This document shows positions 1 through 64,000 of a DNA stretch of 64,000 nucleotides, piece after piece (position 1 is the stretch's first letter; every line of letters starts with the position of its first letter). A program made the translations under genes and the position numbers. The notes beneath the pieces were generated by a model that was not told where the DNA came from, did not search any database, and worked only from the letters and a program-made list of their open reading frames with translations. Source of the stretch: Chitinophaga pinensis (GTDB lineage Bacteria; Bacteroidota; Bacteroidia; Chitinophagales; Chitinophagaceae). The DNA lies in assembly GCA_945878115.1 (NCBI GenBank), contig CAMDVD010000003.1:1-64000 (forward strand), read 5' to 3'.

Positions 1-1086
1 GATAACATTGTAATTTTGACTCCAGCCAGAACCAATAGAATTTGAAATATTCCCAATTAAACTTGAAGTTGAACTTGATGATATAACATTTAATTGAACT
101 GTATTTCCTGCACAAATAGTGGTGTCATTCTGTAAAATGTTTGCATTTACTAAACTCACATACACACTATCACTAGCTGTGCATCCTGCACTGTTGCTTA
201 TTGTGCAAGAATACCAACCCGAATTATTAACTGTGACAGAGGATGTGGTATCTCCAGTACTCCAATTATAATTACTAAAACCTGCACCTGCTGATAAGCT
301 ATAGCTTGAACCACAGGCAGCAATTGTATCTTGTGCAAAGTGATTGCTTGAGAAAGTACAAGTTGGTGTAGGTGTTGATGTATATAATGCAGTCACTTCT
401 TGTTGGGTTAATGCACGGTTCCAGATACCGATGTCATCTAATTCTCCAAGCCATATATAATCATCCCCTGGATTTGTAACAAATGTAGATGATTTAGTCC
501 CAAAAATTAATGCCCCAATATTAGTATTAAGTGAAATACCGGTAGCTGTAGAAATCAACTGACCATCTGAATAAAATTTACTTGTTTGAGTTAATGCATT
601 AAATGTAATAATGGTTTGAACCCATTGATTTGCGAAAATTGTTTGAACAGGATATGTACCTACACCTAATCCCCCGGCATAATTTATATTCCCTCCACCA
701 TATGTACCAGTGCCTATAGAAACATAAAGAGTGCCGCCATAAGCAACCATAAATCGTCCCCAATATGTACTATTTGTTCTTGACCAAATAGAAATGGTTA
801 TTGATTGATTCCCAATAGGTAGGTTAATTGGGTTACTAACAGTAATTTTGTTATTTGAGCCATTTCCGGCAAAATAATACGCACTATTCGCATTCCCATT
901 CCTATCAGCCGTTAATGTTGCCCCATTCACCGTTCCATTATTCCCATTACCACTTTCATCATTCGCATTGCCATTAAAAGGCCACCATCCCACCAATCCA
1001 TTGGTGGGCACATAAGCAGGTATTGTTTGTGCTTGTGTCATTAAATGAATCAAACAAAAGCTGAGGAGTAAGTAAATCTTTTTCAT
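1..1086 (-). CDS. Secreted LamG-like/concanavalin-fold surface protein, 3' end beyond the window
   Basis: The reading frame starts at 1086 and runs open to base 1, so only the first 362 residues are visible. A signal peptide (MKKIYLLLSFCLIH, ending near AQAQ) is followed by GLVGWWPFNGNANDESGNG at about residues 28-46, the usual opening of a LamG/Laminin_G_3 jellyroll. The domain closes near residue 230 with a GELDDIGIWNRAL stretch. An Ig/PKD-like repeat follows (YNWSTGDTT ... GWYSCTISNSAGC, about residues 250-312). Such proteins are exported and commonly anchored by T9SS in Bacteroidota; the C-terminal sorting domain would lie outside the window. The signal peptide is almost identical to that of the FISUMP protein at 5861-7297. 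Binding target unknown. Confidence 0.85.
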   Translation of the reverse strand, partial: MKKIYLLLSFCLIHLMTQAQTIPAYVPTNGLVGWWPFNGNANDESGNGNNGTVNGATLTADRNGNANSAYYFAGNGSNNKITVSNPINLPIGNQSITISIWSRTNSTYWGRFMVAYGGTLYVSIGTGTYGGGNINYAGGLGVGTYPVQTIFANQWVQTIITFNALTQTSKFYSDGQLISTATGISLNTNIGALIFGTKSSTFVTNPGDDYIWLGELDDIGIWNRALTQQEVTALYTSTPTPTCTFSSNHFAQDTIAACGSSYSLSAGAGFSNYNWSTGDTTSSVTVNNSGWYSCTISNSAGCTASDSVYVSLVNANILQNDTTICAGNTVQLNVISSSSTSSLIGNISNSIGSGWSQNYNVI

Positions 1087-1716
1087 ATTGTGTGGTATTG
1101 TTATTGTTTTGAGGATGAAATGAAAAAATATAATTGAAGTATCTACAATATTTGCATTTGAATATTCTCACTTTGGCCGACAAAAATAGACAAAAGAATA
1201 AATTTCAACTCGATAAAAATATCTTCGGACAAAGATATACAACTAAATCAGTCCTACTATATTAATTAATCACACATTATATATCATATATGCTACAATG
1301 TTAGTAATTGTGCATTAATATGGTAACAACTGTTAATTAATTCCACCAAAACATACACCTAATTTACGACAAAATCGTATGTTATTTCAAATAGAGATTA
1401 ATACACCAGAGGTTAAATTTATGGCTGAAATAATTAATAAAATAGTCATGCTATGTGGGTTCTAGCTAGCAAAAAGAAAACAATTTAACATGTTGCTCTT
1501 AACCATCCTGAAAAATTGATTGGCAAAAACAACATAATGTCTTACGACAAAAAACAGGGAATAATTCTCCACTTAACACATTCATGCAGGCTCTGCTGAT
1601 ATATTCCAATATTAATGTCATACGTTTTCATGTTCGAATTATTTGGGTAAATCTCGAACGGCGTGGATTAAAAAAACATACTACGTGACAGTCTATCTGG
1701 CATTTCATCATTAATC
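1087..1716. other. Intergenic region without a recognisable gene
   Basis: These 630 AT-rich bases separate the start of the LamG-like gene from the stop of the collagen-like gene. I see no convincing ORF, tRNA or strong hairpin. The part next to 1086 should carry the upstream signals of the LamG-like gene; the first 20 or so bases resemble the region upstream of the FISUMP gene. The rest looks like decayed or spacer DNA, consistent with an accessory region. Confidence 0.6.
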
Positions 1717-3414
1717 TCAGAATTTCCTAAAAGCTCTTACACGTTGATAACTTGTTCTATCTAAACCAAAATTTTCATCAGGCGTATTGAAACTTGTACC
1801 ATAAATATAACTACTACTGCTTGCTAATGATTTATATTCAGTAGAAGACCAATATACATAGTTGGGAATATTAAAATAACCAAAATGAAAGGGCGTAAAG
1901 CCATTATGGATTAAAGACTTATTAATAACAAATAGGTTGTACCCTGCCGATTTCAACTCCATGGATGAAGGTAAAAACCAATCTGTGTAACCTTGATAAC
2001 TGTAATTTTCACAGAGTAAAGCGGCACTTGATGTGTGACCAGCTTGGTTTATTATCAAACTGTCGTTATAAATTCCATCAAAAAGACTTAGGCTAGGGAA
2101 GGAAGTAGTTGTAATAGGACTAGCTACGTTACTGAATTTACAACTATCGCATAAGTCATAAAGGGATGCAATTAAACCTTTTTCTATACCATTTTCTCTC
2201 CATAAGCTCACGACAATACCTCCACCAAACAATTCACCAACATAGTGAACAAAACTATTTGAATTAAACCCATTACATACATATTTAGTTTGTGCTGTTT
2301 GAATTTCTAAAGCATCTAAAACCCCATTACTATTAGCATCAATACCTGTTTCTACTTTAATTCCACCTGCTGAGCAGTTAGAACTAGCAGGTTCTAAGGT
2401 AGTTTTTATCAATGAATTTAATCCATTAGACCCAGTTGCACCGGTTAATCCAATAGTACCTTGTGGACCAGTTGCTCCTGTCGCACCTGTTGCTCCCGTT
2501 AATCCTATTGGACCTTGCTGTCCGGTAACTCCTTGCGGTCCTGTCACACCTGTTAATCCCGCAGGACCTTGTGGACCCATGGCGCCGGCAGCGCCTGTTA
2601 ATCCCGTAGGACCTTGTGGACCTGTTGCTCCAGTCAAGCCATTTGGCCCTTGCGCACCTGCCGAGCCCTGAGGACCAGTAGCACCCATTAACCCTGTAGG
2701 TCCTTGCGGACCCGTTGCACCGGTCAATCCAATTGCACCTTGTGGCCCTGTTGCTCCAATTAATGAAATTCCAGCTGGCCAAGTACCGCTTGATTTTGGT
2801 CCAAACAATGTATTACTTGTTGTGTTGATATAAAAATCACCATCAGCACCAATACCGGATGTTGGGTTTGTTGTGCCATTCAATACGGCAGTACCATTGA
2901 TACCATTATTCCCATTTGCTCCATTCGCTCCGGATGGTCCCTGTGGTCCTGTTGCTCCTGTCGCGCCAATCGGACCTTGTGGACCCGGTGTATTGTTTCC
3001 TGCTGTTGCTGCATATAAGGCATAGGGCACACTCAACAATTGATTGGTACCAGATATGGAATAGTTTGTACCGCCACCTGGGTCGGTTTCTGTTTTTACA
3101 AAATAGGGTCCATTGGCCCAGTTGATGGTAGAAAAATTACCCGATACCACGGTTCCCCCGCCGATTTCAATACTAGCCAATCCATTGGTATTGGTTGTAG
3201 GTGTTTGTGTTTCAACATAAACAGAAGCACCACTTGCGGAACCTTGAAGAATATTTATCCTCATGCCAATCGACTGGCTTTTTACCAATGCGTTTGAACC
3301 ATTGCGGATAACTGCCTGATAGCTCAGTTTGTTTGGTGACTGTGCAAATACTTGTTGCAAAACGCCAACAATAAATAAAACGGTGGCTATGGAAATGATT
3401 ACTATTTTTTTCAT
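1717..3414 (-). CDS. Collagen-like repeat surface protein with Lcl/DUF1566-type C-terminal domain
   Basis: 565 residues. Signal peptide 1-24 (ending VFAQ). Residues 25-137 form a module shared with the FISUMP protein at 5861-7297 ([18 protein letters not shown]). Collagen-type Gly-X-Y tracts follow at about 141-165 and 215-330, dominated by GPQGPxGLTGATG units and separated by a spacer containing [18 protein letters not shown]. Residues 335-383 resemble a DUF7151-type segment ([19 protein letters not shown] ... YVCNG). Residues 390-565 match the Lcl C-terminal/DUF1566 pattern ([39 protein letters not shown]). The likely role is a rod-like adhesin or matrix protein displayed outside the cell. 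The start lies 5 bp after the stop of the upstream T9SS gene, so the two are probably cotranscribed. Confidence 0.88.
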
Positions 3415-3419
3415 GCTGA

Positions 3420-3908
3420 TTATTTTTTAATGATGCTGAAGGATTGAGCTTGTTTGTTCTCTTGATTTACCACTTGGAGAAAATAGGTAGCACTCGACAA
3501 AGGGTACATATTGATAGCACTTTGTTGGGTAATGATTTTTTCTTTGACTATTATTTTTCCTTGGGCATCAAGCAAACGATACCACAATTGTTGGTTATTG
3601 AAATCTGGTATTTGCAGGATAATATTATCTGATGTTGGATTGGGATAGACATCCATAGCAACATTCAATTCATTGTGTTCAATACCTATCGCATACACAT
3701 CATACGCATGTTGAACACCCTGTGCAACGCTTCCGTTACTGCTGTTTTGGGTAGTATAAACCACTTGTCCGATGCTGTAAGCAGCGGTTCCACCAAGACC
3801 TGTGGCATCACCGCCAGTTGTATTGGCTGATTCCTGCGCTTGCGCCAGTCCCGCCCATAGCAGACAGACTAGCAACATCACTATGATTTGGGGGTAGTTT
3901 TTTATCAT
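3420..3908 (-). CDS. Small secreted protein with T9SS type A sorting domain
   Basis: 162 residues. A signal peptide (about 1-24, [14 protein letters not shown]) is followed by a short region rich in Gly, Ser and Thr ([20 protein letters not shown]). About 80 residues of a Por-secretion C-terminal domain then begin at [15 protein letters not shown] and end in a Lys-Lys tail. The sorting domain directs export across the outer membrane by the type IX machinery, usually with cleavage and surface attachment. The gene is the first of a minus-strand pair with the collagen-like gene, 5 bp apart. This type of short mature domain is common in Bacteroidota and has no assigned function. Confidence 0.85.
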
Positions 3909-4351
3909 GGATACTTTTGATTAAACGATTTTTACCTAGTCAACAATTTCAACTTCTTGTTTGTTCAAGATTTTAGTAATGAATCCTTGATTGGATTTAT
4001 TGTCTGTTGAAAATAGGTAATTCCATCAAAGATAAAAATTACATTCAGGAATCCAACACCGAAATTCCTTTTTGTTGAAGAATCAGATTTGGTTCTTTAT
4101 TCTTTGCTAAATTTTCTACAAATGATATTGCTACCGCTTCAACAAATCCTTCTCTAAAATGAATATGTAAGCAAAGAACTGTGGCAAACGAATACAGGTG
4201 AATTTTCGGTATTGTAAGTCTATTCGTCCTCAACAACTTCATATAGAAATTAACCCATACAATGACAAGAGCTCAATAACTACCATATATGACAGGTTTA
4301 TTTCCAATCTGAATGGCAGACATCCTTAGGAAGAATTTCAATGGCTAATTA
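3909..4351. other. Intergenic region, one unsupported short ORF
   Basis: 443 bases between two minus-strand genes. The only open frame of note is 65 codons on the minus strand (4045-4242). It has no signal peptide, domain or family resemblance that I recognise, and nothing in the context supports expression. It could be a fragment of a decayed gene. No strong terminator hairpin was found. Confidence 0.5.
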
Positions 4352-5764
4352 TTATTTTGGCTTAGCCATATTTCCCTGTACCAGATACCAATCCACCCAT
4401 GTATCCATTTGTTGCACAGAGTTAGGTCGGAGAAGAATTTCACGTTTATTGTCGAGTAAGAATATTGTTGGTGTGCCAAATACATAATAATTCTTCACAT
4501 TCTCACCTTCCCATTTTTTATAATCGCAAATGGATAAAAAAGGGAAGTCTTTGGTGAATTTTTCAAACGATATCTTGTCTTCGTCCAGAGAGACAAATAC
4601 CACCTCCACACCTTGGCTTTTCCATTTGGTATAATTTTTAGCGATTGCCGGCACCTCTTCGGTACACTTATGACACCAACCCGCACCAAATACCACCACA
4701 GTATATTTATTGTTCAAGTCGGAGAGTTTTTGAGGAAGTTTTTTGTCTGCTATATTGAACATGATGTCCGGTGCAATATTCCCTTTTTTCATAGCCCGAT
4801 AGGTTTCTAATTGTTTGGCTAGGTCGTTATTGAGGGTACAGCTTACATCATTTAGTACTTTCAAGGCGAGGTATTCGGAAGCCTGAAATAGACTATGACG
4901 TTCTAAAAGGTCGAACAAATAATCAGTCACCTCATTAAGTTTCTTCTCGTCTTTTATCAGATTACTCATCATCGCATCGATGGATATTTTCATTTCGATG
5001 AAAACAGAATCAAGAGGTTTGCCACAATTTTCGAGTAACCAGAAATGATTGTCGATGGCATCTTTAAACAAACCGCTTTTGTATAATCGCGGGTCTGTAT
5101 AATCTAGGGCACGGAAGGCGGCTATCGTAGCTGGTATTTCTTTGGTTCGATACTGGGCTACTACCGAAACAGAGCTCACTAATTTGCGCATCGGTAAAAA
5201 CCAATGCACATAACTTTTTTCAGGCAAGGAAGCCAAGAACTGTTTCTCTTCTTTGTTGAGTCGCTCCTCTTCTTGTTGAATCGCAGCAATCGGTTTTGTT
5301 TGTTTGGCAAAAAAAGAATCCAAAGTATACACATTCTCTAGATATCCCCATGCACTGAGGGCCTGCTCTCGTTTGGGTTGTTCTTGTGCATAGCGTTCAA
5401 AAGATTGGTTTTCTTTCCCTTTACTTATGTGTATGGTATTAGGTTCATTCAAGGAGTTGCCTGTCAATTGAATATCTTCTCCGGTGAGGAGCACAATGAA
5501 TGGTTTTTCTCCCTCAATTTGCAGAGCACCTACTCCATAATCATTGGGTAAATAGGAGAGACTAAAGTTGCCACTCGCATTCATTGTATTACTTGAAATG
5601 ATATAGTTATTTAATCCATTGAAGCCTTGTAGGAGAATGGTTTTGTTGGCTGATTGGGTAAGTTTACCTGATATGGTTTGGGCAAGAACACCTTGTATTG
5701 ACAACAAGAATATGCCAATACAAATGAAAAAACAAGGAATATGTTCCATTTTTAATTTAAACAT
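4352..5764 (-). CDS. Exported TlpA/ResA-like thioredoxin-fold protein with DUF4369-type N-terminus
   Basis: 470 residues. A hydrophobic signal sequence at about 8-28 (FFICIGIFLLS ... VLAQ) exports it to the periplasm or envelope. Residues 29-125 look like the DUF4369 beta domain that often precedes thioredoxin domains in Bacteroidota (GKLTQSANKTILLQGF). Residues 325-465 are a TlpA/AhpC-type thioredoxin fold with the redox motif WCHKC near residue 361 and a cis-Pro segment (FGTPTIFLLD). It probably acts as a membrane-facing thiol-disulfide reductase in cytochrome maturation or disulfide repair; the partner is not identifiable. An alternative ATG five codons in (MEHIP, 5749) is equally plausible. 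The CxxC pair is His-Lys, a non-canonical but functional-looking dipeptide. Confidence 0.85.
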   Translation of the reverse strand: MFKLKMEHIPCFFICIGIFLLSIQGVLAQTISGKLTQSANKTILLQGFNGLNNYIISSNTMNASGNFSLSYLPNDYGVGALQIEGEKPFIVLLTGEDIQLTGNSLNEPNTIHISKGKENQSFERYAQEQPKREQALSAWGYLENVYTLDSFFAKQTKPIAAIQQEEERLNKEEKQFLASLPEKSYVHWFLPMRKLVSSVSVVAQYRTKEIPATIAAFRALDYTDPRLYKSGLFKDAIDNHFWLLENCGKPLDSVFIEMKISIDAMMSNLIKDEKKLNEVTDYLFDLLERHSLFQASEYLALKVLNDVSCTLNNDLAKQLETYRAMKKGNIAPDIMFNIADKKLPQKLSDLNNKYTVVVFGAGWCHKCTEEVPAIAKNYTKWKSQGVEVVFVSLDEDKISFEKFTKDFPFLSICDYKKWEGENVKNYYVFGTPTIFLLDNKREILLRPNSVQQMDTWVDWYLVQGNMAKPK

Positions 5765-5860
5765 AGGTTATCAAACTGAAATTACGAAGACTCATTGCTT
5801 TTGAGAGCCGGGTATCAAATAATTAAACTGTAAGAGAATAAATTAAGCCGCGCTGAATTA

Positions 5861-7297
5861 TTAATCTTTAATGCAACGAATTGAGATGCCAGTTGCACGT
5901 TGCAAATTGCCGTAACTATCTACACAACAGTTCGAAAAATTGAGAATCATAGAAAATTGGTTATTAACATTGCTATTCCAATAGTAACCAATACTGCCTT
6001 GGCTACCAAGGGAACCATTAGCACTGCCGCGACTACCTGCTAAAGTCAATTTTAAATTAGACAAATATCCACCGGTGGCACCAGAACTACTCCAACTATT
6101 TTGTTCAGTATCGAATTCTGCTGCTGTTGGTAATCGATAACCGCTGGGACATGGATTGTTTGTGCCACTTACCCCCTGCCATAAGTTGTTGTTTTGTGGA
6201 CTACGCCAATCAATTGGGCTATTAGATACTACTATAAAGTTCCCATGGCCCGGTTGGTTGCTACTACTTAGTGTTGTTGTGGTCGCTGAGTTCTTACATT
6301 GGTGCCCATCACTACCTCTGCCCCATTGATATAAATCACCATAGGCATTGGTATCAGTGATACTTGTAGCAACCTGTGTAGCCCCAAGATTACGGTCCAT
6401 CCAAATTTTTCCTGTGGCAGGGTTAATTACATCAACCACTAAGGTTGGCACACCATTACAAAATACTGAACCAATAGGGTACGAAGGTTGTGGATATACA
6501 TTGAGAGTCAAAGTGCAATTTTGCCCCCCTATGCTTAGAGGGAAATTTGCTGAACCTGCTCCGATTGGAATTCCAGTTATAATAAATGATAATGTACCAA
6601 TACCATGAATCAAAGTACCTGCAGCAAGTGTGGCGATTAGCCCATTAACCCCTGATGAGGCAATTATTTGTTCAGGATATCCGCCTCCATTACCTCCGGA
6701 ATAAGAGATACTACAACTAACACCATTTGCTGGGTAATTTGCGACCAATATTCCTGTGTTATTAATGGTATTGCAGCTAAGCGATACAATTGCGGCTGGA
6801 CAAATACCCCCTGTTGTCCAAATATAATTACCGTCACAATAGGTTAATACTTGTCCTTGTGATGCACCAGAAGGAATATTAATACCACCTATACTACCCG
6901 CTGATTTTGCATATAATGCATAAGGCACACTCATCATCTGTTGGGTGCCAAGGTCTGTATAATTACTGCCACCTGCAGCATCCAATTCCACTTGCATAAA
7001 CTTAGCCCCATTGCCCCAGTTGATGGTAGAGAAGTTCCCAATTACAGGAGTGCCTTGTCCTATAGTAAGAATGAGCATTGCAGCCGCGGAGGTATTACTA
7101 GCATGGGTTTCTTGGTAGACAATATTTCCACTCATAGTACTATCATGTATCGTAAATCGTACTTGCACAGATTGATTGATGAGTAAATTGCCGCTGCCAT
7201 TTCTGATGACACTTTGATAGGGAATACCTTGTGGTGACTGTGCTTGTGTTATAAAATGAATCAAACAAAAGCTGAGTAGTAAGTATATCTTTTTCAT
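5861..7297 (-). CDS. FISUMP-domain surface protein
   Basis: 478 residues. Signal peptide 1-19 (MKKIYLLLSFCLIHFITQA). Residues 20-135 are the module shared with the collagen-like protein ([23 protein letters not shown]). A Gly-rich beta region follows, then from about residue 300 a Fibrobacter succinogenes major paralogous (FISUMP) domain: TGKIWMDRNLGATQVAT, YGDLYQWGRGSDGHQ, NPCPSGYRLPTAAEF, and a C-terminal GISIRCIKD. FISUMP domains are secreted, often lipoprotein-linked or surface-exposed, and probably have a C-type-lectin/FGE-like fold; the ligand is unknown. The gene is monocistronic. Its first codons and 5' flank closely resemble those of the gene at 1-1086, indicating a duplicated leader. 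Confidence 0.87.
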   Translation of the reverse strand: MKKIYLLLSFCLIHFITQAQSPQGIPYQSVIRNGSGNLLINQSVQVRFTIHDSTMSGNIVYQETHASNTSAAAMLILTIGQGTPVIGNFSTINWGNGAKFMQVELDAAGGSNYTDLGTQQMMSVPYALYAKSAGSIGGINIPSGASQGQVLTYCDGNYIWTTGGICPAAIVSLSCNTINNTGILVANYPANGVSCSISYSGGNGGGYPEQIIASSGVNGLIATLAAGTLIHGIGTLSFIITGIPIGAGSANFPLSIGGQNCTLTLNVYPQPSYPIGSVFCNGVPTLVVDVINPATGKIWMDRNLGATQVATSITDTNAYGDLYQWGRGSDGHQCKNSATTTTLSSSNQPGHGNFIVVSNSPIDWRSPQNNNLWQGVSGTNNPCPSGYRLPTAAEFDTEQNSWSSSGATGGYLSNLKLTLAGSRGSANGSLGSQGSIGYYWNSNVNNQFSMILNFSNCCVDSYGNLQRATGISIRCIKD

Positions 7298-7558
7298 ATT
7301 GGGTGTATTGTTTAATTATTTAGTAGGCTAAAAATAGGTTGTAGGGTTCTCCACTAAAAATCACTACATGCTAATGATTTGATGGGAAATCAAAGATAGC
7401 TAATTATTTTTCTTAAATGATATGCTAAGAATCTTTCTTTATCTAGTTTTAATCAGGTTGTACAATATGTTAGGCTCTCCACCCGTGGTTCATGTCCTCA
7501 CAAACCATCTATGTAAACTTATTTTAGGATGATACACTTATGAAAAAATTTAGAAAAA

Positions 7559-7803
7559 TTGGTAGGATTACGCACCAACAATTCTTTTCATATCACACTG
7601 TTGGTTCGGAGAACCAAATTTATCTGTCGTTCGACATGCCGCTATGCGAACATGCCGAACAGCGTGGTTGAACATGGTCTACCGTATGAACAAGTAATGA
7701 GAATTACAGGACACAAAAAACTATCCACGTTACAGAAGTATATCAAAAGTGATAGTAATATTGAACAGATGTTAGAAGTCGGTAGAAAAATTCGTAAATA
7801 CTA
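7559..7803 (+). pseudogene. C-terminal remnant of a tyrosine recombinase/phage integrase
   Basis: The 81-codon frame preserves only the catalytic end of a tyrosine recombinase. A degraded RRTKF stretch stands where the family has its HxxR box, followed by GLPYEQVMRITGHKKLS with the conserved GH and then LQKYIKSD with the nucleophilic Tyr. The N-terminal core-binding domain and most of the catalytic domain (normally 300-400 residues in total) are missing. The residues between RRTKF and the GH motif do not read like a normal helix, suggesting frameshifts. It ends about 80 bp from tRNA-Asp, a typical integration target, so it is probably the relic of a mobile element that entered at the tRNA gene. 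Confidence 0.75.
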
Positions 7804-7844
7804 GTCAAAAGGTTTCCTCTGCTACACTTTTTGCTACACTCAAT

Positions 7845-7871
7845 AAAAAACCCCTTGATTATCAAGGGGTT
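7845..7871 (-). terminator. Intrinsic terminator after tRNA-Asp
   Basis: AACCCCTTG (7849-7857) pairs perfectly with CAAGGGGTT (7863-7871) around a tight loop. In the minus-strand direction the hairpin runs into a T-run (7845-7850). It lies 13 bp past the 3' end of tRNA-Asp. Confidence 0.85.
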
Positions 7872-7884
7872 AATTGTTATTGTG

Positions 7885-7958
7885 CGGACCGGACGGGACT
7901 CGAACCCGCGACCTCCGCCGTGACAGGGCGGCATTCTAACCAGCTGAACTACCGATCC
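7885..7958 (-). tRNA. tRNA-Asp (anticodon GTC)
   Basis: Read on the minus strand, the acceptor stem GGATCGG pairs with CCGGTCC. The D-arm GTTC..GGTTAGAAT, the anticodon arm CGCCCTGTCACGGCG with GTC, and the T-arm GCGGGTTCGAGTCCCGT all fold. 74 nt including the discriminator G; the 3' CCA is not encoded. A TTTTG-N18-TATATTTG promoter lies upstream and a strong hairpin terminator downstream, so it is a complete single-gene unit. The neighbouring integrase relic suggests it has served as an attachment site. Confidence 0.97.
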
Positions 7959-7998
7959 AAATTATTTTCAAAAAGCTTTTTTCCCCCGTAAGGGAGTG

Positions 7999-8028
7999 CA
8001 AATATAATCAAGAATATTAGATATCAAA
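7999..8028 (-). promoter_or_regulatory. Bacteroidota-type promoter for tRNA-Asp
   Basis: On the minus strand a -33 TTTG (8025-8028) is separated by 18 bp from a perfect -7 box TATATTTG (7999-8006). It lies about 40 bp from the tRNA 5' end. It matches the TTG/TAnnTTTG consensus read by the Bacteroidota primary sigma factor. Confidence 0.75.
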
Positions 8029-8067
8029 ATCTTAATAATTCAACTTTCAAAAATGGCAAAATTAATG

Positions 8068-8075
8068 TAGGTTTG
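8068..8075 (+). promoter_or_regulatory. Candidate -7 box for accA
   Basis: TAGGTTTG matches TAnnTTTG 25 bp before the accA start. No clear TTG lies at the expected distance upstream (only a TTT near 8045), so the call is tentative. Confidence 0.45.
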
Positions 8076-8099
8076 AAACTTATTTAATAAGACACTACT

Positions 8100-9059
8100 A
8101 TGCAATATTTAGATTTCGAAAAAACCTTAGAAACCCTCATTCTTGAAATTGAAAAAATAAAAGAAGTAGGTGAGAAAACTAAGGTAGACGTGAGTTCTGC
8201 GGTCAAAGAGCTAAATAAAAAAGTAGACAAAACAAGAAAAGAAATTTATTCAAATCTCAATGATTGGCAAACCGTTCAATTGAGCCGACACCCCGAACGC
8301 CCGTATACAAATTATTATATTAGTCGCGTTTTTTCCAAATACCAAGAACTTCATGGCGATAGAAATGTAAAAGATGATAAAGCTATTGTAGGTGGATTTG
8401 CAAGTTTGAATGACGAGCAAACCGTGATGGTTATTGGACACCAGAAGGGTGTGAATACAAAAATGAGACAGCTTCGCAACTTTGGAATGGCTAACCCTGA
8501 AGGGTATAGAAAAGCCTTACGACTCATGAAATTGGCAGAAAAATTTAATAAACCTATTGTAACTTTTATCGACACACCTGGTGCATTCCCTGGTTTAGAA
8601 GCCGAAGAACGTGGACAAGGTGAAGCCATCGCAAGAAATTTATTTGAAATGATTAACCTTAAAGTGCCTGTTATTTGTATCATCATTGGCGAAGGCGCTT
8701 CTGGTGGCGCATTGGGCATTGGCATTGGCGACCGTGTGATGATGCTCGAAAACACTTGGTACTCGGTTATTTCACCCGAAAGTTGTTCCAGTATTTTATG
8801 GCGCACTTGGGATTTTAAAGAAAAAGCTGCCGAACAATTAAAACTGACTTCAAAACACATGAATGCCTTCGGATTAATAGATGGCATCATCGCAGAACCA
8901 ATTGGTGGTGCACATGCCTTCCCTACCGAAACTGCAGCCATCATTAAAAAATATTTAGAAAAAACAATTCCAGAATTATTTGCCATCGATGTGGAAACAC
9001 GTATCGAACAACGCATTGATAAATTTTCTGCTATGGGATTTTACGACGAGACCAAGTAA
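8100..9059 (+). CDS. accA: Acetyl-CoA carboxylase carboxyltransferase subunit alpha
   Basis: 319 residues, the usual full length. With AccD it forms the carboxyltransferase that moves the carboxyl group from carboxybiotin to acetyl-CoA, giving malonyl-CoA for fatty acid synthesis in the cytoplasm. The N-terminal helical region starts [20 protein letters not shown]. The crotonase-fold core shows [10 protein letters not shown] (about 160), [17 protein letters not shown] (about 198-214, oxyanion-hole glycines) and [12 protein letters not shown]. The start ATG is preceded by a -7-like box. accD and accB are not adjacent, which is normal for dispersed acc genes. The next gene follows after 27 bp, so a transcript with the downstream unknown gene and dapA is likely. 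Confidence 0.97.
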
Positions 9060-9086
9060 TTTTTTGACCTTAATTTTATTCTAACT

Positions 9087-9653
9087 TTGTCACTATTTCA
9101 AAAAATCCAAAGCCGCATTAATCCACAGCCGGTTGTCACAAATGCCATTCCAGTATTTGAGTCGCCAATGAATATAAAACATGAGTTTGTTCATTTCCCA
9201 ACAGCTTATCGAATCGCCATTCTGTGCTATTATACCGACGCCGATTCACAAGAAATTATTGGCAATTATAAAAAGCAATTAGAAAGACTAGGTTACGATT
9301 GTGAAGTACTCATGTATATAGACAGCAAAGAACGTGACCACAATATTTATTTACAGTCCTTCAATTGGAATGATTTAGATAAAAGAACCATGTTACCGCA
9401 TAGTCCTCGCACAGATAGAGTGATTCAAAAAAAATATGATTTGTTGCTCAATCTATTCTCAACACCATGCTTACAACTACTGCACATTTCAAACCATTCG
9501 CAAGCCAAATGCAGAGTAGGTCCTTTCCTATCTAAAATTCAAGATTACTCTGATATATTGATCCCTATAAAAACAGAATTCGATTTACACACACTCATAC
9601 TTGATATCAATACAACCCTTCAATTAAAACCATATGATCGCAAACATGTTTAG
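9087..9653 (+). CDS. DUF6913-like protein of unknown function
   Basis: 188 residues from a TTG start. No signal peptide or membrane segment. A possible Rossmann-like alternation is visible (YRIAILCYYTDADSQEII, DCEVLMYIDSKERD, YDLLLNLFSTPCLQLLHI, SDILIPIKTEFDLHTLIL). It resembles the small DUF6913 proteins found beside dapA in Bacteroidota; I recall this association from general knowledge of the group and cannot check it here. The 3' end overlaps dapA, implying translational coupling. The TTG start coincides with a TAACTTTG promoter-like box (9082-9089). If that box is real, translation may begin at the in-frame ATG at 9168 instead, shortening the product by 27 residues. Confidence 0.7.
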   Translation: MSLFQKIQSRINPQPVVTNAIPVFESPMNIKHEFVHFPTAYRIAILCYYTDADSQEIIGNYKKQLERLGYDCEVLMYIDSKERDHNIYLQSFNWNDLDKRTMLPHSPRTDRVIQKKYDLLLNLFSTPCLQLLHISNHSQAKCRVGPFLSKIQDYSDILIPIKTEFDLHTLILDINTTLQLKPYDRKHV

Positions 9654-10515
9654 AGGAACCGGTGTGGCATTGGTTACTCCTTTTAAAAAAGATAAATCTG
9701 TAGACTTTCCAGCACTTGAAAAATTAGTGGATCATGTAATACAACATGGCGTTAATTATCTGGTGGTATTAGGTACAACTGGCGAACCCCCTACTCTATC
9801 TCAAGAAGAAAAAAGGAACATACTCGCATGCGTCATTGCAAAAAACAATAAACGCGTTCCTCTTGTTTGTGGTATCGGTGGCAACAATACACAAGCAGTC
9901 ATAGCACAGCTATCGTCCTATCCAGTTGAACATGTCGACGCCATTTTGAGCGTATCTCCTTATTACAGCAAACCAACACAAGCAGGCATTATCGCTCATT
10001 TCAAAGAGCTAGACAAGCATACACCACGCCCTATTATTTTATATAATGTACCAGGCAGAACAGGAAGTAATATGCTGGCAATTACAACCATACAAATAGC
10101 TAAAGAATGTAAAAATATGATTGCCGTTAAAGAAGCAAGTGGCAATATGGTTCAATGCATGGAATTAGTGCAACACAAACCAGATAATTTTTTAGTACTA
10201 AGTGGTGATGATAATCTTGCACTCGCACAAATTGCTTGTGGTTTTGATGGCGTTATTTCAGTTGCTGCAAATTGTTTCACCCAAAAATTTTGTGATTTAA
10301 TACAAGCTAGTTTACGCAATGATTTTATCACTGCTCGACAATTACAATACCAATTATTAGATGGCATTGATTTACTTTTTGCAGAAGGCAATCCATCAGG
10401 TGCAAAATTTGTATTAAGTGAAATGGGTATTTGTGCTAATGAATTTCGGCTCCCTATCGTGCCAGTAAGTAGCAACACAGAACTTGCTATTAAAGCCTAT
10501 CTGCAAGCATTCTAA
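9646..10515 (+). CDS. dapA: 4-hydroxy-tetrahydrodipicolinate synthase
   Basis: Condenses pyruvate with aspartate semialdehyde, the first committed step of the lysine/diaminopimelate branch that feeds peptidoglycan. Visible marks from the chosen start: GTGVALVTPF at the N-terminus, GTTGEPPTLS (pyruvate-binding Thr pair), LYNVPGRTG with the proton-relay Tyr, and VKEASGN with the Schiff-base Lys. The length of 289 residues is typical. I chose the ATG at 9646 because family members begin a few residues before GTGVAL; an ATG at 9634 adds four residues and deepens the overlap with the preceding gene from 8 to 20 bp. The next gene starts 1 bp after the stop. Confidence 0.96.
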   Translation: MFRGTGVALVTPFKKDKSVDFPALEKLVDHVIQHGVNYLVVLGTTGEPPTLSQEEKRNILACVIAKNNKRVPLVCGIGGNNTQAVIAQLSSYPVEHVDAILSVSPYYSKPTQAGIIAHFKELDKHTPRPIILYNVPGRTGSNMLAITTIQIAKECKNMIAVKEASGNMVQCMELVQHKPDNFLVLSGDDNLALAQIACGFDGVISVAANCFTQKFCDLIQASLRNDFITARQLQYQLLDGIDLLFAEGNPSGAKFVLSEMGICANEFRLPIVPVSSNTELAIKAYLQAF

Positions 10516-10516
10516 T

Positions 10517-10918
10517 ATGGTGGGCCCTAAAATTATTTTATTTGATGGCATTTGTAATTTTTGTAATTACTGGGTCTCTTTTATTATTCGTCATGATCGA
10601 AAAAAGCAATTCCAATTTGCTTCCCTGCAGAGTGAATTTGCGAAGCAATATATTCCAGAAAATAAAACCAATGCAAGCAATTTCCAATCCGTAATCTTAT
10701 TGGAAGGCAATACAATTCGAACAAAATCTACAGCTGCATTGCATATCATCAAACATCTTGATTTCCCTTGGAATTTAGGTACAGTTGGAATAATAGTACC
10801 AAAATTTATTCGTGATTATCTATACGATGTAGTGGCAAGACGACGTTACCAATGGTTTGGAAAAAGCGACACTTGTTCTGTTCCAACAGAAGCAGTTCAA
10901 GATCGATTTATTTCATAA
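10517..10918 (+). CDS. DCC-family thiol-disulfide oxidoreductase-like protein (DUF393)
   Basis: 133 residues. The N-terminal FDGICNFCNYWV motif is the DxxCxxC signature of the DCC/DUF393 family, followed by FIIRHDRKKQFQFASLQSE, also characteristic. These are small soluble thioredoxin-related proteins presumed to act in thiol-disulfide exchange; the substrate is not known. The start at 10517 lies one base after the dapA stop. An upstream in-frame ATG at 10484 lies inside dapA and would add residues foreign to the family. The last conserved segment (VARRRYQWFGK) is present, so the protein looks complete. Confidence 0.85.
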   Translation: MVGPKIILFDGICNFCNYWVSFIIRHDRKKQFQFASLQSEFAKQYIPENKTNASNFQSVILLEGNTIRTKSTAALHIIKHLDFPWNLGTVGIIVPKFIRDYLYDVVARRRYQWFGKSDTCSVPTEAVQDRFIS

Positions 10919-10964
10919 ACATATTTTATTTTTGATTCTACCAGACAAATATTCTAAGCATAAA

Positions 10965-11498
10965 ATGAAACCTATTTTTTTACTTCTCTTCCTTCTAAGC
11001 ATTGCACTACAAGGCTTTGGACAAGTACATCGACGAGCAAATTATTATGAAACATTTATAGAAGTGAATACTCCGATTGATAGTATTGTTGTACTAAAAT
11101 CAAAACGGCAAATGATTTGTTTTCACCAAAAACAAAAAGTCAAAATGTATATGATTTCATTGGGGATGGAACCCGAAGGAAAAAAGCAATTTGAAGGTGA
11201 TTTGCGAACACCAGAAGGACTTTATTCCATCAATGGTAGAGATACAAATAGTTCATATCATACCAACCTTGGTTTATCTTATCCAAACACAGAAGATTCT
11301 ACTTTTGCTGCCTTACAAGAAAAAAGTGCTGGTGGCGAAATCAAAATTCATGGCTTCCCGAATAACCACCGTAAAAACCAAGAGACCGATTTTTTGGATA
11401 CCGACTGGACCATTGGCTGCATAGCAGTTTCTGATTTTGAAATAGATGAATTATATAAATGGGTTATTGAAAATTGTCCAATTCTTATACGTCCTTAA
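10965..11498 (+). CDS. Exported L,D-transpeptidase (YkuD-type) family protein
   Basis: 177 residues from the ATG at 10965; the frame is open further upstream, but that stretch overlaps the preceding gene. Signal peptide about 1-20 (FLLLFLLSIALQGFGQ). The YkuD catalytic region shows GDLRTPEGLYSINGRD, KIHGFPN and the signature WTIGCIAVSDFEID with the catalytic Cys in the xGCI position. It would act in the periplasm, cross-linking peptidoglycan or attaching proteins to it. It lies 46 bp after the DCC gene. Its stop codon overlaps by 4 bp the stop of the convergent rnz gene. Confidence 0.87.
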   Translation: MKPIFLLLFLLSIALQGFGQVHRRANYYETFIEVNTPIDSIVVLKSKRQMICFHQKQKVKMYMISLGMEPEGKKQFEGDLRTPEGLYSINGRDTNSSYHTNLGLSYPNTEDSTFAALQEKSAGGEIKIHGFPNNHRKNQETDFLDTDWTIGCIAVSDFEIDELYKWVIENCPILIRP

Positions 11499-12391
11499 AT
11501 CTCAAATGTCTGCCCTTCCATTGCCAATTCGGTATGTTCAAAAACTGGAATGGCTTCATCCAAAAAAGCTTGCAAGTTTTTATATTTAGAAGAAAAATGG
11601 CCAATGATTAATTTTTTTACAAGCCCTTGCTTCGCAATATCTGCAGCTTGTCCGGCTGTAGAATGAAAACGCATTTTAGCTTTTTCACTATTCTCTGCAG
11701 TGTAGGTAGTTTCATGATAGAACAAATCTGCACCGCTTATATCTTCAATGATTTCAGGCGCATACCTAGTGTCAGCAGCAAAGACATATATCTTATCCGG
11801 ATGCCCTTGTTGCGTCACCCAATCATTCTTTACTATATCTCCAAACTTATCGATATAGTCTTCTCCTTCACACAATTTAGCATAGAAATATTTGGGAATT
11901 TCATACTGTTGAAGCTGATTAGGTATTAAAATTCTTTTTCTTTTTTTCTCTATAAAAATAAACCCATGGGTCGGCACGCTATGATAAACTGGAAAACATT
12001 TCACCTGCCACTTTTCCTCGTCCAATAATGTTTCTCTTTTCCCCTCCTCTAGTAGATGAAAAATCATGGCAAAACCTAAGTCCCAAGGCAATTGCAACTC
12101 TACAATTTCCTTTATTTCCTTTGGGCAATAAAGATGTAATTCCTTTTCACGACCGAGTAGGGATAGACTGCTGATAAAACCAACTAAACCAAGGTAATGA
12201 TCACCATGTGCATGACTAATGAAAATATGATTAATCCGATTACTTTTTACTTTAAATTGTTGCATGCGCATCTGAGCACCTTCACCACAATCCATCAAAA
12301 AAAGCTGATCCATGATATCAATCACTTGCGCTGTAGGATAACGTCCATAAGCTGGCAATGCGGAATTATTTCCAAGGATGGTAATTTTCAT
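11495..12391 (-). CDS. rnz: Ribonuclease Z (tRNA 3' endonuclease)
   Basis: 298 residues, normal for the short-form enzyme. It is a metallo-beta-lactamase-fold endonuclease that trims the 3' trailer of tRNA precursors. Evidence: N-terminal ITILGNNSALP, zinc motif SHAHGDHYLG (HxHxDH), a Gly-rich substrate strand, ADTRYAP with the metal-ligand Asp, and the C-terminal GHFSSKY His ligand. In this genome tRNA-Asp lacks an encoded CCA, consistent with RNase Z processing before CCA addition. The gene is convergent with the L,D-transpeptidase gene, the two stop codons sharing a TTAA. Confidence 0.95.
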   Translation of the reverse strand: MKITILGNNSALPAYGRYPTAQVIDIMDQLFLMDCGEGAQMRMQQFKVKSNRINHIFISHAHGDHYLGLVGFISSLSLLGREKELHLYCPKEIKEIVELQLPWDLGFAMIFHLLEEGKRETLLDEEKWQVKCFPVYHSVPTHGFIFIEKKRKRILIPNQLQQYEIPKYFYAKLCEGEDYIDKFGDIVKNDWVTQQGHPDKIYVFAADTRYAPEIIEDISGADLFYHETTYTAENSEKAKMRFHSTAGQAADIAKQGLVKKLIIGHFSSKYKNLQAFLDEAIPVFEHTELAMEGQTFEI

Positions 12392-12426
12392 TTGCAGATT
12401 GTAGACTCTTGTGTCCTTATTTGGAC

Positions 12427-12909
12427 TTACGAGATAGTCTTCACTTTAAAGGTAAAATACTGCTGCATGAAATAACTATTGATAGCTACTAAAACAGTTG
12501 TAATAAATTTAGATAATGTTGGTTCCAAGCAAATGACTTCTACACAAATTTTCAAAAATACATAACTCAAACCCAAGCTTGTTATAACCGATAAACCATA
12601 ACGAAATAATTGATGCAAACCCCTCAATTCTGAAGTTGTAAAAACAATAAATTTATTGAAGAAAAACCCTGTTGGAAAACTGATGCAGAACGACACTATA
12701 AAAGCTGCGATATGCGCGCCAATCGTTGTATGCATTACCACAATTGGCATTTTTTCAAACCAATAATAATAAGCAATATTATAACAAATCAAGTCTACAA
12801 GTACAGTTGTACTACCGCAAATTAAATATTTGAAAGTTTGCAGTTCTATGAATTTTTTAATAAAATCAAAGTAAAAAAACTCAAGAAAGGTATTAAGCCA
12901 TTTTCTCAC
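12427..12909 (-). CDS. GtrA-family membrane protein
   Basis: 160 residues with four predicted membrane helices, the GtrA/PF04138 layout. LICGSTTVLVDLICYNIAYYY opens the first helix, FIVSFCISFPTGFFFNKF contains the family's N-K-F pattern, and QLFRYGLSV precedes helix three. GtrA proteins move lipid-linked sugars across the inner membrane for O-antigen or teichoic-acid decoration, although many have unproven roles. No glycosyltransferase gene is adjacent. It sits 19 bp downstream of a lipoprotein gene on the same strand. Confidence 0.82.
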   Translation of the reverse strand: MRKWLNTFLEFFYFDFIKKFIELQTFKYLICGSTTVLVDLICYNIAYYYWFEKMPIVVMHTTIGAHIAAFIVSFCISFPTGFFFNKFIVFTTSELRGLHQLFRYGLSVITSLGLSYVFLKICVEVICLEPTLSKFITTVLVAINSYFMQQYFTFKVKTIS

Positions 12910-12928
12910 CAGCGGTCGTCCTTAACAA

Positions 12929-13369
12929 TTATTCAAATGGAGTAAAATGAATTTCTACTGAATTATCGACATTGCGAATCCATAATTGTTTCTCATACAA
13001 TTTGAGAATATTATAGTCGTTTGTACTGTCAATATTTCCAGAGAAATTTTTAGTAGTCAAGGCTACTTTTTTACCATGATCATATAGAACCCAAGTGCCT
13101 TGTACATTTCTTGCTTCAAGCGTAATAGGATCGATAATTGTTACGATATATTTGCCGTCGCGATAGATATAATGCTTTTGTTTTGCCCAATAAGGATCTT
13201 GTGAAACCTCTGTTCCGTTTACTTCTGCGCTTTCTACTCTCCAATTATTGGTTAGTCGTGCCTTCTTGCTTCGGAAACTAATATTTGGCCCTTCTTCATA
13301 TTTACGACAAGAGGATATAGCTACTGCTACAACGACGATTACTAAAAAAATGGTGGATAATTTTTTCAT
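12929..13369 (-). CDS. Lipocalin-like lipoprotein of unknown function
   Basis: 146 residues. An N-terminal hydrophobic segment ends in a lipobox (ISSC, Cys at about 20), so it is exported and lipidated. The mature part is a short beta-rich domain (NNWRVESAEVNG, GKYIVTIIDP, GTWVLYDHGKKVAL, LWIRNVDNSVEIHF) like the lipocalin-type lipoproteins common in Bacteroidota. No function can be assigned. It is followed closely by the GtrA-type gene. Confidence 0.75.
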   Translation of the reverse strand: MKKLSTIFLVIVVVAVAISSCRKYEEGPNISFRSKKARLTNNWRVESAEVNGTEVSQDPYWAKQKHYIYRDGKYIVTIIDPITLEARNVQGTWVLYDHGKKVALTTKNFSGNIDSTNDYNILKLYEKQLWIRNVDNSVEIHFTPFE

Positions 13370-13450
13370 ATTATTTTTATCAAAGCACTAAGATAAACAA
13401 ATTTCTAATAGTTGAGTTTTTTTGCATAGAAAATGTACTGAATGACCACT

Positions 13451-14929
13451 TTATCGTAAAGAATTTCTTCTTTGCCAATTGGAAATAGTCGGTTGTAAAG
13501 GCTTAGGAACTTGTGTTTTTTGACCATAAATTAGACAAGCTAATGTGGCAATCATTTCCTTATCCTCCTCCTCTAATTTTATCAATTCATTTGGATGATA
13601 ATAGTTAGCAATAAAGTGGGTATCAAATTTACCTGCAATAAATGCTTCTTGATGGATAGCCCACTTACCAAATGGAAGAGTAGTTTCTATCCCATTTATC
13701 CTAAAGTCTGAAATAGCGTTAGACAATCGTTCAATCGCCTCCGTTCTATTTGCGCCCCAAGCAACTAATTTACCAATCATCGGGTCATAATAAATAGGAA
13801 TTTCCATCCCTTCTTCGTACCCATCATCTATACGAATACCTTCTCCACTTGGTCTTCTATACACATCCAATGTACCAATATCTGGCATAAAATTTTGTAA
13901 TGGATCTTCAGCACAAATCCGAAGTTCAATCGCATGTCCATGAATCTTTAAATCCGCTTGACTCATTTTTAATTTTTCACCACGTGCTACCAGAATTTGT
14001 TCTTCTACCAAATCAACTCCTGTAATCATTTCTGTCACACAATGTTCAACTTGTAGACGAGTATTCATTTCTAAAAAATAAAAATTGAGTTCTTCATCGG
14101 CTAAAAATTCAACTGTACCCACACCATGGTAATCACAAGCACGAGCTACATTCACTGCGCATTCGCCCATTGCTTTTCGCACAGCTTCTGTCAAACAAGA
14201 AGAGGGAGCTTCTTCAATTAATTTTTGATGCCTTCTTTGAATAGAACATTCTCGTTCAAAAAGATAAACATAATTGCCATGCATATCGCCCAAAACTTGA
14301 ATCTCGATATGTTTAGGCGAACCAATATATTTTTCAATAAATACGGAATCATCACCAAAAGAATTTAATGCTTCACTTCTTGCCATGTGAAATTGTTCTT
14401 CTAAATCTTCCATTTGATTTACCAAACGCATTCCTTTACCACCACCACCAGCACTTGCTTTAATCAATAATGGAAACCCTGTTTGCAATGCAATTCCTCT
14501 TGCCTCTTCTACATCAAGTATAGGCTTGTCCGTTCCAGGAACCATTGGCACATCAAATCTTTTAGCCGCTTGCTTTGCACCAATTTTACTTCCCATGGTT
14601 TTAATAGAAGATGGCGTTGGGCCAATAAATACAATCCCAGCATCAACGCATGCCTGACTGAATGAAGCATTCTCACTCAAGAAACCATAGCCAGGATGTA
14701 TGCCTTCTGCGCCACATGCTTTAGCCACAGAAATAATTTTTGCCATGTCGAGATAAGATTGGGAAGAAGGAGCTGGGCCAATACAATAGGATTCATCGGC
14801 AAATAAAACAAAGGGCATATTCTTATCTACATCGCTATAAACAGCAACAGTTTGTATACCCATTTTTTTAACTGTACGCATAATACGTAAAGCAATCTCA
14901 CCCCTATTCGCAATTAATATTTTATTCAT
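13451..14929 (-). CDS. accC: Biotin carboxylase subunit of an acyl-CoA carboxylase
   Basis: 492 residues. It carboxylates biotin on a carrier protein using ATP and bicarbonate. The N-terminal MNKILIANRGEIALRI, the ATP-grasp glycine loop KASAGGGGKGMRL (about 160), the metal/bicarbonate segment EMNTRLQVEHCVTE (about 290) and IELRICAEDP identify it. It is about 45 residues longer than E. coli AccC; the extra C-terminal tail (from about 445) resembles subunits of propionyl- or acetyl-CoA carboxylases, so the acyl substrate is uncertain. It carries no biotinyl or carboxyltransferase domain, so it is not pyruvate carboxylase. accB and accD are not nearby. Confidence 0.9.
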   Translation of the reverse strand: MNKILIANRGEIALRIMRTVKKMGIQTVAVYSDVDKNMPFVLFADESYCIGPAPSSQSYLDMAKIISVAKACGAEGIHPGYGFLSENASFSQACVDAGIVFIGPTPSSIKTMGSKIGAKQAAKRFDVPMVPGTDKPILDVEEARGIALQTGFPLLIKASAGGGGKGMRLVNQMEDLEEQFHMARSEALNSFGDDSVFIEKYIGSPKHIEIQVLGDMHGNYVYLFERECSIQRRHQKLIEEAPSSCLTEAVRKAMGECAVNVARACDYHGVGTVEFLADEELNFYFLEMNTRLQVEHCVTEMITGVDLVEEQILVARGEKLKMSQADLKIHGHAIELRICAEDPLQNFMPDIGTLDVYRRPSGEGIRIDDGYEEGMEIPIYYDPMIGKLVAWGANRTEAIERLSNAISDFRINGIETTLPFGKWAIHQEAFIAGKFDTHFIANYYHPNELIKLEEEDKEMIATLACLIYGQKTQVPKPLQPTISNWQRRNSLR

Positions 14930-14947
14930 GTCGTATAAAAAAGGAAG

Positions 14948-14955
14948 CGAATATA
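14948..14955 (-). promoter_or_regulatory. Candidate -7 box for the biotin carboxylase gene
   Basis: TATATTCG on the minus strand differs from TAnnTTTG by one base and lies 18 bp before the start codon. Tentative: no clear -33 TTG was found at the right distance. Confidence 0.35.
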
Positions 14956-15158
14956 AGTGATTTTTTTACGACAGAATCATTTTTACTATTGTGGAAGTTT
15001 CAGATTTTTTAAAAGTAAAAAAGCACAATTTATTCTACTGTCAGAGCAACACGCTGCATGCTTTGGAGCCAACTCTACAACAACTTTGATGCTTCATTTT
15101 ATTAATGATAATTTTGAAAACGTAAAGGAGATAGCTTCAAATTGTCTGAACTAGTTTT

Positions 15159-15578
15159 TTATTGATTTTGGGATTGGCAATGTTTTTTATTCGGTTTCAT
15201 AACCCGTTTAAATTGTAAAGAACTATTCCCGAAATTGATGAGCAACCCGATATCCAGACCATAAGCCTCTAAGTAATTAATCGGCTGTGCAAGATGAACC
15301 TCTTCTAGTTTAATTGCAGCTTTTAATTCAACCATCACTTTTCCTTCTACAAAAAAATCAACTCTTCTTGTACCAACATGCTCGCCTTTATAGCTAAGTT
15401 CCATTTCATGCTCTCTGCTAAATCCCAACCCTTGCCGTATCATTTCAATTGCCAAACATCTTTGATAAACCACTTCTTGAAATCCATTACCCATAATGCC
15501 ATGCACTTCCATTGCACAACCAATTATTCTTCCTGTCAATTCCGATAATGGATATTCTTGCTTAATCATAATATTCAT
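15159..15578 (-). CDS. GxxExxY family protein
   Basis: 139 residues. The signature GNGFQEVVYQ is the GxxExxY motif. The conserved neighbours are visible: GCAMEVHGIMG before it, and then VDFFVEGKVMVELKA and INYLEAYGLDIGLLINFG, the last part resembling a PD-(D/E)XK nuclease core (D..., E-x-K). The family is widespread in Bacteroidota and cyanobacteria, has no proven function, and behaves like a mobile gene. The start can be 15578 or 15569. The bases around the start codon recur several times in the repeat array immediately upstream. Confidence 0.88.
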   Translation of the reverse strand: MNIMIKQEYPLSELTGRIIGCAMEVHGIMGNGFQEVVYQRCLAIEMIRQGLGFSREHEMELSYKGEHVGTRRVDFFVEGKVMVELKAAIKLEEVHLAQPINYLEAYGLDIGLLINFGNSSLQFKRVMKPNKKHCQSQNQ

Positions 15579-15794
15579 TCAATCTTTTCAAAACATAGTT
15601 CAGACATTCAATTACTTCAAAATCATAGTATTCATTCAATCATTTCAAATCATAGTTCAGACAATTACTTCATAATCATAGTTCAGACAACTTTCAAATC
15701 ATAGTATTCATTCAATCAAAAAAATCATAGTTCAGACAACTTACAAATCATAGTATTCATTCAATCATTTCAAATCATAGTTCAAACAATCAAC
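15579..15794. repeat. Irregular tandem repeat array between mqnE and the GxxExxY gene
   Basis: Two short units alternate irregularly. Unit A, TCATAGTTCAGACA, occurs near 15594, 15650, 15677, 15725 and 15775 (last copy TCAAACA). A variant (CACAGTTCAGACA) forms the last codons and stop of mqnE at 15796-15808. Unit B, ATCATAGTATTCATTCAATC, occurs at 15622, 15698 and 15748. A variant spans the start codon of the GxxExxY gene (15566-15584). Spacing is uneven (about 25-50 bp), which excludes a CRISPR. The array looks like repeated duplication of the junction between the two genes. Confidence 0.85.
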
Positions 15795-16937
15795 TCACAG
15801 TTCAGACATCGCCTTCACCTCATGATACGTCGTATCTCTTTCAACAGGTATTCTTTTTGCGGCAGTAATTAAATCACAAATTTCTTCCGTACTCATACTT
15901 GGGTTTTGCTCTTCACTCCCTGCCATCGAATATATTTTTGTGCTATCATCGATGGTACCATCTAAATCATTCACGCCATAATTCAACATCAACTGTGCAT
16001 TGTTTCTTCCTAACATTGGCCAATAAGCTTTGAGGTGCGGGAAATTATCCATGAATATTCTGGCAACGGCGTACAACTTCATATCTTCTATTATACTGCT
16101 TTCCGCAATATGGCTCATATCATTATCTCCATTTCTAAATTTGAGGGGAATGAAACAATTAAATCCATTGGTTTCATCTTGCAACATACGCAATTGATGC
16201 ATGTGATCTACTCTGTCTGCATAGGATTCTACATGTCCATACAACATCGTTGCATTAGTTGGCATGCCCAATTGATGCGCTGTTCTATGTATATCTAACC
16301 AACCTTCACCATCTACTTTATCTTCACAAATTTGCTTTCTAATTTCTGGCGCAAATATTTCAGCACCTCCGCCAGGTAAGGATTGCAAGCCCGCATCCTT
16401 CAATAATTGCATGCCTTCCAAACGACTTACTTTTGCTTTTCTAAACATATAATCTAACTCCACAGCTGTAAATCCTTTGATATGCAAATCTGGGCGATAG
16501 GCTTTTATTTGACGAAGCAAATCACAGAAATAATACAAATCCATTTTCGGATGAACACCTCCAACGATATGTACTTCAGTTACTGGAATGCCATCATATT
16601 TCTTCACGATATCCATCATTTGATCGATGCTTAACTCCCAACCTTCTTCCTTGTTTTTATATAATCTGGAATAAGAACAAAACGCACAACTAAACACGCA
16701 AACATTCGTCGGTTCAATATGAAAATTTCGATTGAAATAGGTTTTATCTCCATGCTTTTCTTCTCGAATATAATTTGCCAAAGCACCTAAAAATCCTATC
16801 TCTCCTTCTTCAAACAATGTGATGGCCTCTTCACTTGTGATTCGCTCTTGCTGTAAAATCTTTTGACCAATGCGACGAAGTGATTCTGGCAAATGTGATT
16901 GCGTTAATAATATTTGTATTTGAGAAATAGAAGACAT
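15795..16937 (-). CDS. mqnE: Aminofutalosine synthase, radical SAM enzyme
   Basis: 380 residues. It joins a 5'-deoxyadenosyl radical chemistry to 3-[(1-carboxyvinyl)oxy]benzoate to give aminofutalosine, an early step of the futalosine route to menaquinone. The radical-SAM cysteines are in CVFSCAFC (C-x3-C-x2-C, about 78-85). The LPGGGAEIF motif (about 192-200) is MqnE-like, whereas MqnC usually reads GGGAEIL. NATMLYGHVE and GFNCFIPLKF are further family marks. No other mqn gene is in the window. The last codons (AMSEL, stop) are echoed in the repeat array just downstream. Confidence 0.93.
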   Translation of the reverse strand: MSSISQIQILLTQSHLPESLRRIGQKILQQERITSEEAITLFEEGEIGFLGALANYIREEKHGDKTYFNRNFHIEPTNVCVFSCAFCSYSRLYKNKEEGWELSIDQMMDIVKKYDGIPVTEVHIVGGVHPKMDLYYFCDLLRQIKAYRPDLHIKGFTAVELDYMFRKAKVSRLEGMQLLKDAGLQSLPGGGAEIFAPEIRKQICEDKVDGEGWLDIHRTAHQLGMPTNATMLYGHVESYADRVDHMHQLRMLQDETNGFNCFIPLKFRNGDNDMSHIAESSIIEDMKLYAVARIFMDNFPHLKAYWPMLGRNNAQLMLNYGVNDLDGTIDDSTKIYSMAGSEEQNPSMSTEEICDLITAAKRIPVERDTTYHEVKAMSEL

Positions 16938-16954
16938 ATAAATCAGTTGAGGCG

Positions 16955-17006
16955 CAAATGTACATTACGAAAAGGATTCAAATATAAATTATGCCTTAAT
17001 AGGCAA
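16955..17006 (-). promoter_or_regulatory. Tandem candidate promoters for mqnE
   Basis: Two minus-strand -7 boxes precede mqnE: TACATTTG at 16955-16962 and TATATTTG at 16979-16986. The distal one has a TTG at 17004-17006 with a 17 bp spacer. The proximal one has a TTG at 16979-16981 with a 16 bp spacer. Either would give a leader of roughly 10-40 nt. Confidence 0.6.
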
Positions 17007-17050
17007 TAATCCTTATAGACATTATTTTGATTCTTTATCGAAAACAGTTC

Positions 17051-17647
17051 TTACTTCCTTCTATTTATTTCATCTCGAATTTGAGCAGCCTTAATATAAT
17101 CTTCCTGATCTAAAACTTCTTCTAACATTTTTTGCAAATTCTCTAAACTGAGTCCGCTAAGGCTATCGTGACTAGGTGTAATCTTTGTTTTTGATTTCTT
17201 CTCTTCTTTTATTTCTACTTGATGCGATGTCTCATCCATTTGCAATCCTGCCGAATCCAAAATAGATTCATATGTATAAATAGGTGCATCAAAACGTACA
17301 GCCAATGCCAATGCATCTGAAGTTCGAGAGTCTATTTCAATGGTTTCATAAGGTGATTGACAAATTAATTTAGCAAAAAAAATACCTTCATGTATGCGAT
17401 GGATGAGCACTTCATTCAACTGCAATTGAAAAGCGACCATCATATTTTTCATCAAATCATGCGTAAGTGGACGAGTAGGTTGCATATTCTCTAAAGCTAC
17501 AGCGATCGCTTGTGCTTCAAAACCACCAATCACAATTGGTAATTTTCGCACGCCATTTACTTCACCCAATACAACCGCATAGGAATGTGATTGTGTGACA
17601 CTGTGCGACAATGCAACGATTTCTAATTCAAGTTTTTTAGTGCTCAT
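17051..17647 (-). CDS. Bifunctional nuclease (BFN/DUF151) family protein with C-terminal UVR motif
   Basis: 198 residues from the ATG at 17647. An upstream in-frame ATG at 17740 lies inside etfA and codes for unrelated residues. Residues 1-135 are the BFN domain (HSYAVVLGEVNGVRKLPIVIGGFEAQAIA, IDSRTSDALALAVRFDAPIY); DUF151 proteins have been reported as DNase/RNase. Residues 165-198 contain LENLQKMLEEVLDQEDYIKAAQIRDEINRRK-type sequence, the UVR helical hairpin used by UvrB to contact UvrC. This fusion is known in Bacteroidota and suggests a DNA-repair or stress link. It is the third gene after etfB and etfA, 25 bp from etfA. Confidence 0.88.
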   Translation of the reverse strand: MSTKKLELEIVALSHSVTQSHSYAVVLGEVNGVRKLPIVIGGFEAQAIAVALENMQPTRPLTHDLMKNMMVAFQLQLNEVLIHRIHEGIFFAKLICQSPYETIEIDSRTSDALALAVRFDAPIYTYESILDSAGLQMDETSHQVEIKEEKKSKTKITPSHDSLSGLSLENLQKMLEEVLDQEDYIKAAQIRDEINRRK

Positions 17648-17672
17648 GTCAAATGCAAATCGATTAATTTTT

Positions 17673-18644
17673 TTATGAATTCTGGTTTGCCTTAAATTTT
17701 TTAAATGCTTCTGTAAGTTTTGGAACAATTTCAAATGCATCTCCTAAAACCCCATAATCTGCAGCTTTAAAAAATGGAGCTTCTACATCTTTATTAATCA
17801 CTACAATTGTCTTAGAACTATTCACACCAGCCAAATGTTGAATGGCACCACTTATACCAACTGCAATATATAAATTAGGTCGTATGGTTCCACCGGTTTG
17901 TCCAACATGCTCATGGTGTGGACGCCAATGCGAATCTGCAACTGGTCTTGAACAAGCAAGTGTAGCACCAATAGAGGAAGCCAAATCTTCTAGTATGCCC
18001 CAGTTCTCTGGTCCTTTCAAACCACGTCCACCACTCACTACCAACTCTGCTTCAGACAAAGGCACTATGCCAGTTACTTTTTGAACGCTTTCTACTTTTA
18101 TGGCAAAATCAGCATCAGAAAAAGGAACAGATTGCGAAATGACTTGCGCCGTTCCTTCATTCTTTTCTACTGGTATAGAATTAGGGGTGATTGAAATTAC
18201 TTTGGTAGCAGATTTTATTTCTACAAAAGCAAATGCCTTTCCAGAGAATACACTTTTCTTCACGACAAATCCATTTTGTAAAGAAGGAAGAGCAATTGCC
18301 CCAGCCACTAATCCCGCTTTCAAGGAAGCAGCAACTCGAGGTGCTACAGCCTTAGATGTTATATTATTTGAAAATATAATCGTACTTGCATTTTCTTGCA
18401 AAGCCACTGTAACGATAGCTTTTGCGTATGCCTTCGTATCTAGGTTCGCCAAACGAGCATCTGCAATATGGAATACTTTTGCAGCACCATAATTCCCTAA
18501 ATCTTCCAAGCCATTGGCTTCACCAAGTACAACTGCACCAACTGATTCGTTCGTTAATTTCGACAACTTTGTGGCATAAGTTAATGCTTCAAATATTGCT
18601 TTTTTAAAGGTTCCATTATTTAATTCTGCGAAAACAAGTATCAT
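17673..18644 (-). CDS. etfA: Electron transfer flavoprotein subunit alpha
   Basis: 323 residues. It pairs with EtfB to carry electrons from acyl-CoA dehydrogenases toward the quinone pool. The C-terminal FAD-binding half is clear: SRPVADSHWRPHHEHVGQTGG, NLYIAVGISGAIQHLAG, INKDVEAPFFKAADYG. The N-terminal half has the AANH-like alpha/beta fold (GAVVLGEANGLEDLG). It lies 46 bp after etfB on the same strand and 25 bp before the BFN gene, forming one operon. Confidence 0.96.
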   Translation of the reverse strand: MILVFAELNNGTFKKAIFEALTYATKLSKLTNESVGAVVLGEANGLEDLGNYGAAKVFHIADARLANLDTKAYAKAIVTVALQENASTIIFSNNITSKAVAPRVAASLKAGLVAGAIALPSLQNGFVVKKSVFSGKAFAFVEIKSATKVISITPNSIPVEKNEGTAQVISQSVPFSDADFAIKVESVQKVTGIVPLSEAELVVSGGRGLKGPENWGILEDLASSIGATLACSRPVADSHWRPHHEHVGQTGGTIRPNLYIAVGISGAIQHLAGVNSSKTIVVINKDVEAPFFKAADYGVLGDAFEIVPKLTEAFKKFKANQNS

Positions 18645-18690
18645 GAATTTCTTTATTTAAAATTTTATAATTTGTATTTAATTTTTCTAT

Positions 18691-19434
18691 TTAAACCACT
18701 TTCGCTTCTTCATGTAACAAGCGAACCAATTGATCCATATCATCAATCTCTATCATTTTACAACCTTCTTTCGCTGGCGGCAAATCATAAGTTTGAATAG
18801 AAGTCAATGCGTCAACAGCAACGGGTGCAACTACATGTAAAGGTTTAGTTCGTGCAGCCATAATACCACGCATGTTTGGAATACGTGCTTCTGCCATTCC
18901 TTTCTGACATGAAATAAGCAAAGGCAATGCACATGAATTTGTTTCTTCACCACCTTCAATTTCTCGATTGATCAGTATACCATTTGCAGTTGTATCCAAT
19001 TTAGTAACATGCGAAATAAACGGCAAATCCAACATCTCAGCTACCATAGCCCCTATACTCGAATTGTTGTAATCAATACTTTCTTTCCCAGTCATGATTA
19101 AATCATAACTATGCGACTTAGCATAATCTGCAATTTGTGTTGCAATTTGAAAACTATCGTTACTATCTGCATCGATACGAATAGCTTCATCGCCACCCAA
19201 TGCAAGCGCTTTTCTAATAATAGGCTCCACATCTGCTTTACCTACTGTTATTAAATGTACCGCAGTAGCCGTACCTACCTCTTTCAATTCTAAAGCACGA
19301 ACGAGAGCATACCATTCTTCGTAAGGATTAATTATCCATTGCACCCCAGCATCATTCAAGTTTGTACTATTGTCCGTAAAAGTTACTTTCGTTGTGGTAT
19401 CTGGTGCTTTTGTAATACAAACCAATATTTTCAT
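18691..19434 (-). CDS. etfB: Electron transfer flavoprotein subunit beta
   Basis: 247 residues from the ATG at 19434 (MKILVCITKAPDTTTKV), which matches family starts; the frame stays open for 16 more codons upstream, but those overlap the promoter. AMP/FAD-interface marks: DANTYDLIMTGKESID-like stretch (SYDLIMTGKESIDYN), GAMVAEMLDLPFISHV, and the C-terminal ARIPNMRGIMAARTKPL, the recognition segment that docks on acyl-CoA dehydrogenases. First gene of the etfB-etfA-BFN operon. Confidence 0.95.
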   Translation of the reverse strand: MKILVCITKAPDTTTKVTFTDNSTNLNDAGVQWIINPYEEWYALVRALELKEVGTATAVHLITVGKADVEPIIRKALALGGDEAIRIDADSNDSFQIATQIADYAKSHSYDLIMTGKESIDYNNSSIGAMVAEMLDLPFISHVTKLDTTANGILINREIEGGEETNSCALPLLISCQKGMAEARIPNMRGIMAARTKPLHVVAPVAVDALTSIQTYDLPPAKEGCKMIEIDDMDQLVRLLHEEAKVV

Positions 19435-19458
19435 ATATTCTTTTCCTATTTTGGACGG

Positions 19459-19487
19459 CAAATATAATACACAAAGCCACAATTCAA
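19459..19487 (-). promoter_or_regulatory. Promoter of the etfBA operon
   Basis: A minus-strand TTG at 19485-19487, an 18 bp spacer and a perfect -7 box TATATTTG at 19459-19466, ending 25 bp before the etfB start codon. A strong match to the Bacteroidota consensus. Confidence 0.7.
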
Positions 19488-19630
19488 GAGAATTGTTGTG
19501 AGTAAAATTATGGCTATAAAAATGATTCGAATTCCCAAAAATAATGCGTAACTATAATGCCTTACGCCAATTCATTTTACTTTCTTCTCGAAAAGATGTA
19601 TAAAATGGCAATCCCTCATTCTAAAGGCAA

Positions 19631-20875
19631 TTACACACTTTTTTCTTCCCATACTTGCGTCAAATAAATCAAAGTATCTACCGCTTTTTGCATATCCTGA
19701 ACACTCACATATTCGTGTTTAGAATGTATACCCATTTCCCCAGTAAATATATTTGGACAGGGTAGCCCCATAAAGGAAAGTCTAGAACCATCTGTGCCTC
19801 CGCGAATCAACCATCGCTCAGCTTTTACGCCTGCACGAGCCATCGCTTCTTCTGCATAATCTAACATATGCGGTACATCTTTAATTATGTCCATCATATT
19901 TCGATATTGTTCATGCACTGTAAATTCATATTTGGCACCTGGATATTTCGCAACCGTCTCTTGCAATATTTTCTCCAATCTATCTTCATGCTCCTTTAAT
20001 TTTGCTGTTTCAAAATCACGAACAATAAATCGAACAATTGTTTTTTCAATACCACCTTCTATGGACATAGGATGAATATAACCTTGTCGGTCCTCTGTTG
20101 TTTCTGGACTCCAATCTGTTTTTGGCAATGCATCCACAAATGCGGAAGCAATTTTGATAGCACTTACTAATTTACCTTTTGCATAACCTGGATGCGCACT
20201 AATGCCATGTATTGTAGCCACTGCACCATCTGCGCTAAAGGATTCTGATTCTAGAGCACCACGCTCACCGCCATCTAATGTATATCCATAGTTGGCACCA
20301 ATTTTTTGCATATTAATTTTTTCCACACCACGACCAACTTCTTCATCTGGCGTAAAAAGGATACTTATTTTTCCATGTATTAATTCTGGATGTTGTATCA
20401 CATATTGCACATAATCCATAATAATGGCTAAACCTGCTTTATCATCAGCACCCAATAAAGTTAATCCAGATGCGGTAATAAGATCATCACCAATTCTTTG
20501 TGCTAAATAAGGATGTTGCTTTGTTGTAATAATTTGTGTTGTATCATCTGGCAAAATAATATCTTGACCTTGGTAATTTTTATGCAGAATTGGCTTTACA
20601 TCTTTGCCACTGCAATCAGGCGCTGTATCCATGTGTGAACAAAAACAAATCACAGGAACATCCTTAGTACTATTGGAAGGCAAGGAAGCGTAAACATATC
20701 CATATTCATCCAATTCAACTTCTGCAACCCCCATATCACGTAACTCTTGCGCCAATATTTTCGCTAAGTCCTTTTGTTTTTCCGTACTCGGAAAACTAGT
20801 TGACATTGGATCACTTTGTGTATCTACTTGTACATAGCGCATAAATTTTTCCGCTACAGAATAATTATAATTCAT
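19631..20875 (-). CDS. pepT: Peptidase T (tripeptide aminopeptidase)
   Basis: 414 residues, standard for this M20B zinc aminopeptidase, which removes the N-terminal residue from tripeptides in the cytoplasm. Metal-site motifs: CFCSHMDTAPDCSG (His-x-Asp), GADDKAGLAIIM (bridging Asp), TPDEEVGRG (catalytic Glu pair), LDGGERG, RGGTDGSRLSFMGLPCPN and HSKHEYVS (last His ligand). It is transcribed alone, between the etf operon and the divergent marC gene. A near-consensus TATATTTA box lies about 20 bp upstream of the start. Confidence 0.96.
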   Translation of the reverse strand: MNYNYSVAEKFMRYVQVDTQSDPMSTSFPSTEKQKDLAKILAQELRDMGVAEVELDEYGYVYASLPSNSTKDVPVICFCSHMDTAPDCSGKDVKPILHKNYQGQDIILPDDTTQIITTKQHPYLAQRIGDDLITASGLTLLGADDKAGLAIIMDYVQYVIQHPELIHGKISILFTPDEEVGRGVEKINMQKIGANYGYTLDGGERGALESESFSADGAVATIHGISAHPGYAKGKLVSAIKIASAFVDALPKTDWSPETTEDRQGYIHPMSIEGGIEKTIVRFIVRDFETAKLKEHEDRLEKILQETVAKYPGAKYEFTVHEQYRNMMDIIKDVPHMLDYAEEAMARAGVKAERWLIRGGTDGSRLSFMGLPCPNIFTGEMGIHSKHEYVSVQDMQKAVDTLIYLTQVWEEKSV

Positions 20876-20938
20876 GAATATATTTTTTTGTTGAAGGCGT
20901 AAATATACATCCTGTCTCGAATAATCTATCTTTGCTGC

Positions 20939-21514
20939 ATGAGCAATTCCATTTCATTCAAAGAAATACTAACGGCATCTTTTGCCTTGTTTGCAGTCAT
21001 TGATATTCTTGGATCTATTCCAGTATTGATTTCATTCAAAAATAAAATGGGAACCATCAGTGCATGGCAAGCAACCTTAGTATCTGGTTTACTTATGTTA
21101 CTCTTTTTTTTTATTGGCGCGCAATTTCTTGATTTATTAGGACTCGACATTAGTTCATTTGCAATCGCAGGTTCTATTGTCTTATTTATTTTGGGATTGG
21201 AAATGGTTTTAGGTTTAGAATTTTTCAAAGGAGATGCGAATGCGAAATCAGGAAGTATAGTTCCAATTGCATTTCCAATTATTGCAGGATCAGGTACATT
21301 AACCACTATCATGTCAATCAAATCATTGTATTTTCAAACCAATATTTTGATTGCAATTTGCATCAATTTAATTGTAATTTATTTAGCATTAAAAAGTTTG
21401 AATTGGATAGAAAGAGTCATTGGTCAATCGGGTATTTTAGTCATCCGAAAATTCTTTGGCATCATATTAATTGCCATCGCAGTAAAAATGTTTCGCACAA
21501 ATATTTTATTGTAA
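20939..21514 (+). CDS. MarC-family integral membrane protein
   Basis: 191 residues with six membrane helices. FALFAVIDILGSIPVLISF, GSIVLFILGLEMVLG and PIAFPIIAGSGTLTTIMS are typical of the MarC/UPF0056 family. The family was once linked to multiple antibiotic resistance, but that role has not held up; transport of small metabolites is possible. The gene is divergent from pepT. An orphan hairpin terminator lies about 140 bp downstream. Confidence 0.9.
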   Translation: MSNSISFKEILTASFALFAVIDILGSIPVLISFKNKMGTISAWQATLVSGLLMLLFFFIGAQFLDLLGLDISSFAIAGSIVLFILGLEMVLGLEFFKGDANAKSGSIVPIAFPIIAGSGTLTTIMSIKSLYFQTNILIAICINLIVIYLALKSLNWIERVIGQSGILVIRKFFGIILIAIAVKMFRTNILL

Positions 21515-21899
21515 AAAAAAAGTTTTATAAAAAAAATATCCTTCCTATTAACAACTAGTGAATAACTTTTTTTAAATAATACTATCTCCAACAAAAAATT
21601 ATATCTATACTTGTGTAGGTTTACAAATTTACTAACCCATAAATTCAAAAAATCCGAATGACTTTTTCATTCGGTTTTTTTTGTGCCCTATGTAAGCATG
21701 ATGAATAAAGGGTTTCAAGATATGCTAATCATTATTTATTCTTCATCATAAAAAAATAATATTCATTCACTTTTTTTTATGCATTCGCATTTTTTCTTTT
21801 TTTATTTCTAAAAATTGTGCAAACAGTTTTCTTCTGCCATTTTTTTTTGAATGCATTCCATAATAATAAATTACTTTTAGCCGATTAAAAAAAAGCAAT
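21515..21899. other. AT-rich intergenic region with a terminator and possible small transcript
   Basis: 385 bases between marC and yicC. It contains a promoter-like TATACTTG (21606-21613, one mismatch to TAnnTTTG) followed 40 bp later by a strong hairpin with a T-tract (21654-21682). The remainder (21690-21899) is extremely AT-rich with long T and A runs and no ORF I trust. Confidence 0.6.
21654..21682 (+). terminator. Intrinsic terminator
   Basis: CCGAATGA (21654-21661), loop CTTTT, TCATTCGG (21667-21674), then eight T. It could end the marC transcript, 140 bp away, or a small RNA starting near 21620. Confidence 0.85.
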
Positions 21900-22775
21900 A
21901 TGTTACAATCAATGACTGGATTTGGAAGAGCTGAATTTAATGTAGCCAACTATATTTGTTGCATCGAAATTCGCACCTTGAACGGCAAACAATTTGAAGT
22001 CAATACCAAGCTTCCATCCATCTTAAAAATGTATGAAATAGAAGTAAGAAATAAAACACAACAATTACTCAATCGAGGTAGCATTGATGTCACAATTTTT
22101 CTAAAACAAAACGGTTCTTCAAAAGCGGTAAGTGTAAATATTGAATTAGCTAAATACTATCACAATGCCATCATGCAAATTGCAGATGAATTGTCTTTAG
22201 AAAAAAAAGATATACTCTCTACCTTAATGAGTATGCCTGAAATTGTGTCTTCATCCAACGAAACATTTAAAGAAGAAGATTGGCTTTTGATAGCACAAAA
22301 ATTAGAAGACGTTTGCCAAATCGTAAATCAATATCGAACACAAGAAGGCGTCATGTTAACGAAACACATTAGTGGCAATATTGAAAAAATAAAATCTCTT
22401 TGTATAGAGGTAGATCCTTTCGAAAAAAATCGAACCGAACGCATTCGTGAAAAATTAATTCAATCCTTAAATGATTTTATTCAATCGGCACATGTAGATA
22501 AAAACAGACTCGAACAAGAAATCATTTATTACATAGAAAAATTTGACATCACCGAAGAAAAAAACAGACTCTTACACCACTGCGATTATTTCAACGAACT
22601 ATTGCTGGAAGACCATACCACCAAGGGCAAAAAACTCGGTTTTTTATTACAAGAAATTGGAAGAGAAATAAATACGATGGGTTCAAAAGCGAATGATATA
22701 GACATCCAAAAACGTGTCGTGATGATGAAAGATGAATTAGAACAAGCCAAAGAACAATTATTAAATGCTTTATAA
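21900..22775 (+). CDS. YicC-family endoribonuclease-like protein
   Basis: 291 residues, the family norm. The invariant opening MLQSMTGFGRAEF and IEIRTLNGKQFEVNTKLP mark the YicC N-terminal domain. The C-terminal DUF1732 part shows DKNRLEQEIIYYIEKFDITEE-type sequence and ends GREINTMGSKANDIDIQKRVVMMKDELEQAKEQ. E. coli YicC has been reported to be an endoribonuclease acting on small RNAs; here the role is inferred. Its stop codon overlaps the next start (TAATG), so gldH is translationally coupled. Confidence 0.93.
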   Translation: MLQSMTGFGRAEFNVANYICCIEIRTLNGKQFEVNTKLPSILKMYEIEVRNKTQQLLNRGSIDVTIFLKQNGSSKAVSVNIELAKYYHNAIMQIADELSLEKKDILSTLMSMPEIVSSSNETFKEEDWLLIAQKLEDVCQIVNQYRTQEGVMLTKHISGNIEKIKSLCIEVDPFEKNRTERIREKLIQSLNDFIQSAHVDKNRLEQEIIYYIEKFDITEEKNRLLHHCDYFNELLLEDHTTKGKKLGFLLQEIGREINTMGSKANDIDIQKRVVMMKDELEQAKEQLLNAL

Positions 22776-23269
22776 TGTATAGACCAATGAAAAAATATTT
22801 TTTACTATTTCTTTTACCACTTGTGTTTTATGTTGCTTGTTTGCCTTCAAATATTTTTGAAAAAAATATTAGTTTAAATCGCAACCGTTGGGAACAAAAT
22901 TATATGCCAACTTTTACCTTCGACATTACAGATACTGTCGCTGATTATTTAATTTACTTTAATATTCGACATACGGATGCTTATCCTTATTCCAATATTT
23001 GGCTAAAAGTAAAAACCAAAATGCCTGGCGCCACCATGTTTACTGAAACCAATACTGAAATTCCACTGGCACAAACAGATGGCAAATGGCTCGGCAGAGG
23101 TATGAATGAAATATGGGAACAACAAATGCCAATGACAAACAATGGAAGTCATGTTCATTTCTCTAAACCAGGCACTTATACGATTGCATTACAACAAATC
23201 ATGCGCATGGAAGCTCTACCAGAAATCATGAGTGTAGGTATTCGATTAGAACGAATTCCTAAAGAATAA
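22775..23269 (+). CDS. gldH: Gliding motility lipoprotein GldH
   Basis: 164 residues. A hydrophobic segment ends in a lipobox (FYVACLPSN, Cys about 22). The mature part has the GldH pattern: NRNRWEQNYMPTFTFDITD, YLIYFNIRHTDAYPYSNIWL, GKWLGRGMNEIWEQQMP, FSKPGTYTIALQQIMR. GldH is one of the lipoproteins required for gliding and T9SS function in Flavobacterium johnsoniae, although its mechanism is unknown. The start could also be the ATG at 22787 (MKKYF). It overlaps yicC by one base. Confidence 0.93.
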   Translation: MYRPMKKYFLLFLLPLVFYVACLPSNIFEKNISLNRNRWEQNYMPTFTFDITDTVADYLIYFNIRHTDAYPYSNIWLKVKTKMPGATMFTETNTEIPLAQTDGKWLGRGMNEIWEQQMPMTNNGSHVHFSKPGTYTIALQQIMRMEALPEIMSVGIRLERIPKE

Positions 23270-23340
23270 TAAATTTCATTTAAATACTTTTCCTCCAACT
23301 TCAAACCTAAATTATAACCACCTTTCAATAAATATTATCT

Positions 23341-24090
23341 ATGCGTTCTTCCATCAAAACAACTGAACTTATTAAACGCTATGGCAATCGAACGGTTGTA
23401 AAAAATGTATCCGTAGAAGTAAATCAAGGAGAAATCGTTGGATTACTTGGCCCCAATGGAGCAGGCAAAACCACTACATTCTATATGGTAGTTGGGTTGA
23501 TTAAACCAGACGAAGGCGAAGTATTTTTAGATGACCAAAATATCACCCACTTACCAATGTACAAACGTGCACAACTTGGTGTAGGATACTTGCCGCAAGA
23601 ACCTTCTATTTTTCGCAAACTCACCGTAGAACAAAATATTAAAGGCGTTTTAGAAATGACTGCTTTAAGTAATGAAGAACAAAATGAGAAACTGGAATCC
23701 TTACTTTCTGAATTTCGTTTAGACCATATTCGCAAAAGTATGGGCGATGTATTAAGTGGCGGCGAAAGAAGACGAACTGAAATCGCGCGTGCATTAGCTG
23801 TAAATCCAAAATTTATTTTATTGGATGAACCCTTTGCAGGCATTGACCCTATTGCGGTTGAGGATATTCAAATTATTGTTGAACAACTCAAATATAAAAA
23901 CATCGGCATTCTCATCACCGACCACAACGTACAAGAAACATTATCGATTACCGATCGTGCTTACTTATTATATGATGGCAATATTTTAAAATCCGGAACT
24001 GCCGAAGAATTGGCTTCTGACGAAGAAGTACGTAGATTGTATCTAGGACAAAGTTTTGAGTTGCGAAAGAAAGTGGCAAGTAGAAAGTAG
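23341..24090 (+). CDS. lptB: LPS export ABC transporter ATP-binding protein
   Basis: 249 residues. It is the ATPase that drives extraction of lipopolysaccharide from the inner membrane by LptFG. Walker [10 protein letters not shown] (about 37-45), Q-loop [21 protein letters not shown] (characteristic of LptB), signature [15 protein letters not shown], Walker [14 protein letters not shown], switch His ITDHNVQET. The C-terminal YLGQSFEL is typical. A 71 bp gap separates it from gldH. A long low-complexity repeat follows the stop. Confidence 0.95.
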
Positions 24091-24423
24091 TTAGTAGTTA
24101 GTAGTTAGTAGTCAGTAGTTAGTAGTTAGAAGTTTTATTTAAACTTTCGAATTTTAATTCTCGAATTTAGAATTTCTAATTTAAACTTTCGAATTTCTCC
24201 TTTGGAATTTGGGATTTGAATTTTGGAATTTGCATTCAGTATTTAGAATTTCGAATTTAAATCTTCGAATTTGGAATTTAGAATTTAGAATTTAAATTTT
24301 CGAATTTCACTTTTGAATTTTGGAATTTGCATTCAGTATTTGGAATTTGGAATTTAAAAATTACTTTTACCACTTAGCATTCACACAAAAAAGGGAAAAC
24401 GAAATCTCCATTTAAAAAATACA
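24091..24423. repeat. Low-complexity spacer: TAGTTAGTAG run followed by GAATTT-type repeats
   Basis: The stretch right after lptB is a TAGTTAGTAG microsatellite-like run (24088-24128). It passes into some 200 bp of degenerate TTTGGAATTTGGAATTT and TTTCGAATTT units, including two near-identical copies of GGAATTTGCATTCAGTATTT (about 24225 and 24322). There is no ORF. The same two-part arrangement recurs at 25942-26135 and 45612-45740. Confidence 0.85.
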
Positions 24424-25941
24424 ATGAGGTTATTAAATCCAGCATTAAAAGGTTTATTGAAATTAAGATGGAGTGCCATCGATAATTTTTTGTTGAATCC
24501 TGAAAGCACACAGGTCATGGTTTTTAACTCATTAATCAATAATGGGCAATTCACTGAGTTTGGAAGACAATATAGTTTTCAAAATATAAATGATATCAAG
24601 GAATTCAAAAACAATGTACCCGTTCATGAGTATGAAGATTTGAAACCATACATTCAAAAGATGATGGAAGGCACACAAAATGTGCTGTGGAATTCTCCCA
24701 TTACTTGGTTTGCTAAATCCAGTGGCACAACTTCCGATAAAAGTAAATTCATTCCTGTGAGTAATGAATCGCTCGAAGAGTGTCATTACAAATCGGCAAA
24801 AGACGTGCTGGCATTGTATTACCACAACTTTCCTCAATCCGGAATTTTATCTGGCAAATGTCTCACACTCGGCGGAAGTCATCAGGTAAATCAACTCAAT
24901 ACAGATTCTTATTATGGCGATTTATCCGCTGTCATGATTCAGAATTTATCCTATTTTACGCAGCTCATACGCACACCAGACGTCTCTATTGCCCTCATGC
25001 CTGAATGGGAAGAGAAGATTGAAAAAATGGCATTAAGCACCATCAAAGAAGAAGTGACGATGATTGCTGGTGTACCTACATGGACAATCGTATTGATCAA
25101 AAAGATTTTTGAAATAACAGGCAAAAATAATGTGCATGATGTTTGGCCTAACCTTGAATTATATATGCATGGCGGTGTAAATTTTTCACCCTACGAAGCG
25201 CAGTTTAATACCTTGATTCCATCCAAACAAATGCATTATTTAGAAACCTATAATGCTTCAGAAGGATTTTTTGCTGCGCAAGATATCATAGGTCGTGATG
25301 GCTTACTCCTATTTTTAAATCATGGTATTTTTTATGAATTCATGCCCTTGGAAGAACAAGGAAAACCTTTTCCTGAAACGCTACAATTAGAAGATGTTGT
25401 GATTGGAAAAAACTATGCATTAATCGTAAGTACCAATTCTGGCTTATGGCGTTATATCGTTGGCGACACTATTCAATTTGTATCTACAAACCCATATAGA
25501 GTAAAGGTTTCTGGCAGACTCAAACATTTCATCAATGCATTTGGCGAAGAAGTAATAGTAGACAATGCGGATTATGCCATTGCAAAATCTTGTAAAATAA
25601 CAAACGCCACCATCAATGATTATACAGTAGCGCCAGTTTACTTTTCTGACCATGCAAATGGATGTCATGAATGGCTTATCGAATTTGATCAAGCACCAGA
25701 TAACAAGGAATTTTTTATTGAACAGCTGGATAAATCCTTGCAAGAAATCAATTCTGATTATGAAGCTAAACGATATAAAAGTATCGCTTTAAGCACGCCG
25801 ATTGTTCACTTTTTACCGAAAGGTACTTTCTCAGAATGGCTAAAAAGCAAAGGCAAACTTGGCGGTCAACATAAAGTACCTCGACTCAGCAATGACAGAA
25901 AAATAATGGATGAGATTCTTGAGTTTAGTAAGAAGAAGTGA
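24424..25941 (+). CDS. GH3-family acyl-adenylating enzyme
   Basis: 505 residues across the whole frame, matching the plant-type GH3 auxin-responsive promoter family (PF03321). Motifs: WFAKSSGTTSDKSKFIPVS (AMP-binding loop, about 97-115), a central YNASEGFFAAQD and LWRYIVGDTIQFVS. GH3 enzymes adenylate a carboxylic acid and join it to an amino acid. Bacterial members are common in Bacteroidota and cyanobacteria, but their substrates are not established. No signal peptide. It is flanked on both sides by GAATTT-type spacers. Confidence 0.92.
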   Translation: MRLLNPALKGLLKLRWSAIDNFLLNPESTQVMVFNSLINNGQFTEFGRQYSFQNINDIKEFKNNVPVHEYEDLKPYIQKMMEGTQNVLWNSPITWFAKSSGTTSDKSKFIPVSNESLEECHYKSAKDVLALYYHNFPQSGILSGKCLTLGGSHQVNQLNTDSYYGDLSAVMIQNLSYFTQLIRTPDVSIALMPEWEEKIEKMALSTIKEEVTMIAGVPTWTIVLIKKIFEITGKNNVHDVWPNLELYMHGGVNFSPYEAQFNTLIPSKQMHYLETYNASEGFFAAQDIIGRDGLLLFLNHGIFYEFMPLEEQGKPFPETLQLEDVVIGKNYALIVSTNSGLWRYIVGDTIQFVSTNPYRVKVSGRLKHFINAFGEEVIVDNADYAIAKSCKITNATINDYTVAPVYFSDHANGCHEWLIEFDQAPDNKEFFIEQLDKSLQEINSDYEAKRYKSIALSTPIVHFLPKGTFSEWLKSKGKLGGQHKVPRLSNDRKIMDEILEFSKKK

Positions 25942-26135
25942 GTAATTAGTAGTTAGTAAAAAGTCGAAAGTATTAAAGAATGGAAGAAACGTAATTTCTT
26001 CACAAGTTGGCATCGCCCTCGCTCATTCTAGCCTGAGTTAAATATTTGGCAATTTAAAAATTAGTGCCTTGTCTTTTGGAATTTGGGGTTTTCTACTTTG
26101 GAATTTTGAATTTGGAATCTCCGAATTTGGAATTA
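25942..26135. repeat. Second TAGTTAG/GAATTT spacer
   Basis: After the GH3 gene a short TTAGTAGTTAGTA run (about 25945-25960) is followed at 26061-26135 by TTTTGGAATTTGGGGTTTT and repeats of TTTGGAATTT. The repeat is in frame with the following gene for 26 codons, but this reads as low-complexity artefact, not as protein. Confidence 0.7.
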
Positions 26136-26159
26136 ACTTCAATGTTTAAAATAATAAAA

Positions 26160-27071
26160 ATGAACACCCACAAATTGTTTACCATCGTCGTATTATGTTT
26201 AGGACTATCAAATGCAGCATTGGCTAGCCATCATAAAATACAAAGAGATCAAATTACAAATGAGTATGAAATAAATGATGGCATGTTGACTGGGCATTTT
26301 GTTTCTTATTATGCAAATGGAAAAAAGCAAGCGGATGGAAATTTTTTACAAAATAATCGTGTTGGTCATTGGACATTTTATAACGAAGCTGGGGAAGCGG
26401 TAGAGTACAGAACCTATACAAACAATTATCAATTCAAACATGTCGACAAATTTGGCAATGAAGAAGTATTAATGTTTAATAAAAATGGCGTTTGGGATAT
26501 AATTCAAGAAAAAAATGTCTGGTTGAAGAACCGAATGTACCGAACTATCAACATTGAAAACAATCCATTATTTTTTCAAGAACAAGGTATATTTACTGCA
26601 TTAAAAGAAAATTTCATTCAAGGCAAATTGAAGCTGTATACCAATTCGAGATTTGTAGAATCACTAACCTTACAACAATTTCCTGCCATTACGAACCAAG
26701 AAATAATTGGATACAAATTCAAGGAAGACCAAATCATTGATTCTGAAAACAAAACGCTAAACCATAGAACGATTGGCATTTGCCCATTGGCAATCCAGAA
26801 AAACACGAAGGATACAATAGAATTGTTTTGGGCTTACTACCCAGATTGCAGAAAAGCTTTACAATCCATATCGATTGCAAGCAACACATTACCAGCTTAT
26901 ATCAAAACCTATGATGATTTAATTTGGCATCAATATTTTTCAAATTCTTCATTTTCAATATTCATTTATGGAGGTAAGGACTCAACAATAGCTTACGCCA
27001 TTTCAGAATCTGAAAATATGGATATTTATATGATTGCAAAAGAGAATGAATTTATTATTCAAACCCTATAG
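26160..27071 (+). CDS. Secreted protein with MORN-like toxin-antitoxin-type repeats, function unknown
   Basis: 303 residues from the ATG at 26160, which puts a signal peptide at the N-terminus (MNTHKLFTIVVLCLGLSNAALA). An ATG at 26142 is also possible; the still earlier frame is repeat-derived. Residues about 40-110 carry MORN-variant units (GMLTGHFVSYYANGKKQADGNF, NRVGHWTFYNEAGEAVEY), common in Bacteroidota envelope proteins. The remaining 190 residues are mixed alpha/beta with no recognised family. A role at the envelope is inferred only from the signal peptide. Confidence 0.72.
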   Translation: MNTHKLFTIVVLCLGLSNAALASHHKIQRDQITNEYEINDGMLTGHFVSYYANGKKQADGNFLQNNRVGHWTFYNEAGEAVEYRTYTNNYQFKHVDKFGNEEVLMFNKNGVWDIIQEKNVWLKNRMYRTINIENNPLFFQEQGIFTALKENFIQGKLKLYTNSRFVESLTLQQFPAITNQEIIGYKFKEDQIIDSENKTLNHRTIGICPLAIQKNTKDTIELFWAYYPDCRKALQSISIASNTLPAYIKTYDDLIWHQYFSNSSFSIFIYGGKDSTIAYAISESENMDIYMIAKENEFIIQTL

Positions 27072-27269
27072 ATAATATTTAAAGAAATAAAAGTTGGTCA
27101 TTTTTCTCTAAGTCTAATCTGAAATATTGAAATGATTTTTTTATTTTTTTACAAAAATCAATAAGTAAAGTACAATTTTGAAAGCTCTTCAAGTGCAAAG
27201 AATGTCCAATAAAATCATCACTTAAACCTCTACAAAAAAGAAAACCAATATTGTTAAAAGGATAGATTT

Positions 27270-27593
27270 ATGAACCTCTTATTTGTTTGTAGTAGAAATC
27301 AATGGCGCAGTCCAACCGCTGAAGCCATATATAAGAATCATCCCGAAGTAATGGCAAGATCGGCAGGTACTGAACCATCGGCAAGAATTAAGCTAAGCGC
27401 GAAAATGATAAATTGGGCTGATATTATTTTTGTCATGGAAAAGAAACACAAAGAAAGATTGCTGAATAAATTTCCAATAGATAGTCAACAAAAGCAAATT
27501 ATAATACTGGACATTCCAGATGAATATAAATTCATGGACACCGAATTGATAGAAGAAATCCAAACTAGAGTCAAGCCATATATTGAGGATTAA
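27270..27593 (+). CDS. Low-molecular-weight protein tyrosine phosphatase-like protein
   Basis: 107 residues. The N-terminal LFVCSRNQWRSPTAEAIY carries the C-x5-R-S phosphate loop of the LMW-PTP superfamily, and DIPDEYKFMD holds the candidate general-acid Asp. It is about 40 residues shorter than classical LMW-PTP and belongs to the compact variant seen in bacteria and phages. Substrate unknown. It is monocistronic, with a bidirectional hairpin terminator downstream. Confidence 0.85.
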   Translation: MNLLFVCSRNQWRSPTAEAIYKNHPEVMARSAGTEPSARIKLSAKMINWADIIFVMEKKHKERLLNKFPIDSQQKQIIILDIPDEYKFMDTELIEEIQTRVKPYIED

Positions 27594-27684
27594 CTTTATA
27601 AAATCAGATACGATAATTAACCCCTTTTGGATTAAATTCTATTGCCTTACAGACACTCTTCACCAACAAATATTAACCAATAAA

Positions 27685-27710
27685 AAATCCCCCGACTAGC
27701 AGGGGATTTA
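27685..27710. terminator. Bidirectional intrinsic terminator
   Basis: AAATCCCC (27685-27692) pairs with GGGGATTT (27702-27709) around a 9 bp loop. It has a T-rich 3' side on the plus strand and a T-run on the minus strand. It lies between the convergent phosphatase and DUF4878-like genes and can serve both. Confidence 0.85.
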
Positions 27711-27724
27711 TTCTTTAAATTAGT

Positions 27725-28222
27725 TTATTCTTCTATTTCGGCAGCTGCTTTAGTAGTATCATTTTCTGTAGCCGGTGAAGCTTCGTCCGGTGCAGGTGTA
27801 CCGCCTTCTTCAGCTGGTGCACTTTCGCCCATTCCGCCGCCCATGTCATCTTTGGTCATATTTACTAACCACTTGCCATCCTTTTTCACCAAGTTCAAGC
27901 TTTCTTCTGCACCTGGTTTTTCACTACTCGTGAAACTCACAACGCATTTATCGCCTTGCTCTTTCGCTTCTTTAATTTCAACTTTCACATCTTTCGCCTT
28001 GTCTTTAATTGAATCTGGCATCATCCCAGAAAAGCTAGACATCATATCTAACATTTTTCCAGTTTCTGGTGTACCGAATTTTTTTGCTGTTTCATAATCC
28101 ATTTTTTTCAATGCATTTAGATAACTCGCAGCTACTTTTTTTGGATCGCTCTTGTTACCGCAGCTTAGTATAGTCATGGCAATAACCACTACCATAAAAA
28201 TAGAACTTAATACTTTTTTCAT
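27725..28222 (-). CDS. DUF4878-like lipoprotein
   Basis: 165 residues from the ATG at 28222. Lipobox ILSC (Cys about 21). The domain (DPKKVAASYLNALKKMDYETAKKFGTPE ... VVSFTSSEKPGAEESLNLVKKDGKWLV) matches the DUF4878/NTF2-like lipoproteins, small envelope proteins of unknown role. The C-terminal 35 residues are an acidic, Pro/Ala/Glu-rich disordered tail (GESAPAEEGGTPAPDEAS). The start lies 32 bp after the stop of the upstream cysteine-hydrolase gene, so the two are likely cotranscribed. Confidence 0.82.
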   Translation of the reverse strand: MKKVLSSIFMVVVIAMTILSCGNKSDPKKVAASYLNALKKMDYETAKKFGTPETGKMLDMMSSFSGMMPDSIKDKAKDVKVEIKEAKEQGDKCVVSFTSSEKPGAEESLNLVKKDGKWLVNMTKDDMGGGMGESAPAEEGGTPAPDEASPATENDTTKAAAEIEE

Positions 28223-28253
28223 GTTTGTTTGCTTTATTTGTAAAGCCGCGAAA

Positions 28254-28904
28254 CTAGTCGCAATAATTGACATGACAAAGTAAATGTGCATGTTTATTCA
28301 CGAACAAGTTGTCCGTAGAAACGTATTTAAAATCTTTAATAACAGTCGTCGAAAAAAAAGTATCGACGCCTAATGCTTGCTGGTAAGCCTTATACACCAT
28401 CTCGGCACAATAAAGTCTATCATTAGAATGTAAATCAAATTGCATATCAAATGGTATTTCTTTTTGATAATAATTTAACACAATGTTGTGCAATTTTTGC
28501 AATTGCGTGTCCGTCAAAGCATAATTACAAATACCAAATCCTAGATTGTGTTCAAAGCCTACAAATTTTTCATAGGTATCTTTTCTCAATTTCGAATTCG
28601 GATTATCTTCCCCACCAATAGAATGAAACACATACCATTTCTTATCTTCTTCGAATGCTATCCCACAATGCGAAAATGTTTTATCGGTTCGATTCAGTTG
28701 AGCAAACATACTACTGATAACATCATTACCTGCTCTCAACACAATACAACCATCACTCAATAATGCTTTCGACTGCTCCATTTTCGGCAAAGTCGATTGT
28801 AACGTTATTCTCGGTGCAACTACTACTTTTTTTTCTTTTTCGCGACAAGAAAACAAAAGCAACCCAATTAGAAAAAAAATACAACTACTTTTTTTTGTCC
28901 TCAT
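28254..28904 (-). CDS. YiiX/YebB-type papain-like cysteine hydrolase lipoprotein
   Basis: 216 residues from the ATG at 28904 (an earlier ATG at 28937 lies deeper in phoH). An N-terminal hydrophobic segment ends LLFSC, a probable lipobox. The permuted NlpC/P60-like core (PF05708) is visible: LSDGCIVLRAGNDVISSMF, TFSHCGIAFE with the His, and DRLYCAEMVYKAYQ with the nucleophilic Cys. Such enzymes cleave amide or ester bonds in the periplasm; the substrate is unknown. The first 20 bp overlap the end of phoH, suggesting translational coupling. Confidence 0.82.
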   Translation of the reverse strand: MRTKKSSCIFFLIGLLLFSCREKEKKVVVAPRITLQSTLPKMEQSKALLSDGCIVLRAGNDVISSMFAQLNRTDKTFSHCGIAFEEDKKWYVFHSIGGEDNPNSKLRKDTYEKFVGFEHNLGFGICNYALTDTQLQKLHNIVLNYYQKEIPFDMQFDLHSNDRLYCAEMVYKAYQQALGVDTFFSTTVIKDFKYVSTDNLFVNKHAHLLCHVNYCD

Positions 28905-29883
28905 GATGTACCTCTTTCTTTTTGTCTGTTTCTTCACTTGCTTTATGATAAGCCTTAATGATTTCTTTCACCAAACGATGCCTTACCACATCTTCCCCAT
29001 CCAATTCGATATGAGATATACCTGAAATATGACGGAGTATATGTATTGCTTTGCCTAATCCACTTGTTTGGTTTTTTGGCAAATCTATTTGTGTCATATC
29101 CCCTGTGATGATTGCTTTCGCAGAAGGTCCAATACGCGTCAAAAACATTTTGATTTGCAATTCGGTTGTATTCTGCGCCTCATCCAAAATAATAAATGCA
29201 TTATCTAAAGTTCGTCCACGCATATAAGCCAAAGGTGCAATTTCAATAACACGATTGGTCATATAATAATTCAATTTATCAGGCGGGATCATATCATCCA
29301 AAGCATCGTACAATGGACGTAAATAGGGATCTATTTTTTCTTTCAAATCGCCGGGTAGAAAGCCTAAACTTTCGCCAGCTTCTACAGCAGGTCGAGTTAA
29401 AATTATTTTTTTGACAGACTTATTTTTCAAAGCTCTAACTGCCAAAGCCACTGCTGTATAGGTTTTGCCAGTACCAGCTGGACCAACCGCAAATATAATA
29501 TCATTTTTATCCGCGGCAGAAACCAACAACTTCTGGTTTCTTGTTTTGGCCTTGATAATCTTTCCATTCTGACCAAAAACAATAATATCATTATTTGGAT
29601 CTTCTACAATTTTCTCATCAATAATACCATCATCATCACCCAGTATTTTGGAAAAATAATTTTCAGATAAATGCCCATTCCTTTCCAGATATTGAATGAT
29701 AAGCCCTATCTTTTCATTTGCCATCATCACATCTTCCGCTTTGCCTGTAAGCTTGATGAGAGAACCGCGAGATAGTATTTTAAGTAATGGGAATTTCTTT
29801 TTTAGAATATCAAATTTATTATTGTTGACACCAAAAAATTCGATAGGATTTACAGTTTCTAAATTGATGATTTGTTCAGTCAA
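28885..29883 (-). CDS. PhoH family ATPase
   Basis: 332 residues. It is a cytoplasmic AAA-like RNA-associated ATPase; in E. coli PhoH is phosphate-regulated, and YbeZ, its closer relative, works with the ribosome endonuclease YbeY. Walker A GPAGTGKTYTAVALAV (about 138-153), KKIILTRPAVEAGESLGFLPGD, Walker B FIILDEAQNTT and ITGDMTQIDLP. The N-terminal 100 residues carry a KH-like region. The extreme C-terminus is Lys-rich (ETDKKKEVHHEDKKK). Divergent from the peroxiredoxin gene. Confidence 0.93.
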   Translation of the reverse strand: MTEQIINLETVNPIEFFGVNNNKFDILKKKFPLLKILSRGSLIKLTGKAEDVMMANEKIGLIIQYLERNGHLSENYFSKILGDDDGIIDEKIVEDPNNDIIVFGQNGKIIKAKTRNQKLLVSAADKNDIIFAVGPAGTGKTYTAVALAVRALKNKSVKKIILTRPAVEAGESLGFLPGDLKEKIDPYLRPLYDALDDMIPPDKLNYYMTNRVIEIAPLAYMRGRTLDNAFIILDEAQNTTELQIKMFLTRIGPSAKAIITGDMTQIDLPKNQTSGLGKAIHILRHISGISHIELDGEDVVRHRLVKEIIKAYHKASEETDKKKEVHHEDKKK

Positions 29884-29963
29884 TGGTATGAGATTTTAGT
29901 AATTTACAATAATAAACATTTCTTTTTTCAAAAGCCTATTTCTAAACGATGATTCTGAATATT

Positions 29964-29993
29964 TTGGGAATAATAATACTTACATTACATTTG
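29964..29993 (+). promoter_or_regulatory. Strong Bacteroidota promoter for the peroxiredoxin gene
   Basis: TTTTG (29962-29966), a 19 bp spacer and TACATTTG (29986-29993), an exact match to the TTG-N19-TAnnTTTG consensus. It ends 17 bp before the start codon. Confidence 0.8.
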
Positions 29994-30010
29994 AAAAAAA
30001 ATAATTTAAC

Positions 30011-30481
30011 ATGAGCCTACAAATTGGACAAAAAGCACCAGATTTTACCCTATTTAATACAGAAAAAAATAAAGTATCCCTTGCTGACTTTAAAGGGAAG
30101 AATGTAGTTCTATTGTTTTTCCCGCTCGCCTTCTCTGGCGTATGCACAAGCGAAATGTGCAATATGCGTGACAATATGTCTATCTACAATTCTTTGGATG
30201 CAGAAATTATTGGGATATCTATAGATTCTCTTTTTGTATTGAATAAATTCAAAGCAGAAAATAATTTAGAATTTACTTTACTTTCAGATTTCAATAAAAC
30301 AACGGCAAGCGCTTACGATTGCTTAATTGAAACATTTGTATTTGACATGCATGGTGTTTCCAAAAGATCTGTATTTGTAGTAGATAAAGAAGGTAATTTA
30401 CAACACATAGAAATACTAGAAAGCGCAGGCGATTTACCTAATTTTACTGCTATTCAAGAATGCTTGAAAAAATTAAACTAA
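30011..30481 (+). CDS. Peroxiredoxin (AhpC/TSA, AhpE/BCP-like)
   Basis: 156 residues. It reduces hydrogen peroxide or organic hydroperoxides through the peroxidatic Cys in FPLAFSGVCTSEMCNMRD (about residue 45); a second Cys lies four residues on. QIGQKAPDFTLFNTEKNKVSLADFKGK opens the thioredoxin fold, and VFVVDKEGNLQHIEIL follows the catalytic Arg region (KRSVFVV). No signal peptide, so it is cytoplasmic. The strong promoter suggests high expression. Confidence 0.93.
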   Translation: MSLQIGQKAPDFTLFNTEKNKVSLADFKGKNVVLLFFPLAFSGVCTSEMCNMRDNMSIYNSLDAEIIGISIDSLFVLNKFKAENNLEFTLLSDFNKTTASAYDCLIETFVFDMHGVSKRSVFVVDKEGNLQHIEILESAGDLPNFTAIQECLKKLN

Positions 30482-30577
30482 ATCCAAACACAAAATAAAG
30501 CATCACTTAACTTTAATCTAAACGAAGCAAAGTTTGCCGAATCCTCTGTGACAAATAATAATAATAAATAACAACAC

Positions 30578-31540
30578 ATGAAAAAACTTTTCCTTCTCAC
30601 TGCAATTACTTGTTGCAGTTTATTTTCAAAGGCTCAAGTAGTGTACGATTTTGAATCTTGGCATAATGTGCTAGGTACATTGACCATCCCTAATGGCTGG
30701 AATTGTACAGATTCATTATTAAAATACTATGGTCTTCTTTTAAATTTTGGTGCGACCTTTCCAGCTCAAGCGATTAAAGAAAACCCAGGCAATGGTGGTG
30801 GATTTGCATTAAAGGCTATCACGAAAACACAACCAGGTTTAGGTACTGTGTTACCAGCTGGGCCGGCACCATCTTTATGCAGCAATGCCATGATTGACAT
30901 TAATACGACCACAGGAGAATTTACATTCAACGGAGGATTACCATTTAACAGCAATCCTACAAGTGCGTCTATGTGGATCAAAAATAATCCATTAGGCGGA
31001 GACTCCACATCCATTACTCTTTTAGCCATTGACGATTCCGATGGAGGCGATAGTACTGCTGCTGTTGCTGATACATTATTAGGCGCAACCATTGGCACTT
31101 GGACAAAAATAACTTTACCATTTAAATATGTTGGTATAGGTTTTAACACAACTAAATTGCGAGTATCTGTTTCTTCTAGTGGTAATTTTTATTTTGACAC
31201 AACAGGTGCATTTGCAGGCCTAACGGATGGTTCTTGGATTGCAGTAGATGGTATTGAAATCACAACACCAACTGGAATTACGAACATGCTTTACCCAGAC
31301 AAAATAGCGGATGTATATCCAACACTAGTGCATGATTTATTATTTGTCAAACAGTATGCTTATACTAACACTACAAATCATCTAACGATCACAAACACAG
31401 ATGGTTCTAAAGTATTTACTTCTGCAATCCATTCATCAACGCAATCCTTCGATTTATCTTCTTTGTCTAAAGGGCTTTATTTTTATACCATTACCAAAGA
31501 CAATAAAGTGCTGCAGAATGGAAAAATAAATAAAGAGTAA
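30578..31540 (+). CDS. Secreted T9SS type A sorting-domain protein
   Basis: 320 residues. Signal peptide about 1-19 (FLLTAITCCSLFSKAQ). Residues 20-225 form a jellyroll-like beta domain of the carbohydrate-binding/PCMD-like type (VVYDFESWHNVLGTLTIPNGWNC, ASMWIKNNPLGGDSTS, WIAVDGIEITTPT). Residues about 240-320 are a sorting domain (DVYPTLVHDLLFVKQ, SLSKGLYFYTITKDNKV, ending NGKINKE). It is probably surface-displayed or released; ligand unknown. Monocistronic. Confidence 0.85.
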   Translation: MKKLFLLTAITCCSLFSKAQVVYDFESWHNVLGTLTIPNGWNCTDSLLKYYGLLLNFGATFPAQAIKENPGNGGGFALKAITKTQPGLGTVLPAGPAPSLCSNAMIDINTTTGEFTFNGGLPFNSNPTSASMWIKNNPLGGDSTSITLLAIDDSDGGDSTAAVADTLLGATIGTWTKITLPFKYVGIGFNTTKLRVSVSSSGNFYFDTTGAFAGLTDGSWIAVDGIEITTPTGITNMLYPDKIADVYPTLVHDLLFVKQYAYTNTTNHLTITNTDGSKVFTSAIHSSTQSFDLSSLSKGLYFYTITKDNKVLQNGKINKE

Positions 31541-32141
31541 ACCGATTTAATTACATGAATGTAGAACAAGGAATAAGGATCATCAAAACTTATTTCTTGT
31601 TTTTTTTATGTTCTTTATCAAGCACAGAATAAAACGGATTGTCTAAATGTGCATGAAAATATTTTGGGCGGCTCACACGCTTTACGTTCCAATCTTTTGG
31701 CTTGCTCCGCAGCAAAAAGGATTTTCACTTCAATCGTTGCCGCAATGCAGTGCATCTAAAAATGAATTTGATGGTTTATTATTTCTTCAAAAAATTAATT
31801 CCTATTGCTCAATTTTTGCAATTGCGTTTTGAGTTTATCGAATAAAAATTATTTCTTCAAAATTCCATTAGTAACTCGTTTGCATTTATTTCCATTTACT
31901 CAACTACATTTGCAACTCATTAAGTTCTTAGACAAGGCTATTAAGCTAAAAGGTAGTAAAGTTCGTGCATTCGTTGCCGAACAGGAAAAATGGGTCATGC
32001 TCTTTTCAAGGTAAGAGAAATTCTGCAAACACATGCTGTTTGATATTCAACATTAATGAAGTTCCAATTTGCTATTAATTACTTTAAGAGTTATACGCGC
32101 TAGTAACTTTCATTAATTCATCAAACAAAACAAAAAAACAA
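31541..32141. other. Intergenic region with an imperfect inverted repeat
   Basis: 601 bases without a credible gene; the two open frames (31647-31832, 31805-32014) have no family resemblance. A comparatively GC-rich patch (31665-31765) contains AATCTTTTGG...AAAAAGGATT (31691-31723), an imperfect hairpin followed by TTCACTTCAATCGTTGCCG. I have a general impression that similar hairpins are scattered in Bacteroidota spacers. The final 80 bp before 32142 would hold the helicase leader. Confidence 0.55.
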
Positions 32142-34082
32142 ATGACAACATTTAGTGATTTGGGTTTGCAGGAAGAAATCGTATCTGCAATCACCGAACT
32201 AGGATTTGTAAATCCTACAGAAATTCAAGAAAAAGCTATCCCAGTCTTTTTAGGTCGCGAAAGTGACTTAGTAGCTTTGGCTCAAACAGGAACAGGAAAA
32301 ACAGCCGCATTCGGTTTGCCCATCCTCAACAATTTAGACCTCAACAACAAAAACACACAAGCACTCATCATTTCACCAACCCGTGAATTGTGTATGCAAA
32401 TTACCAATGACCTTAAAAACTACGGCAAAAAACTAAGTGGTATTCGCATAGTTGCTGTTTATGGTGGTAGTAGTATTTCAGAACAAATTAGGAGTATTCG
32501 CACTGGCGCACATATCATTGTTGCTACGCCTGGTAGATTAATCGATTTAATAGATCGTAAAGCAGTAAAATTAGAAAACGTAGAGACAGTTGTTTTAGAC
32601 GAGGCAGATGAAATGCTAAATATGGGTTTCCAAGAAGACATTGAATCCATACTTTCACATACGCCAGAGGAGAAAGTAACTGGACTTTTTAGTGCAACAA
32701 TGCCTAAAGAAATCCGCAACATTGCCAATAAATATTTGAAACATACAGTAGAGGTTTCTTCTGGAAAAAAGAATTCTGCTTCAACAGATATCACGCATCA
32801 ATATGCTGTAGTGCAAGCCAAAGATAAAATGGCAGCGCTAAAACGCATCATTGATTTTAATGAAGATTTCTTTGGTATTATTTTTTGCACAACACGTATC
32901 GAAACCCAAGAAGTGAGTGATGCGATTATAAAAGCTGGTTACAATGCGGATTGTTTGCATGGTGATTTATCCCAACAACAAAGAGATAAAGTAATGGGCA
33001 AATTTCGCAAACGCACTATCAAAATATTATGTGCGACAGACGTAGCTGCTCGTGGTATTGATGTGAATGATATTACCCATGTAATTCATTATCATCTTCC
33101 AGACGATATCGAAAACTACACTCATCGAAGTGGACGTACTGCCCGTGCTGGAAAAAAAGGAATTTCTATCGCCTTATTGCATATTCGTGAAGCTTACAAA
33201 TTGCACCAGATTGAAAAAATGGCTGGTATCAAATTTGAAAAGTTCTTAATCCCTCGTGGCGAAGAAATTATTGCAAAGCGCATACAAAATTATATTATGC
33301 AATTTGTATCCTTTGATTATAAAGAAAAATCTGAAATTGCATTGCAAGATGAGTGGATTCAGCCTTTGATGCAAATGGAAAAAGAAGAAATCATTCATAG
33401 AATTCTTGCTGGCGAATTAGGTAAGGTGGATACTAACTATACCGCACATTCTGATTTGAACATTGACGAAACGAGCCGAGGTAGAAGCAATGAAAGAAAC
33501 AATGAAAGAAGTGATCGCAGAAGCGACAGAAGTTCTGATCGCAGAGACAGAGGCGAAAGAAGCTCCGACAGAGGTGATCGAAGAGATAGAGGCGAAAGCA
33601 GTAGCCGTAGAGATAAATTTGGAAGTGACGAAGCAAGCACTCGCTTATTCATCAACTTAGGTAAAAAAGATAATCTTCGTTACGATGAAATGAGAGAAAT
33701 GATATTCAAACATACCAAAGTAAGTGGACACCATATCAAGGACATTGAAATGCAAGGCGTATTTTCTTTCTTCCAAATAGATGAAAAAAATGCAGAACGA
33801 ATTTTAGATGGATTTAAAAATGTAGAAGCCAATGGCCGTGAAGTGCGCATTCAACGTGCAGAAGGTTCACCAGGAGGTGGAAATTCTTATGCAAGAAGTG
33901 GTTCTGATGGGGATGATTCTCGCAAACCTCGTGTTAGAAAATATGCAAGTGGTGGCAATAGCTCTGACCGCAGAAGCCCTTCTTATTCGAGCAAAGGCGG
34001 TGCCGGCAAATCATTTGGTGGAGATAAGGATAAAACTTCTTCCAAACCAAAATACAAAAAGAAAGACAGCAATAGCTGGTAG
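32142..34082 (+). CDS. DEAD-box RNA helicase with DbpA-type RNA-binding domain and Arg/Ser-rich linker
   Basis: 646 residues. The helicase core 1-370 has the Q motif (FSDLGLQEEIVSAI), AQTGTGKT, PTRELC, VLDEADEML, SATMP, ARGIDV and HRSGRTARAGKKG. Residues about 447-492 are a disordered Arg/Ser/Asp/Glu-rich linker (RSNERNNERSDRRSDRSSD). Residues about 500-575 match the DbpA RNA-binding domain (TRLFINLGKKDNLRYDEM, GVFSFFQIDEKNAERIL). A second basic, Gly/Ser-rich tail ends the protein. It is CsdA/DeaD-like and probably acts in ribosome assembly and RNA unwinding, especially in the cold. A strong terminator follows. Confidence 0.94.
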   Translation: MTTFSDLGLQEEIVSAITELGFVNPTEIQEKAIPVFLGRESDLVALAQTGTGKTAAFGLPILNNLDLNNKNTQALIISPTRELCMQITNDLKNYGKKLSGIRIVAVYGGSSISEQIRSIRTGAHIIVATPGRLIDLIDRKAVKLENVETVVLDEADEMLNMGFQEDIESILSHTPEEKVTGLFSATMPKEIRNIANKYLKHTVEVSSGKKNSASTDITHQYAVVQAKDKMAALKRIIDFNEDFFGIIFCTTRIETQEVSDAIIKAGYNADCLHGDLSQQQRDKVMGKFRKRTIKILCATDVAARGIDVNDITHVIHYHLPDDIENYTHRSGRTARAGKKGISIALLHIREAYKLHQIEKMAGIKFEKFLIPRGEEIIAKRIQNYIMQFVSFDYKEKSEIALQDEWIQPLMQMEKEEIIHRILAGELGKVDTNYTAHSDLNIDETSRGRSNERNNERSDRRSDRSSDRRDRGERSSDRGDRRDRGESSSRRDKFGSDEASTRLFINLGKKDNLRYDEMREMIFKHTKVSGHHIKDIEMQGVFSFFQIDEKNAERILDGFKNVEANGREVRIQRAEGSPGGGNSYARSGSDGDDSRKPRVRKYASGGNSSDRRSPSYSSKGGAGKSFGGDKDKTSSKPKYKKKDSNSW

Positions 34083-34107
34083 AATAATATTTACTTATTC
34101 ATAAAAA

Positions 34108-34145
34108 AAAAAAAACGATTTGTACTATTACAAATCGTTTTTTTT
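34108..34145 (+). terminator. Intrinsic terminator of the helicase gene
   Basis: CGATTTGTA (34116-34124), loop CTAT, TACAAATCG (34129-34137), then eight T; the A-run before the stem pairs with the T-tract to extend it. It lies 26 bp after the helicase stop. Confidence 0.92.
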
Positions 34146-34276
34146 ATGAATAAAAGGCATGCTAATTTGGGTTATCCCATCTTGATTTATAAAATAGAAC
34201 AAAGGGCTATTTGGAAATCTTAAATGGTATTATACCGATTGAATAATAGATGGCCTAACAATTGTTCCCATCGGTA

Positions 34277-34678
34277 CTATCTTATCGCTATTCTAGCTCC
34301 TATATAAGAAAACAACAAGAAAGAAATAGTAGAGCTAACTGACAACCAAAGTGGATGTGGCAAACTAATAAAATAAACGATACCACCTAGCAACAAGAAA
34401 AACCCTACTGCAAGTCCTGCGTATAATTTACGCGGAGTTGGTGCCAAACGAGAAGCCACATACGCCCCAAAAAAACTAGATAAAATATGACAAGTTAAGA
34501 TGAGTAAAAAGGCCTGTATTGGCAGTGTTTTAATTTCTGCAATCATCTCCTCAGGGCTTGGATTATAAGAATGAGATGGATAAAGTTTTGCGTTCAGTCC
34601 TTCACATAAAGCAATCACACAAAAAGCAACACCAATACCAGCCAATACAGATAAAACAAGTTTAAAAATAGAATTCAT
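34277..34678 (-). CDS. Small integral membrane protein of unknown function
   Basis: 133 residues with four hydrophobic helices (about 5-25, 53-74, 84-103, 108-130) and Gly-rich packing (VLSVLAGIGVAFCVIAL, SSFFGAYVASRLAP, GLAVGFFLLLGGIVYF). A periplasmic loop after helix one contains NAKLYPSHSYNPSPEEM. It resembles small conserved membrane proteins of Bacteroidota, but I cannot assign a family. It follows the DUF1569-like gene by 20 bp on the same strand. Confidence 0.72.
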   Translation of the reverse strand: MNSIFKLVLSVLAGIGVAFCVIALCEGLNAKLYPSHSYNPSPEEMIAEIKTLPIQAFLLILTCHILSSFFGAYVASRLAPTPRKLYAGLAVGFFLLLGGIVYFISLPHPLWLSVSSTISFLLFSYIGARIAIR

Positions 34679-34698
34679 AGGTTGATGTATTAAGTTAA

Positions 34699-35169
34699 TT
34701 AGGCATTTGTAGGTAAAATTACCCCAAATTGTCGTAGATGATGCGTTGCATGTTTATGCAATAAATGTATCCATTCAGTAAAATTCAAATCTCCAAAAAA
34801 CGGATTGGTCAATGTTGTAGATGGATTTTGAGTAAAATAATTTTCAAAATCCCTTAACTCATTCTTCAATTCTCCAATCGCTTCTGCAATAGTTGAATTT
34901 CTTACTGGCAAAGGAATGGATGGCATTTCTGGATTAGGTGTATTGTCTTTAAATGGTCTGTCGCTCATCATGAACGCTTTCATTTTTTCAGTCACTTCAT
35001 TCGGCTGTGTGTTTACTTTACGAATTTTCCCATTAGCAATTTGCACACTATCCGACATATGTTCGATCATTTGTTGAACATTCATTTTTCCAAATAATGG
35101 TGGTGTGCTTTCATCAATGCTTGAAAGTAATGGCGCATACTCTTGAAGTAAGAATTGTAATTTAGACAT
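34699..35169 (-). CDS. DUF1569/DinB-like protein
   Basis: 156 residues from the ATG at 35169; upstream in-frame codons overlap the paaY-like gene. NVQQMIEHMSDSVQIANGK and FTEWIHLLHKHATHHLRQFG are the two His-bearing helices of the DinB/DUF1569 four-helix bundle, where three His can bind a metal. Possible roles in the superfamily are thiol-dependent transferases; none is shown here. It lies 37 bp downstream of the paaY-like gene. Confidence 0.78.
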   Translation of the reverse strand: MSKLQFLLQEYAPLLSSIDESTPPLFGKMNVQQMIEHMSDSVQIANGKIRKVNTQPNEVTEKMKAFMMSDRPFKDNTPNPEMPSIPLPVRNSTIAEAIGELKNELRDFENYFTQNPSTTLTNPFFGDLNFTEWIHLLHKHATHHLRQFGVILPTNA

Positions 35170-35206
35170 GATGTAAATATTTTTTTGTTGCAAGTATTTT
35201 TTAATA

Positions 35207-35800
35207 TTATTTACTGTCATTCCAAGTTTTATACAAATTGGCAATCGCTTGCATTTCGTGTTCAGACCTTTCTCTTAATGGTTCACATGGGATTAATTCA
35301 GTAAAACAATCTCTAGCCAACTGCTGATATACTTCTGTACCTTTCGTTTTCCAATCCATCATTTGATCACTTATTTCACGTATCACTTTTGCAGGATTAC
35401 CTGCAATTAAACTTCGTGCATTAAAAATTTCCTTTGCCTTTACAAAACTCAATGCCCCTACAATACATTCGTCACCCAATACCACATCATCCATGATCAC
35501 GGCATTCATACCAACCAAGCAATTCTTCCCAATCGTGGCACCATGTATAATTGCGCCATGTCCAATATGCGCATTCTCCTTCAAATGAACAGTCACACCT
35601 GGAAACATATGTATAGTACAATTCTCTTGCACATTGCATCCATCTTCAATGATCACTTTCCCGAAATCTCCACGGATAGCAGCGCCTGGCCCAATATAAA
35701 CATCCTTACCTATTTGCACATTACCAGTTACTACCGCTTGTGGATGTACAAACGCGGTTTCATCTACAACTGGTTTAACACCTTTATATTCGTAAAACAT
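35207..35800 (-). CDS. paaY: Gamma-carbonic-anhydrase-like hexapeptide protein, PaaY type
   Basis: 197 residues. Left-handed beta-helix hexapeptides run through residues 10-150 (HPQAVVTGNVQIGKDVYIGPGAAIRGDFG, HIGHGAIIHGATIGKNCLVGM). The His residues of IHMFPG and HIGHG match metal ligands of the gamma-CA family. The C-terminal helices (REISDQMMDWKTKGTEVYQQLA) are typical of PaaY, a thioesterase that hydrolyses stalled CoA adducts in phenylacetate degradation. The stop-to-start distance to the upstream paaH-like gene is 21 bp, supporting a paa assignment over generic carbonic anhydrase. Confidence 0.85.
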   Translation of the reverse strand: MFYEYKGVKPVVDETAFVHPQAVVTGNVQIGKDVYIGPGAAIRGDFGKVIIEDGCNVQENCTIHMFPGVTVHLKENAHIGHGAIIHGATIGKNCLVGMNAVIMDDVVLGDECIVGALSFVKAKEIFNARSLIAGNPAKVIREISDQMMDWKTKGTEVYQQLARDCFTELIPCEPLRERSEHEMQAIANLYKTWNDSK

Positions 35801-35821
35801 GTATAAATTTTATTTTTAAAA

Positions 35822-36979
35822 TTATGGCTTAAAAAATGTAGTCTGCTGTACAATCATTTTGCGTAACAATGGGGAACATCGATATCTGTCTTCTCCATAT
35901 TCTTTGTACAATGTATCAAGCGTCTCCACACAATACTTTATCCCCAACTCATCTGCCCACTTCAATAACCCTTTCGGATAATTAACACCTTTGGTCATAG
36001 CCAAATCAATATCTTCTTTACTAGCTACATGTAGAAACAATGCATTAGCAGCCTCGTTAATCAACATGACCAATACTCGATTAGTAATTGTCGAGCAAAC
36101 TATTTCATCCTTATCAGGACTATTTTTATCAGCACCTTCTTGGTAATTATAAAACCCTCTACCAGATTTTTTCCCAAACCATTTAGCTTCAACTAATCGT
36201 TTTTGTGTAAAAGATGGCGTATATTTTGGATCAAAATAAAAGGATTTCCATACTGTTTCTGTAACTGTATAATTAATATCATGACCGATTAAATCCATCA
36301 ATGCAAATGGTCCCATACGAAAACCAATCTGACACAAAGCAGAATCAATAGTTTCAATATTAGCAAATCCCTCTTCTAGTATTCGCAAAGATTCACTATA
36401 AAAAGGCCGTGCTATTCGATTCACAATAAAACCAGGTGTATCCTTTGCAACAACAGTTTTCTTATTCCATCCATCCACTATATTTTTAGTTGTTTGCACT
36501 ATTTCCGAAGAAGTTTGTATAGCTGGAATTATTTCTACTAACTCCATTATAGTTGCTGGGTTAAAAAAATGCACGCCAATAACCCTCTCTGGGTATTTAC
36601 AAGAAGCTGCTATACTGGTAACGGATAATGAGGAAGTATTAGTAGCTAAAATACAAGATGGAGAAATTACTGATTCTAAACTTAAAAATAAACTTTGCTT
36701 TACTTCCAAATTCTCTACTATAGCTTCGATAATAAAGTCAGCATCATGCAATGAATTGATATCATTAAGCCATTGAATATTTCCAACGATTTGTTTTACT
36801 TTTTCTGCAGTAATTTTTTGCTTGCCTAATAACTTATCTAAAGTAACTACCAACTGATTAGAAGCTCTAGAAAGTGATTCAATATTATTATCTATCACAA
36901 TTACTTGATTCCCAGCTTGCGCTGCTACTTGTGCTATACCTGCACCCATTGTGCCACTTCCAATTACTCCTATTTTCAT
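35822..36979 (-). CDS. paaH: 3-hydroxyacyl-CoA dehydrogenase, PaaH type
   Basis: 385 residues. The NAD-binding Rossmann domain starts MKIGVIGSGTMGAGIAQVAAQAG; IGVHFFNPATIMELVEI carries the catalytic His of the 3-hydroxyacyl-CoA dehydrogenase family. GFIVNRIARPFY begins the first C-terminal helical domain, and a second copy follows (residues about 300-380, MTKGVNYPKGLLKWADELG). The two tandem C-terminal domains and the paaY neighbour favour 3-hydroxyadipyl-CoA dehydrogenase (PaaH) of phenylacetate catabolism; 3-hydroxybutyryl-CoA dehydrogenase is the alternative. No other paa gene is in the window. Confidence 0.87.
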   Translation of the reverse strand: MKIGVIGSGTMGAGIAQVAAQAGNQVIVIDNNIESLSRASNQLVVTLDKLLGKQKITAEKVKQIVGNIQWLNDINSLHDADFIIEAIVENLEVKQSLFLSLESVISPSCILATNTSSLSVTSIAASCKYPERVIGVHFFNPATIMELVEIIPAIQTSSEIVQTTKNIVDGWNKKTVVAKDTPGFIVNRIARPFYSESLRILEEGFANIETIDSALCQIGFRMGPFALMDLIGHDINYTVTETVWKSFYFDPKYTPSFTQKRLVEAKWFGKKSGRGFYNYQEGADKNSPDKDEIVCSTITNRVLVMLINEAANALFLHVASKEDIDLAMTKGVNYPKGLLKWADELGIKYCVETLDTLYKEYGEDRYRCSPLLRKMIVQQTTFFKP

Positions 36980-36995
36980 GATTGATTATTGCGTA

Positions 36996-37003
36996 CAAAT
37001 ATA
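36996..37003 (-). promoter_or_regulatory. Candidate -7 box for the paaH-paaY operon
   Basis: TATATTTG on the minus strand, 17 bp before the paaH start. The place for a -33 box falls inside the terminator of the upstream gene and has no TTG, so the call is weak. Confidence 0.4.
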
Positions 37004-37006
37004 AAA

Positions 37007-37040
37007 AAAGAAATCTCGCTATACACGAGATTTCTTTTTA
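37007..37040 (-). terminator. Intrinsic terminator of the 1,403-residue adhesin gene
   Basis: AAAGAAATCTCG (37007-37018) pairs with CGAGATTTCTTT (37026-37037) around a 7 bp loop, with T-runs on both sides. It lies 20 bp past the adhesin stop in the minus direction. Confidence 0.88.
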
Positions 37041-37059
37041 CATTTTTTAATAAAGGATG

Positions 37060-40000
37060 TTATCTAATTAGAATCACATCTCCTTTGAACATTCTTGTAG
37101 AACCATCTGGGTAAGCAACTTTAATCAAATAATAAAAAGTTGCAGGGTCTTGTGGCTTTCCTTTAAAAGTACCATTCCAACCTCTATTATCAGAAGCAGA
37201 AAATATTTCTTGCCCCCATCTATTCATGACCTTAAATTCTTGAACATTTTGGAAGGTAAGGTTAGTAACTCTAAATAAATCATTATTACCATCACCATTT
37301 GGCGTAAACGCATTTGGCACACTTAAATTATCATGATAATCTATATTCACATAAATGCTGTCCCAATTTCTACAACCGTAATTATTAAGTGAATATACAT
37401 AATACATAGTCGGTTCAGCTGGCGAAACTATAATATTTGCCACATTAGGATTATTTGTACCCCATACTGGTGTCCAATTATAAACTTGACCTCCAGTGGC
37501 AATTAAATTTACTTCTTGCAAGTATTTAATCGTTATTGAATCTCCATTTAAAATAGAAATAATTGGTTTAGGATTAGTTGTAACTTTAATCGTAATTGCA
37601 TCAGAACAATTATAAGCATCCGTTCTAACGCAAGTGTAGGTATGCACTCCACCAGTTGGCGGAAGAATTATTGGATTAGCACATGTAGTACAACTCAACC
37701 CAGAAGTTCCACCAAATTCATCTGTCCAAGAGAAAGATTCCGAAGGAGCATTTCCTGAACCAGTGGCAAATGCTTGATAGCTATCTCCTTCACAAATTAC
37801 TGTATCCATTGGTCTTACTGATAAATCATGAACAGACAATGTAACCGTTACAGAATCATTCACTTCACATTTATTCCCTCCAGTGGTATACACATTGTAG
37901 GTAGTAGTATTGTTTACATATGCTGTGGTTACACCTGCTGTTGTATCAAATACGAAAGTTCCTGGTACCCATTTGTATTTCCAAACTTTATTCGGTATAT
38001 CACATAAAGAGAATCTTACATTCGGTCTAGCTGTTGAAACAATAGGTGCTGATGGAAATTGAGCAGATGGTATTTCACAACCGCCATAATTTGAATACTG
38101 ACTATAAAATTGAGGATTAGTGTAATTAGAATAACTCACTGCATCTCCAGATCCATTCGTATTAAATTGTCCATTATAGAAACAAAGTTCTACTACCAAA
38201 CTACTAGTGCCATCCCAAACAAAAGGAGTATTTAGTTTAAAAGAATTCCAACCAAGTAGTGTATTATAATTTGCATTTTGAAATACATCTTTCAATTCAC
38301 TCGAAGGAATAAAACTACTCAATTGTGTTAAAGGAGTACATCCCATTTTAAGATATACATTGAAGCCAAAAGTACTTGTCTTATTAGTCACTTCAAGTGC
38401 TATAGAATCGATTCTTCCTTTTGTAATTCCTAAAGCATTTAAATCTGCAACTGTAAATAACATTTGAGATCTTCCTCCTGCGTACGAACCGTAAAGAGGC
38501 GTTAATGCTGTGCTAGAAGCAACACCAATGCCAGCAAAATACTGATTGAATGGTGCAGAACATGTAACATTTTCTTCTCCGCAATCATATCTTGGAGGGC
38601 TACCAGCTGGTGTACCTGTTAAAGTAACAAGGCCTGGTTCGCAAAGAATCTGAGGAGTAACCGTAGCATCTATTGAATTTGAATTATCTACAACTACTTG
38701 AATGGTGTCATGACCAACACAATTCGCGTTATTCGGAGCTACAACATCAACAATAAAATCTGTTGTATTGTAAATACCACTTGAATAAGGATTTGATTTA
38801 GTAAAATCATCCAAAGTTGTGCTTGGTCCCCATGAATAATTAAAGGTCCCAGTTTCACAAGTTTTAAATCTTGTATTCGGACGAACAGCGCCAATTAATG
38901 GGCTTGCTGCGATAAGATTACAGCCAACACCTGCAAATTGGTTTTGGTGCATAACCATTGTGTTTGCGGTATTAGAACTTTCTACTACATCTTGGTTACT
39001 ACTAAATCCATTTACATCATAGCAAATTTGAACTACTATATTAGAAACACCATCCCAGAAATAATTCGTGTTATTTGGGAAAGTATGTACATTCCAACCT
39101 AAATTAGAATAATATTTTGGAACAGAATACACTTGAACTAATCCAGTTAAAAAGCCAGTAGTTCCATCTAATTGAGTTGCATTAGTACAACCAATGCTAA
39201 TACGAACATTACGCATTGTATCACTACCTTTTGCAATAACCTTCCATGAAATGGCAGCTATATTTCCTGAACGAATACCAGCTGCTTGTAATTCAGTTGC
39301 TGTATATAATATTTGTGTTTTATAAGCCTCATACCAATTCGTATAATATGGTGAGAATTGGTTTTGTTGAATATTATCAGTACCTACTGTTTTAAAAGAA
39401 GAAGTTCCAGCATTGCAAGGGAATACAGAATAACCACATGGTTGAGATGCCGCATTGGCAAACAATTGGAAAGGATAACCTGGGCATACATTCATTTCAG
39501 AAGACAATGCATTTAATATTGGTCTCGCTCCTGCAACTGTTACTAAAGCGTGATCCGTATACTTACATCCATTATCGTCATGATAAGTAAGCAAATAATC
39601 TGTTGTCACTAAAGGCGAAGCCCATGGTTGCATAGTTGTTGAATCGCTTAAGTCATTGCCAGGCGTCCAGTCAATTATTGGATTAAATTGCGCAGGAGTA
39701 GCGGTGGCTAATAATTGAATAGAATCATTTGCACAAATAATATGATCTCCACCTGCGCTAACCGTAATACCAGGAACTATAGATACAGTTACTGTGTCCG
39801 AATTTTTACAAGCTGTTTGTGCATTTGTATTAATAATATAAGTTGTTGTTGAAGGAGGAAATGCTTTTGGATTTTTAATATTATTTGCGGAAAGGCCAAC
39901 CGCAGGGCCACCACTAATATCAATCCAGTTCCATTGATTTACTGTTATTGGACCTGTTGCATTTAACTGCACAGAATCTGCAGTGTTACATGTAACTAAA

Positions 40001-41271
40001 TCTGGACCAGCATCTACACCTTGTAATACTTTAATCAAAATAACTTGATATGCCTTCAAAACAATGGGTTGACCAGTTGTACATGTAGAATCGGCAAATG
40101 TTAAAATCAAAGTATGGTCTCCGATATCGGATCCACTTGGTGTCCATGAAAATGTCCCAGTAACTGGATTACCACCTGCTAATGGAGAAGCTGTATATGT
40201 GGAGCCAGGACATGAACTTGCATTATTTCCATAGGTTTTTACATTATTACTTAATGAAGCACTTGTTGCTTGTACATCAAAACTCATCAATTGACCAGGG
40301 CAAACCATGAGCACATAAGGAGGCGTTGGCGGTAAAAGGACTGCACCTTGTAAATTTTGGACGGCAGTATTTAAGGAAGCACCGACAATTACAGGAGGTG
40401 AAGCATTACAGTTCAGTACATTTAATTGTACATCCCTTTGCGAAAAACCAACTTTCACTCCTGTTTGTTTGTCATATTCTTCTGCCTGAAATGCCAATAC
40501 ATAAACTCCTTGAGCGGTTGGCGTAAACGTAGCTGTACCAGTTTGAGCATCTACTACATAACCTAAAGGACCAATGGGACTTACTGGCAATGGATTAACC
40601 AATGAATTTCCACCTGTATAAGTAAAATTAGTACAGTTATCGTCTTTTGGTGTAATATTAGTAAATATAATAGAGTCGATATCTGGATCAACAGGGCCAT
40701 TCAAATATAAATTAGCTTGATTCACACAAACATATGGAATTGGATCTACTGTTAAAACTGGAGACGAATTAATTGGTCTGGCCACATTATTTAAACCTGC
40801 TTGAATACAAATCCCATTTGCTGGAATATTTAATATTGCACTATTTCGGCAACAGAAATTACTGAATTCAAAAACCCAATCAGTACAAGCCATTGGCAAA
40901 TCCACTATGGCGTTATAATGCCATTTTTCGTATGCCGGAAATATACTGGAAGAATTTTTACACCAATTGTCTACGTTAGCACATAGAGAACTTAAAGTAT
41001 CAATTCTACCATAACCTGTAGTATCTGCTTGAAAAGTTATATTTTGACCACATGTAACGGAAGATGCATTACAATAGAAAGTACCTAATGTTGGTCCTAA
41101 TGTTGCATTTCCAGATTTACAATCTCGATAAAGTATGATGTGAACTTTATATTTCAATGGAGAAATATATTCATAATAAATGTCCGCCGCCGCAATGTGA
41201 GAAGCCTTTACTTGACTACTTGCAAAAGAAATTAGCAGAATAAGAGATAAAAAACGGAAAAGTTTTTTCAT
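37060..41271 (-). CDS. Giant secreted protein with gliding-motility-associated (type B) C-terminal sorting domain
   Basis: 1,403 residues. Signal peptide 1-23 (FLSLILLISFASSQVKA). Several Ig/PKD-like beta domains follow, many Cys-rich (CPGQLMSFDVQA, GADTC-type PKD cores such as VDAGPDLVTC and VSAGGDHIIC). Residues about 640-807 and 905-1098 are two copies of one domain (each with a GWN...W DG pattern and ending in RPN-RF-C). The C-terminus (about 1310-1403) shows VPNAFTPNGDGNNDLF, VMNRWGQEIF and GWNGTFKGKPQDPATFYYLI, the CHU_C domain used for T9SS export and cell-surface retention. It is probably an adhesin or matrix protein; ligand unknown. No gene is cotranscribed. Confidence 0.9.
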   Translation of the reverse strand: MKKLFRFLSLILLISFASSQVKASHIAAADIYYEYISPLKYKVHIILYRDCKSGNATLGPTLGTFYCNASSVTCGQNITFQADTTGYGRIDTLSSLCANVDNWCKNSSSIFPAYEKWHYNAIVDLPMACTDWVFEFSNFCCRNSAILNIPANGICIQAGLNNVARPINSSPVLTVDPIPYVCVNQANLYLNGPVDPDIDSIIFTNITPKDDNCTNFTYTGGNSLVNPLPVSPIGPLGYVVDAQTGTATFTPTAQGVYVLAFQAEEYDKQTGVKVGFSQRDVQLNVLNCNASPPVIVGASLNTAVQNLQGAVLLPPTPPYVLMVCPGQLMSFDVQATSASLSNNVKTYGNNASSCPGSTYTASPLAGGNPVTGTFSWTPSGSDIGDHTLILTFADSTCTTGQPIVLKAYQVILIKVLQGVDAGPDLVTCNTADSVQLNATGPITVNQWNWIDISGGPAVGLSANNIKNPKAFPPSTTTYIINTNAQTACKNSDTVTVSIVPGITVSAGGDHIICANDSIQLLATATPAQFNPIIDWTPGNDLSDSTTMQPWASPLVTTDYLLTYHDDNGCKYTDHALVTVAGARPILNALSSEMNVCPGYPFQLFANAASQPCGYSVFPCNAGTSSFKTVGTDNIQQNQFSPYYTNWYEAYKTQILYTATELQAAGIRSGNIAAISWKVIAKGSDTMRNVRISIGCTNATQLDGTTGFLTGLVQVYSVPKYYSNLGWNVHTFPNNTNYFWDGVSNIVVQICYDVNGFSSNQDVVESSNTANTMVMHQNQFAGVGCNLIAASPLIGAVRPNTRFKTCETGTFNYSWGPSTTLDDFTKSNPYSSGIYNTTDFIVDVVAPNNANCVGHDTIQVVVDNSNSIDATVTPQILCEPGLVTLTGTPAGSPPRYDCGEENVTCSAPFNQYFAGIGVASSTALTPLYGSYAGGRSQMLFTVADLNALGITKGRIDSIALEVTNKTSTFGFNVYLKMGCTPLTQLSSFIPSSELKDVFQNANYNTLLGWNSFKLNTPFVWDGTSSLVVELCFYNGQFNTNGSGDAVSYSNYTNPQFYSQYSNYGGCEIPSAQFPSAPIVSTARPNVRFSLCDIPNKVWKYKWVPGTFVFDTTAGVTTAYVNNTTTYNVYTTGGNKCEVNDSVTVTLSVHDLSVRPMDTVICEGDSYQAFATGSGNAPSESFSWTDEFGGTSGLSCTTCANPIILPPTGGVHTYTCVRTDAYNCSDAITIKVTTNPKPIISILNGDSITIKYLQEVNLIATGGQVYNWTPVWGTNNPNVANIIVSPAEPTMYYVYSLNNYGCRNWDSIYVNIDYHDNLSVPNAFTPNGDGNNDLFRVTNLTFQNVQEFKVMNRWGQEIFSASDNRGWNGTFKGKPQDPATFYYLIKVAYPDGSTRMFKGDVILIR

Positions 41272-41658
41272 ATGGAATAATTATTTAAAGGATAAAAATA
41301 CATAGTTTTTTTCTAAATACATAGAAAAAGTTACATTGTAGACGATTTATATTTATGAACAGTTGGAAAAAAGGAAAGTAAATAAAAATTTTTTTTGCAA
41401 AAAACGTACAGGATTAGGTTCATAAACTATCACTACAAATTATAGTGCGTACACTGAGCTAAATTCTTTGGACTGAAACACCCAGCCCTAAACTCACAAT
41501 CCCGCCTCCCAGAGTGAGAATAAAAACCGGACGCTAAAAAGCTAAAGTTAAGAGATGCACATTATAAAAAGAGGCAGATCTATACAGTTTTAATTACCAT
41601 ATAGTTCTGCCTAATTAATAAAAAGAACTAAATGTTATATTGAGAAACTAGAACACTT
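41272..41658. other. Intergenic region with an unexplained GC-rich patch
   Basis: 387 bases between the adhesin start and the trxA stop. Bases 41470-41545 are clearly richer in G+C than the flanks (CACCCAGCCC, CCCGCCTCCC, ACCGGACGC) and include a CTCAC...GTGAG complementarity (41492-41517). No ORF, tRNA or known RNA family was recognised. It may be the relic of a gene or mobile element. Confidence 0.45.
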
Positions 41659-41976
41659 TTACAAATGTGATTCTATCTTTTTCCCTAAAGCGGCTTTAGG
41701 AACTGCTCCTACTTGTTTGTCTATCACCTTACCATCTTTAATAAAAAGTATACATGGAATGCTAGTGATACCATAGGTTACAGACAAATGAGAATTTTCA
41801 TCTACATTTACTTTGCCGATATTCACTCTGCCGTCATACTCTGTTGCTAGAGCCTCAATAGTGGGCGTGAGTGCTACACAAGGTCCACACCAAGGTGCCC
41901 AAAAGTCTATTACATTTAATTGTTTTGTTTGAAGAACTTCTGCTTCAAAATTTGCGTCTGTGAATGTTTTTGCCAT
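41659..41976 (-). CDS. trxA: Thioredoxin
   Basis: 105 residues with no signal peptide, the size of cytosolic thioredoxin. The active site FWAPWCGPCVALTP (about 26-39) and the cis-Pro loop ITSIPCILFIKDGK are intact. It reduces disulfides in ribonucleotide reductase, peroxiredoxins and others. A Cys follows the cis-Pro, which is slightly unusual. It lies 59 bp after dnaE on the same strand with its own -7 box in between. Confidence 0.96.
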   Translation of the reverse strand: MAKTFTDANFEAEVLQTKQLNVIDFWAPWCGPCVALTPTIEALATEYDGRVNIGKVNVDENSHLSVTYGITSIPCILFIKDGKVIDKQVGAVPKAALGKKIESHL

Positions 41977-42015
41977 GATTTTATTTTTATTATTTTAAAT
42001 TATTTTTTTTTGTTG

Positions 42016-42049
42016 CAAATATATCTTGTAGAAATTTAGTTGGTAACAA
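42016..42049 (-). promoter_or_regulatory. Candidate promoter for trxA
   Basis: Minus strand TTG, 23 bp spacer, TATATTTG (42016-42023). The spacer is at the long end of the accepted range, and the -33 part lies inside the 3' end of dnaE. Confidence 0.55.
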
Positions 42050-45000
42050 CTTTATACACAAGGCCGTTCATTTTTGTTAACTCCTCAAGAAAAGCGTCAT
42101 TCAATTCTATTTTTTTATATGGAGTATACATCTTGATTTGCTCCTGTGTGCTCAAATCTACAACTTGTATACCAAGCTCACAACTGCCTGTCTTTTCGGC
42201 ATGTTTTCTAACAATATTCACAAATTCGTCATCTAATTTTTGCAATGCGATTTCAATTGTCAGTCTTTTGGTCAACAGTTTTTTTACATTTTCTAGCAAA
42301 GTCAAACTCAATACTTTAAATTCAAATTGATCTTCTTGCTGCCATCTAGTTTGAAATCGACCAGAAATCATTATCTTATTATCCAGCACTAACATATCCT
42401 TAAATTTAAGATAATCTTCCTTGAATAAGGAAAACTCATATTCTCCATTATAATCGACCAATTTGAAACGGCCGAAATGTGTGCCTTTCTTTGAAATTTG
42501 ATGCCGAACTTCCGATATATATCCCGCGATTCGCAAGGGCCTGGATTTATTATAATCAGCATCTAATTCTGTCAATGGCGTAAAGCCATAATTATTCATC
42601 TCAAACAAAAATCCATCCAATGGATGAGCACTGATGTAAATGCCAACCATATCTTTTTCTTTACGTAAAGTTTCAGACAATATCCATGGATCACATGTAT
42701 ATAATTTAGGTTTAGCAACTGCTGGTAATTCCCCATCTCCAAACAAGCTCTGTGTAAGGGTATTGGCATTACTTATTCTACTTTGCCCGAAACGAATTAT
42801 TTTTTCTAGGTTAGATTCTCGTTCTCCAATACCAGTAAAAAAATATTGGGCCCGATGTATATCGGCAAAGCAATCTAATGCACCAGCCATGACTAAACTT
42901 TCCAATGTTTTTTTACTCACCGCTCTAGCACTCAATCGTTCCACCATATGATACACATCATCGTAAGCCCCATTCATCTCACGTTCTGCTATCACTTCCA
43001 TAATTGCTGCATCGCCAACGCCTTTAATGGCACCTAATCCAAATCGAATAACACCATTTTTGTTCACACTAAATGCCTTCTTACTTTCATTTACATTGGG
43101 ACCTAAAACTTGTACACCAATACGTTGACATTCTTTCATATACTTTGAAATATCTTCCGTATTGCCTTGCGCGTTAAGCAAAGCCGCCATATATTCTGCA
43201 GTATAATTTGCTTTTAAATAAGCAGTTTGATAGGCAAGGTAAGCGTAACATGTCGAGTGCGATTTATTAAAGGCATATTGAGCGAAAGCTTCCCAATCAG
43301 TCCAAATTTTTTCGCATTTATCCAAAGGGTGTTGATTTGCAGCACAGCCATCCAAAAATTTAGATTTCATTTTTTGAAGCACTTCAATTTGCTTTTTACC
43401 CATTGCTTTACGCAATATATCTGCCTCTCCTTTAGTAAAATTTGCCAATTTCTGTGATAACAACATTACCTGCTCTTGATAAACCGTAATACCATAGGTT
43501 TCTTTAAGAAACTCCTCCATTTCAGGCAAATCATAAATTATTTCTTTTCGGCCATGTTTCCGATCAATAAAATCTGGAATATACTCAATAGGACCTGGAC
43601 GAAACAATGCATTCATAGCAATCAAATCTTCAATATTCGTAGGTTTCAATTCCCTCAAATGCTTTTTCATGCCAATAGAAGCGAATTGAAATGTGCCTTC
43701 GGTATCTCCATTCTGATACAAAGCATAAGTAGCTTCATCATCTAACGGAATCTCATCAATTGCTATATCAACTTGGTGATTCTCTTTAATAAATAAAAGT
43801 GCGTCCCGTATAATGCTTAAATTACTTAAACCTAGAACATCTATTTTGATAGCTCCTGCTTCTTCTACAATATTTCCTGAAAATTGCGTAACGTATAAAT
43901 CAATATCTTTTTGTTTACAGAGCGGCATAATCTCCATCAAATCCTTTGGTCCTATAATTATACCTGCCGCGTGAATACCAGTATTACGAACTGTACCTTC
44001 CAATTTTTCTGCTTCATGTAAAATAACACCTTTCACATTATCGCTTTGATAAATAGCTTGAAGTTTTTGTATGTTCTGAATTTCCTCAGCAGTAACATTA
44101 TCCTTTTTCTTCAATTCTGCTTCAGTAATGTGTAAACACTCACCCAATGAAGTACCTGGCCGATCAGGAATCAATTTTGCCATCATATTACTTTCATCCA
44201 ATGGCAAATCCATAACACGCGCCACATCCTTTATGCTACTTTTTGCAGCCATTGTTCCGTATGTAATAATGTGCGCTACTTGATTTCGACCATATTTATC
44301 TACGATATATTCTACAACCTTACCTCTACCAATATCATCAAAGTCGGTATCAATATCTGGCATGGTTGCACGTTCTGGATTAAGGAAACGTTCAAAAAGT
44401 AAATTATATTTTAATGGATCTATATTCGTAATGCCAATACAATAAGCAACAACAGAACCGGCAGCGGAACCACGTCCTGGTCCAACCAGCACACCCATTT
44501 TTTTTGTGGAAGTAATAATATCTGAAACAATTAGAAAATAACCAGCAAATCCCATTTCACGGATAACACCTAATTCAAATTTTAAGCGCGTTTCTAACTC
44601 TGGCGTAAATATTTTATATCGAATTTTTGCACCTTCGTAAGTTAAAAATTCTAAGTATTCAATCTGTGTTTTAAATGGTTCTGGCAATGGAAAATTAGGC
44701 AACAACAAATCATTCGTAACACTAATCAATTCTATTTTATCTACTACTTCATTGGTATTATCAATGGCTTGAGGCAGATCCGCAAATAGCTCCGTCATTT
44801 GGGCAGTATTCTTGAAAAAGAATTGATTATTATAAAAAGCAAATCTTGAATTTCGCTTCACTTCAGGATCATCTACAAACTCTTTCATTTTGGGCGTACT
44901 TTGCAGTTCGCCAGTATTGACGCAGAGTAAAATATCATGCGCATTGCTATCTTCTTCTTCTACATAATGCGAATCATTACTTGCAATGACCTTCACGCCA

Positions 45001-45611
45001 TACTTTTGGGCGAGACGAAGCAATTCAATATTTACTTTGTTTTGGTCTGGAATATCATGTCGTTGCAATTCTACATAATAATCTTCTCCAAAAATATCCA
45101 GCCACCATTTGAATTCCTTTTCGCCCGCTTCAGGGCCATCTTTTAGAATAGTTCTTGGTACTGAAGCGCCTAGACAACAAGTTGAAGCTATAAGTCCTTC
45201 ATGGTATTGCAATATCAATTCCTTATCTATTCGTGGAAACTTGCTGTATAGTCCTTCTACAAAACCAAGTGAACAAAGCTTAATTAAATTTTTGTAGCCT
45301 TGCTTATTTTTAGCCAATAATAACTGATGATAACGAACATCTTTTTGCTCCTTCGTAAATTGCTGTACACGTCGATCTTCTACCAAATAAAATTCGCAGC
45401 CAATTATAGGTTTTACCAAAACATTACCCTTATCATCTTTATATTTCTTCGATTCTTTTACAAAATCGAAAACCCCAAACATATTCCCATGATCTGTAAT
45501 CGCAATGCCAGGCATACCATCAGCAACAGCTTTCTTGTATAGCTTTTTGATACTACTAGCACCATCGAGTAATGAATATTGGGTATGATTATGTAAATGG
45601 GAGAATTTCAT
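42036..45611 (-). CDS. dnaE: DNA polymerase III subunit alpha
   Basis: 1,191 residues. It is the catalytic polymerase of the replicative holoenzyme. The PHP domain opens KFSHLHNHTQYSLLDG and continues AITDHGNMFGVFDF. The polymerase active site includes GPGRGSAAGSVVAYC and PDIDTDFDD (catalytic Asp pair). FNKSHSTCYAYLAYQTAYLKANY is the tau/beta-side conserved helix, followed by helix-hairpin-helix (LGAIKGVGDAAI) and an OB fold near 1025-1065 (LRIAGYISEVRHQISKKG). The length is typical of Bacteroidota DnaE. A GAATTT spacer separates it from cdaA upstream. Confidence 0.97.
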   Translation of the reverse strand: MKFSHLHNHTQYSLLDGASSIKKLYKKAVADGMPGIAITDHGNMFGVFDFVKESKKYKDDKGNVLVKPIIGCEFYLVEDRRVQQFTKEQKDVRYHQLLLAKNKQGYKNLIKLCSLGFVEGLYSKFPRIDKELILQYHEGLIASTCCLGASVPRTILKDGPEAGEKEFKWWLDIFGEDYYVELQRHDIPDQNKVNIELLRLAQKYGVKVIASNDSHYVEEEDSNAHDILLCVNTGELQSTPKMKEFVDDPEVKRNSRFAFYNNQFFFKNTAQMTELFADLPQAIDNTNEVVDKIELISVTNDLLLPNFPLPEPFKTQIEYLEFLTYEGAKIRYKIFTPELETRLKFELGVIREMGFAGYFLIVSDIITSTKKMGVLVGPGRGSAAGSVVAYCIGITNIDPLKYNLLFERFLNPERATMPDIDTDFDDIGRGKVVEYIVDKYGRNQVAHIITYGTMAAKSSIKDVARVMDLPLDESNMMAKLIPDRPGTSLGECLHITEAELKKKDNVTAEEIQNIQKLQAIYQSDNVKGVILHEAEKLEGTVRNTGIHAAGIIIGPKDLMEIMPLCKQKDIDLYVTQFSGNIVEEAGAIKIDVLGLSNLSIIRDALLFIKENHQVDIAIDEIPLDDEATYALYQNGDTEGTFQFASIGMKKHLRELKPTNIEDLIAMNALFRPGPIEYIPDFIDRKHGRKEIIYDLPEMEEFLKETYGITVYQEQVMLLSQKLANFTKGEADILRKAMGKKQIEVLQKMKSKFLDGCAANQHPLDKCEKIWTDWEAFAQYAFNKSHSTCYAYLAYQTAYLKANYTAEYMAALLNAQGNTEDISKYMKECQRIGVQVLGPNVNESKKAFSVNKNGVIRFGLGAIKGVGDAAIMEVIAEREMNGAYDDVYHMVERLSARAVSKKTLESLVMAGALDCFADIHRAQYFFTGIGERESNLEKIIRFGQSRISNANTLTQSLFGDGELPAVAKPKLYTCDPWILSETLRKEKDMVGIYISAHPLDGFLFEMNNYGFTPLTELDADYNKSRPLRIAGYISEVRHQISKKGTHFGRFKLVDYNGEYEFSLFKEDYLKFKDMLVLDNKIMISGRFQTRWQQEDQFEFKVLSLTLLENVKKLLTKRLTIEIALQKLDDEFVNIVRKHAEKTGSCELGIQVVDLSTQEQIKMYTPYKKIELNDAFLEELTKMNGLVYKVVTN

Positions 45612-45739
45612 GAATAGTACTGAGTAGTTAGTATTGAGTAGTTAGATGTTAGAATTTGAAAATGTTGGGATTCGGAATTTGCCTTTTGGAATTTGGGATT
45701 TAAAAGTTTGGAATTTCCCAGGAATTTAGAATTTAGAAT
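45612..45739. repeat. Third TAGTTAG/GAATTT spacer
   Basis: Next to dnaE, GAGTAGTTAGTATTGAGTAGTTAG (split here as two TAGTTAG units at about 45625 and 45640) leads into TTTGGAATTTGGGATTTAAAAG-like units and GAATTTAGAATTTAGAATTT before the cdaA stop. Same composition and order as at 24091 and 25942. No ORF. Confidence 0.75.
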
Positions 45740-46543
45740 TTAACTCACCATCGCATTGTAAATTTCTTTTTTTACAAGTTCCATCGGAACCCCAATTTGC
45801 AATTTCCCTTCCGAAGCAATAGACAACTTACTACTTTCTTCAGACACAATAATGACCAAAACATCACTATGTTCCGTAGCACCGACTGCGGAACGATGTC
45901 GTAACCCAATAGTACTAGGCAATTCATTACTATCACTGATTGGTAATACAATGCCAGCGGCTATCAAATTGTCTCGATCTATTAAAACTGCACCATCATG
46001 TAAAGGACTAGTTTTAGAAAAAATACTTTCTATTAATTTGGCGCTGATGACACCGTTAATCATATTACCAGTATTGGTATCAAATTCAAATTTATCAGAA
46101 CGAGCAATGACCAAAATAGCACCTAATTTCCTTTCTTGTAAATGCTTTAATGCTTGACTTATTTCTTCAATCACCTCTTCCTCTACAATATATTTATTCA
46201 ACGAATTGGATTGAAACAAACGGCTTACAAATCCATTGCGGCCAAATGGAGAACGCCTTCCTAAAGTGATTAAGAATTTCCGAATCTCAGGTTGAAACAC
46301 AAAGATAATTCCGACCCATCCGATGCTAACCAGTCTATCTAATATTTCGCCCATTAATAGCATCTGATATCGATCTACTATACGCCAAAGAATATAAATT
46401 GCAAGACTTCCAATAAAAATATTAAATGCAACACTGCCTCGTAATGCACGGAACAATTGCAGAATGATAAGCACAACTAATGTGACGTCTAATATTTGTA
46501 TAAATGTAATATTCTGAAAATACTGTAGGAATTCTTCTTTCAT
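45740..46543 (-). CDS. cdaA: Diadenylate cyclase (c-di-AMP synthase), CdaA type
   Basis: 267 residues from the ATG at 46543; the frame continues upstream, but that stretch is antisense to the divergent ABC gene. Three membrane helices at about 10-85 (ILDVTLVVLIILQLFRALRG) precede the DAC domain with its DGA motif (SPLHDGAVLIDRDN) and RHRSA motif (GLRHRSAVGATEHSD), the ATP-binding and catalytic elements. It makes the second messenger c-di-AMP, which governs osmotic and wall homeostasis. A TATATTTG box sits only 7 bp before the start codon. Confidence 0.95.
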   Translation of the reverse strand: MKEEFLQYFQNITFIQILDVTLVVLIILQLFRALRGSVAFNIFIGSLAIYILWRIVDRYQMLLMGEILDRLVSIGWVGIIFVFQPEIRKFLITLGRRSPFGRNGFVSRLFQSNSLNKYIVEEEVIEEISQALKHLQERKLGAILVIARSDKFEFDTNTGNMINGVISAKLIESIFSKTSPLHDGAVLIDRDNLIAAGIVLPISDSNELPSTIGLRHRSAVGATEHSDVLVIIVSEESSKLSIASEGKLQIGVPMELVKKEIYNAMVS

Positions 46544-46549
46544 GAAGGG

Positions 46550-46557
46550 CAAATATA
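46550..46557 (-). promoter_or_regulatory. Candidate -7 box for cdaA, nearly leaderless
   Basis: TATATTTG on the minus strand ends 6 bp from the cdaA ATG. Transcription would begin at or within a few bases of the start codon. No TTG lies 17-23 bp further upstream. Confidence 0.4.
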
Positions 46558-46584
46558 GTATTTTTACCGTTGCTAAAAAGGCAC

Positions 46585-47283
46585 ATGCAAGAAGTAATCC
46601 TAATTGAAAAGTTATACAAACAATATAACCTCGGTAAGCAAGTAATACCCGTATTACGTGGACTTGACCTGAGTATTCAACCCAATGAATACGTGGCTTT
46701 GATGGGACCATCGGGTTCGGGCAAATCCACATTGATGAATATAATAGGATGCCTAGATACGGCAACTTCAGGTAAATACATATTGAATGGGCATGATGTA
46801 AATGCAATTCATGATGATGAACTCGCCTCCATTCGCAATAAAGAAATTGGGTTTGTATTTCAACAATTTAATTTGCTGCCGAGACTTACTGCTCTTGAAA
46901 ATGTGGCTTTGCCTTTGGTTTATGCTGGCATAACTAAAAAAGTTAGAGAAGAAAGAGCAAAAGCAGTATTACAACAAGTAAATTTAGATGACCGCGGACA
47001 CCACAAACCCAATGAACTTTCAGGTGGACAGTGCCAGCGAGTTGCAATTGCTAGAGCATTAATCAATAATCCATCCATCATATTAGCAGATGAACCAACA
47101 GGCAATTTAGATTCCAAAACTTCTCTAGAAATTATGGAGATATTCGACAAAATACATAAAGCTGGTAATACTGTAGTTTTAGTTACCCATGAAGAAGATA
47201 TTGCGCAATATGCCAAACGAATTATTCGATTGAGAGATGGTGTAATTGAATTTGATCAAAAAACGACTAAGCCAATCCTTTAA
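46585..47283 (+). CDS. LolD/MacB-type ABC transporter ATP-binding protein
   Basis: 232 residues from the ATG at 46585 ([14 protein letters not shown]); a TTG at 46570 adds five codons. Walker [11 protein letters not shown]-loop [18 protein letters not shown], signature [15 protein letters not shown] (Cys replaces the usual Gln), Walker [12 protein letters not shown] and VTHEED place it in the 3.A.1.122/125 group that powers MacB efflux or LolCDE lipoprotein sorting. No permease gene is adjacent, so its partner must be elsewhere. Divergent from cdaA with 41 bp between starts. Confidence 0.88.
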
Positions 47284-47328
47284 ACAATCACTCTATAAAA
47301 TCACCTCCATCTTAAATAAATACAAAAT

Positions 47329-47616
47329 ATGTTAGATATAATTATTCTCTATTTTCTAACTCGAAGTATAGGCATAAAAGCTGCTGACAAAGGTTTACCT
47401 CCTGGAAAATGGAAAGGTTATACCATTCTTGCTTGGATACTTGGAGGACTTATAGGATGTTCTATTGGTAGCATTTTATTTGGCAATCAAACTTCCAATC
47501 CGAATGAATTCAGCCCAATCACTTTATTGAAAATTATGCTAGTAGCCTTCCCTTGCAGTGTTGCAGGCTATCACATTGTGCGAAATCAATTGGACAAAAA
47601 AATAAATATGAATTAA
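47329..47616 (+). CDS. Small membrane protein, function unknown
   Basis: 95 residues with three hydrophobic segments (about 1-16, 32-53, 66-84) and Gly-rich motifs (LAWILGGLIGCSIGSILFG). The start at 47329 lies 45 bp after the ABC ATPase gene on the same strand, so it may share the transcript. Too small for a LolC/E or MacB permease. No family recognised; a polytopic stretch of this size with PPGKWKGYTI is common in Bacteroidota hypotheticals. Confidence 0.68.
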   Translation: MLDIIILYFLTRSIGIKAADKGLPPGKWKGYTILAWILGGLIGCSIGSILFGNQTSNPNEFSPITLLKIMLVAFPCSVAGYHIVRNQLDKKINMN

Positions 47617-47649
47617 TTTATGATCAATTCAGGATGACGAATCTCCTTA

Positions 47650-48618
47650 TCACTCATCTTCATAAATTTTCATTTTAAAAATGTAAAGACTCCCTATCAA
47701 AGCAGGAATAATCAAATTAATGAGCCATAATAAGATAGTAGAGGATACAATTCCTAAACTATTTGTACAAATTGGTGAAAGAAAAAACAGAGCAGTTTCT
47801 CCTCTAATACCAACTTCTGCGATTGCAATGGTTGGTACAATTGCCATAGCCCAAAATATTACCCAAACCGTAAATAACAAATTAAGTATTGGTGCTTCTA
47901 CAAGCAATAATTTGAACAATAATAAAAACTGGATAGTATAAATTGCATAGCGAAAAAACGAAAACATTAGTATTTTAACCAATTGACGCTTATCAAATTG
48001 ACGTACAATTTCAATGTAAGTAATTATTTTTTTAAGGAAGCTAAACTTGGCACTCCATTCCAATATTTGCTTTAAATTAAAATAAAAATATCCAAGAAAT
48101 AAACATAATAAAATACTTGAAAAAAGTAAAATGTAAAGCCAAGTATGCTGAACAACAAACGTGATATAATAGACCAATCCAATCATGCCCAAAAAACCTG
48201 TAACAATAAGTTGTGCAAAGCTTCCAATTATAGTGACTGTAATGCCTTGCAATTTATGATTGTTACGTAAATATAAAATGCGTCCCATGTATTCACCTAC
48301 CCTATTTGGCGTAATAATCGAAATGGCCAAACCCGTCAAGACGGAAAGCAAAGATTGACCTAGTGATATTTTTTCCGTGCCTTTCAATAGCAATTGCCAT
48401 TTCGCTGCTTCAATTGTCCAATTAATTAACATGAGAAGGAGAACTATACCTATGAAAAATATTTTCTCTATATTCCAATCAGTCATGAGCTTCTCGACAG
48501 TCAACTTTAAATTTGGTTGATGCTTCACCTGGTGGTATAAAGCATAACTCATCCATAAAAACAAACAGACACTGATGGTACTCTTGAGAATTAATTTGAT
48601 ACTTTTGTTTTTCAACAC
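47650..48618 (-). CDS. Lysylphosphatidylglycerol synthase-type (UPF0104) flippase-like membrane protein
   Basis: 322 residues with seven to eight membrane helices. The family pattern includes SLGQSLLSVLTGLAISIITPNRVGEYMGRILYLRN (here spanning about 85-119), the core of the LPG_synthase_TM/DUF2156-less flippase domain, and IPTIAIAEVGIRGETALFF (about 255-273). Such proteins are proposed lipid or glycolipid flippases without the synthase domain. The start codon is GTG (48618), or the TTG three bases later; no in-frame ATG fits. Divergent from ruvC with 17 bp between starts. Confidence 0.82.
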   Translation of the reverse strand: MLKNKSIKLILKSTISVCLFLWMSYALYHQVKHQPNLKLTVEKLMTDWNIEKIFFIGIVLLLMLINWTIEAAKWQLLLKGTEKISLGQSLLSVLTGLAISIITPNRVGEYMGRILYLRNNHKLQGITVTIIGSFAQLIVTGFLGMIGLVYYITFVVQHTWLYILLFSSILLCLFLGYFYFNLKQILEWSAKFSFLKKIITYIEIVRQFDKRQLVKILMFSFFRYAIYTIQFLLLFKLLLVEAPILNLLFTVWVIFWAMAIVPTIAIAEVGIRGETALFFLSPICTNSLGIVSSTILLWLINLIIPALIGSLYIFKMKIYEDE

Positions 48619-48635
48619 ATTGTAAAAATACTCGC

Positions 48636-49196
48636 TTGAAACACAAATCAGAAATAATTTTAGGAATTGACCCCGGTACTATAGTTATGGGATATGGCGT
48701 ATTAGAAATTATCAACAAACAAGCTACTCTTGTAGAAATGGGTGTATTAAAATTGTCAAAATATAAAGATGCCAATGTAAGACTGCAAATTATATATAAT
48801 AAAATCAGCGAATTATATCGAGTACATAAGCCCACCCAATTTGCAATCGAAGCTCCTTTTTTTGGAAAAAATGTGCAGAGTATGCTCAAACTTGGAAGGG
48901 CACAAGGGGTTGCCATTGCATCGGCTATGCAAGTTGGACTAAGTGCTGTAGAATATTCACCAAAAAAAATAAAACAATCCATCACTGGAAATGGCAATGC
49001 GACTAAAGAACAAGTTTGGAAAATGCTACAACAAATATTAAAATTCGACGACAAACCAGAATTCTTGGATGCTACCGATGCGGTGGCTGTTGCTCTATGC
49101 CATCATTATCAAGGACTTCCACCAAATCCAGCGGATACCAAATATGGAGATTGGGCAAGCTTCTTAAAAAATAATACCCACAGAATAAAAAAATAA
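48636..49196 (+). CDS. ruvC: Holliday junction resolvase RuvC
   Basis: 186 residues. It cleaves Holliday junctions delivered by RuvAB. IILGIDPGTIVMGYGVL holds the first catalytic Asp, FAIEAPFFGKN the Glu, and FLDATDAVAVALCHHYQ the C-terminal Asp pair. The start codon is TTG (48636), since no ATG precedes the catalytic Asp in frame. The divergent membrane-protein gene starts 17 bp away with GTG. A 16 bp gap leads to the histidine kinase gene. Confidence 0.95.
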   Translation: MKHKSEIILGIDPGTIVMGYGVLEIINKQATLVEMGVLKLSKYKDANVRLQIIYNKISELYRVHKPTQFAIEAPFFGKNVQSMLKLGRAQGVAIASAMQVGLSAVEYSPKKIKQSITGNGNATKEQVWKMLQQILKFDDKPEFLDATDAVAVALCHHYQGLPPNPADTKYGDWASFLKNNTHRIKK

Positions 49197-49212
49197 TTAC
49201 TTTTAACCAAGC

Positions 49213-50502
49213 ATGAGTAATAATACCTTACGTATCATTTTTATTTTATCTGTGATCTGCGCAGTATTGATGATTGCGACCCAATTTTTTTGGATTAAAA
49301 AAGCTTATGAATTAGAGAAGAATTTATTTAATATTCACGCGACCGTTGCTTTAAAAAATGTGGCTGTTCAATTGCGAAAAATGAATGGCAATACTAGCCC
49401 TGTAGATAGTATAGTAAATAGGGATAGAGTGGATGAACAATTTTATACGGTTCAAGTAAATGATAAAATTGATTCCAGTATTTTGGAAAGTCTATTACGA
49501 CGCGAATTATTAGAACAGCAATTAAAAACAGATTTTGAATATAGTGTATACGATTGCGCTACTGAAAATATGAAGTATGGCAAATACGTGAGCTATGATA
49601 GTTCCAAAAAAGATGGACTTCCAGCACCTATTATTTTCCCAAAGAGCAAAAAAGAAAATAATTATTTTAGCGTTCATTTTCCAATGAAAAATTCATACTT
49701 AACCAAGGAAATGAGTAAGTGGTTTTTCTCCACATTCATTCTATTTTTATTCCTTATCATTCTAGCTTACGCAATCTTTACCATCTTCAAGCAAAAGCGA
49801 CTTGCTGAGATTCAAAAAGATTTTGTGAACAATATGACGCATGAATTCAAAACCCCATTAGCTACAATAAAAATATCTTCAGAAGTATTACGCAATCCCA
49901 ATATCATTCATAATCCTGAACGGCTTTTAAATTATGCTACTATCATTAGCAACGAAACAATTCACCTTATCAATCAGGTTGAGCGTGTTTTACAAATGGC
50001 AAAAAGTGGCAAAGAAAAAATTGAATTAAATAAAGAATGGATTGAACTAAAACCTTTGTTGGAAGAAAGTATTGACAAAACATATAAACCATTGATTCGT
50101 TCCAGAGGTGGTAATATCGAAATTTCCTTGCAAAATGAAAATTTAAAATTGTTTGGTGATAGGCTACATTTAAAAAATGTAATTGGCAATTTACTAGACA
50201 ATGCTATTAAATACTGCAACGAAAAACCATCCATTAAAATAATAGGTTCAGAAGACAATTTGGGTATTCACATTACTGTGAAAGATAATGGTATAGGCAT
50301 TACCAAAGAAAACATTCCGCTTATTTTTGAAAAGTTTTATAGAATACCAACAGGTAATTTACATGATGTCAAAGGCTTTGGGATTGGGCTTAATTATGTA
50401 AAATTAATTTGCAAGCAACATGGTGGTTCTATAAAAGTTATATCTGAACTTGATAAAGGTTCAGAATTTTGTATATTTATACCCAATAATTTAAAAAGCT
50501 AA
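49213..50502 (+). CDS. Sensor histidine kinase
   Basis: 429 residues. Transmembrane helices at about 7-27 and 178-200 enclose a periplasmic sensor domain of roughly 150 residues. HisKA at about 207-270 has the phospho-acceptor His in FVNNMTHEFKTPLATIK; HATPase shows N-box NLLDNAIKYC, G1 DNGIGI and G2 GFGIGLNYVK. It phosphorylates the response regulator encoded 6 bp downstream. The signal is unknown; the sensor domain has no family I recognise. This pair (kinase before regulator) resembles the RprX/RprY arrangement of Bacteroidota. Confidence 0.93.
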   Translation: MSNNTLRIIFILSVICAVLMIATQFFWIKKAYELEKNLFNIHATVALKNVAVQLRKMNGNTSPVDSIVNRDRVDEQFYTVQVNDKIDSSILESLLRRELLEQQLKTDFEYSVYDCATENMKYGKYVSYDSSKKDGLPAPIIFPKSKKENNYFSVHFPMKNSYLTKEMSKWFFSTFILFLFLIILAYAIFTIFKQKRLAEIQKDFVNNMTHEFKTPLATIKISSEVLRNPNIIHNPERLLNYATIISNETIHLINQVERVLQMAKSGKEKIELNKEWIELKPLLEESIDKTYKPLIRSRGGNIEISLQNENLKLFGDRLHLKNVIGNLLDNAIKYCNEKPSIKIIGSEDNLGIHITVKDNGIGITKENIPLIFEKFYRIPTGNLHDVKGFGIGLNYVKLICKQHGGSIKVISELDKGSEFCIFIPNNLKS

Positions 50503-50508
50503 AAGACT

Positions 50509-51216
50509 ATGCCGCAAAAAACAAAAATACTCTTAGTAGAAGATGATGCATCATTAGGATATGTAATCAAAGATAGTCTTGAAGATCGTGGATTTGAAGT
50601 AACCCATGCCACAGATGGGAATATTGGATGGCAACAATTTTCAAAGAATTTCTACGACCTATGCTTATTAGATGTTATGATGCCTTTGAAGGATGGATTT
50701 ACTTTGGCGGCCCAAATTCGAAGAAAAAATACCCATATTCCAATCTTATTCATTACTGCTAAAAGCATGCAGGAAGATCGAATAGCTGGTTTTAAAGCAG
50801 GTGGCGATGACTATATTACGAAGCCATTTAGCATGGAAGAATTAATGTTTAGAATAGATGTATTTTTAAAACGCACTAAAGGGGTAGATCCGGATGAGTT
50901 AATTTTTCAAATAGGCAACACTAGTTTTGACTTCCCTAATTTAGCTGTTAAAGGTCCAAATACGGATGTCAGATTGACCCAAAAGGAAGCGGATTTATTA
51001 CGTTTCTTTTGTTTGAACCCAAATCGAGTAGTCAAACGAGATGAAGTATTAACAAAAGTCTGGGGGAAAGATGATTATTTTTTAGGACGAAGTATGGATG
51101 TCTTCATTACTAAAATTAGAAAATACCTTAAAGAAGAAACCAACATTGAAATCCAAACAATACATGGAGTTGGGTTTAGATTTGTTAATCCTTCAGCAAA
51201 AGTGCCTGAAGAATAA
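50509..51216 (+). CDS. OmpR-family response regulator
   Basis: 235 residues. The receiver domain 1-120 has the acidic pair LLVEDDASLG, the phospho-acceptor Asp in LCLLDVMMPLKDGF, a Thr in LFITAKS and the Lys in YITKPFSMEEL. The C-terminal winged helix (about 135-230) shows RLTQKEADLLRFFCLNPNRVVKRDEVLTKVWG and SMDVFITKIRKYLKEE. It binds DNA and is regulated by the upstream kinase. RprY-like. The last 32 bp overlap the 3' end of the convergent HIT gene. Confidence 0.94.
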   Translation: MPQKTKILLVEDDASLGYVIKDSLEDRGFEVTHATDGNIGWQQFSKNFYDLCLLDVMMPLKDGFTLAAQIRRKNTHIPILFITAKSMQEDRIAGFKAGGDDYITKPFSMEELMFRIDVFLKRTKGVDPDELIFQIGNTSFDFPNLAVKGPNTDVRLTQKEADLLRFFCLNPNRVVKRDEVLTKVWGKDDYFLGRSMDVFITKIRKYLKEETNIEIQTIHGVGFRFVNPSAKVPEE

Positions 51217-51586
51217 CTTGCTGACTTTCTATTAATTCTTCGGGACTCAGCTTTAATTTTGGTTTGGTAAAATTCAAATCATCAGCTGAATTTAACGGAA
51301 CTAAATGCATATGGGCATGTGGCACTTCTAATCCTATAACACTTATACCGCATCGGTTACAAGTAAATGCTTTCTCAATTGCTTTGGCGATTGGTCTTGC
51401 AAATAGTAACCATGCTGCTAACGTTTTTTCATCCGCATCAAAAATTTTATTTACTTCAACTTTTGGCACAATTAAAACATGACCTTTTACCAATGGCATA
51501 ATATCTAGAAAAGCATAAAACAAATCATCCTCGGCTATTTTGTAAGACGGAATTTCGCCGCTAATGATTTTAGAGAATATGGACAT
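51185..51586 (-). CDS. HIT-family nucleotide hydrolase/transferase-like protein
   Basis: 133 residues. SIFSKIISGEIPSYKIAEDD opens the HIT fold, and the nucleotide-binding triad HAHMHLVPL is intact. HIT proteins act on nucleoside phosphoramidates or dinucleotides (Hint-like). It lies 11 bp after greA on the same strand and is probably cotranscribed with it. The 3' end overlaps the response regulator gene tail-to-tail by 32 bp. Confidence 0.9.
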   Translation of the reverse strand: MSIFSKIISGEIPSYKIAEDDLFYAFLDIMPLVKGHVLIVPKVEVNKIFDADEKTLAAWLLFARPIAKAIEKAFTCNRCGISVIGLEVPHAHMHLVPLNSADDLNFTKPKLKLSPEELIESQQVILQALLLKD

Positions 51587-51597
51587 AGAAAAAAATA

Positions 51598-52068
51598 CTA
51601 AATAAATATATTTTCAATTTTAAACTGCATAGCACCGCTTGGCGTTTGTACTTCTATCACTTCACCAACTTTTCCACCCAATAAACCTTTTCCAATTGGG
51701 GATGATACAGAAATTTTACCTTGTTTCAAATCAGCTTCGTTTTCCGAAACAATATGGTATTGCATAGTTTTCTTTGTTTTTACATTCACTATTTCTACTT
51801 TACTTAATACCGTTACAGAGCTAATATCAATATCATTAATATCAATCACACGAGCATTTACAACTGCAGTTTCCAAAATAGAAATTCTAGCTTCATGATG
51901 TCCTTGTGCTTCTTTGGCAGCGTCATATTCTGCATTTTCTTTTAAATCGCCTTTCTCTCTTGCTTCGGCAATAGCCTTTGCAATTTCCAATCTTCCAACT
52001 GATTTCAATTGATTCAGGTCTTCAATCATTTGATTCAAAGTTTCTTTAGTAACATATGTAATACTCAT
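51598..52068 (-). CDS. greA: Transcription elongation factor GreA
   Basis: 156 residues, standard length. The N-terminal coiled coil (YVTKETLNQMIEDLNQL, AIAEAREKGDLKENAEYDAAKEAQGHHEARI) with acidic tip inserts into the RNA polymerase secondary channel and stimulates cleavage of backtracked RNA. The C-terminal FKBP-like domain has ISVSSPIGKGLLGGKVGEVIEVQTPSG. First gene of a greA-HIT pair. Confidence 0.97.
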   Translation of the reverse strand: MSITYVTKETLNQMIEDLNQLKSVGRLEIAKAIAEAREKGDLKENAEYDAAKEAQGHHEARISILETAVVNARVIDINDIDISSVTVLSKVEIVNVKTKKTMQYHIVSENEADLKQGKISVSSPIGKGLLGGKVGEVIEVQTPSGAMQFKIENIFI

Positions 52069-52091
52069 GTCCGTTCTTTTATTTGATTTAA

Positions 52092-52126
52092 AAAAGAATC
52101 AACGCTTTCATTAGAAAGCGTTGATT
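52092..52126 (-). terminator. Intrinsic terminator of the TonB-receptor/PorV operon
   Basis: AATCAACGCTTTC (52097-52109), loop ATTA, perfect complement GAAAGCGTTGATT (52114-52126), followed in the minus direction by a T-rich tract. It lies 29 bp past the stop of the PorV-like gene and before greA. Confidence 0.92.
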
Positions 52127-52154
52127 TTAAAGTTCAATGTATTTTAATTATTTA

Positions 52155-53273
52155 TTAATCTTCTTTATTACCACCACCAAGTGCTAAACGTATTCCTAGT
52201 GTATGCACACCATTAGAGATTCTTGTTGGTTTATAAGAATAATCAATAGCCAATCCAGGAGCATTATCTCCATTAGAAAATTTAGTATTGAAGGTAACAC
52301 CTGCACTTACTCCCGTAAAAAATGTTGTTGAAGATTCTTTGCTTCCAATATTAGGTTCGTAACGGTATGCAGCTCTCAACATAAATTTTTCTTTGAATGC
52401 ATACTCGGCTCCTACACCAACCCAATCTGCACTAAAAGCATTAGAAATAAAACTAAACATTGGTGACAATCTATGTTGTGGTTTTACATTTCCCTTTTTA
52501 CTAGTGCTATCTGTAGCAGAAGATTTAGCTTTATCTAAATAAAAATCATAGGATACACCAATACTTAATTGAGATGGTAATGAAAATTTTTCAGATCTAG
52601 ATTCTACGGTCAATTCATTTGCAAAATCTGGGGTTGATCCATTGAAACTAAATCCATCTCCTGCAAAACGAAGGTTAGTACCAACATTTCTTAAGGTAAT
52701 TCCCATATGAAATTCGTCATTCTTCCCGTTAGTATATTGAACACCACCATCAAAACCTACAGCACTTGCCTTAATATTACTAATTGCTTCATTCACATAA
52801 GTAATACCTAAACCTGCACACATTGTTTTTGAAAATGCCCGACCTAAACCAAATGAAAAATTCAAGAATGATGGTTTGTAATTACCTATTCCACCTTCTG
52901 GCGAAGTAGCTGTCGTTATAGGAATATCACCATATCCGAAGCTCATTATATTTACACCCAATACACCAACATCACCCAAATTATTTGCAAAGCTTAAATT
53001 ACTAATACTCATACCTGTTCCGGCAAGATATCTAGTGTGTGCAAATGCAATCTCTGTATTTTTGGTTTTCGCAAGCCCAGCAGTATTGCATTTCAGTGCT
53101 TCCGCACCAGAAACCCAAGCACAATTAAGCCCGAATAATCCGCCAGTTCTACCCCACGGATTCAATAATAATTCACCAGCCCCACCTTGTCCGGTACGAT
53201 CCTTATTACCTGCCATTACACTCAAGCCAATACACATGGATAATGCTATGAGTTTTATTTTCTTATGTATCAT
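52155..53273 (-). CDS. PorV/PorQ-family outer-membrane beta-barrel protein
   Basis: 372 residues. Signal peptide about 1-21 (KLIALSMCIGLSVMA). The N-terminal LLLNPWGRTGGLFGLNCAWVSGAEALKCNTAGLA matches, in its G-x-NP-AxLA-like pattern, the PorV/PorQ (UPF0164) family, followed by alternating beta strands typical of a 14-stranded FadL-like barrel (GLGITYVNEAISNIKASAVGFD, AAYRYEPNIGSK). The Cys residues near the N-terminus (CAWVS ... CNTAG) may form a disulfide. PorV proteins shuttle T9SS substrates to the attachment complex. Last gene of a three-gene operon, 39 bp after the giant secreted protein. Confidence 0.85.
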   Translation of the reverse strand: MIHKKIKLIALSMCIGLSVMAGNKDRTGQGGAGELLLNPWGRTGGLFGLNCAWVSGAEALKCNTAGLAKTKNTEIAFAHTRYLAGTGMSISNLSFANNLGDVGVLGVNIMSFGYGDIPITTATSPEGGIGNYKPSFLNFSFGLGRAFSKTMCAGLGITYVNEAISNIKASAVGFDGGVQYTNGKNDEFHMGITLRNVGTNLRFAGDGFSFNGSTPDFANELTVESRSEKFSLPSQLSIGVSYDFYLDKAKSSATDSTSKKGNVKPQHRLSPMFSFISNAFSADWVGVGAEYAFKEKFMLRAAYRYEPNIGSKESSTTFFTGVSAGVTFNTKFSNGDNAPGLAIDYSYKPTRISNGVHTLGIRLALGGGNKED

Positions 53274-53312
53274 ATGTTGAAAATCTGTCGTTATAGAATT
53301 AAAAATATACTA

Positions 53313-56300
53313 TTAAAAGCTGGTAATATCTGTAGGTCTCATGGCACCAAACCACTTCAATACAGTTTCTCCAATACCTGGTAAATTAACATGGACTAAA
53401 TACAAACCGCTTGCAATAGGAATACCCTTATCATTTTTTATATCCCAATCTACGTAAGCGGTTTTATTATCATTCTTCTTTATTGTTTTTATTAAATTAC
53501 CATCAATCGTAAATATCTTAATTATAGCCTCATCAGGTAAATTAATGATTCTCACTTTATTTTCCAATCTATTTGCTTCATATTCAGAATAAGCATAATA
53601 AGGATTTGGAACAACATGTATACGTTTAAAAATTTCGTCCTTATTATCTGTGTAGCTATTTCCTGCATCACCAAGTTTACGAGGAACGATATCATTTGTA
53701 CTAAATGTGTAAAGTGGCCATCCATTATTCTTTAAAGTTTGACTAGGATCTGGTTGATACCATGTATATGGACGAGTAACACGTATAGAAACTCTTGTCG
53801 TAGTTGGAATAAGCCCATCTTTTAAAGAACCTAGTTTCTTATTCGATTTAAGCATTGGTACACCAACCCACATCATTGATTTATATGCTGCTGTAAAAGT
53901 TGCATCTCCACCACTATTAATATTATTCTTAATAACAGAAGCGAAAGCGGCACCGCCATCATACTTAGTACGATGTACATAAATAATATGCTTACCGCCC
54001 CAAGCATTCACTTTACCATTTAATGGATCTCTTTCACGAGAAGTTGGATTCCAAATTAAATCATTGCCTCTATCAAATACATTGAATGATTCTTCGCCGA
54101 AGGAAATGTTTAATCTTTCCCCAGTTTCAATATTAATAGCGTACCCTGGGAACCAACTCATTCCTGAATCAGCAACATTGGAAGAATAAACTGGATTACC
54201 ATTAGCATCAACTTCTTTGTCCCAACCAGCATGTTTTCTTAAGGTATACTTATACGATCCTCGTTCTGCATTCGTCAAAGACCCCACATGATCAGTCATT
54301 TCAATAACAGCACATCTTGTCCATAAACTTTTATCTGCAGTAAATACTAAGTCAATACTGTAGATATCTTGTAATCTTGTACGGTTATTACCGCTACCGT
54401 ACATTAATCCAAATCCACATTCATCATTATTATTATTCGAAACTAAATTGTAAGGTGCAAAAGTACCATTCACAACTCCTTCAAAAGCTCCCAATTTATC
54501 TTTATTTTTTAATACTGGAAGACCTGTTCCTTGTGGAGGTGGCGAGATCGAATTATCCCAGTCAATCATTGAACATTGATTAACTCCATCATCCGTATTT
54601 GCAGTATACTCTATTCCTGATCTAATCCAATTATTGAACGATTTACCATCAACATCTTTAACACCTGATAACCAATTATTGTTCACATCTTCAAAAATAA
54701 CAGAAGAAGTAATTAATCCATTTGTCTTGCTTGATGAATCATTATCTCCAGGACGAATTTGTTGTTCAGCCGCTGCAGCTATTCCCCAGTTGATACTGTC
54801 CTTTCCACTAACTGAATATTTTCTTAAATACTTTTCACTGTATTGATCTAAATTAACATCACTATATATTTCTTGACCAGTTGTTGTGTTTACAATTCTC
54901 CATTTGGCACTATCTGCTTTTGCACCTAATGAAGTATCCACACCATTGGTGTAAAATGCATTTACGTCAAACCACACTTCGTAGTTTCCAGGTTTGATAC
55001 TATCTGGATTTACAACAGCTAGATGCAGTGGGCCAGCATTTCCTTTATACGTTGGAAAATAAGATTGACTATTTGCACCTAATGCTTCCATTTCAGATTC
55101 TTCTGTTAATTCCATAGCAATGCCACTATTTCCTTTTCCTTCAATTCTTTTTAATTGAATACCTGTACCATAATCTGCATAGGTTTGAATATATAAACTA
55201 TCTGTTGCAGGATGAGGCATTGCTGTAACAATTTGTATTGGTAATTCTCGACCATCTGTTCTACTTTCTATGTACTCTTTATCTTGTGTACTATCCGCCT
55301 TAGCCGGGTCAAAGGCTCTGAATTTATTATATCCATAAGCTACAACGATATAATAATAAGTCTTATAGTTTATTAAACTTTTAGAAGTACCTACAGCGAA
55401 CGCATCACTAATAATTTCAAAAGAATGTGATATTCCATTATCTGTACCGCTAGCCATTAACTTAGGAACATAATAGTTGGCAGAAATTTGTGGATCTACT
55501 TCGAAGTTTATTAAATCTTTTATGTCATTTTTTTTATCGCATTGAAATACAATTCTTGCTTTATCTGTATTAACTGATCCATCTTTACTTCGTAAATCAG
55601 AAGTTGATACACTTGCATTTTTCAATTGATAAACAATATATCCTTCAAATTTATATAACGAATCAGGAGAACCATTTTTAAAAGCCTTTTTTGAAACTTC
55701 CCGTTGATAGGCATCTGAAGTACTAGTTCCCAAATTATAACCATACTTTTCACCAAAATTATTAGAACCTGGTAAATTATCTAAATCAAAAATTAATCTT
55801 TTATCTAAAGGTTGAACAACTACTTTAGGTGCTTGCGGCCCAAAAGGAAGTTTAAATGCGTTATCAAACAGATCCTGTGCTTTATCATCACATATTTGAA
55901 TTTTTGAGAAACAAGCTGAACTTCCGCCACCAACATTTGGTACCCAAACGGCACCTATCGTAATATTATTTGGCTCAGCACCAGGAATTAAAGGAAAAGG
56001 ACCAGAAGAGTGAATAAATCTTCTGTCATCTGGCACATTGCCACAACTAGCTTCAGACCAGCCACCTTTACAAGGATCTCCATAGAAAATGAATTTTGTT
56101 GAAGTACCTGCCGCTCTAGCGTTACAAGCTGTAGTAAATGGTTGACCATCCTTCCAAGTACCCGTAATATAACCATAATAATCATCAGTAACATCAGGAT
56201 TACCTGTTGGTCCACTGATATTATTAAAATAAGTAAATACAGTCATTTTCAATTCTGTATCCTTCGTTGTATTTGGTATTCTGTATTTAGGCCCTTGAAA

Positions 56301-57332
56301 ATAGTCAACACCAACCATTGGTATTTCAAAACCATAACCTGCTGCACCTTCATCATATCCATCTCCATTATAGAGAATGCCTAAACCACGTGCCGTGTCG
56401 CAACCTACGTAATCATCAAAAGCAGCACCTAAATCAGCGTCGCACCATGTAGCCATATAGGTACTATCTAATTGAGAAGTACTAAAATTATAAATTTTAT
56501 AATTATAAAAAGTAGATTCATTTAAACAATCATTTGTAGCGAATGCAAAAGCAGCAGCATGAATTTCTAATCCAATCGCATCTGAACCAGTTTCTGTTTT
56601 AATATCGCCTTTATCATTAAAAATCCACCAAATATATTGGTCTCCTACTATCTTAGGATAATCACCATTATTCCAATTATACTTACCATCGCCATCAATA
56701 TCCACGAAATCAGCCATGTCACGAGTAGGCGGATAAATCAAAGAATTACTAGAACTTTTGATATAAGGGTTTCCTTTTGCAGGCCACTCTTTTATGATAT
56801 CCGGTACAGCGGAAGCTCCAACTGATTGTATCTTATTTTTAATATCTATAGGATCTGTAAGTCCAGCAAAAATATTTTTAAATTTATTAATATCAGATGC
56901 ATTTATTTTCCAAAATCGGTCCCAATCAGCACATGTTTGGAATCCAATACTATAATTATTGGTCTCATCCAATGGTCCTGACCAATAATCATTACCAGTT
57001 TGACGATAGGTTTGGGCAGCAATTTTCAATATTCCCGAAGAAGCATCTATACCTCCAATCCAGAGTGAACCAGCAAACAATGAATTTTTATTACTTCCTT
57101 TTGGAACTTCATAAGAGGCTGTCCCTGTAGGAATATCCCACCACATATCACCGCCATCCATCAAATGCGATCTAACATTATTAACATCCAAATCAATAAC
57201 AGCAGTAGTTGCATTACAACCTGCAGCCGTTTTATGTAATCCTGCTTTGGCTTTTGCTCCAACATTCGGTAAGCCATAACTCGCATATACACTGATTGAT
57301 AATGCGAAAATTGATACAAGTATTTTTTTCAT
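53313..57332 (-). CDS. Giant secreted protein with FlgD/T9SS-like C-terminus
   Basis: 1,339 residues. Signal peptide about 1-20 (VSIFALSISVYASYG). The N-terminus contains DLDVNNVRSHLMDGGDMWWD, LFAGSLWIGGIDASSG and TYRQTGNDYWSGPLD, a pattern I have seen in a family of large Bacteroidota proteins with no assigned function. Many Asp/Asn-rich stretches follow (VDIDGDGKYNWNNGDYP). The last 85 residues are FlgD-Ig/T9SS-like (HVVPNPYYAYSEYEANR, KIFTIDGNLIKTI, DIKNDKGIPIASGLYLVHV), ending in FGAMRPTDITSF, not a basic tail. It lies between a TonB-dependent receptor (21 bp upstream) and a PorV-like barrel, and is probably surface-exposed. Confidence 0.87.
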   Translation of the reverse strand: MKKILVSIFALSISVYASYGLPNVGAKAKAGLHKTAAGCNATTAVIDLDVNNVRSHLMDGGDMWWDIPTGTASYEVPKGSNKNSLFAGSLWIGGIDASSGILKIAAQTYRQTGNDYWSGPLDETNNYSIGFQTCADWDRFWKINASDINKFKNIFAGLTDPIDIKNKIQSVGASAVPDIIKEWPAKGNPYIKSSSNSLIYPPTRDMADFVDIDGDGKYNWNNGDYPKIVGDQYIWWIFNDKGDIKTETGSDAIGLEIHAAAFAFATNDCLNESTFYNYKIYNFSTSQLDSTYMATWCDADLGAAFDDYVGCDTARGLGILYNGDGYDEGAAGYGFEIPMVGVDYFQGPKYRIPNTTKDTELKMTVFTYFNNISGPTGNPDVTDDYYGYITGTWKDGQPFTTACNARAAGTSTKFIFYGDPCKGGWSEASCGNVPDDRRFIHSSGPFPLIPGAEPNNITIGAVWVPNVGGGSSACFSKIQICDDKAQDLFDNAFKLPFGPQAPKVVVQPLDKRLIFDLDNLPGSNNFGEKYGYNLGTSTSDAYQREVSKKAFKNGSPDSLYKFEGYIVYQLKNASVSTSDLRSKDGSVNTDKARIVFQCDKKNDIKDLINFEVDPQISANYYVPKLMASGTDNGISHSFEIISDAFAVGTSKSLINYKTYYYIVVAYGYNKFRAFDPAKADSTQDKEYIESRTDGRELPIQIVTAMPHPATDSLYIQTYADYGTGIQLKRIEGKGNSGIAMELTEESEMEALGANSQSYFPTYKGNAGPLHLAVVNPDSIKPGNYEVWFDVNAFYTNGVDTSLGAKADSAKWRIVNTTTGQEIYSDVNLDQYSEKYLRKYSVSGKDSINWGIAAAAEQQIRPGDNDSSSKTNGLITSSVIFEDVNNNWLSGVKDVDGKSFNNWIRSGIEYTANTDDGVNQCSMIDWDNSISPPPQGTGLPVLKNKDKLGAFEGVVNGTFAPYNLVSNNNNDECGFGLMYGSGNNRTRLQDIYSIDLVFTADKSLWTRCAVIEMTDHVGSLTNAERGSYKYTLRKHAGWDKEVDANGNPVYSSNVADSGMSWFPGYAINIETGERLNISFGEESFNVFDRGNDLIWNPTSRERDPLNGKVNAWGGKHIIYVHRTKYDGGAAFASVIKNNINSGGDATFTAAYKSMMWVGVPMLKSNKKLGSLKDGLIPTTTRVSIRVTRPYTWYQPDPSQTLKNNGWPLYTFSTNDIVPRKLGDAGNSYTDNKDEIFKRIHVVPNPYYAYSEYEANRLENKVRIINLPDEAIIKIFTIDGNLIKTIKKNDNKTAYVDWDIKNDKGIPIASGLYLVHVNLPGIGETVLKWFGAMRPTDITSF

Positions 57333-57353
57333 TTTCTAACTTTTGTATTATAA

Positions 57354-60300
57354 TTAAAAGGAAAGGTCAAAGCCAATATTAATTCTACGTGGATTGTTGT
57401 AATTATCCGGATTTAATAACTTCGCATTATATAAGTCTGTATACGCCTTTTTAAATTGAATATTGCTCAAACTTTGAATACCTTGTGGTGAAGTTAAATA
57501 ACCATCATCATTTGCAACACCTGTATAACCATATACACCTATTGCACTTTTTGTATTCAATAGGTTGGATATAAATACATAAACATTTGCAAAAAGTGGA
57601 TTACCAGATTTGATTACTTTCCCTTCAGCATCTTTTTTGGAACCATAAGTACCTAAATTAATATTCTTATCGATTCTAGTACTCAATTCAAATTGCCATG
57701 GTAAACGTGAACCATTGATAGTTCCGATAATTGGTTTACTATTGAAATCTCCTCCAACCAATGCGCTTGCGATCGCAGCTCTTGTATATGGCTCACCACT
57801 ACGTGAACGTAGGGCAAAATTGATTCCAGATTCTTTAAATGGATAATATTTCCCTATTTTAGGTCCTTTATCCTTGTCTTCATAACGATAATCTAATCGC
57901 ACATTGAACATATGTCGAGAATCAAATGACAAAGGATTTACAGTACGTAAATTGGGTTGACCAGAAGCCAATAAACTACTCTGTGAAGTAGCAGAACTAC
58001 CTGTCCCCTCAGCAAATTGCAAAGTATAATCTACTTGACAACGAATAGGTCCAGTTTTTCTGAAATCCAATTTAACGGTTGCTCCTTTGGTAGAAGAAAA
58101 GTCTCTATTGCCATAAGATTGATAAGTAATTGGGTAAGCTAAAATAAGTCTTTGCAATTGAATTTCATTCTTTCTTTCTTTTGCGTATACCTCTATGGTT
58201 AGCGCCGCTTTCTTAGAAATTTTTTGCGTATAACCTAATGAATAATTAATAGCTTTTTGCATTTTCAAATTACCATTATTAATGGTAGCTTGTCTTTCTG
58301 CCAAGAAATAATAATCATCAGGTCCAACGGTATTATTCGAGCTAGGTGTTTGTGTTACTACATCGTAGTTCCCGTAAAATAACGCATTTTCTGAAATAGG
58401 AAATGAGAACTGAATACGTGGAGACAATGAAATTTCTGGCTTATAATCTTGAAAAGAGCTATTCGGATTGAATGTAGCACTTTTTATACTGTCTGTTTTG
58501 TTGATTAACCAAGGTTGAATTGGCAAGCCTCCAGCATACAAACCAGAAAGGATAGTTGGATCTCCAATTTCCTTTCCGAATGGATCATACCAAGTATCTC
58601 CTTTTCTATAACCAACAACTGTTGGTTTTGCGGATTGGTTATTATCCACATAAACTACATAATCTTTATCAAATGTAGAAACAGATGGTGCCAAATTATC
58701 ATTATTCTCTTTATCTTGAACTAGGGCATAAGAGCCTTCCACAATATCGCCAGCTTTTCTTACACCATATAAGGAATAAGGATCTTTCAATACTTTTTGA
58801 TTCGCATCATAACGATCGATACGTAAGCCTATATTGAAATTAAAATCTTTATAAGAAAACTTATCCAAAATATAACCAAACATATAAATAGGTCTAAATG
58901 CGCCAACAGATCTGGTATAATCCCCTCTAGAGTCTGTTTTGGTCCAAAAGTCATTAAAGCTTGGTTGCTTTTTCAATTTTTTACCAAGGTAATCATAACC
59001 TAAATAACTCACATAATCATTACCGTCATTGAGTAAATCATCGGCAGAAAACATATCTAAAGAGAAAGTTTTAGGGTTTAAATAGTCAATGTCAATTAAA
59101 TCTTTATTTCTCTCATCACCATACAATTTTTTACGCAATTCTTTATCGAATCTTGCTTGATCAGAGGCAACATAAGCTCTGTCATATTTAATAGAATCAA
59201 ATGGGCTCATTACTGCTACACCAGCTATTATTTGATCATAAGTATAAGAAACCCCACCAATAATATATTGCGGATTGTCTAAATCTAAATTTTGAATTTG
59301 ACGGTTAGTTACCAAACGCATAAGACTCCAAAGACCTGATGCTGCAATACCGTAAGACCTTCTTGTTTGTTGATCATATCCGATTCCAAATTGGATGTTG
59401 TGCGTAATAGGATCTTTACGAACCCCATTTTTACCTCCTTGGTCAATATCTAAAGACGCATCTAAATTTATAGAAACTTGATCTGATTCAGCATAGCTAT
59501 AACTGCTAATCTGTGCGCCTGGCGAAGTCCACAAACTATAAACAGACGGTGCACCATCTCCATTACGCAAAGCCCCATAGGATTGTAATTGCGTTAAATT
59601 TTGTTTTGGGAATCTATTATCTGCATAAACTGACTTGGTATAGTTTTCTAATAATGGATTAACTCCGCCTGGGGTAAATGTAACTGAATCAGTTCTTTCA
59701 CCAAAATACTTAATACCTAAATAACCACCTTTACCTGTATCCAACCCATACACATCTGAACGATATGTTTGGAATTGACCAATATAGCCATAGTCAAAAG
59801 TATTTCTTACATGTTTAGGATTAGCTCCGTCACTGTATTCTTTTTGATAAGACAATTGTAAAGTATAATACGCGTTTGATATTGCAGATTTTTTATCTCC
59901 CTCCTTTATTGCAGAAACACCTTTACCAAGCTTTTGGGTAAGGCGTGCAAAACCACGAGCAGAATAGTTTACATTAATTGAATTGGCTTCAGGTGCGAAT
60001 AAAGAATTTGAAAATGACCAACCTCTTCCTTTGCTATACACAAAATAAGTTCCTAAAGTCAAATTAATGTTTTCTGTAGCTTGAAAATCCAATTTACCCA
60101 CATAATTCAATCCATAAGATTGTGCATTTTGTTTTGCTTTTACTTTATCAAAATCATTAGCAGTCAATTGCTCAGCTGTAGATACGAAATTACCAGTTCC
60201 ATTTGGATTCGCTTGTAATGGATTACTTTGAATATTATCCAAAACAGAAGATTTTATAATTGTATTTTTATTTACATTAGGATTTGGATCCTTGTCGTAA

Positions 60301-61148
60301 TTACCAGATAAATTCAGCACATAACCAATTATTGGTTTTTTAACACCATTTTTCTTTCTGCTTAAGAATGGCCCACCAAGATCTAAGGAAATTAAATTAT
60401 TATTATAACCTTCAACTGAATGTTGTGCTTGTAAACTTCCAGCAAATTTTTCTTGTAAGCCTCTTGTATTAATACTAATTACACCACCTGTTGCATTTCC
60501 ATCCTTAGCGCTCATCCCATTCATTGTTACTTCCAAAGTACCGATTGCCCCTGGAGGTAAATTAGTTCCACGAGTACCACGAATCATGATTCCATCTACC
60601 TTATACAAAGTACCTGAAGAACGCCCTCCACCAATACTTACACTATTATCGTTTGATTTTGATTGAAAAACTCCACCTGTCAAAGAAACTAAATTACCTG
60701 TATTGGTTATTCCCGTATTTTTAATATCTTTAGCAGTAATTACATTTCTACCTGGTGAATTGGGGTCAATTAGTTTAACTCTTTCAGTGCTTACTACAAA
60801 ATCTTTTTTTGAGGTAGCAATTTTTTTCTCCAATTTAAATTCAACATTGGACCGTTTATCATTCCCGACAATAACTTTCGTTCTTTCTTCCCCAATATAT
60901 CCCGAATAAGATACTTTTACTGAATAAGTACCAGGTGTTAAAGGTTTAATTTTAAAATTCCCTTGTTCATCTGTTTTAGCACCTCCTTTAAAAACACCAC
61001 CTTCGAACGCTTGAACGGTAGCAAAATCCAATGGTTTCTCTTGATCATCCACTACTCTACCATAAATTTCTCCTCCAGATGAGGCTTGTCCAAACGCAAA
61101 ACTTGTTATAAATGTTAACAGGGCTAATAATCTTAATTTTTTTATCAT
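57354..61148 (-). CDS. TonB-dependent receptor with carboxypeptidase-regulatory-like N-terminal domain
   Basis: 1,264 residues. Signal peptide about 1-21 (LALLTFITSFAFGQ). Residues 25-110 are a CarboxypepD_reg-like beta sandwich (GEIYGRVVDDQEKPLDFATV, GTYSVKVSYSGYIGEE). The plug domain lies at about 130-260 (NTGNLVSLTGGVFQSKSND, YKVDGIMIRGTRGTNLPPGAIG, GGVISINTRG), and the remaining thousand residues form the 22-stranded barrel, ending in NIGFDLSF with the terminal aromatic residue needed for membrane insertion. It imports or handles a ligand using TonB energy. No SusD partner is present; instead the giant secreted protein and PorV-like gene follow. Promoter region carries repeated TGTTAA motifs. 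Confidence 0.93.
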   Translation of the reverse strand: MIKKLRLLALLTFITSFAFGQASSGGEIYGRVVDDQEKPLDFATVQAFEGGVFKGGAKTDEQGNFKIKPLTPGTYSVKVSYSGYIGEERTKVIVGNDKRSNVEFKLEKKIATSKKDFVVSTERVKLIDPNSPGRNVITAKDIKNTGITNTGNLVSLTGGVFQSKSNDNSVSIGGGRSSGTLYKVDGIMIRGTRGTNLPPGAIGTLEVTMNGMSAKDGNATGGVISINTRGLQEKFAGSLQAQHSVEGYNNNLISLDLGGPFLSRKKNGVKKPIIGYVLNLSGNYDKDPNPNVNKNTIIKSSVLDNIQSNPLQANPNGTGNFVSTAEQLTANDFDKVKAKQNAQSYGLNYVGKLDFQATENINLTLGTYFVYSKGRGWSFSNSLFAPEANSINVNYSARGFARLTQKLGKGVSAIKEGDKKSAISNAYYTLQLSYQKEYSDGANPKHVRNTFDYGYIGQFQTYRSDVYGLDTGKGGYLGIKYFGERTDSVTFTPGGVNPLLENYTKSVYADNRFPKQNLTQLQSYGALRNGDGAPSVYSLWTSPGAQISSYSYAESDQVSINLDASLDIDQGGKNGVRKDPITHNIQFGIGYDQQTRRSYGIAASGLWSLMRLVTNRQIQNLDLDNPQYIIGGVSYTYDQIIAGVAVMSPFDSIKYDRAYVASDQARFDKELRKKLYGDERNKDLIDIDYLNPKTFSLDMFSADDLLNDGNDYVSYLGYDYLGKKLKKQPSFNDFWTKTDSRGDYTRSVGAFRPIYMFGYILDKFSYKDFNFNIGLRIDRYDANQKVLKDPYSLYGVRKAGDIVEGSYALVQDKENNDNLAPSVSTFDKDYVVYVDNNQSAKPTVVGYRKGDTWYDPFGKEIGDPTILSGLYAGGLPIQPWLINKTDSIKSATFNPNSSFQDYKPEISLSPRIQFSFPISENALFYGNYDVVTQTPSSNNTVGPDDYYFLAERQATINNGNLKMQKAINYSLGYTQKISKKAALTIEVYAKERKNEIQLQRLILAYPITYQSYGNRDFSSTKGATVKLDFRKTGPIRCQVDYTLQFAEGTGSSATSQSSLLASGQPNLRTVNPLSFDSRHMFNVRLDYRYEDKDKGPKIGKYYPFKESGINFALRSRSGEPYTRAAIASALVGGDFNSKPIIGTINGSRLPWQFELSTRIDKNINLGTYGSKKDAEGKVIKSGNPLFANVYVFISNLLNTKSAIGVYGYTGVANDDGYLTSPQGIQSLSNIQFKKAYTDLYNAKLLNPDNYNNPRRINIGFDLSF

Positions 61149-61314
61149 ACTCTAAAAATATGTAAGGGTTATAAATAGTTGTTAAAAGTACACTTTATGT
61201 TAACAATTGCACAATAATTTATTTACTTATTTGTTAACACCTTGTAAACTGATTGCTTTCAATGGCATTTAATTAGGATAAAAGGTAATAATTTGGTTAA
61301 AATTTAAACTGAAA

Positions 61315-62901
61315 TTATCTTGCAATATTCACTGCTCTCTTTTCTCTTATAACTGTCACTTTAATTTGACCTGGGTATTGCATTTCTTTTTGGATACGAT
61401 CTGCAATTTCAAAAGAAAGCCTTTCACTATCTGCATCGCTTACTTTTTCAGCTTCTACTATTACTCTTAACTCTCGACCAGCTTGAATTGCATAGGCTTT
61501 TTCTACGCCAGGATAGCTAAGTGCAGTTGTTTCCAAATCTTTAATCCGCTCCAAATAACTTTGCATAATTTCTCTACGAGCGCCTGGACGGGCTCCACTT
61601 ATGGCATCACAAGCTTGGATGATAGGTGAAATCACGAATTTCATTTCCATTTCATCATGGTGTGCGCCAATAGCATTCACAACAGAAGGATGTTCCCCAA
61701 ATTTCTCAGCCAATTTCGCACCCAATAATGCATGTGACAATTCTGTTTCTTCGTCTGGCACCTTGCCGATATCATGTAATAAACCAGCTCGTTTTGCTAA
61801 TTTTGGATTTAAGCCCAATTCAGCAGCCATGATACTGCATAAGTTAGCAGTTTCACGAGAGTGCATCAATAAATTTTGACCATATGAAGAACGGAAACGC
61901 ATACGACCAACCATTCTTACTAATTCTTTATGTAAACCATGAACGCCTAATTCAATGACCGTGCGCTCACCGATTTCCATTACTTGTTCTTCTATTTGCT
62001 TTTTCGTTTTTTCTACGACTTCTTCGATACGAGCAGGGTGCATACGACCATCTTGTACAAGACGTTGCAATGAAATTCTAGCTATTTCTCGACGCAATGG
62101 ATCAAAACTAGACAAAACGATTGCTTCAGGCGTATCATCAACTACCAAATCCACACCAGTTGCGGCTTCTAGGGCACGAATATTTCTTCCTTCCCGTCCA
62201 ATGATTTGACCTTTAATATCATCACTTTCTAAATTGAAGACTGTAATCGCATTTTCAATAGCATGTTCTGTCGCAGTTCTTTGAATAGTCTGAATAATTA
62301 TTTTCTTAGCTTCTTTGTTTGCCTTTATTTTAGCTTCTTCCATTATTTCTTGGACATGGGCCATTGCTCGTGTGTTGGCTTCATCTTTAATGGCCTCAAT
62401 CAATTCCAATCTAGCATCTTCCGCCTTCAAATTAGATACTTTTTCTAATCTTTTGATATGTTCATCATGCTGCTTAGATAACTGTTCTTGCTTTATGCTA
62501 ACAACTTCTAATTGCTTATCCAGATTATTTTTTTTCTGCTCATACTCCTGCACTTGCTTTTGCGCCAACTGCGTTTTTTCATTCAAATCACTTTCCTTTT
62601 GCTTGATGCGATTCTCTCCATCATTAATTTTCTGTGTACTTTGAAGCATTTTTTGTTCATGCTCCGTTTTTAGCTTTAAGAAATGCTCTTTAGCTTCCAA
62701 CATTTTTTTATCACGAGCCGTTTCTGCTTGTTCCTTTATAGTTTCAGCCTTAGTTTGTGCATCTTTAACGGTTTGTTCTGCTTGATGTTCAGCGTCTTTT
62801 ATCGCTTTTTCTGTATTTTTATTAAAAAGTGTTTTGCCACCTATTATTCCGAGAATGAGTGCAACCACCGCTGCTATTACAGTTATTATAATTGGATCCA
62901 T
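61315..62901 (-). CDS. rny: Ribonuclease Y
   Basis: 528 residues. An N-terminal membrane anchor (about 3-24, [18 protein letters not shown]) is followed by a long charged coiled coil (30-200), a KH domain near 215-280 ([26 protein letters not shown]) and an HD domain ([35 protein letters not shown], with the catalytic HD). It is the membrane-bound endoribonuclease that starts mRNA decay. The C-terminus matches ([20 protein letters not shown]). Transcribed alone. Confidence 0.97.
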
Positions 62902-63163
62902 ATTTAGTTAAGTTTATCATTAAATAATCCATATCGTTTTTTATTGTTATGATATGTTATTAGTTGGCGAATATAATACATTGTTTTGATATTCATATTT
63001 TTGGCATATATTCCTATGGCGGCCGTAAAAATTCTTCTAAAAAAGGGAGTTCATTCAAAAATTCATTCAATAAAATCTATGTCTAATTAACGATCCCAAT
63101 ATTTTTTGGTTATCCTTCCATTATCTTCACATTATTTATTTTACTTTGCTTCAAATTTAAAAC
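62902..63163. other. Divergent intergenic region between rny and the cytochrome gene
   Basis: 262 bases. A TATATTCG box on the minus strand (62968-62975, one mismatch) is a candidate rny promoter. No zapA gene or small RNA is visible. Confidence 0.4.
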
Positions 63164-63598
63164 ATGCGTAAGATTCTAGTATTCTCTTTTGTTGCACTTA
63201 ATATTATTTTGTTTTTAAACTGTTCTCCCAAAGTAAGCAAAAAAGTAGTGACGGAAAGTAACACGACCACTAGTGAAAAAATTGAAGAGCAAAAAAAATT
63301 AGGCATTGAAGACAGAGATATCGACATGAGTGATGCCGACAACACGGATTCAGAATGGAAACGAAAATCGATTGATGAAAAGTTTGACGCGTTAGGTAAT
63401 TTAGGCGCAGAACATCAAGACCTTGGTGTGGAGGTCTATAATTCAAAATGTGGATCTTGTCACAAATTATATTCTCCTTCCAGTAGAAATGCGATGAGTT
63501 GGATTAAGATTTTGGATAAAATGGCTCCGAAAGCCAAATTAAATGAAGAGCAACAAATCAATGTCACGGCTTTTCTAGTGAATGGAGCAAAAAAATAA
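63164..63598 (+). CDS. Mono-haem cytochrome c lipoprotein
   Basis: 144 residues. A lipobox-like LNCSP (Cys about 20) follows a hydrophobic segment. A disordered acidic linker (about 25-85, VTESNTTTSEKIEEQ, DRDIDMSDADNTDSEWK) precedes a haem domain with CGSCHKLYSP (CxxCH, about 98-102) and a candidate axial Met in KMAPKAKLNEEQ. It would be an envelope-anchored electron carrier of low-complexity type; the redox partner is unknown. Divergent from rny, followed by pyrG. Confidence 0.85.
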   Translation: MRKILVFSFVALNIILFLNCSPKVSKKVVTESNTTTSEKIEEQKKLGIEDRDIDMSDADNTDSEWKRKSIDEKFDALGNLGAEHQDLGVEVYNSKCGSCHKLYSPSSRNAMSWIKILDKMAPKAKLNEEQQINVTAFLVNGAKK

Positions 63599-63682
63599 TG
63601 GGTTAATTGACGAATCAATTCCCAATTCATCCACAAAAAAGGACAAGTTGTAATTCTTTTTTTCTGCCCTCAACTTTTATTC

Positions 63683-63690
63683 TATCTTTG
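63683..63690 (+). promoter_or_regulatory. Candidate -7 box for pyrG
   Basis: TATCTTTG matches TAnnTTTG 67 bp before the pyrG start. A TTTCTG tract about 16 bp upstream is a weak -33 region. The leader of about 60 nt is moderately long. Confidence 0.5.
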
Positions 63691-63757
63691 TGCGACCTCT
63701 AGGAAATTTCAAATTTATTTATTGTAATTCATAAGGTCAACGCAAAATATTAGAGCA

Positions 63758-64000
63758 ATGACAAAATACATTTTTGTAACCGGTGGCGTTACATCTTCAC
63801 TGGGAAAAGGAATAATTGCAGCATCTGTTGCGAAGCTATTACAAGCTAGGGGCTTCAATGTTACCATTCAAAAACTGGATCCTTATATCAATATTGACCC
63901 AGGAACATTAAATCCGTATGAACATGGAGAATGTTATGTTACAGACGATGGAGCAGAAACGGATTTAGACTTAGGACATTATGAAAGATTCCTTGGCAAA
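63758..64000 (+). CDS. pyrG: CTP synthase, N-terminal part, cut by the window end
   Basis: The frame starts at the ATG at 63758 and runs open for 81 codons to the end of the window. [19 protein letters not shown] is the synthetase-domain P-loop opening, followed by [20 protein letters not shown] and [16 protein letters not shown], highly conserved ATP/UTP-binding segments. CTP synthase aminates UTP with glutamine-derived ammonia to make CTP. The glutaminase domain lies outside the window. Confidence 0.97.

Follow-up and report, generated by a model that had tools for sequence, protein, structure and literature searches.

In SusC-SusD systems, the lipoprotein SusD is the extracellular substrate-binding partner of SusC. 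The locus described here lies in a window of 64,000 nucleotides, the whole stretch of DNA that was analysed, from Chitinophaga pinensis (contig CAMDVD010000003.1). As proposed, it shares a two-part logic with SusC-SusD, in that a TonB-dependent receptor (TBDR) has a large extracellular partner encoded alongside. Unlike SusD, this partner lacks the sequence pattern of a lipoprotein and has a domain of the type IX secretion system (T9SS) type, and a third gene is present, making a triad.

Other described systems share different parts of this arrangement. In PorZ-PorQ and PorU-PorV, two pairs of the T9SS attachment complex, a barrel of the PorV/PorQ family holds a secreted protein whose T9SS C-terminal domain is retained, as is proposed for the triad, according to the portions of the papers available (PMC5562754, PMC10202324). 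The triad differs from both in that its barrel is on a separate branch, the N-terminal part of its giant secreted protein is a beta-supersandwich of the sugar-enzyme type, a TBDR is encoded with it, and some genomes have several copies. In SprB-SprF, which pairs a type B domain with a cognate PorP/SprF shuttle, the shuttle gene is directly downstream of the substrate gene as in the triad, whereas the triad barrel is of the PorV/PorQ family and the giant's domain is PorZ-like; the triad includes a TBDR, and 'TonB' has 0 occurrences in the available text of that paper (PMC12618676).

Two further systems involve a receptor. The chu_1276-chu_1280 cluster of Cytophaga hutchinsonii, important for cellulose use, has a TBDR-like protein with non-SusD outer-membrane partners, but these partners, CHU_1278 and CHU_1279, resemble SGBP-B, and the cluster also has the endoglucanase CHU_1280 (PMC12016534, available in part). 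In Myxococcus xanthus the TBDR Oar is functionally tied to secreted PopC, as is proposed for the triad, but PopC is a protease and a PorV-type barrel is not mentioned in the portion of the source available (PMC6434023). A search of the open-access literature, which left out subscription papers and preprints, found no paper on the triad.

The three genes and their order

Three open reading frames lie in one direction on the minus strand, encoding the TBDR (1264 aa, 57354..61148), the giant (1339 aa, 53313..57332) and the PorV/PorQ-family outer-membrane barrel (372 aa, 52155..53273), with gaps of 21 and 39 bp, just as a preliminary description of this DNA had them. That description also placed a terminator after the last gene. 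A terminator-like hairpin is present there on the minus strand (52097..52126, read from 52126 to 52097), with 13 pairs followed by CTTTTTT. Among the 7 matches in the region, where 6.6 are expected by chance, its stem is the longest, and length is the only feature by which it stands out. Two conserved neighbours on the minus strand, which are not proposed as parts of the machine, are greA (51598..52068; TIGR01462 165.9 bits, cut-off 139) and a gene for a histidine-triad (HIT)-like protein (51185..51586; HinT-type matches that fall short of their cut-offs, 60 of 130 bits).

The receptor has an N-terminal CarboxypepD_reg extension and a Plug domain in Pfam (PF07715, 28.6 bits, cut-off 23.9). It is predicted to be a TonB-dependent receptor by the plug domain, its beta-barrel being presumed. 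There was no NCBIfam match up to E 1, hence none to the SusC/RagA model TIGR04056, on which the receptors of three triads from other classes reach 52-82 bits, far under the cut-off of 368. TBDR models pick up relatives of the receptor in other classes, and only a short scaffoldin stretch was matched when the receptor profile was compared with solved structures. No match to a SusC or SusD model was found in the window, and the Pfam model PF07980 (SusD), the only one used at this scale, had 0 matches in the window's genome. The view that the receptor has no SusD partner and is distinct from Sus systems therefore stands, and a plain SusCD system was rejected for want of a SusC model match and of a PF07980 match.

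The TBDR-giant-barrel order was observed in 29/29 loci from the same taxonomic order as the window, 70/80 loci from named genomes, 20/20 loci hand-picked across the phylum and 13/20 further hand-picked regions, mostly second copies. The cross-phylum loci and the further regions were the author's choice, not a random draw. Within the locus set L131 and L167 overlap, L130 and L169 are of one genus, and MAG names are as deposited; L131, where all frames were read, is a full triad. In 71 of the 80 loci the gene directly upstream of the giant is a TBDR homologue, and in 72 a barrel homologue lies downstream. Five of these giants have room on both sides and neither neighbour (L066, L067, L083, L095 and L106), and the L121 giant has no TBDR beside it. 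The order is more than chance because it recurs in the first three of these sets. Homologues that were not neighbours in other genomes would have refuted the module idea of the preliminary description; they are neighbours across the phylum, and the three-gene set turns out to be an ancient, broadly conserved unit within one large bacterial group.

The giant protein and its C-terminal domain

The giant has a signal peptide, identified by eye. A lipobox pattern after the signal peptide was found in 0/80 giants, the window's included, and by this pattern the giant would not be a lipoprotein. Its structure model has a mean pLDDT of 90.8 for residues 22-720. Residues ~40-495 (55848..57215, minus strand) are modelled as a beta-supersandwich (9ju0: Z 19.3, rmsd 3.3, 252 aligned) that resembles the N-terminal domain of GH15/GH94/GH116 enzymes, with no helical catalytic barrel after it. 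Both models consist mostly of strands, and a fibronectin type III-like domain follows (residues ~495-710, 55203..55850, minus strand; Z up to 9.6 over 99 residues), which is a common fold. A glycoside hydrolase was rejected as the identity of the giant because the match to these enzymes is confined to their beta-sandwich part and the helical catalytic barrel is missing. An adhesin or S-layer role was dropped, nothing specific having been found.

The sequence profile of the giant had no match among solved structures at E<=0.1. In Pfam and NCBIfam the giant has only weak matches, to FlgD-like and type A tail models, and just two of 21 family members have any Pfam match at E<=0.01, both to FlgD_ig. 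The N-terminal pattern that the preliminary description attributed to other large Bacteroidota proteins as well is indeed shared, both by full-length homologues and by shorter proteins (about 550 aa).

The C-terminal end of the giant is FGAMRPTDITSF. Residues ~1229-1331 (53340..53648, minus strand) are predicted, from the model and from homologues, to have the fold of a T9SS C-terminal domain, an Ig-like beta-sandwich as in PorZ, PorU and RemA. The closest is PorZ (5m11, Z 9.7, rmsd 2.9 over 90), followed by PorU (6za2, Z 8.0) and the RemA C-terminal domain (8gl6, Z 6.8), in agreement with the FlgD/T9SS-like end that had been suspected. The last ten residues (53316..53345, minus strand) form a conserved tail, with D at -5 and F or Y at -1 in 80/80; model confidence is low here (pLDDT 54 for the last block of ten).

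On the type A model TIGR04183 (cut-off 23) the window's giant does not pass, with 14.0 bits. Matches at E<=0.05 were found for 13/21 homologues, and one of eight homologues scanned singly passes (L139, 25.5 bits). The PorZ model NF052228 (cut-off 260) also matches 13/21 homologues, with a best E of 1.3e-9 (37 bits), and not the window's giant; among the matches listed singly, only the C-terminal end of PorZ is covered. By this model the giant would not be a PorZ. Nine ordinary T9SS cargo proteins, chosen by the author for ordinary-looking tails, all pass the type A cut-off, while one matches PorZ, weakly, and five match the PorU model. The shortfall of the window's giant on type A (14 of 23 bits) and the lack of a PorZ-model match are points against the best explanation given below.

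A cargo domain from Tannerella, contrasted with non-cleaved domains, is also nearest to PorZ and PorU in fold, and no feature separating cleaved from uncleaved domains was found, in the part of that source available (PMC11285876). The likeness of the giant's domain to PorZ and PorU is therefore no proof that it is retained, and its retention is an inference.

The barrel and its pairing

The barrel passes the cut-off of the PorV/PorQ family model NF033709 (130.3 bits, cut-off 90). It reaches 58.3 bits on canonical PorV and 72.6 on PorQ, passing neither equivalog cut-off (250 and 220); on the same models the PorV and PorQ of this genome reach 460 and 299 bits. Against PorP/SprF it has 22.6 of 90.55 bits on TIGR03519 and is just over the threshold on PF11751 (22.7 of 22.3), the PorV family model scoring far higher. 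No FadL or BamG model in NCBIfam or Pfam matched the barrel up to E 1. Among solved structures its profile finds PorV at E 0.0011.

In the tree, triad barrels form their own supported branch (95/82), apart from the genome's PorV, PorQ, PorV2 and FadL-like proteins. The main branch holds 45 barrels, two of them (L154 and L165) outside regular triads. L184, which was entered as PorV, is probably a wrong-frame row on a very long branch, and 11 other rows were called PorV as top family matches without a check on the PorV model. The scores and the separate branch exclude a FadL transporter, which would have undone the preliminary description, and they bear out its suggestion of a PorV paralogue distinct from the canonical one: other places in the genome encode PorU-PorV, PorQ and a PorV2-PorU2-type pair. 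The last was dropped as a partner of the triad because of that location. The accompanying statement that PorV also plugs SprA was inexact, since PorV binds across the lateral opening of SprA and it is another protein, Plug, that seals the translocon (PMC10994853, available in part).

In six genomes at least 65 of 103 barrels of the PorV family lie immediately after a giant-type domain (<=600 bp, same strand), where 0.13 would be expected. The expectation assumes uniform placement, and weak domain matches may be ordinary tails. Among the matches listed, there are five to fifteen such adjacent pairs per genome in these six genomes.

Distribution and readings of the triad

SprA was found in 162/162 genomes of the phylum with a giant match, including 71/71 with a strong one (E<=1e-40), and in 66/134 without. 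Export of the giant by the T9SS is inferred from this co-occurrence. The giant is missing from 118/147 genomes of the window's family, where SusD is absent from 21/29 genomes with a giant and 0/118 without; this contrast may reflect few events. A phylum-wide rule by which the giant replaces SusD is not borne out, as SusD is present in 32/71 genomes with a strong match and the contrast is clean only within the window's family. Sugar genes lie beside several triads of the divergent branch, with cytochromes instead at one locus (L163), and none were seen by main-branch triads among the 25 of 128 neighbour families listed. Glycans are a likely substrate for part of one sub-branch; no substrate is assigned to the window's copy.

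The best explanation, to which an even chance is given, is a three-part outer-membrane machine. The giant would pass first through Sec and then through the T9SS, and the dedicated barrel, as shuttle and anchor, would pick up its PorZ-like C-terminal domain with the conserved tail. Kept uncleaved, this domain would anchor the giant in the barrel, which probably holds it in place. The beta-supersandwich and following domains would then sit over the TBDR, making the giant its extracellular substrate-binding partner, a SusD-like role. The complex has not been shown, and the capture role and import are also inferred. An export-and-uptake or surface assembly module had been suggested at the outset; the neighbours across the phylum and the non-FadL barrel uphold it, while complex and direction of transport are still inference. 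The explanation rests without biochemistry or a model of the complex.

It is also possible, if unlikely, that the triad is a second attachment or sorting complex, in which the PorZ-like giant delivers LPS or another anchor to cargo and the TBDR provides TonB-driven movement, with no nutrients involved. The closeness of the giant's domain to that of PorZ in fold and by model, a barrel nearer PorQ (73 bits) than PorV (58), the lack of sugar genes standing out by main-branch triads in the families listed, and T9SS tails on 9/96 main-branch and 9/44 divergent-branch neighbours would all fit. Five to fifteen domain-barrel pairs per genome, among the matches listed, are however more like substrate-specific systems, the window's genome already has PorU, PorV and PorQ, sugar genes occur at several divergent-branch loci, and the PorZ model is matched only at its C-terminal end in the cases listed singly. 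Coexistence with SusD, the Tannerella domain and the PorU-model matches of ordinary cargo led to a higher weight on the sorting complex and a lower one on the best explanation and on the alternative to SusCD considered below. That the T9SS is not needed at all seems very unlikely. Oar and the Ton system are required for PopC secretion, in the part of that source available (PMC6434023), and most loci have a TBDR gene ahead of the giant, yet SprA is in every sampled genome with a giant match, the giant has a T9SS-type C-terminal domain, the barrel is of a T9SS shuttle family and some giants have no adjoining TBDR.

Linkage can also last without obvious reason, as greA (66/80 loci), the HIT-like gene (62/80) and a hydroxyacid dehydrogenase gene upstream (28 of 80; serA-like by the author's reading) illustrate, and the three genes could be an old neighbourhood kept by vertical descent whose products do not cooperate. 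This is slightly less probable still: triads recur elsewhere without greA or HIT-like neighbours, the barrels of six genomes are paired with giant-type domains as described, and TBDR, giant and barrel show partial distance correlations of 0.63-0.70 with one another once greA and the HIT-like gene are accounted for. These are crude correlations from 56 loci, too few for contact prediction, and the conclusions do not rest on them. Hardly any credence is given to an accessory role in outer-membrane protein assembly, like that of BamG, a FadL-like protein of the Bacteroidota BAM complex, and its surface partner BamH, even though the general layout is the same, with a FadL-type barrel that serves a large surface protein as its pillar (PMC12611786, available in part). 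BamH is a lipoprotein and the giants lack the lipobox pattern; the window's barrel has no BamG-model match, while another protein of the genome has a weak one (60.7 of 250 bits); and BamG and BamH are reported universal in the phylum by the same partial source, against a giant missing from most genomes of the window's family.

A wider form of the best explanation is offered only tentatively, as somewhat doubtful: an ancestral, phylum-wide alternative to SusCD. The outer lid of the TBDR would not be a lipoprotein; a protein exported by the T9SS would take that place, with its sorting domain retained and plugged into a PorV-type barrel of its own. It would have been lost in the window's family where SusD expanded, some other lineages having five to fifteen domain-barrel pairs among the matches listed. 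Signal and shuttle would in addition make up another class of T9SS pair, contrary to the published statement that a single PorV serves all type A domains.

This is a first reading of the giant family, which has no Pfam model of its own. A 2023 review suggests, in the part available, that cognate PorV-like barrels may shield the sorting domain from cleavage (PMC10202324), and the triads are a natural set of pairs for testing such protection. If the best explanation is true, the triad joins in one machine the two best-known outer-membrane systems of the phylum, type IX secretion and TonB-driven uptake with a surface partner, and suggests a way of feeding for bacteria that have a T9SS but no SusD. 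The triad may be an undescribed way to build nutrient-catching machines on the cell surface.

The receptor, giant and barrel of the window

The window lies on contig 3 of a 3.58 Mb genome in 101 contigs, which the tool estimates to be complete. Encoded on the minus strand, a TonB-dependent receptor (TBDR; 57354-61148) matched by the Pfam/NCBIfam models CarboxypepD_reg and Plug is followed by a giant secreted protein of 1,339 residues (53313-57332) with almost no match in those collections, and by a PorV/PorQ-family barrel (52155-53273; 130 bits, family model cut-off 90). The gaps within this triad are 21 and 39 bp, and a hairpin of 13 pairs with a T run lies on the same strand at 52126-52097. 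Two more large minus-strand ORFs are present at 37060-41271 (1403 aa) and 42036-45611 (1191 aa).

A barrel tree of 67 rows places 45 barrels, 43 of them from triads, on one supported branch (95/82), separate from PorQ, PorV2, a FadL-like protein and the 12 PorV-type rows (one from the window genome and 11 top hits of the family). Six more barrels, which belong to a divergent sub-branch, are placed apart from it. Elsewhere the window genome has PorU-PorV (PorV 460 bits), PorQ (299) and, on contig 47 (L042:1420-3542), PorV2 (427), directly downstream of which lies a PorU2-type gene; these two make up a putative sortase pair, the second in this genome.

Conservation of the gene order

Within the order, 121 of 149 genomes matched the giant at E<=1e-3, a few only weakly, and the adjacent order TBDR-giant-barrel was present at each of the 29 best loci outside the window genome. 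When named genomes were scanned, at least 578 loci were obtained, of which 80 were kept, with titles naming Chitinophagales, Flavobacteriales, Crocinitomicaceae, Cryomorphaceae, Schleiferiaceae, Bacteroidales and others. At these 80 there is an upstream TBDR in 71, a downstream barrel in 72 and both in 70, with median gaps (56 loci) of 28 and 30.5 bp. Five giants (L066, L067, L083, L095 and L106) lack both neighbours despite room on either side; two of these come from MAGs in which, going by record name, a different contig has a triad (L064 and L073). L110 and L111 also lack TBDR and barrel but are near contig ends, with 1.5 kb upstream of the former free of a TBDR and 6 kb downstream of the latter free of a barrel. 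L121 has a barrel and no TBDR, and L104 and L118 are truncated where their contigs end.

The flanks are also conserved. After the barrel, greA is found in 66 of the 80 loci and a HIT-like gene in 62, as at 51185-52068 in the window, where greA passes its model and the HIT-like protein merely resembles HinT. A hydroxyacid dehydrogenase gene is upstream in 28. Outside the class, a phosphoglycerate dehydrogenase upstream of the triad was confirmed at L135 and L139 and partly at L145. Since these linkages have been kept, the triad locus is old. A phosphoglycerate or hydroxyacid dehydrogenase gene is often 5' of the receptor, also outside the class.

In a sample of the phylum, 162 of 296 genomes match the giant profile (E<=1e-3), 71 strongly (E<=1e-40), and 16 genomes of two families have weak matches only (about E 1e-4 to 1e-8). 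The triad is present in all 20 hand-chosen regions across the phylum, 18 of them outside the class; in two, the start of the contig truncates the TBDR. Of a further 20 hand-chosen regions, mostly second copies, 13 contain a triad and seven have giants without a regular one. One of the 13 overlaps a region counted before, and one has the order receptor-barrel-giant, not receptor-giant-barrel; this order is seen at L161:9055-16721. At L154, L155, L160 and L165 there are runs of at least two giant-like genes with no receptor and barrel directly beside each; the L155 sequence reads X over a stretch.

The giant and its C-terminal domain

The giant was modelled confidently in two overlapping parts (pLDDT 90.8 and 86.5). 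In the models, residues ~40-495 resemble the beta-supersandwich seen in enzymes of GH15, GH94 and GH116 (252 residues at rmsd 3.3, Z 19.3 for the best match), without the helical catalytic barrel after it, and the next ~200 residues are Fn3-like. A second family of ~550 aa (such as G077:C262:6309-7778, from another genome) shares only this N-terminal region (query ~35-490), with more than one copy in several genomes. No lipobox pattern was found in the 80 giants searched.

The C-terminal domain matches the structures of PorZ (Z 9.7), PorU (Z 8.0) and RemA (Z 6.8). Of 21 giant homologues, the PorZ model and the type A tail are each matched by 13 and PorU by eight; PorZ matches printed singly are limited to the C-terminal end of PorZ. 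The window giant itself does not match the PorZ model and its type A score is under the cut-off, while L045, 70% identical to it, matches PorZ at 1.8e-9. Nine T9SS cargo proteins encoded by neighbouring genes served as a control (a tenth protein included with them lacks such a domain). All nine passed the type A cut-off, five matched PorU and one matched PorZ weakly. Likeness to PorZ therefore parts the giants from cargo better, and likeness to PorU does not. Asp at -5 and Phe/Tyr at -1 are conserved in 80 of 80 giants, and these last residues have low model confidence, as would be expected of a binding peptide. Main-branch giants of other classes end mostly in Phe, Tyr or Leu, and the six of the divergent sub-branch in Lys, like ordinary tails.

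In each of six multi-copy genomes, at least 13-21 listed stretches match this domain, and 13-22 barrels exceed the PorV-family cut-off. Among the 101 listed domains and 103 barrels there are 65 co-directional pairs no more than 600 bp apart, five to fifteen per genome, where about 0.13 pairs in all would be expected. The layout is that of type B domains with PorP/SprF (PMC12618676), although the barrels here are PorV-family; according to that paper, every type A domain is recognised by PorV.

Distribution and possible function

SprA is present in 162/162 giant-matching genomes against 66/134 others, and in 71/71 with a strong match against 157/225. Weak matches may reflect the T9SS-type domain alone, and the association is inflated by phylogeny because 17 of 20 listed SprA-negative genomes are of one family. 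Of 147 genomes sampled in the window's family, 29 contain the giant (E<=1e-10); 21 of the 29 lack SusD (PF07980), which all 118 others have, and two or fewer SusD matches occur in 29/29 against 4/118, with no family tree behind the counts. The whole window genome has zero PF07980 matches. SusD exclusion does not hold as a general rule, since SusD also occurs in 32 of the 71 phylum genomes that match the giant strongly; five genomes of one family (f18) combine a strong match with several or many.

The 44 neighbours of six divergent-branch triads include GH16 (6), CBM4_9 (3), LacI (3), GH130 (2), GH3 (1), sugar transporters and nine T9SS tails. L164 and L149 have GH16 or a GH16-type glucanase, and T9SS tails accompany carbohydrate-binding domains at L148, L161, L164 and L166. 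L163 differs, with c-type cytochromes instead of sugar genes. There, two c7-type multihaem cytochromes, one MtrC/MtrF-like, adjoin the triad (L163:5297-7423). A PPIC-type peptidyl-prolyl isomerase (~480-580 aa), perhaps a fourth member, is directly 3' of three divergent-branch triads (L149:5618-7318, L161:7606-9045 and L166:6048-7775). Near main-branch triads (96 neighbours), the 25 families shown out of 128 included no sugar genes.

PorU and PorZ retain their domains, with PorV and PorQ holding them in place (PMC5562754), and a review (PMC10202324) puts forward protection of the domain by cognate PorV-like barrels as a possibility. On this basis, the giant would be exported by T9SS, captured by its private barrel and lastingly anchored beside the TBDR, where it might catch substrate as SusD does. 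One study found no feature separating cleaved from uncleaved domains (PMC11285876). Such a substrate-catching machine is an inference that we hold at about even odds, neither complex nor substrate having been shown. The main rival is that the triad is a second attachment complex; we consider it unlikely. An export role for the TBDR, as in Oar-PopC (PMC6434023), seems more improbable still.

Sugar genes are found beside some divergent-branch triads, with none displayed beside main-branch ones, so the strongest support for an uptake role concerns part of the divergent branch; its extension to the window copy is by analogy. No description of the triad was found among the open-access papers searched, which did not include subscription papers or preprints. 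The parts of the triad are of known kinds; what appears to be new is their combination, how deep it reaches in the phylum, and the presence of private PorV-type barrels.
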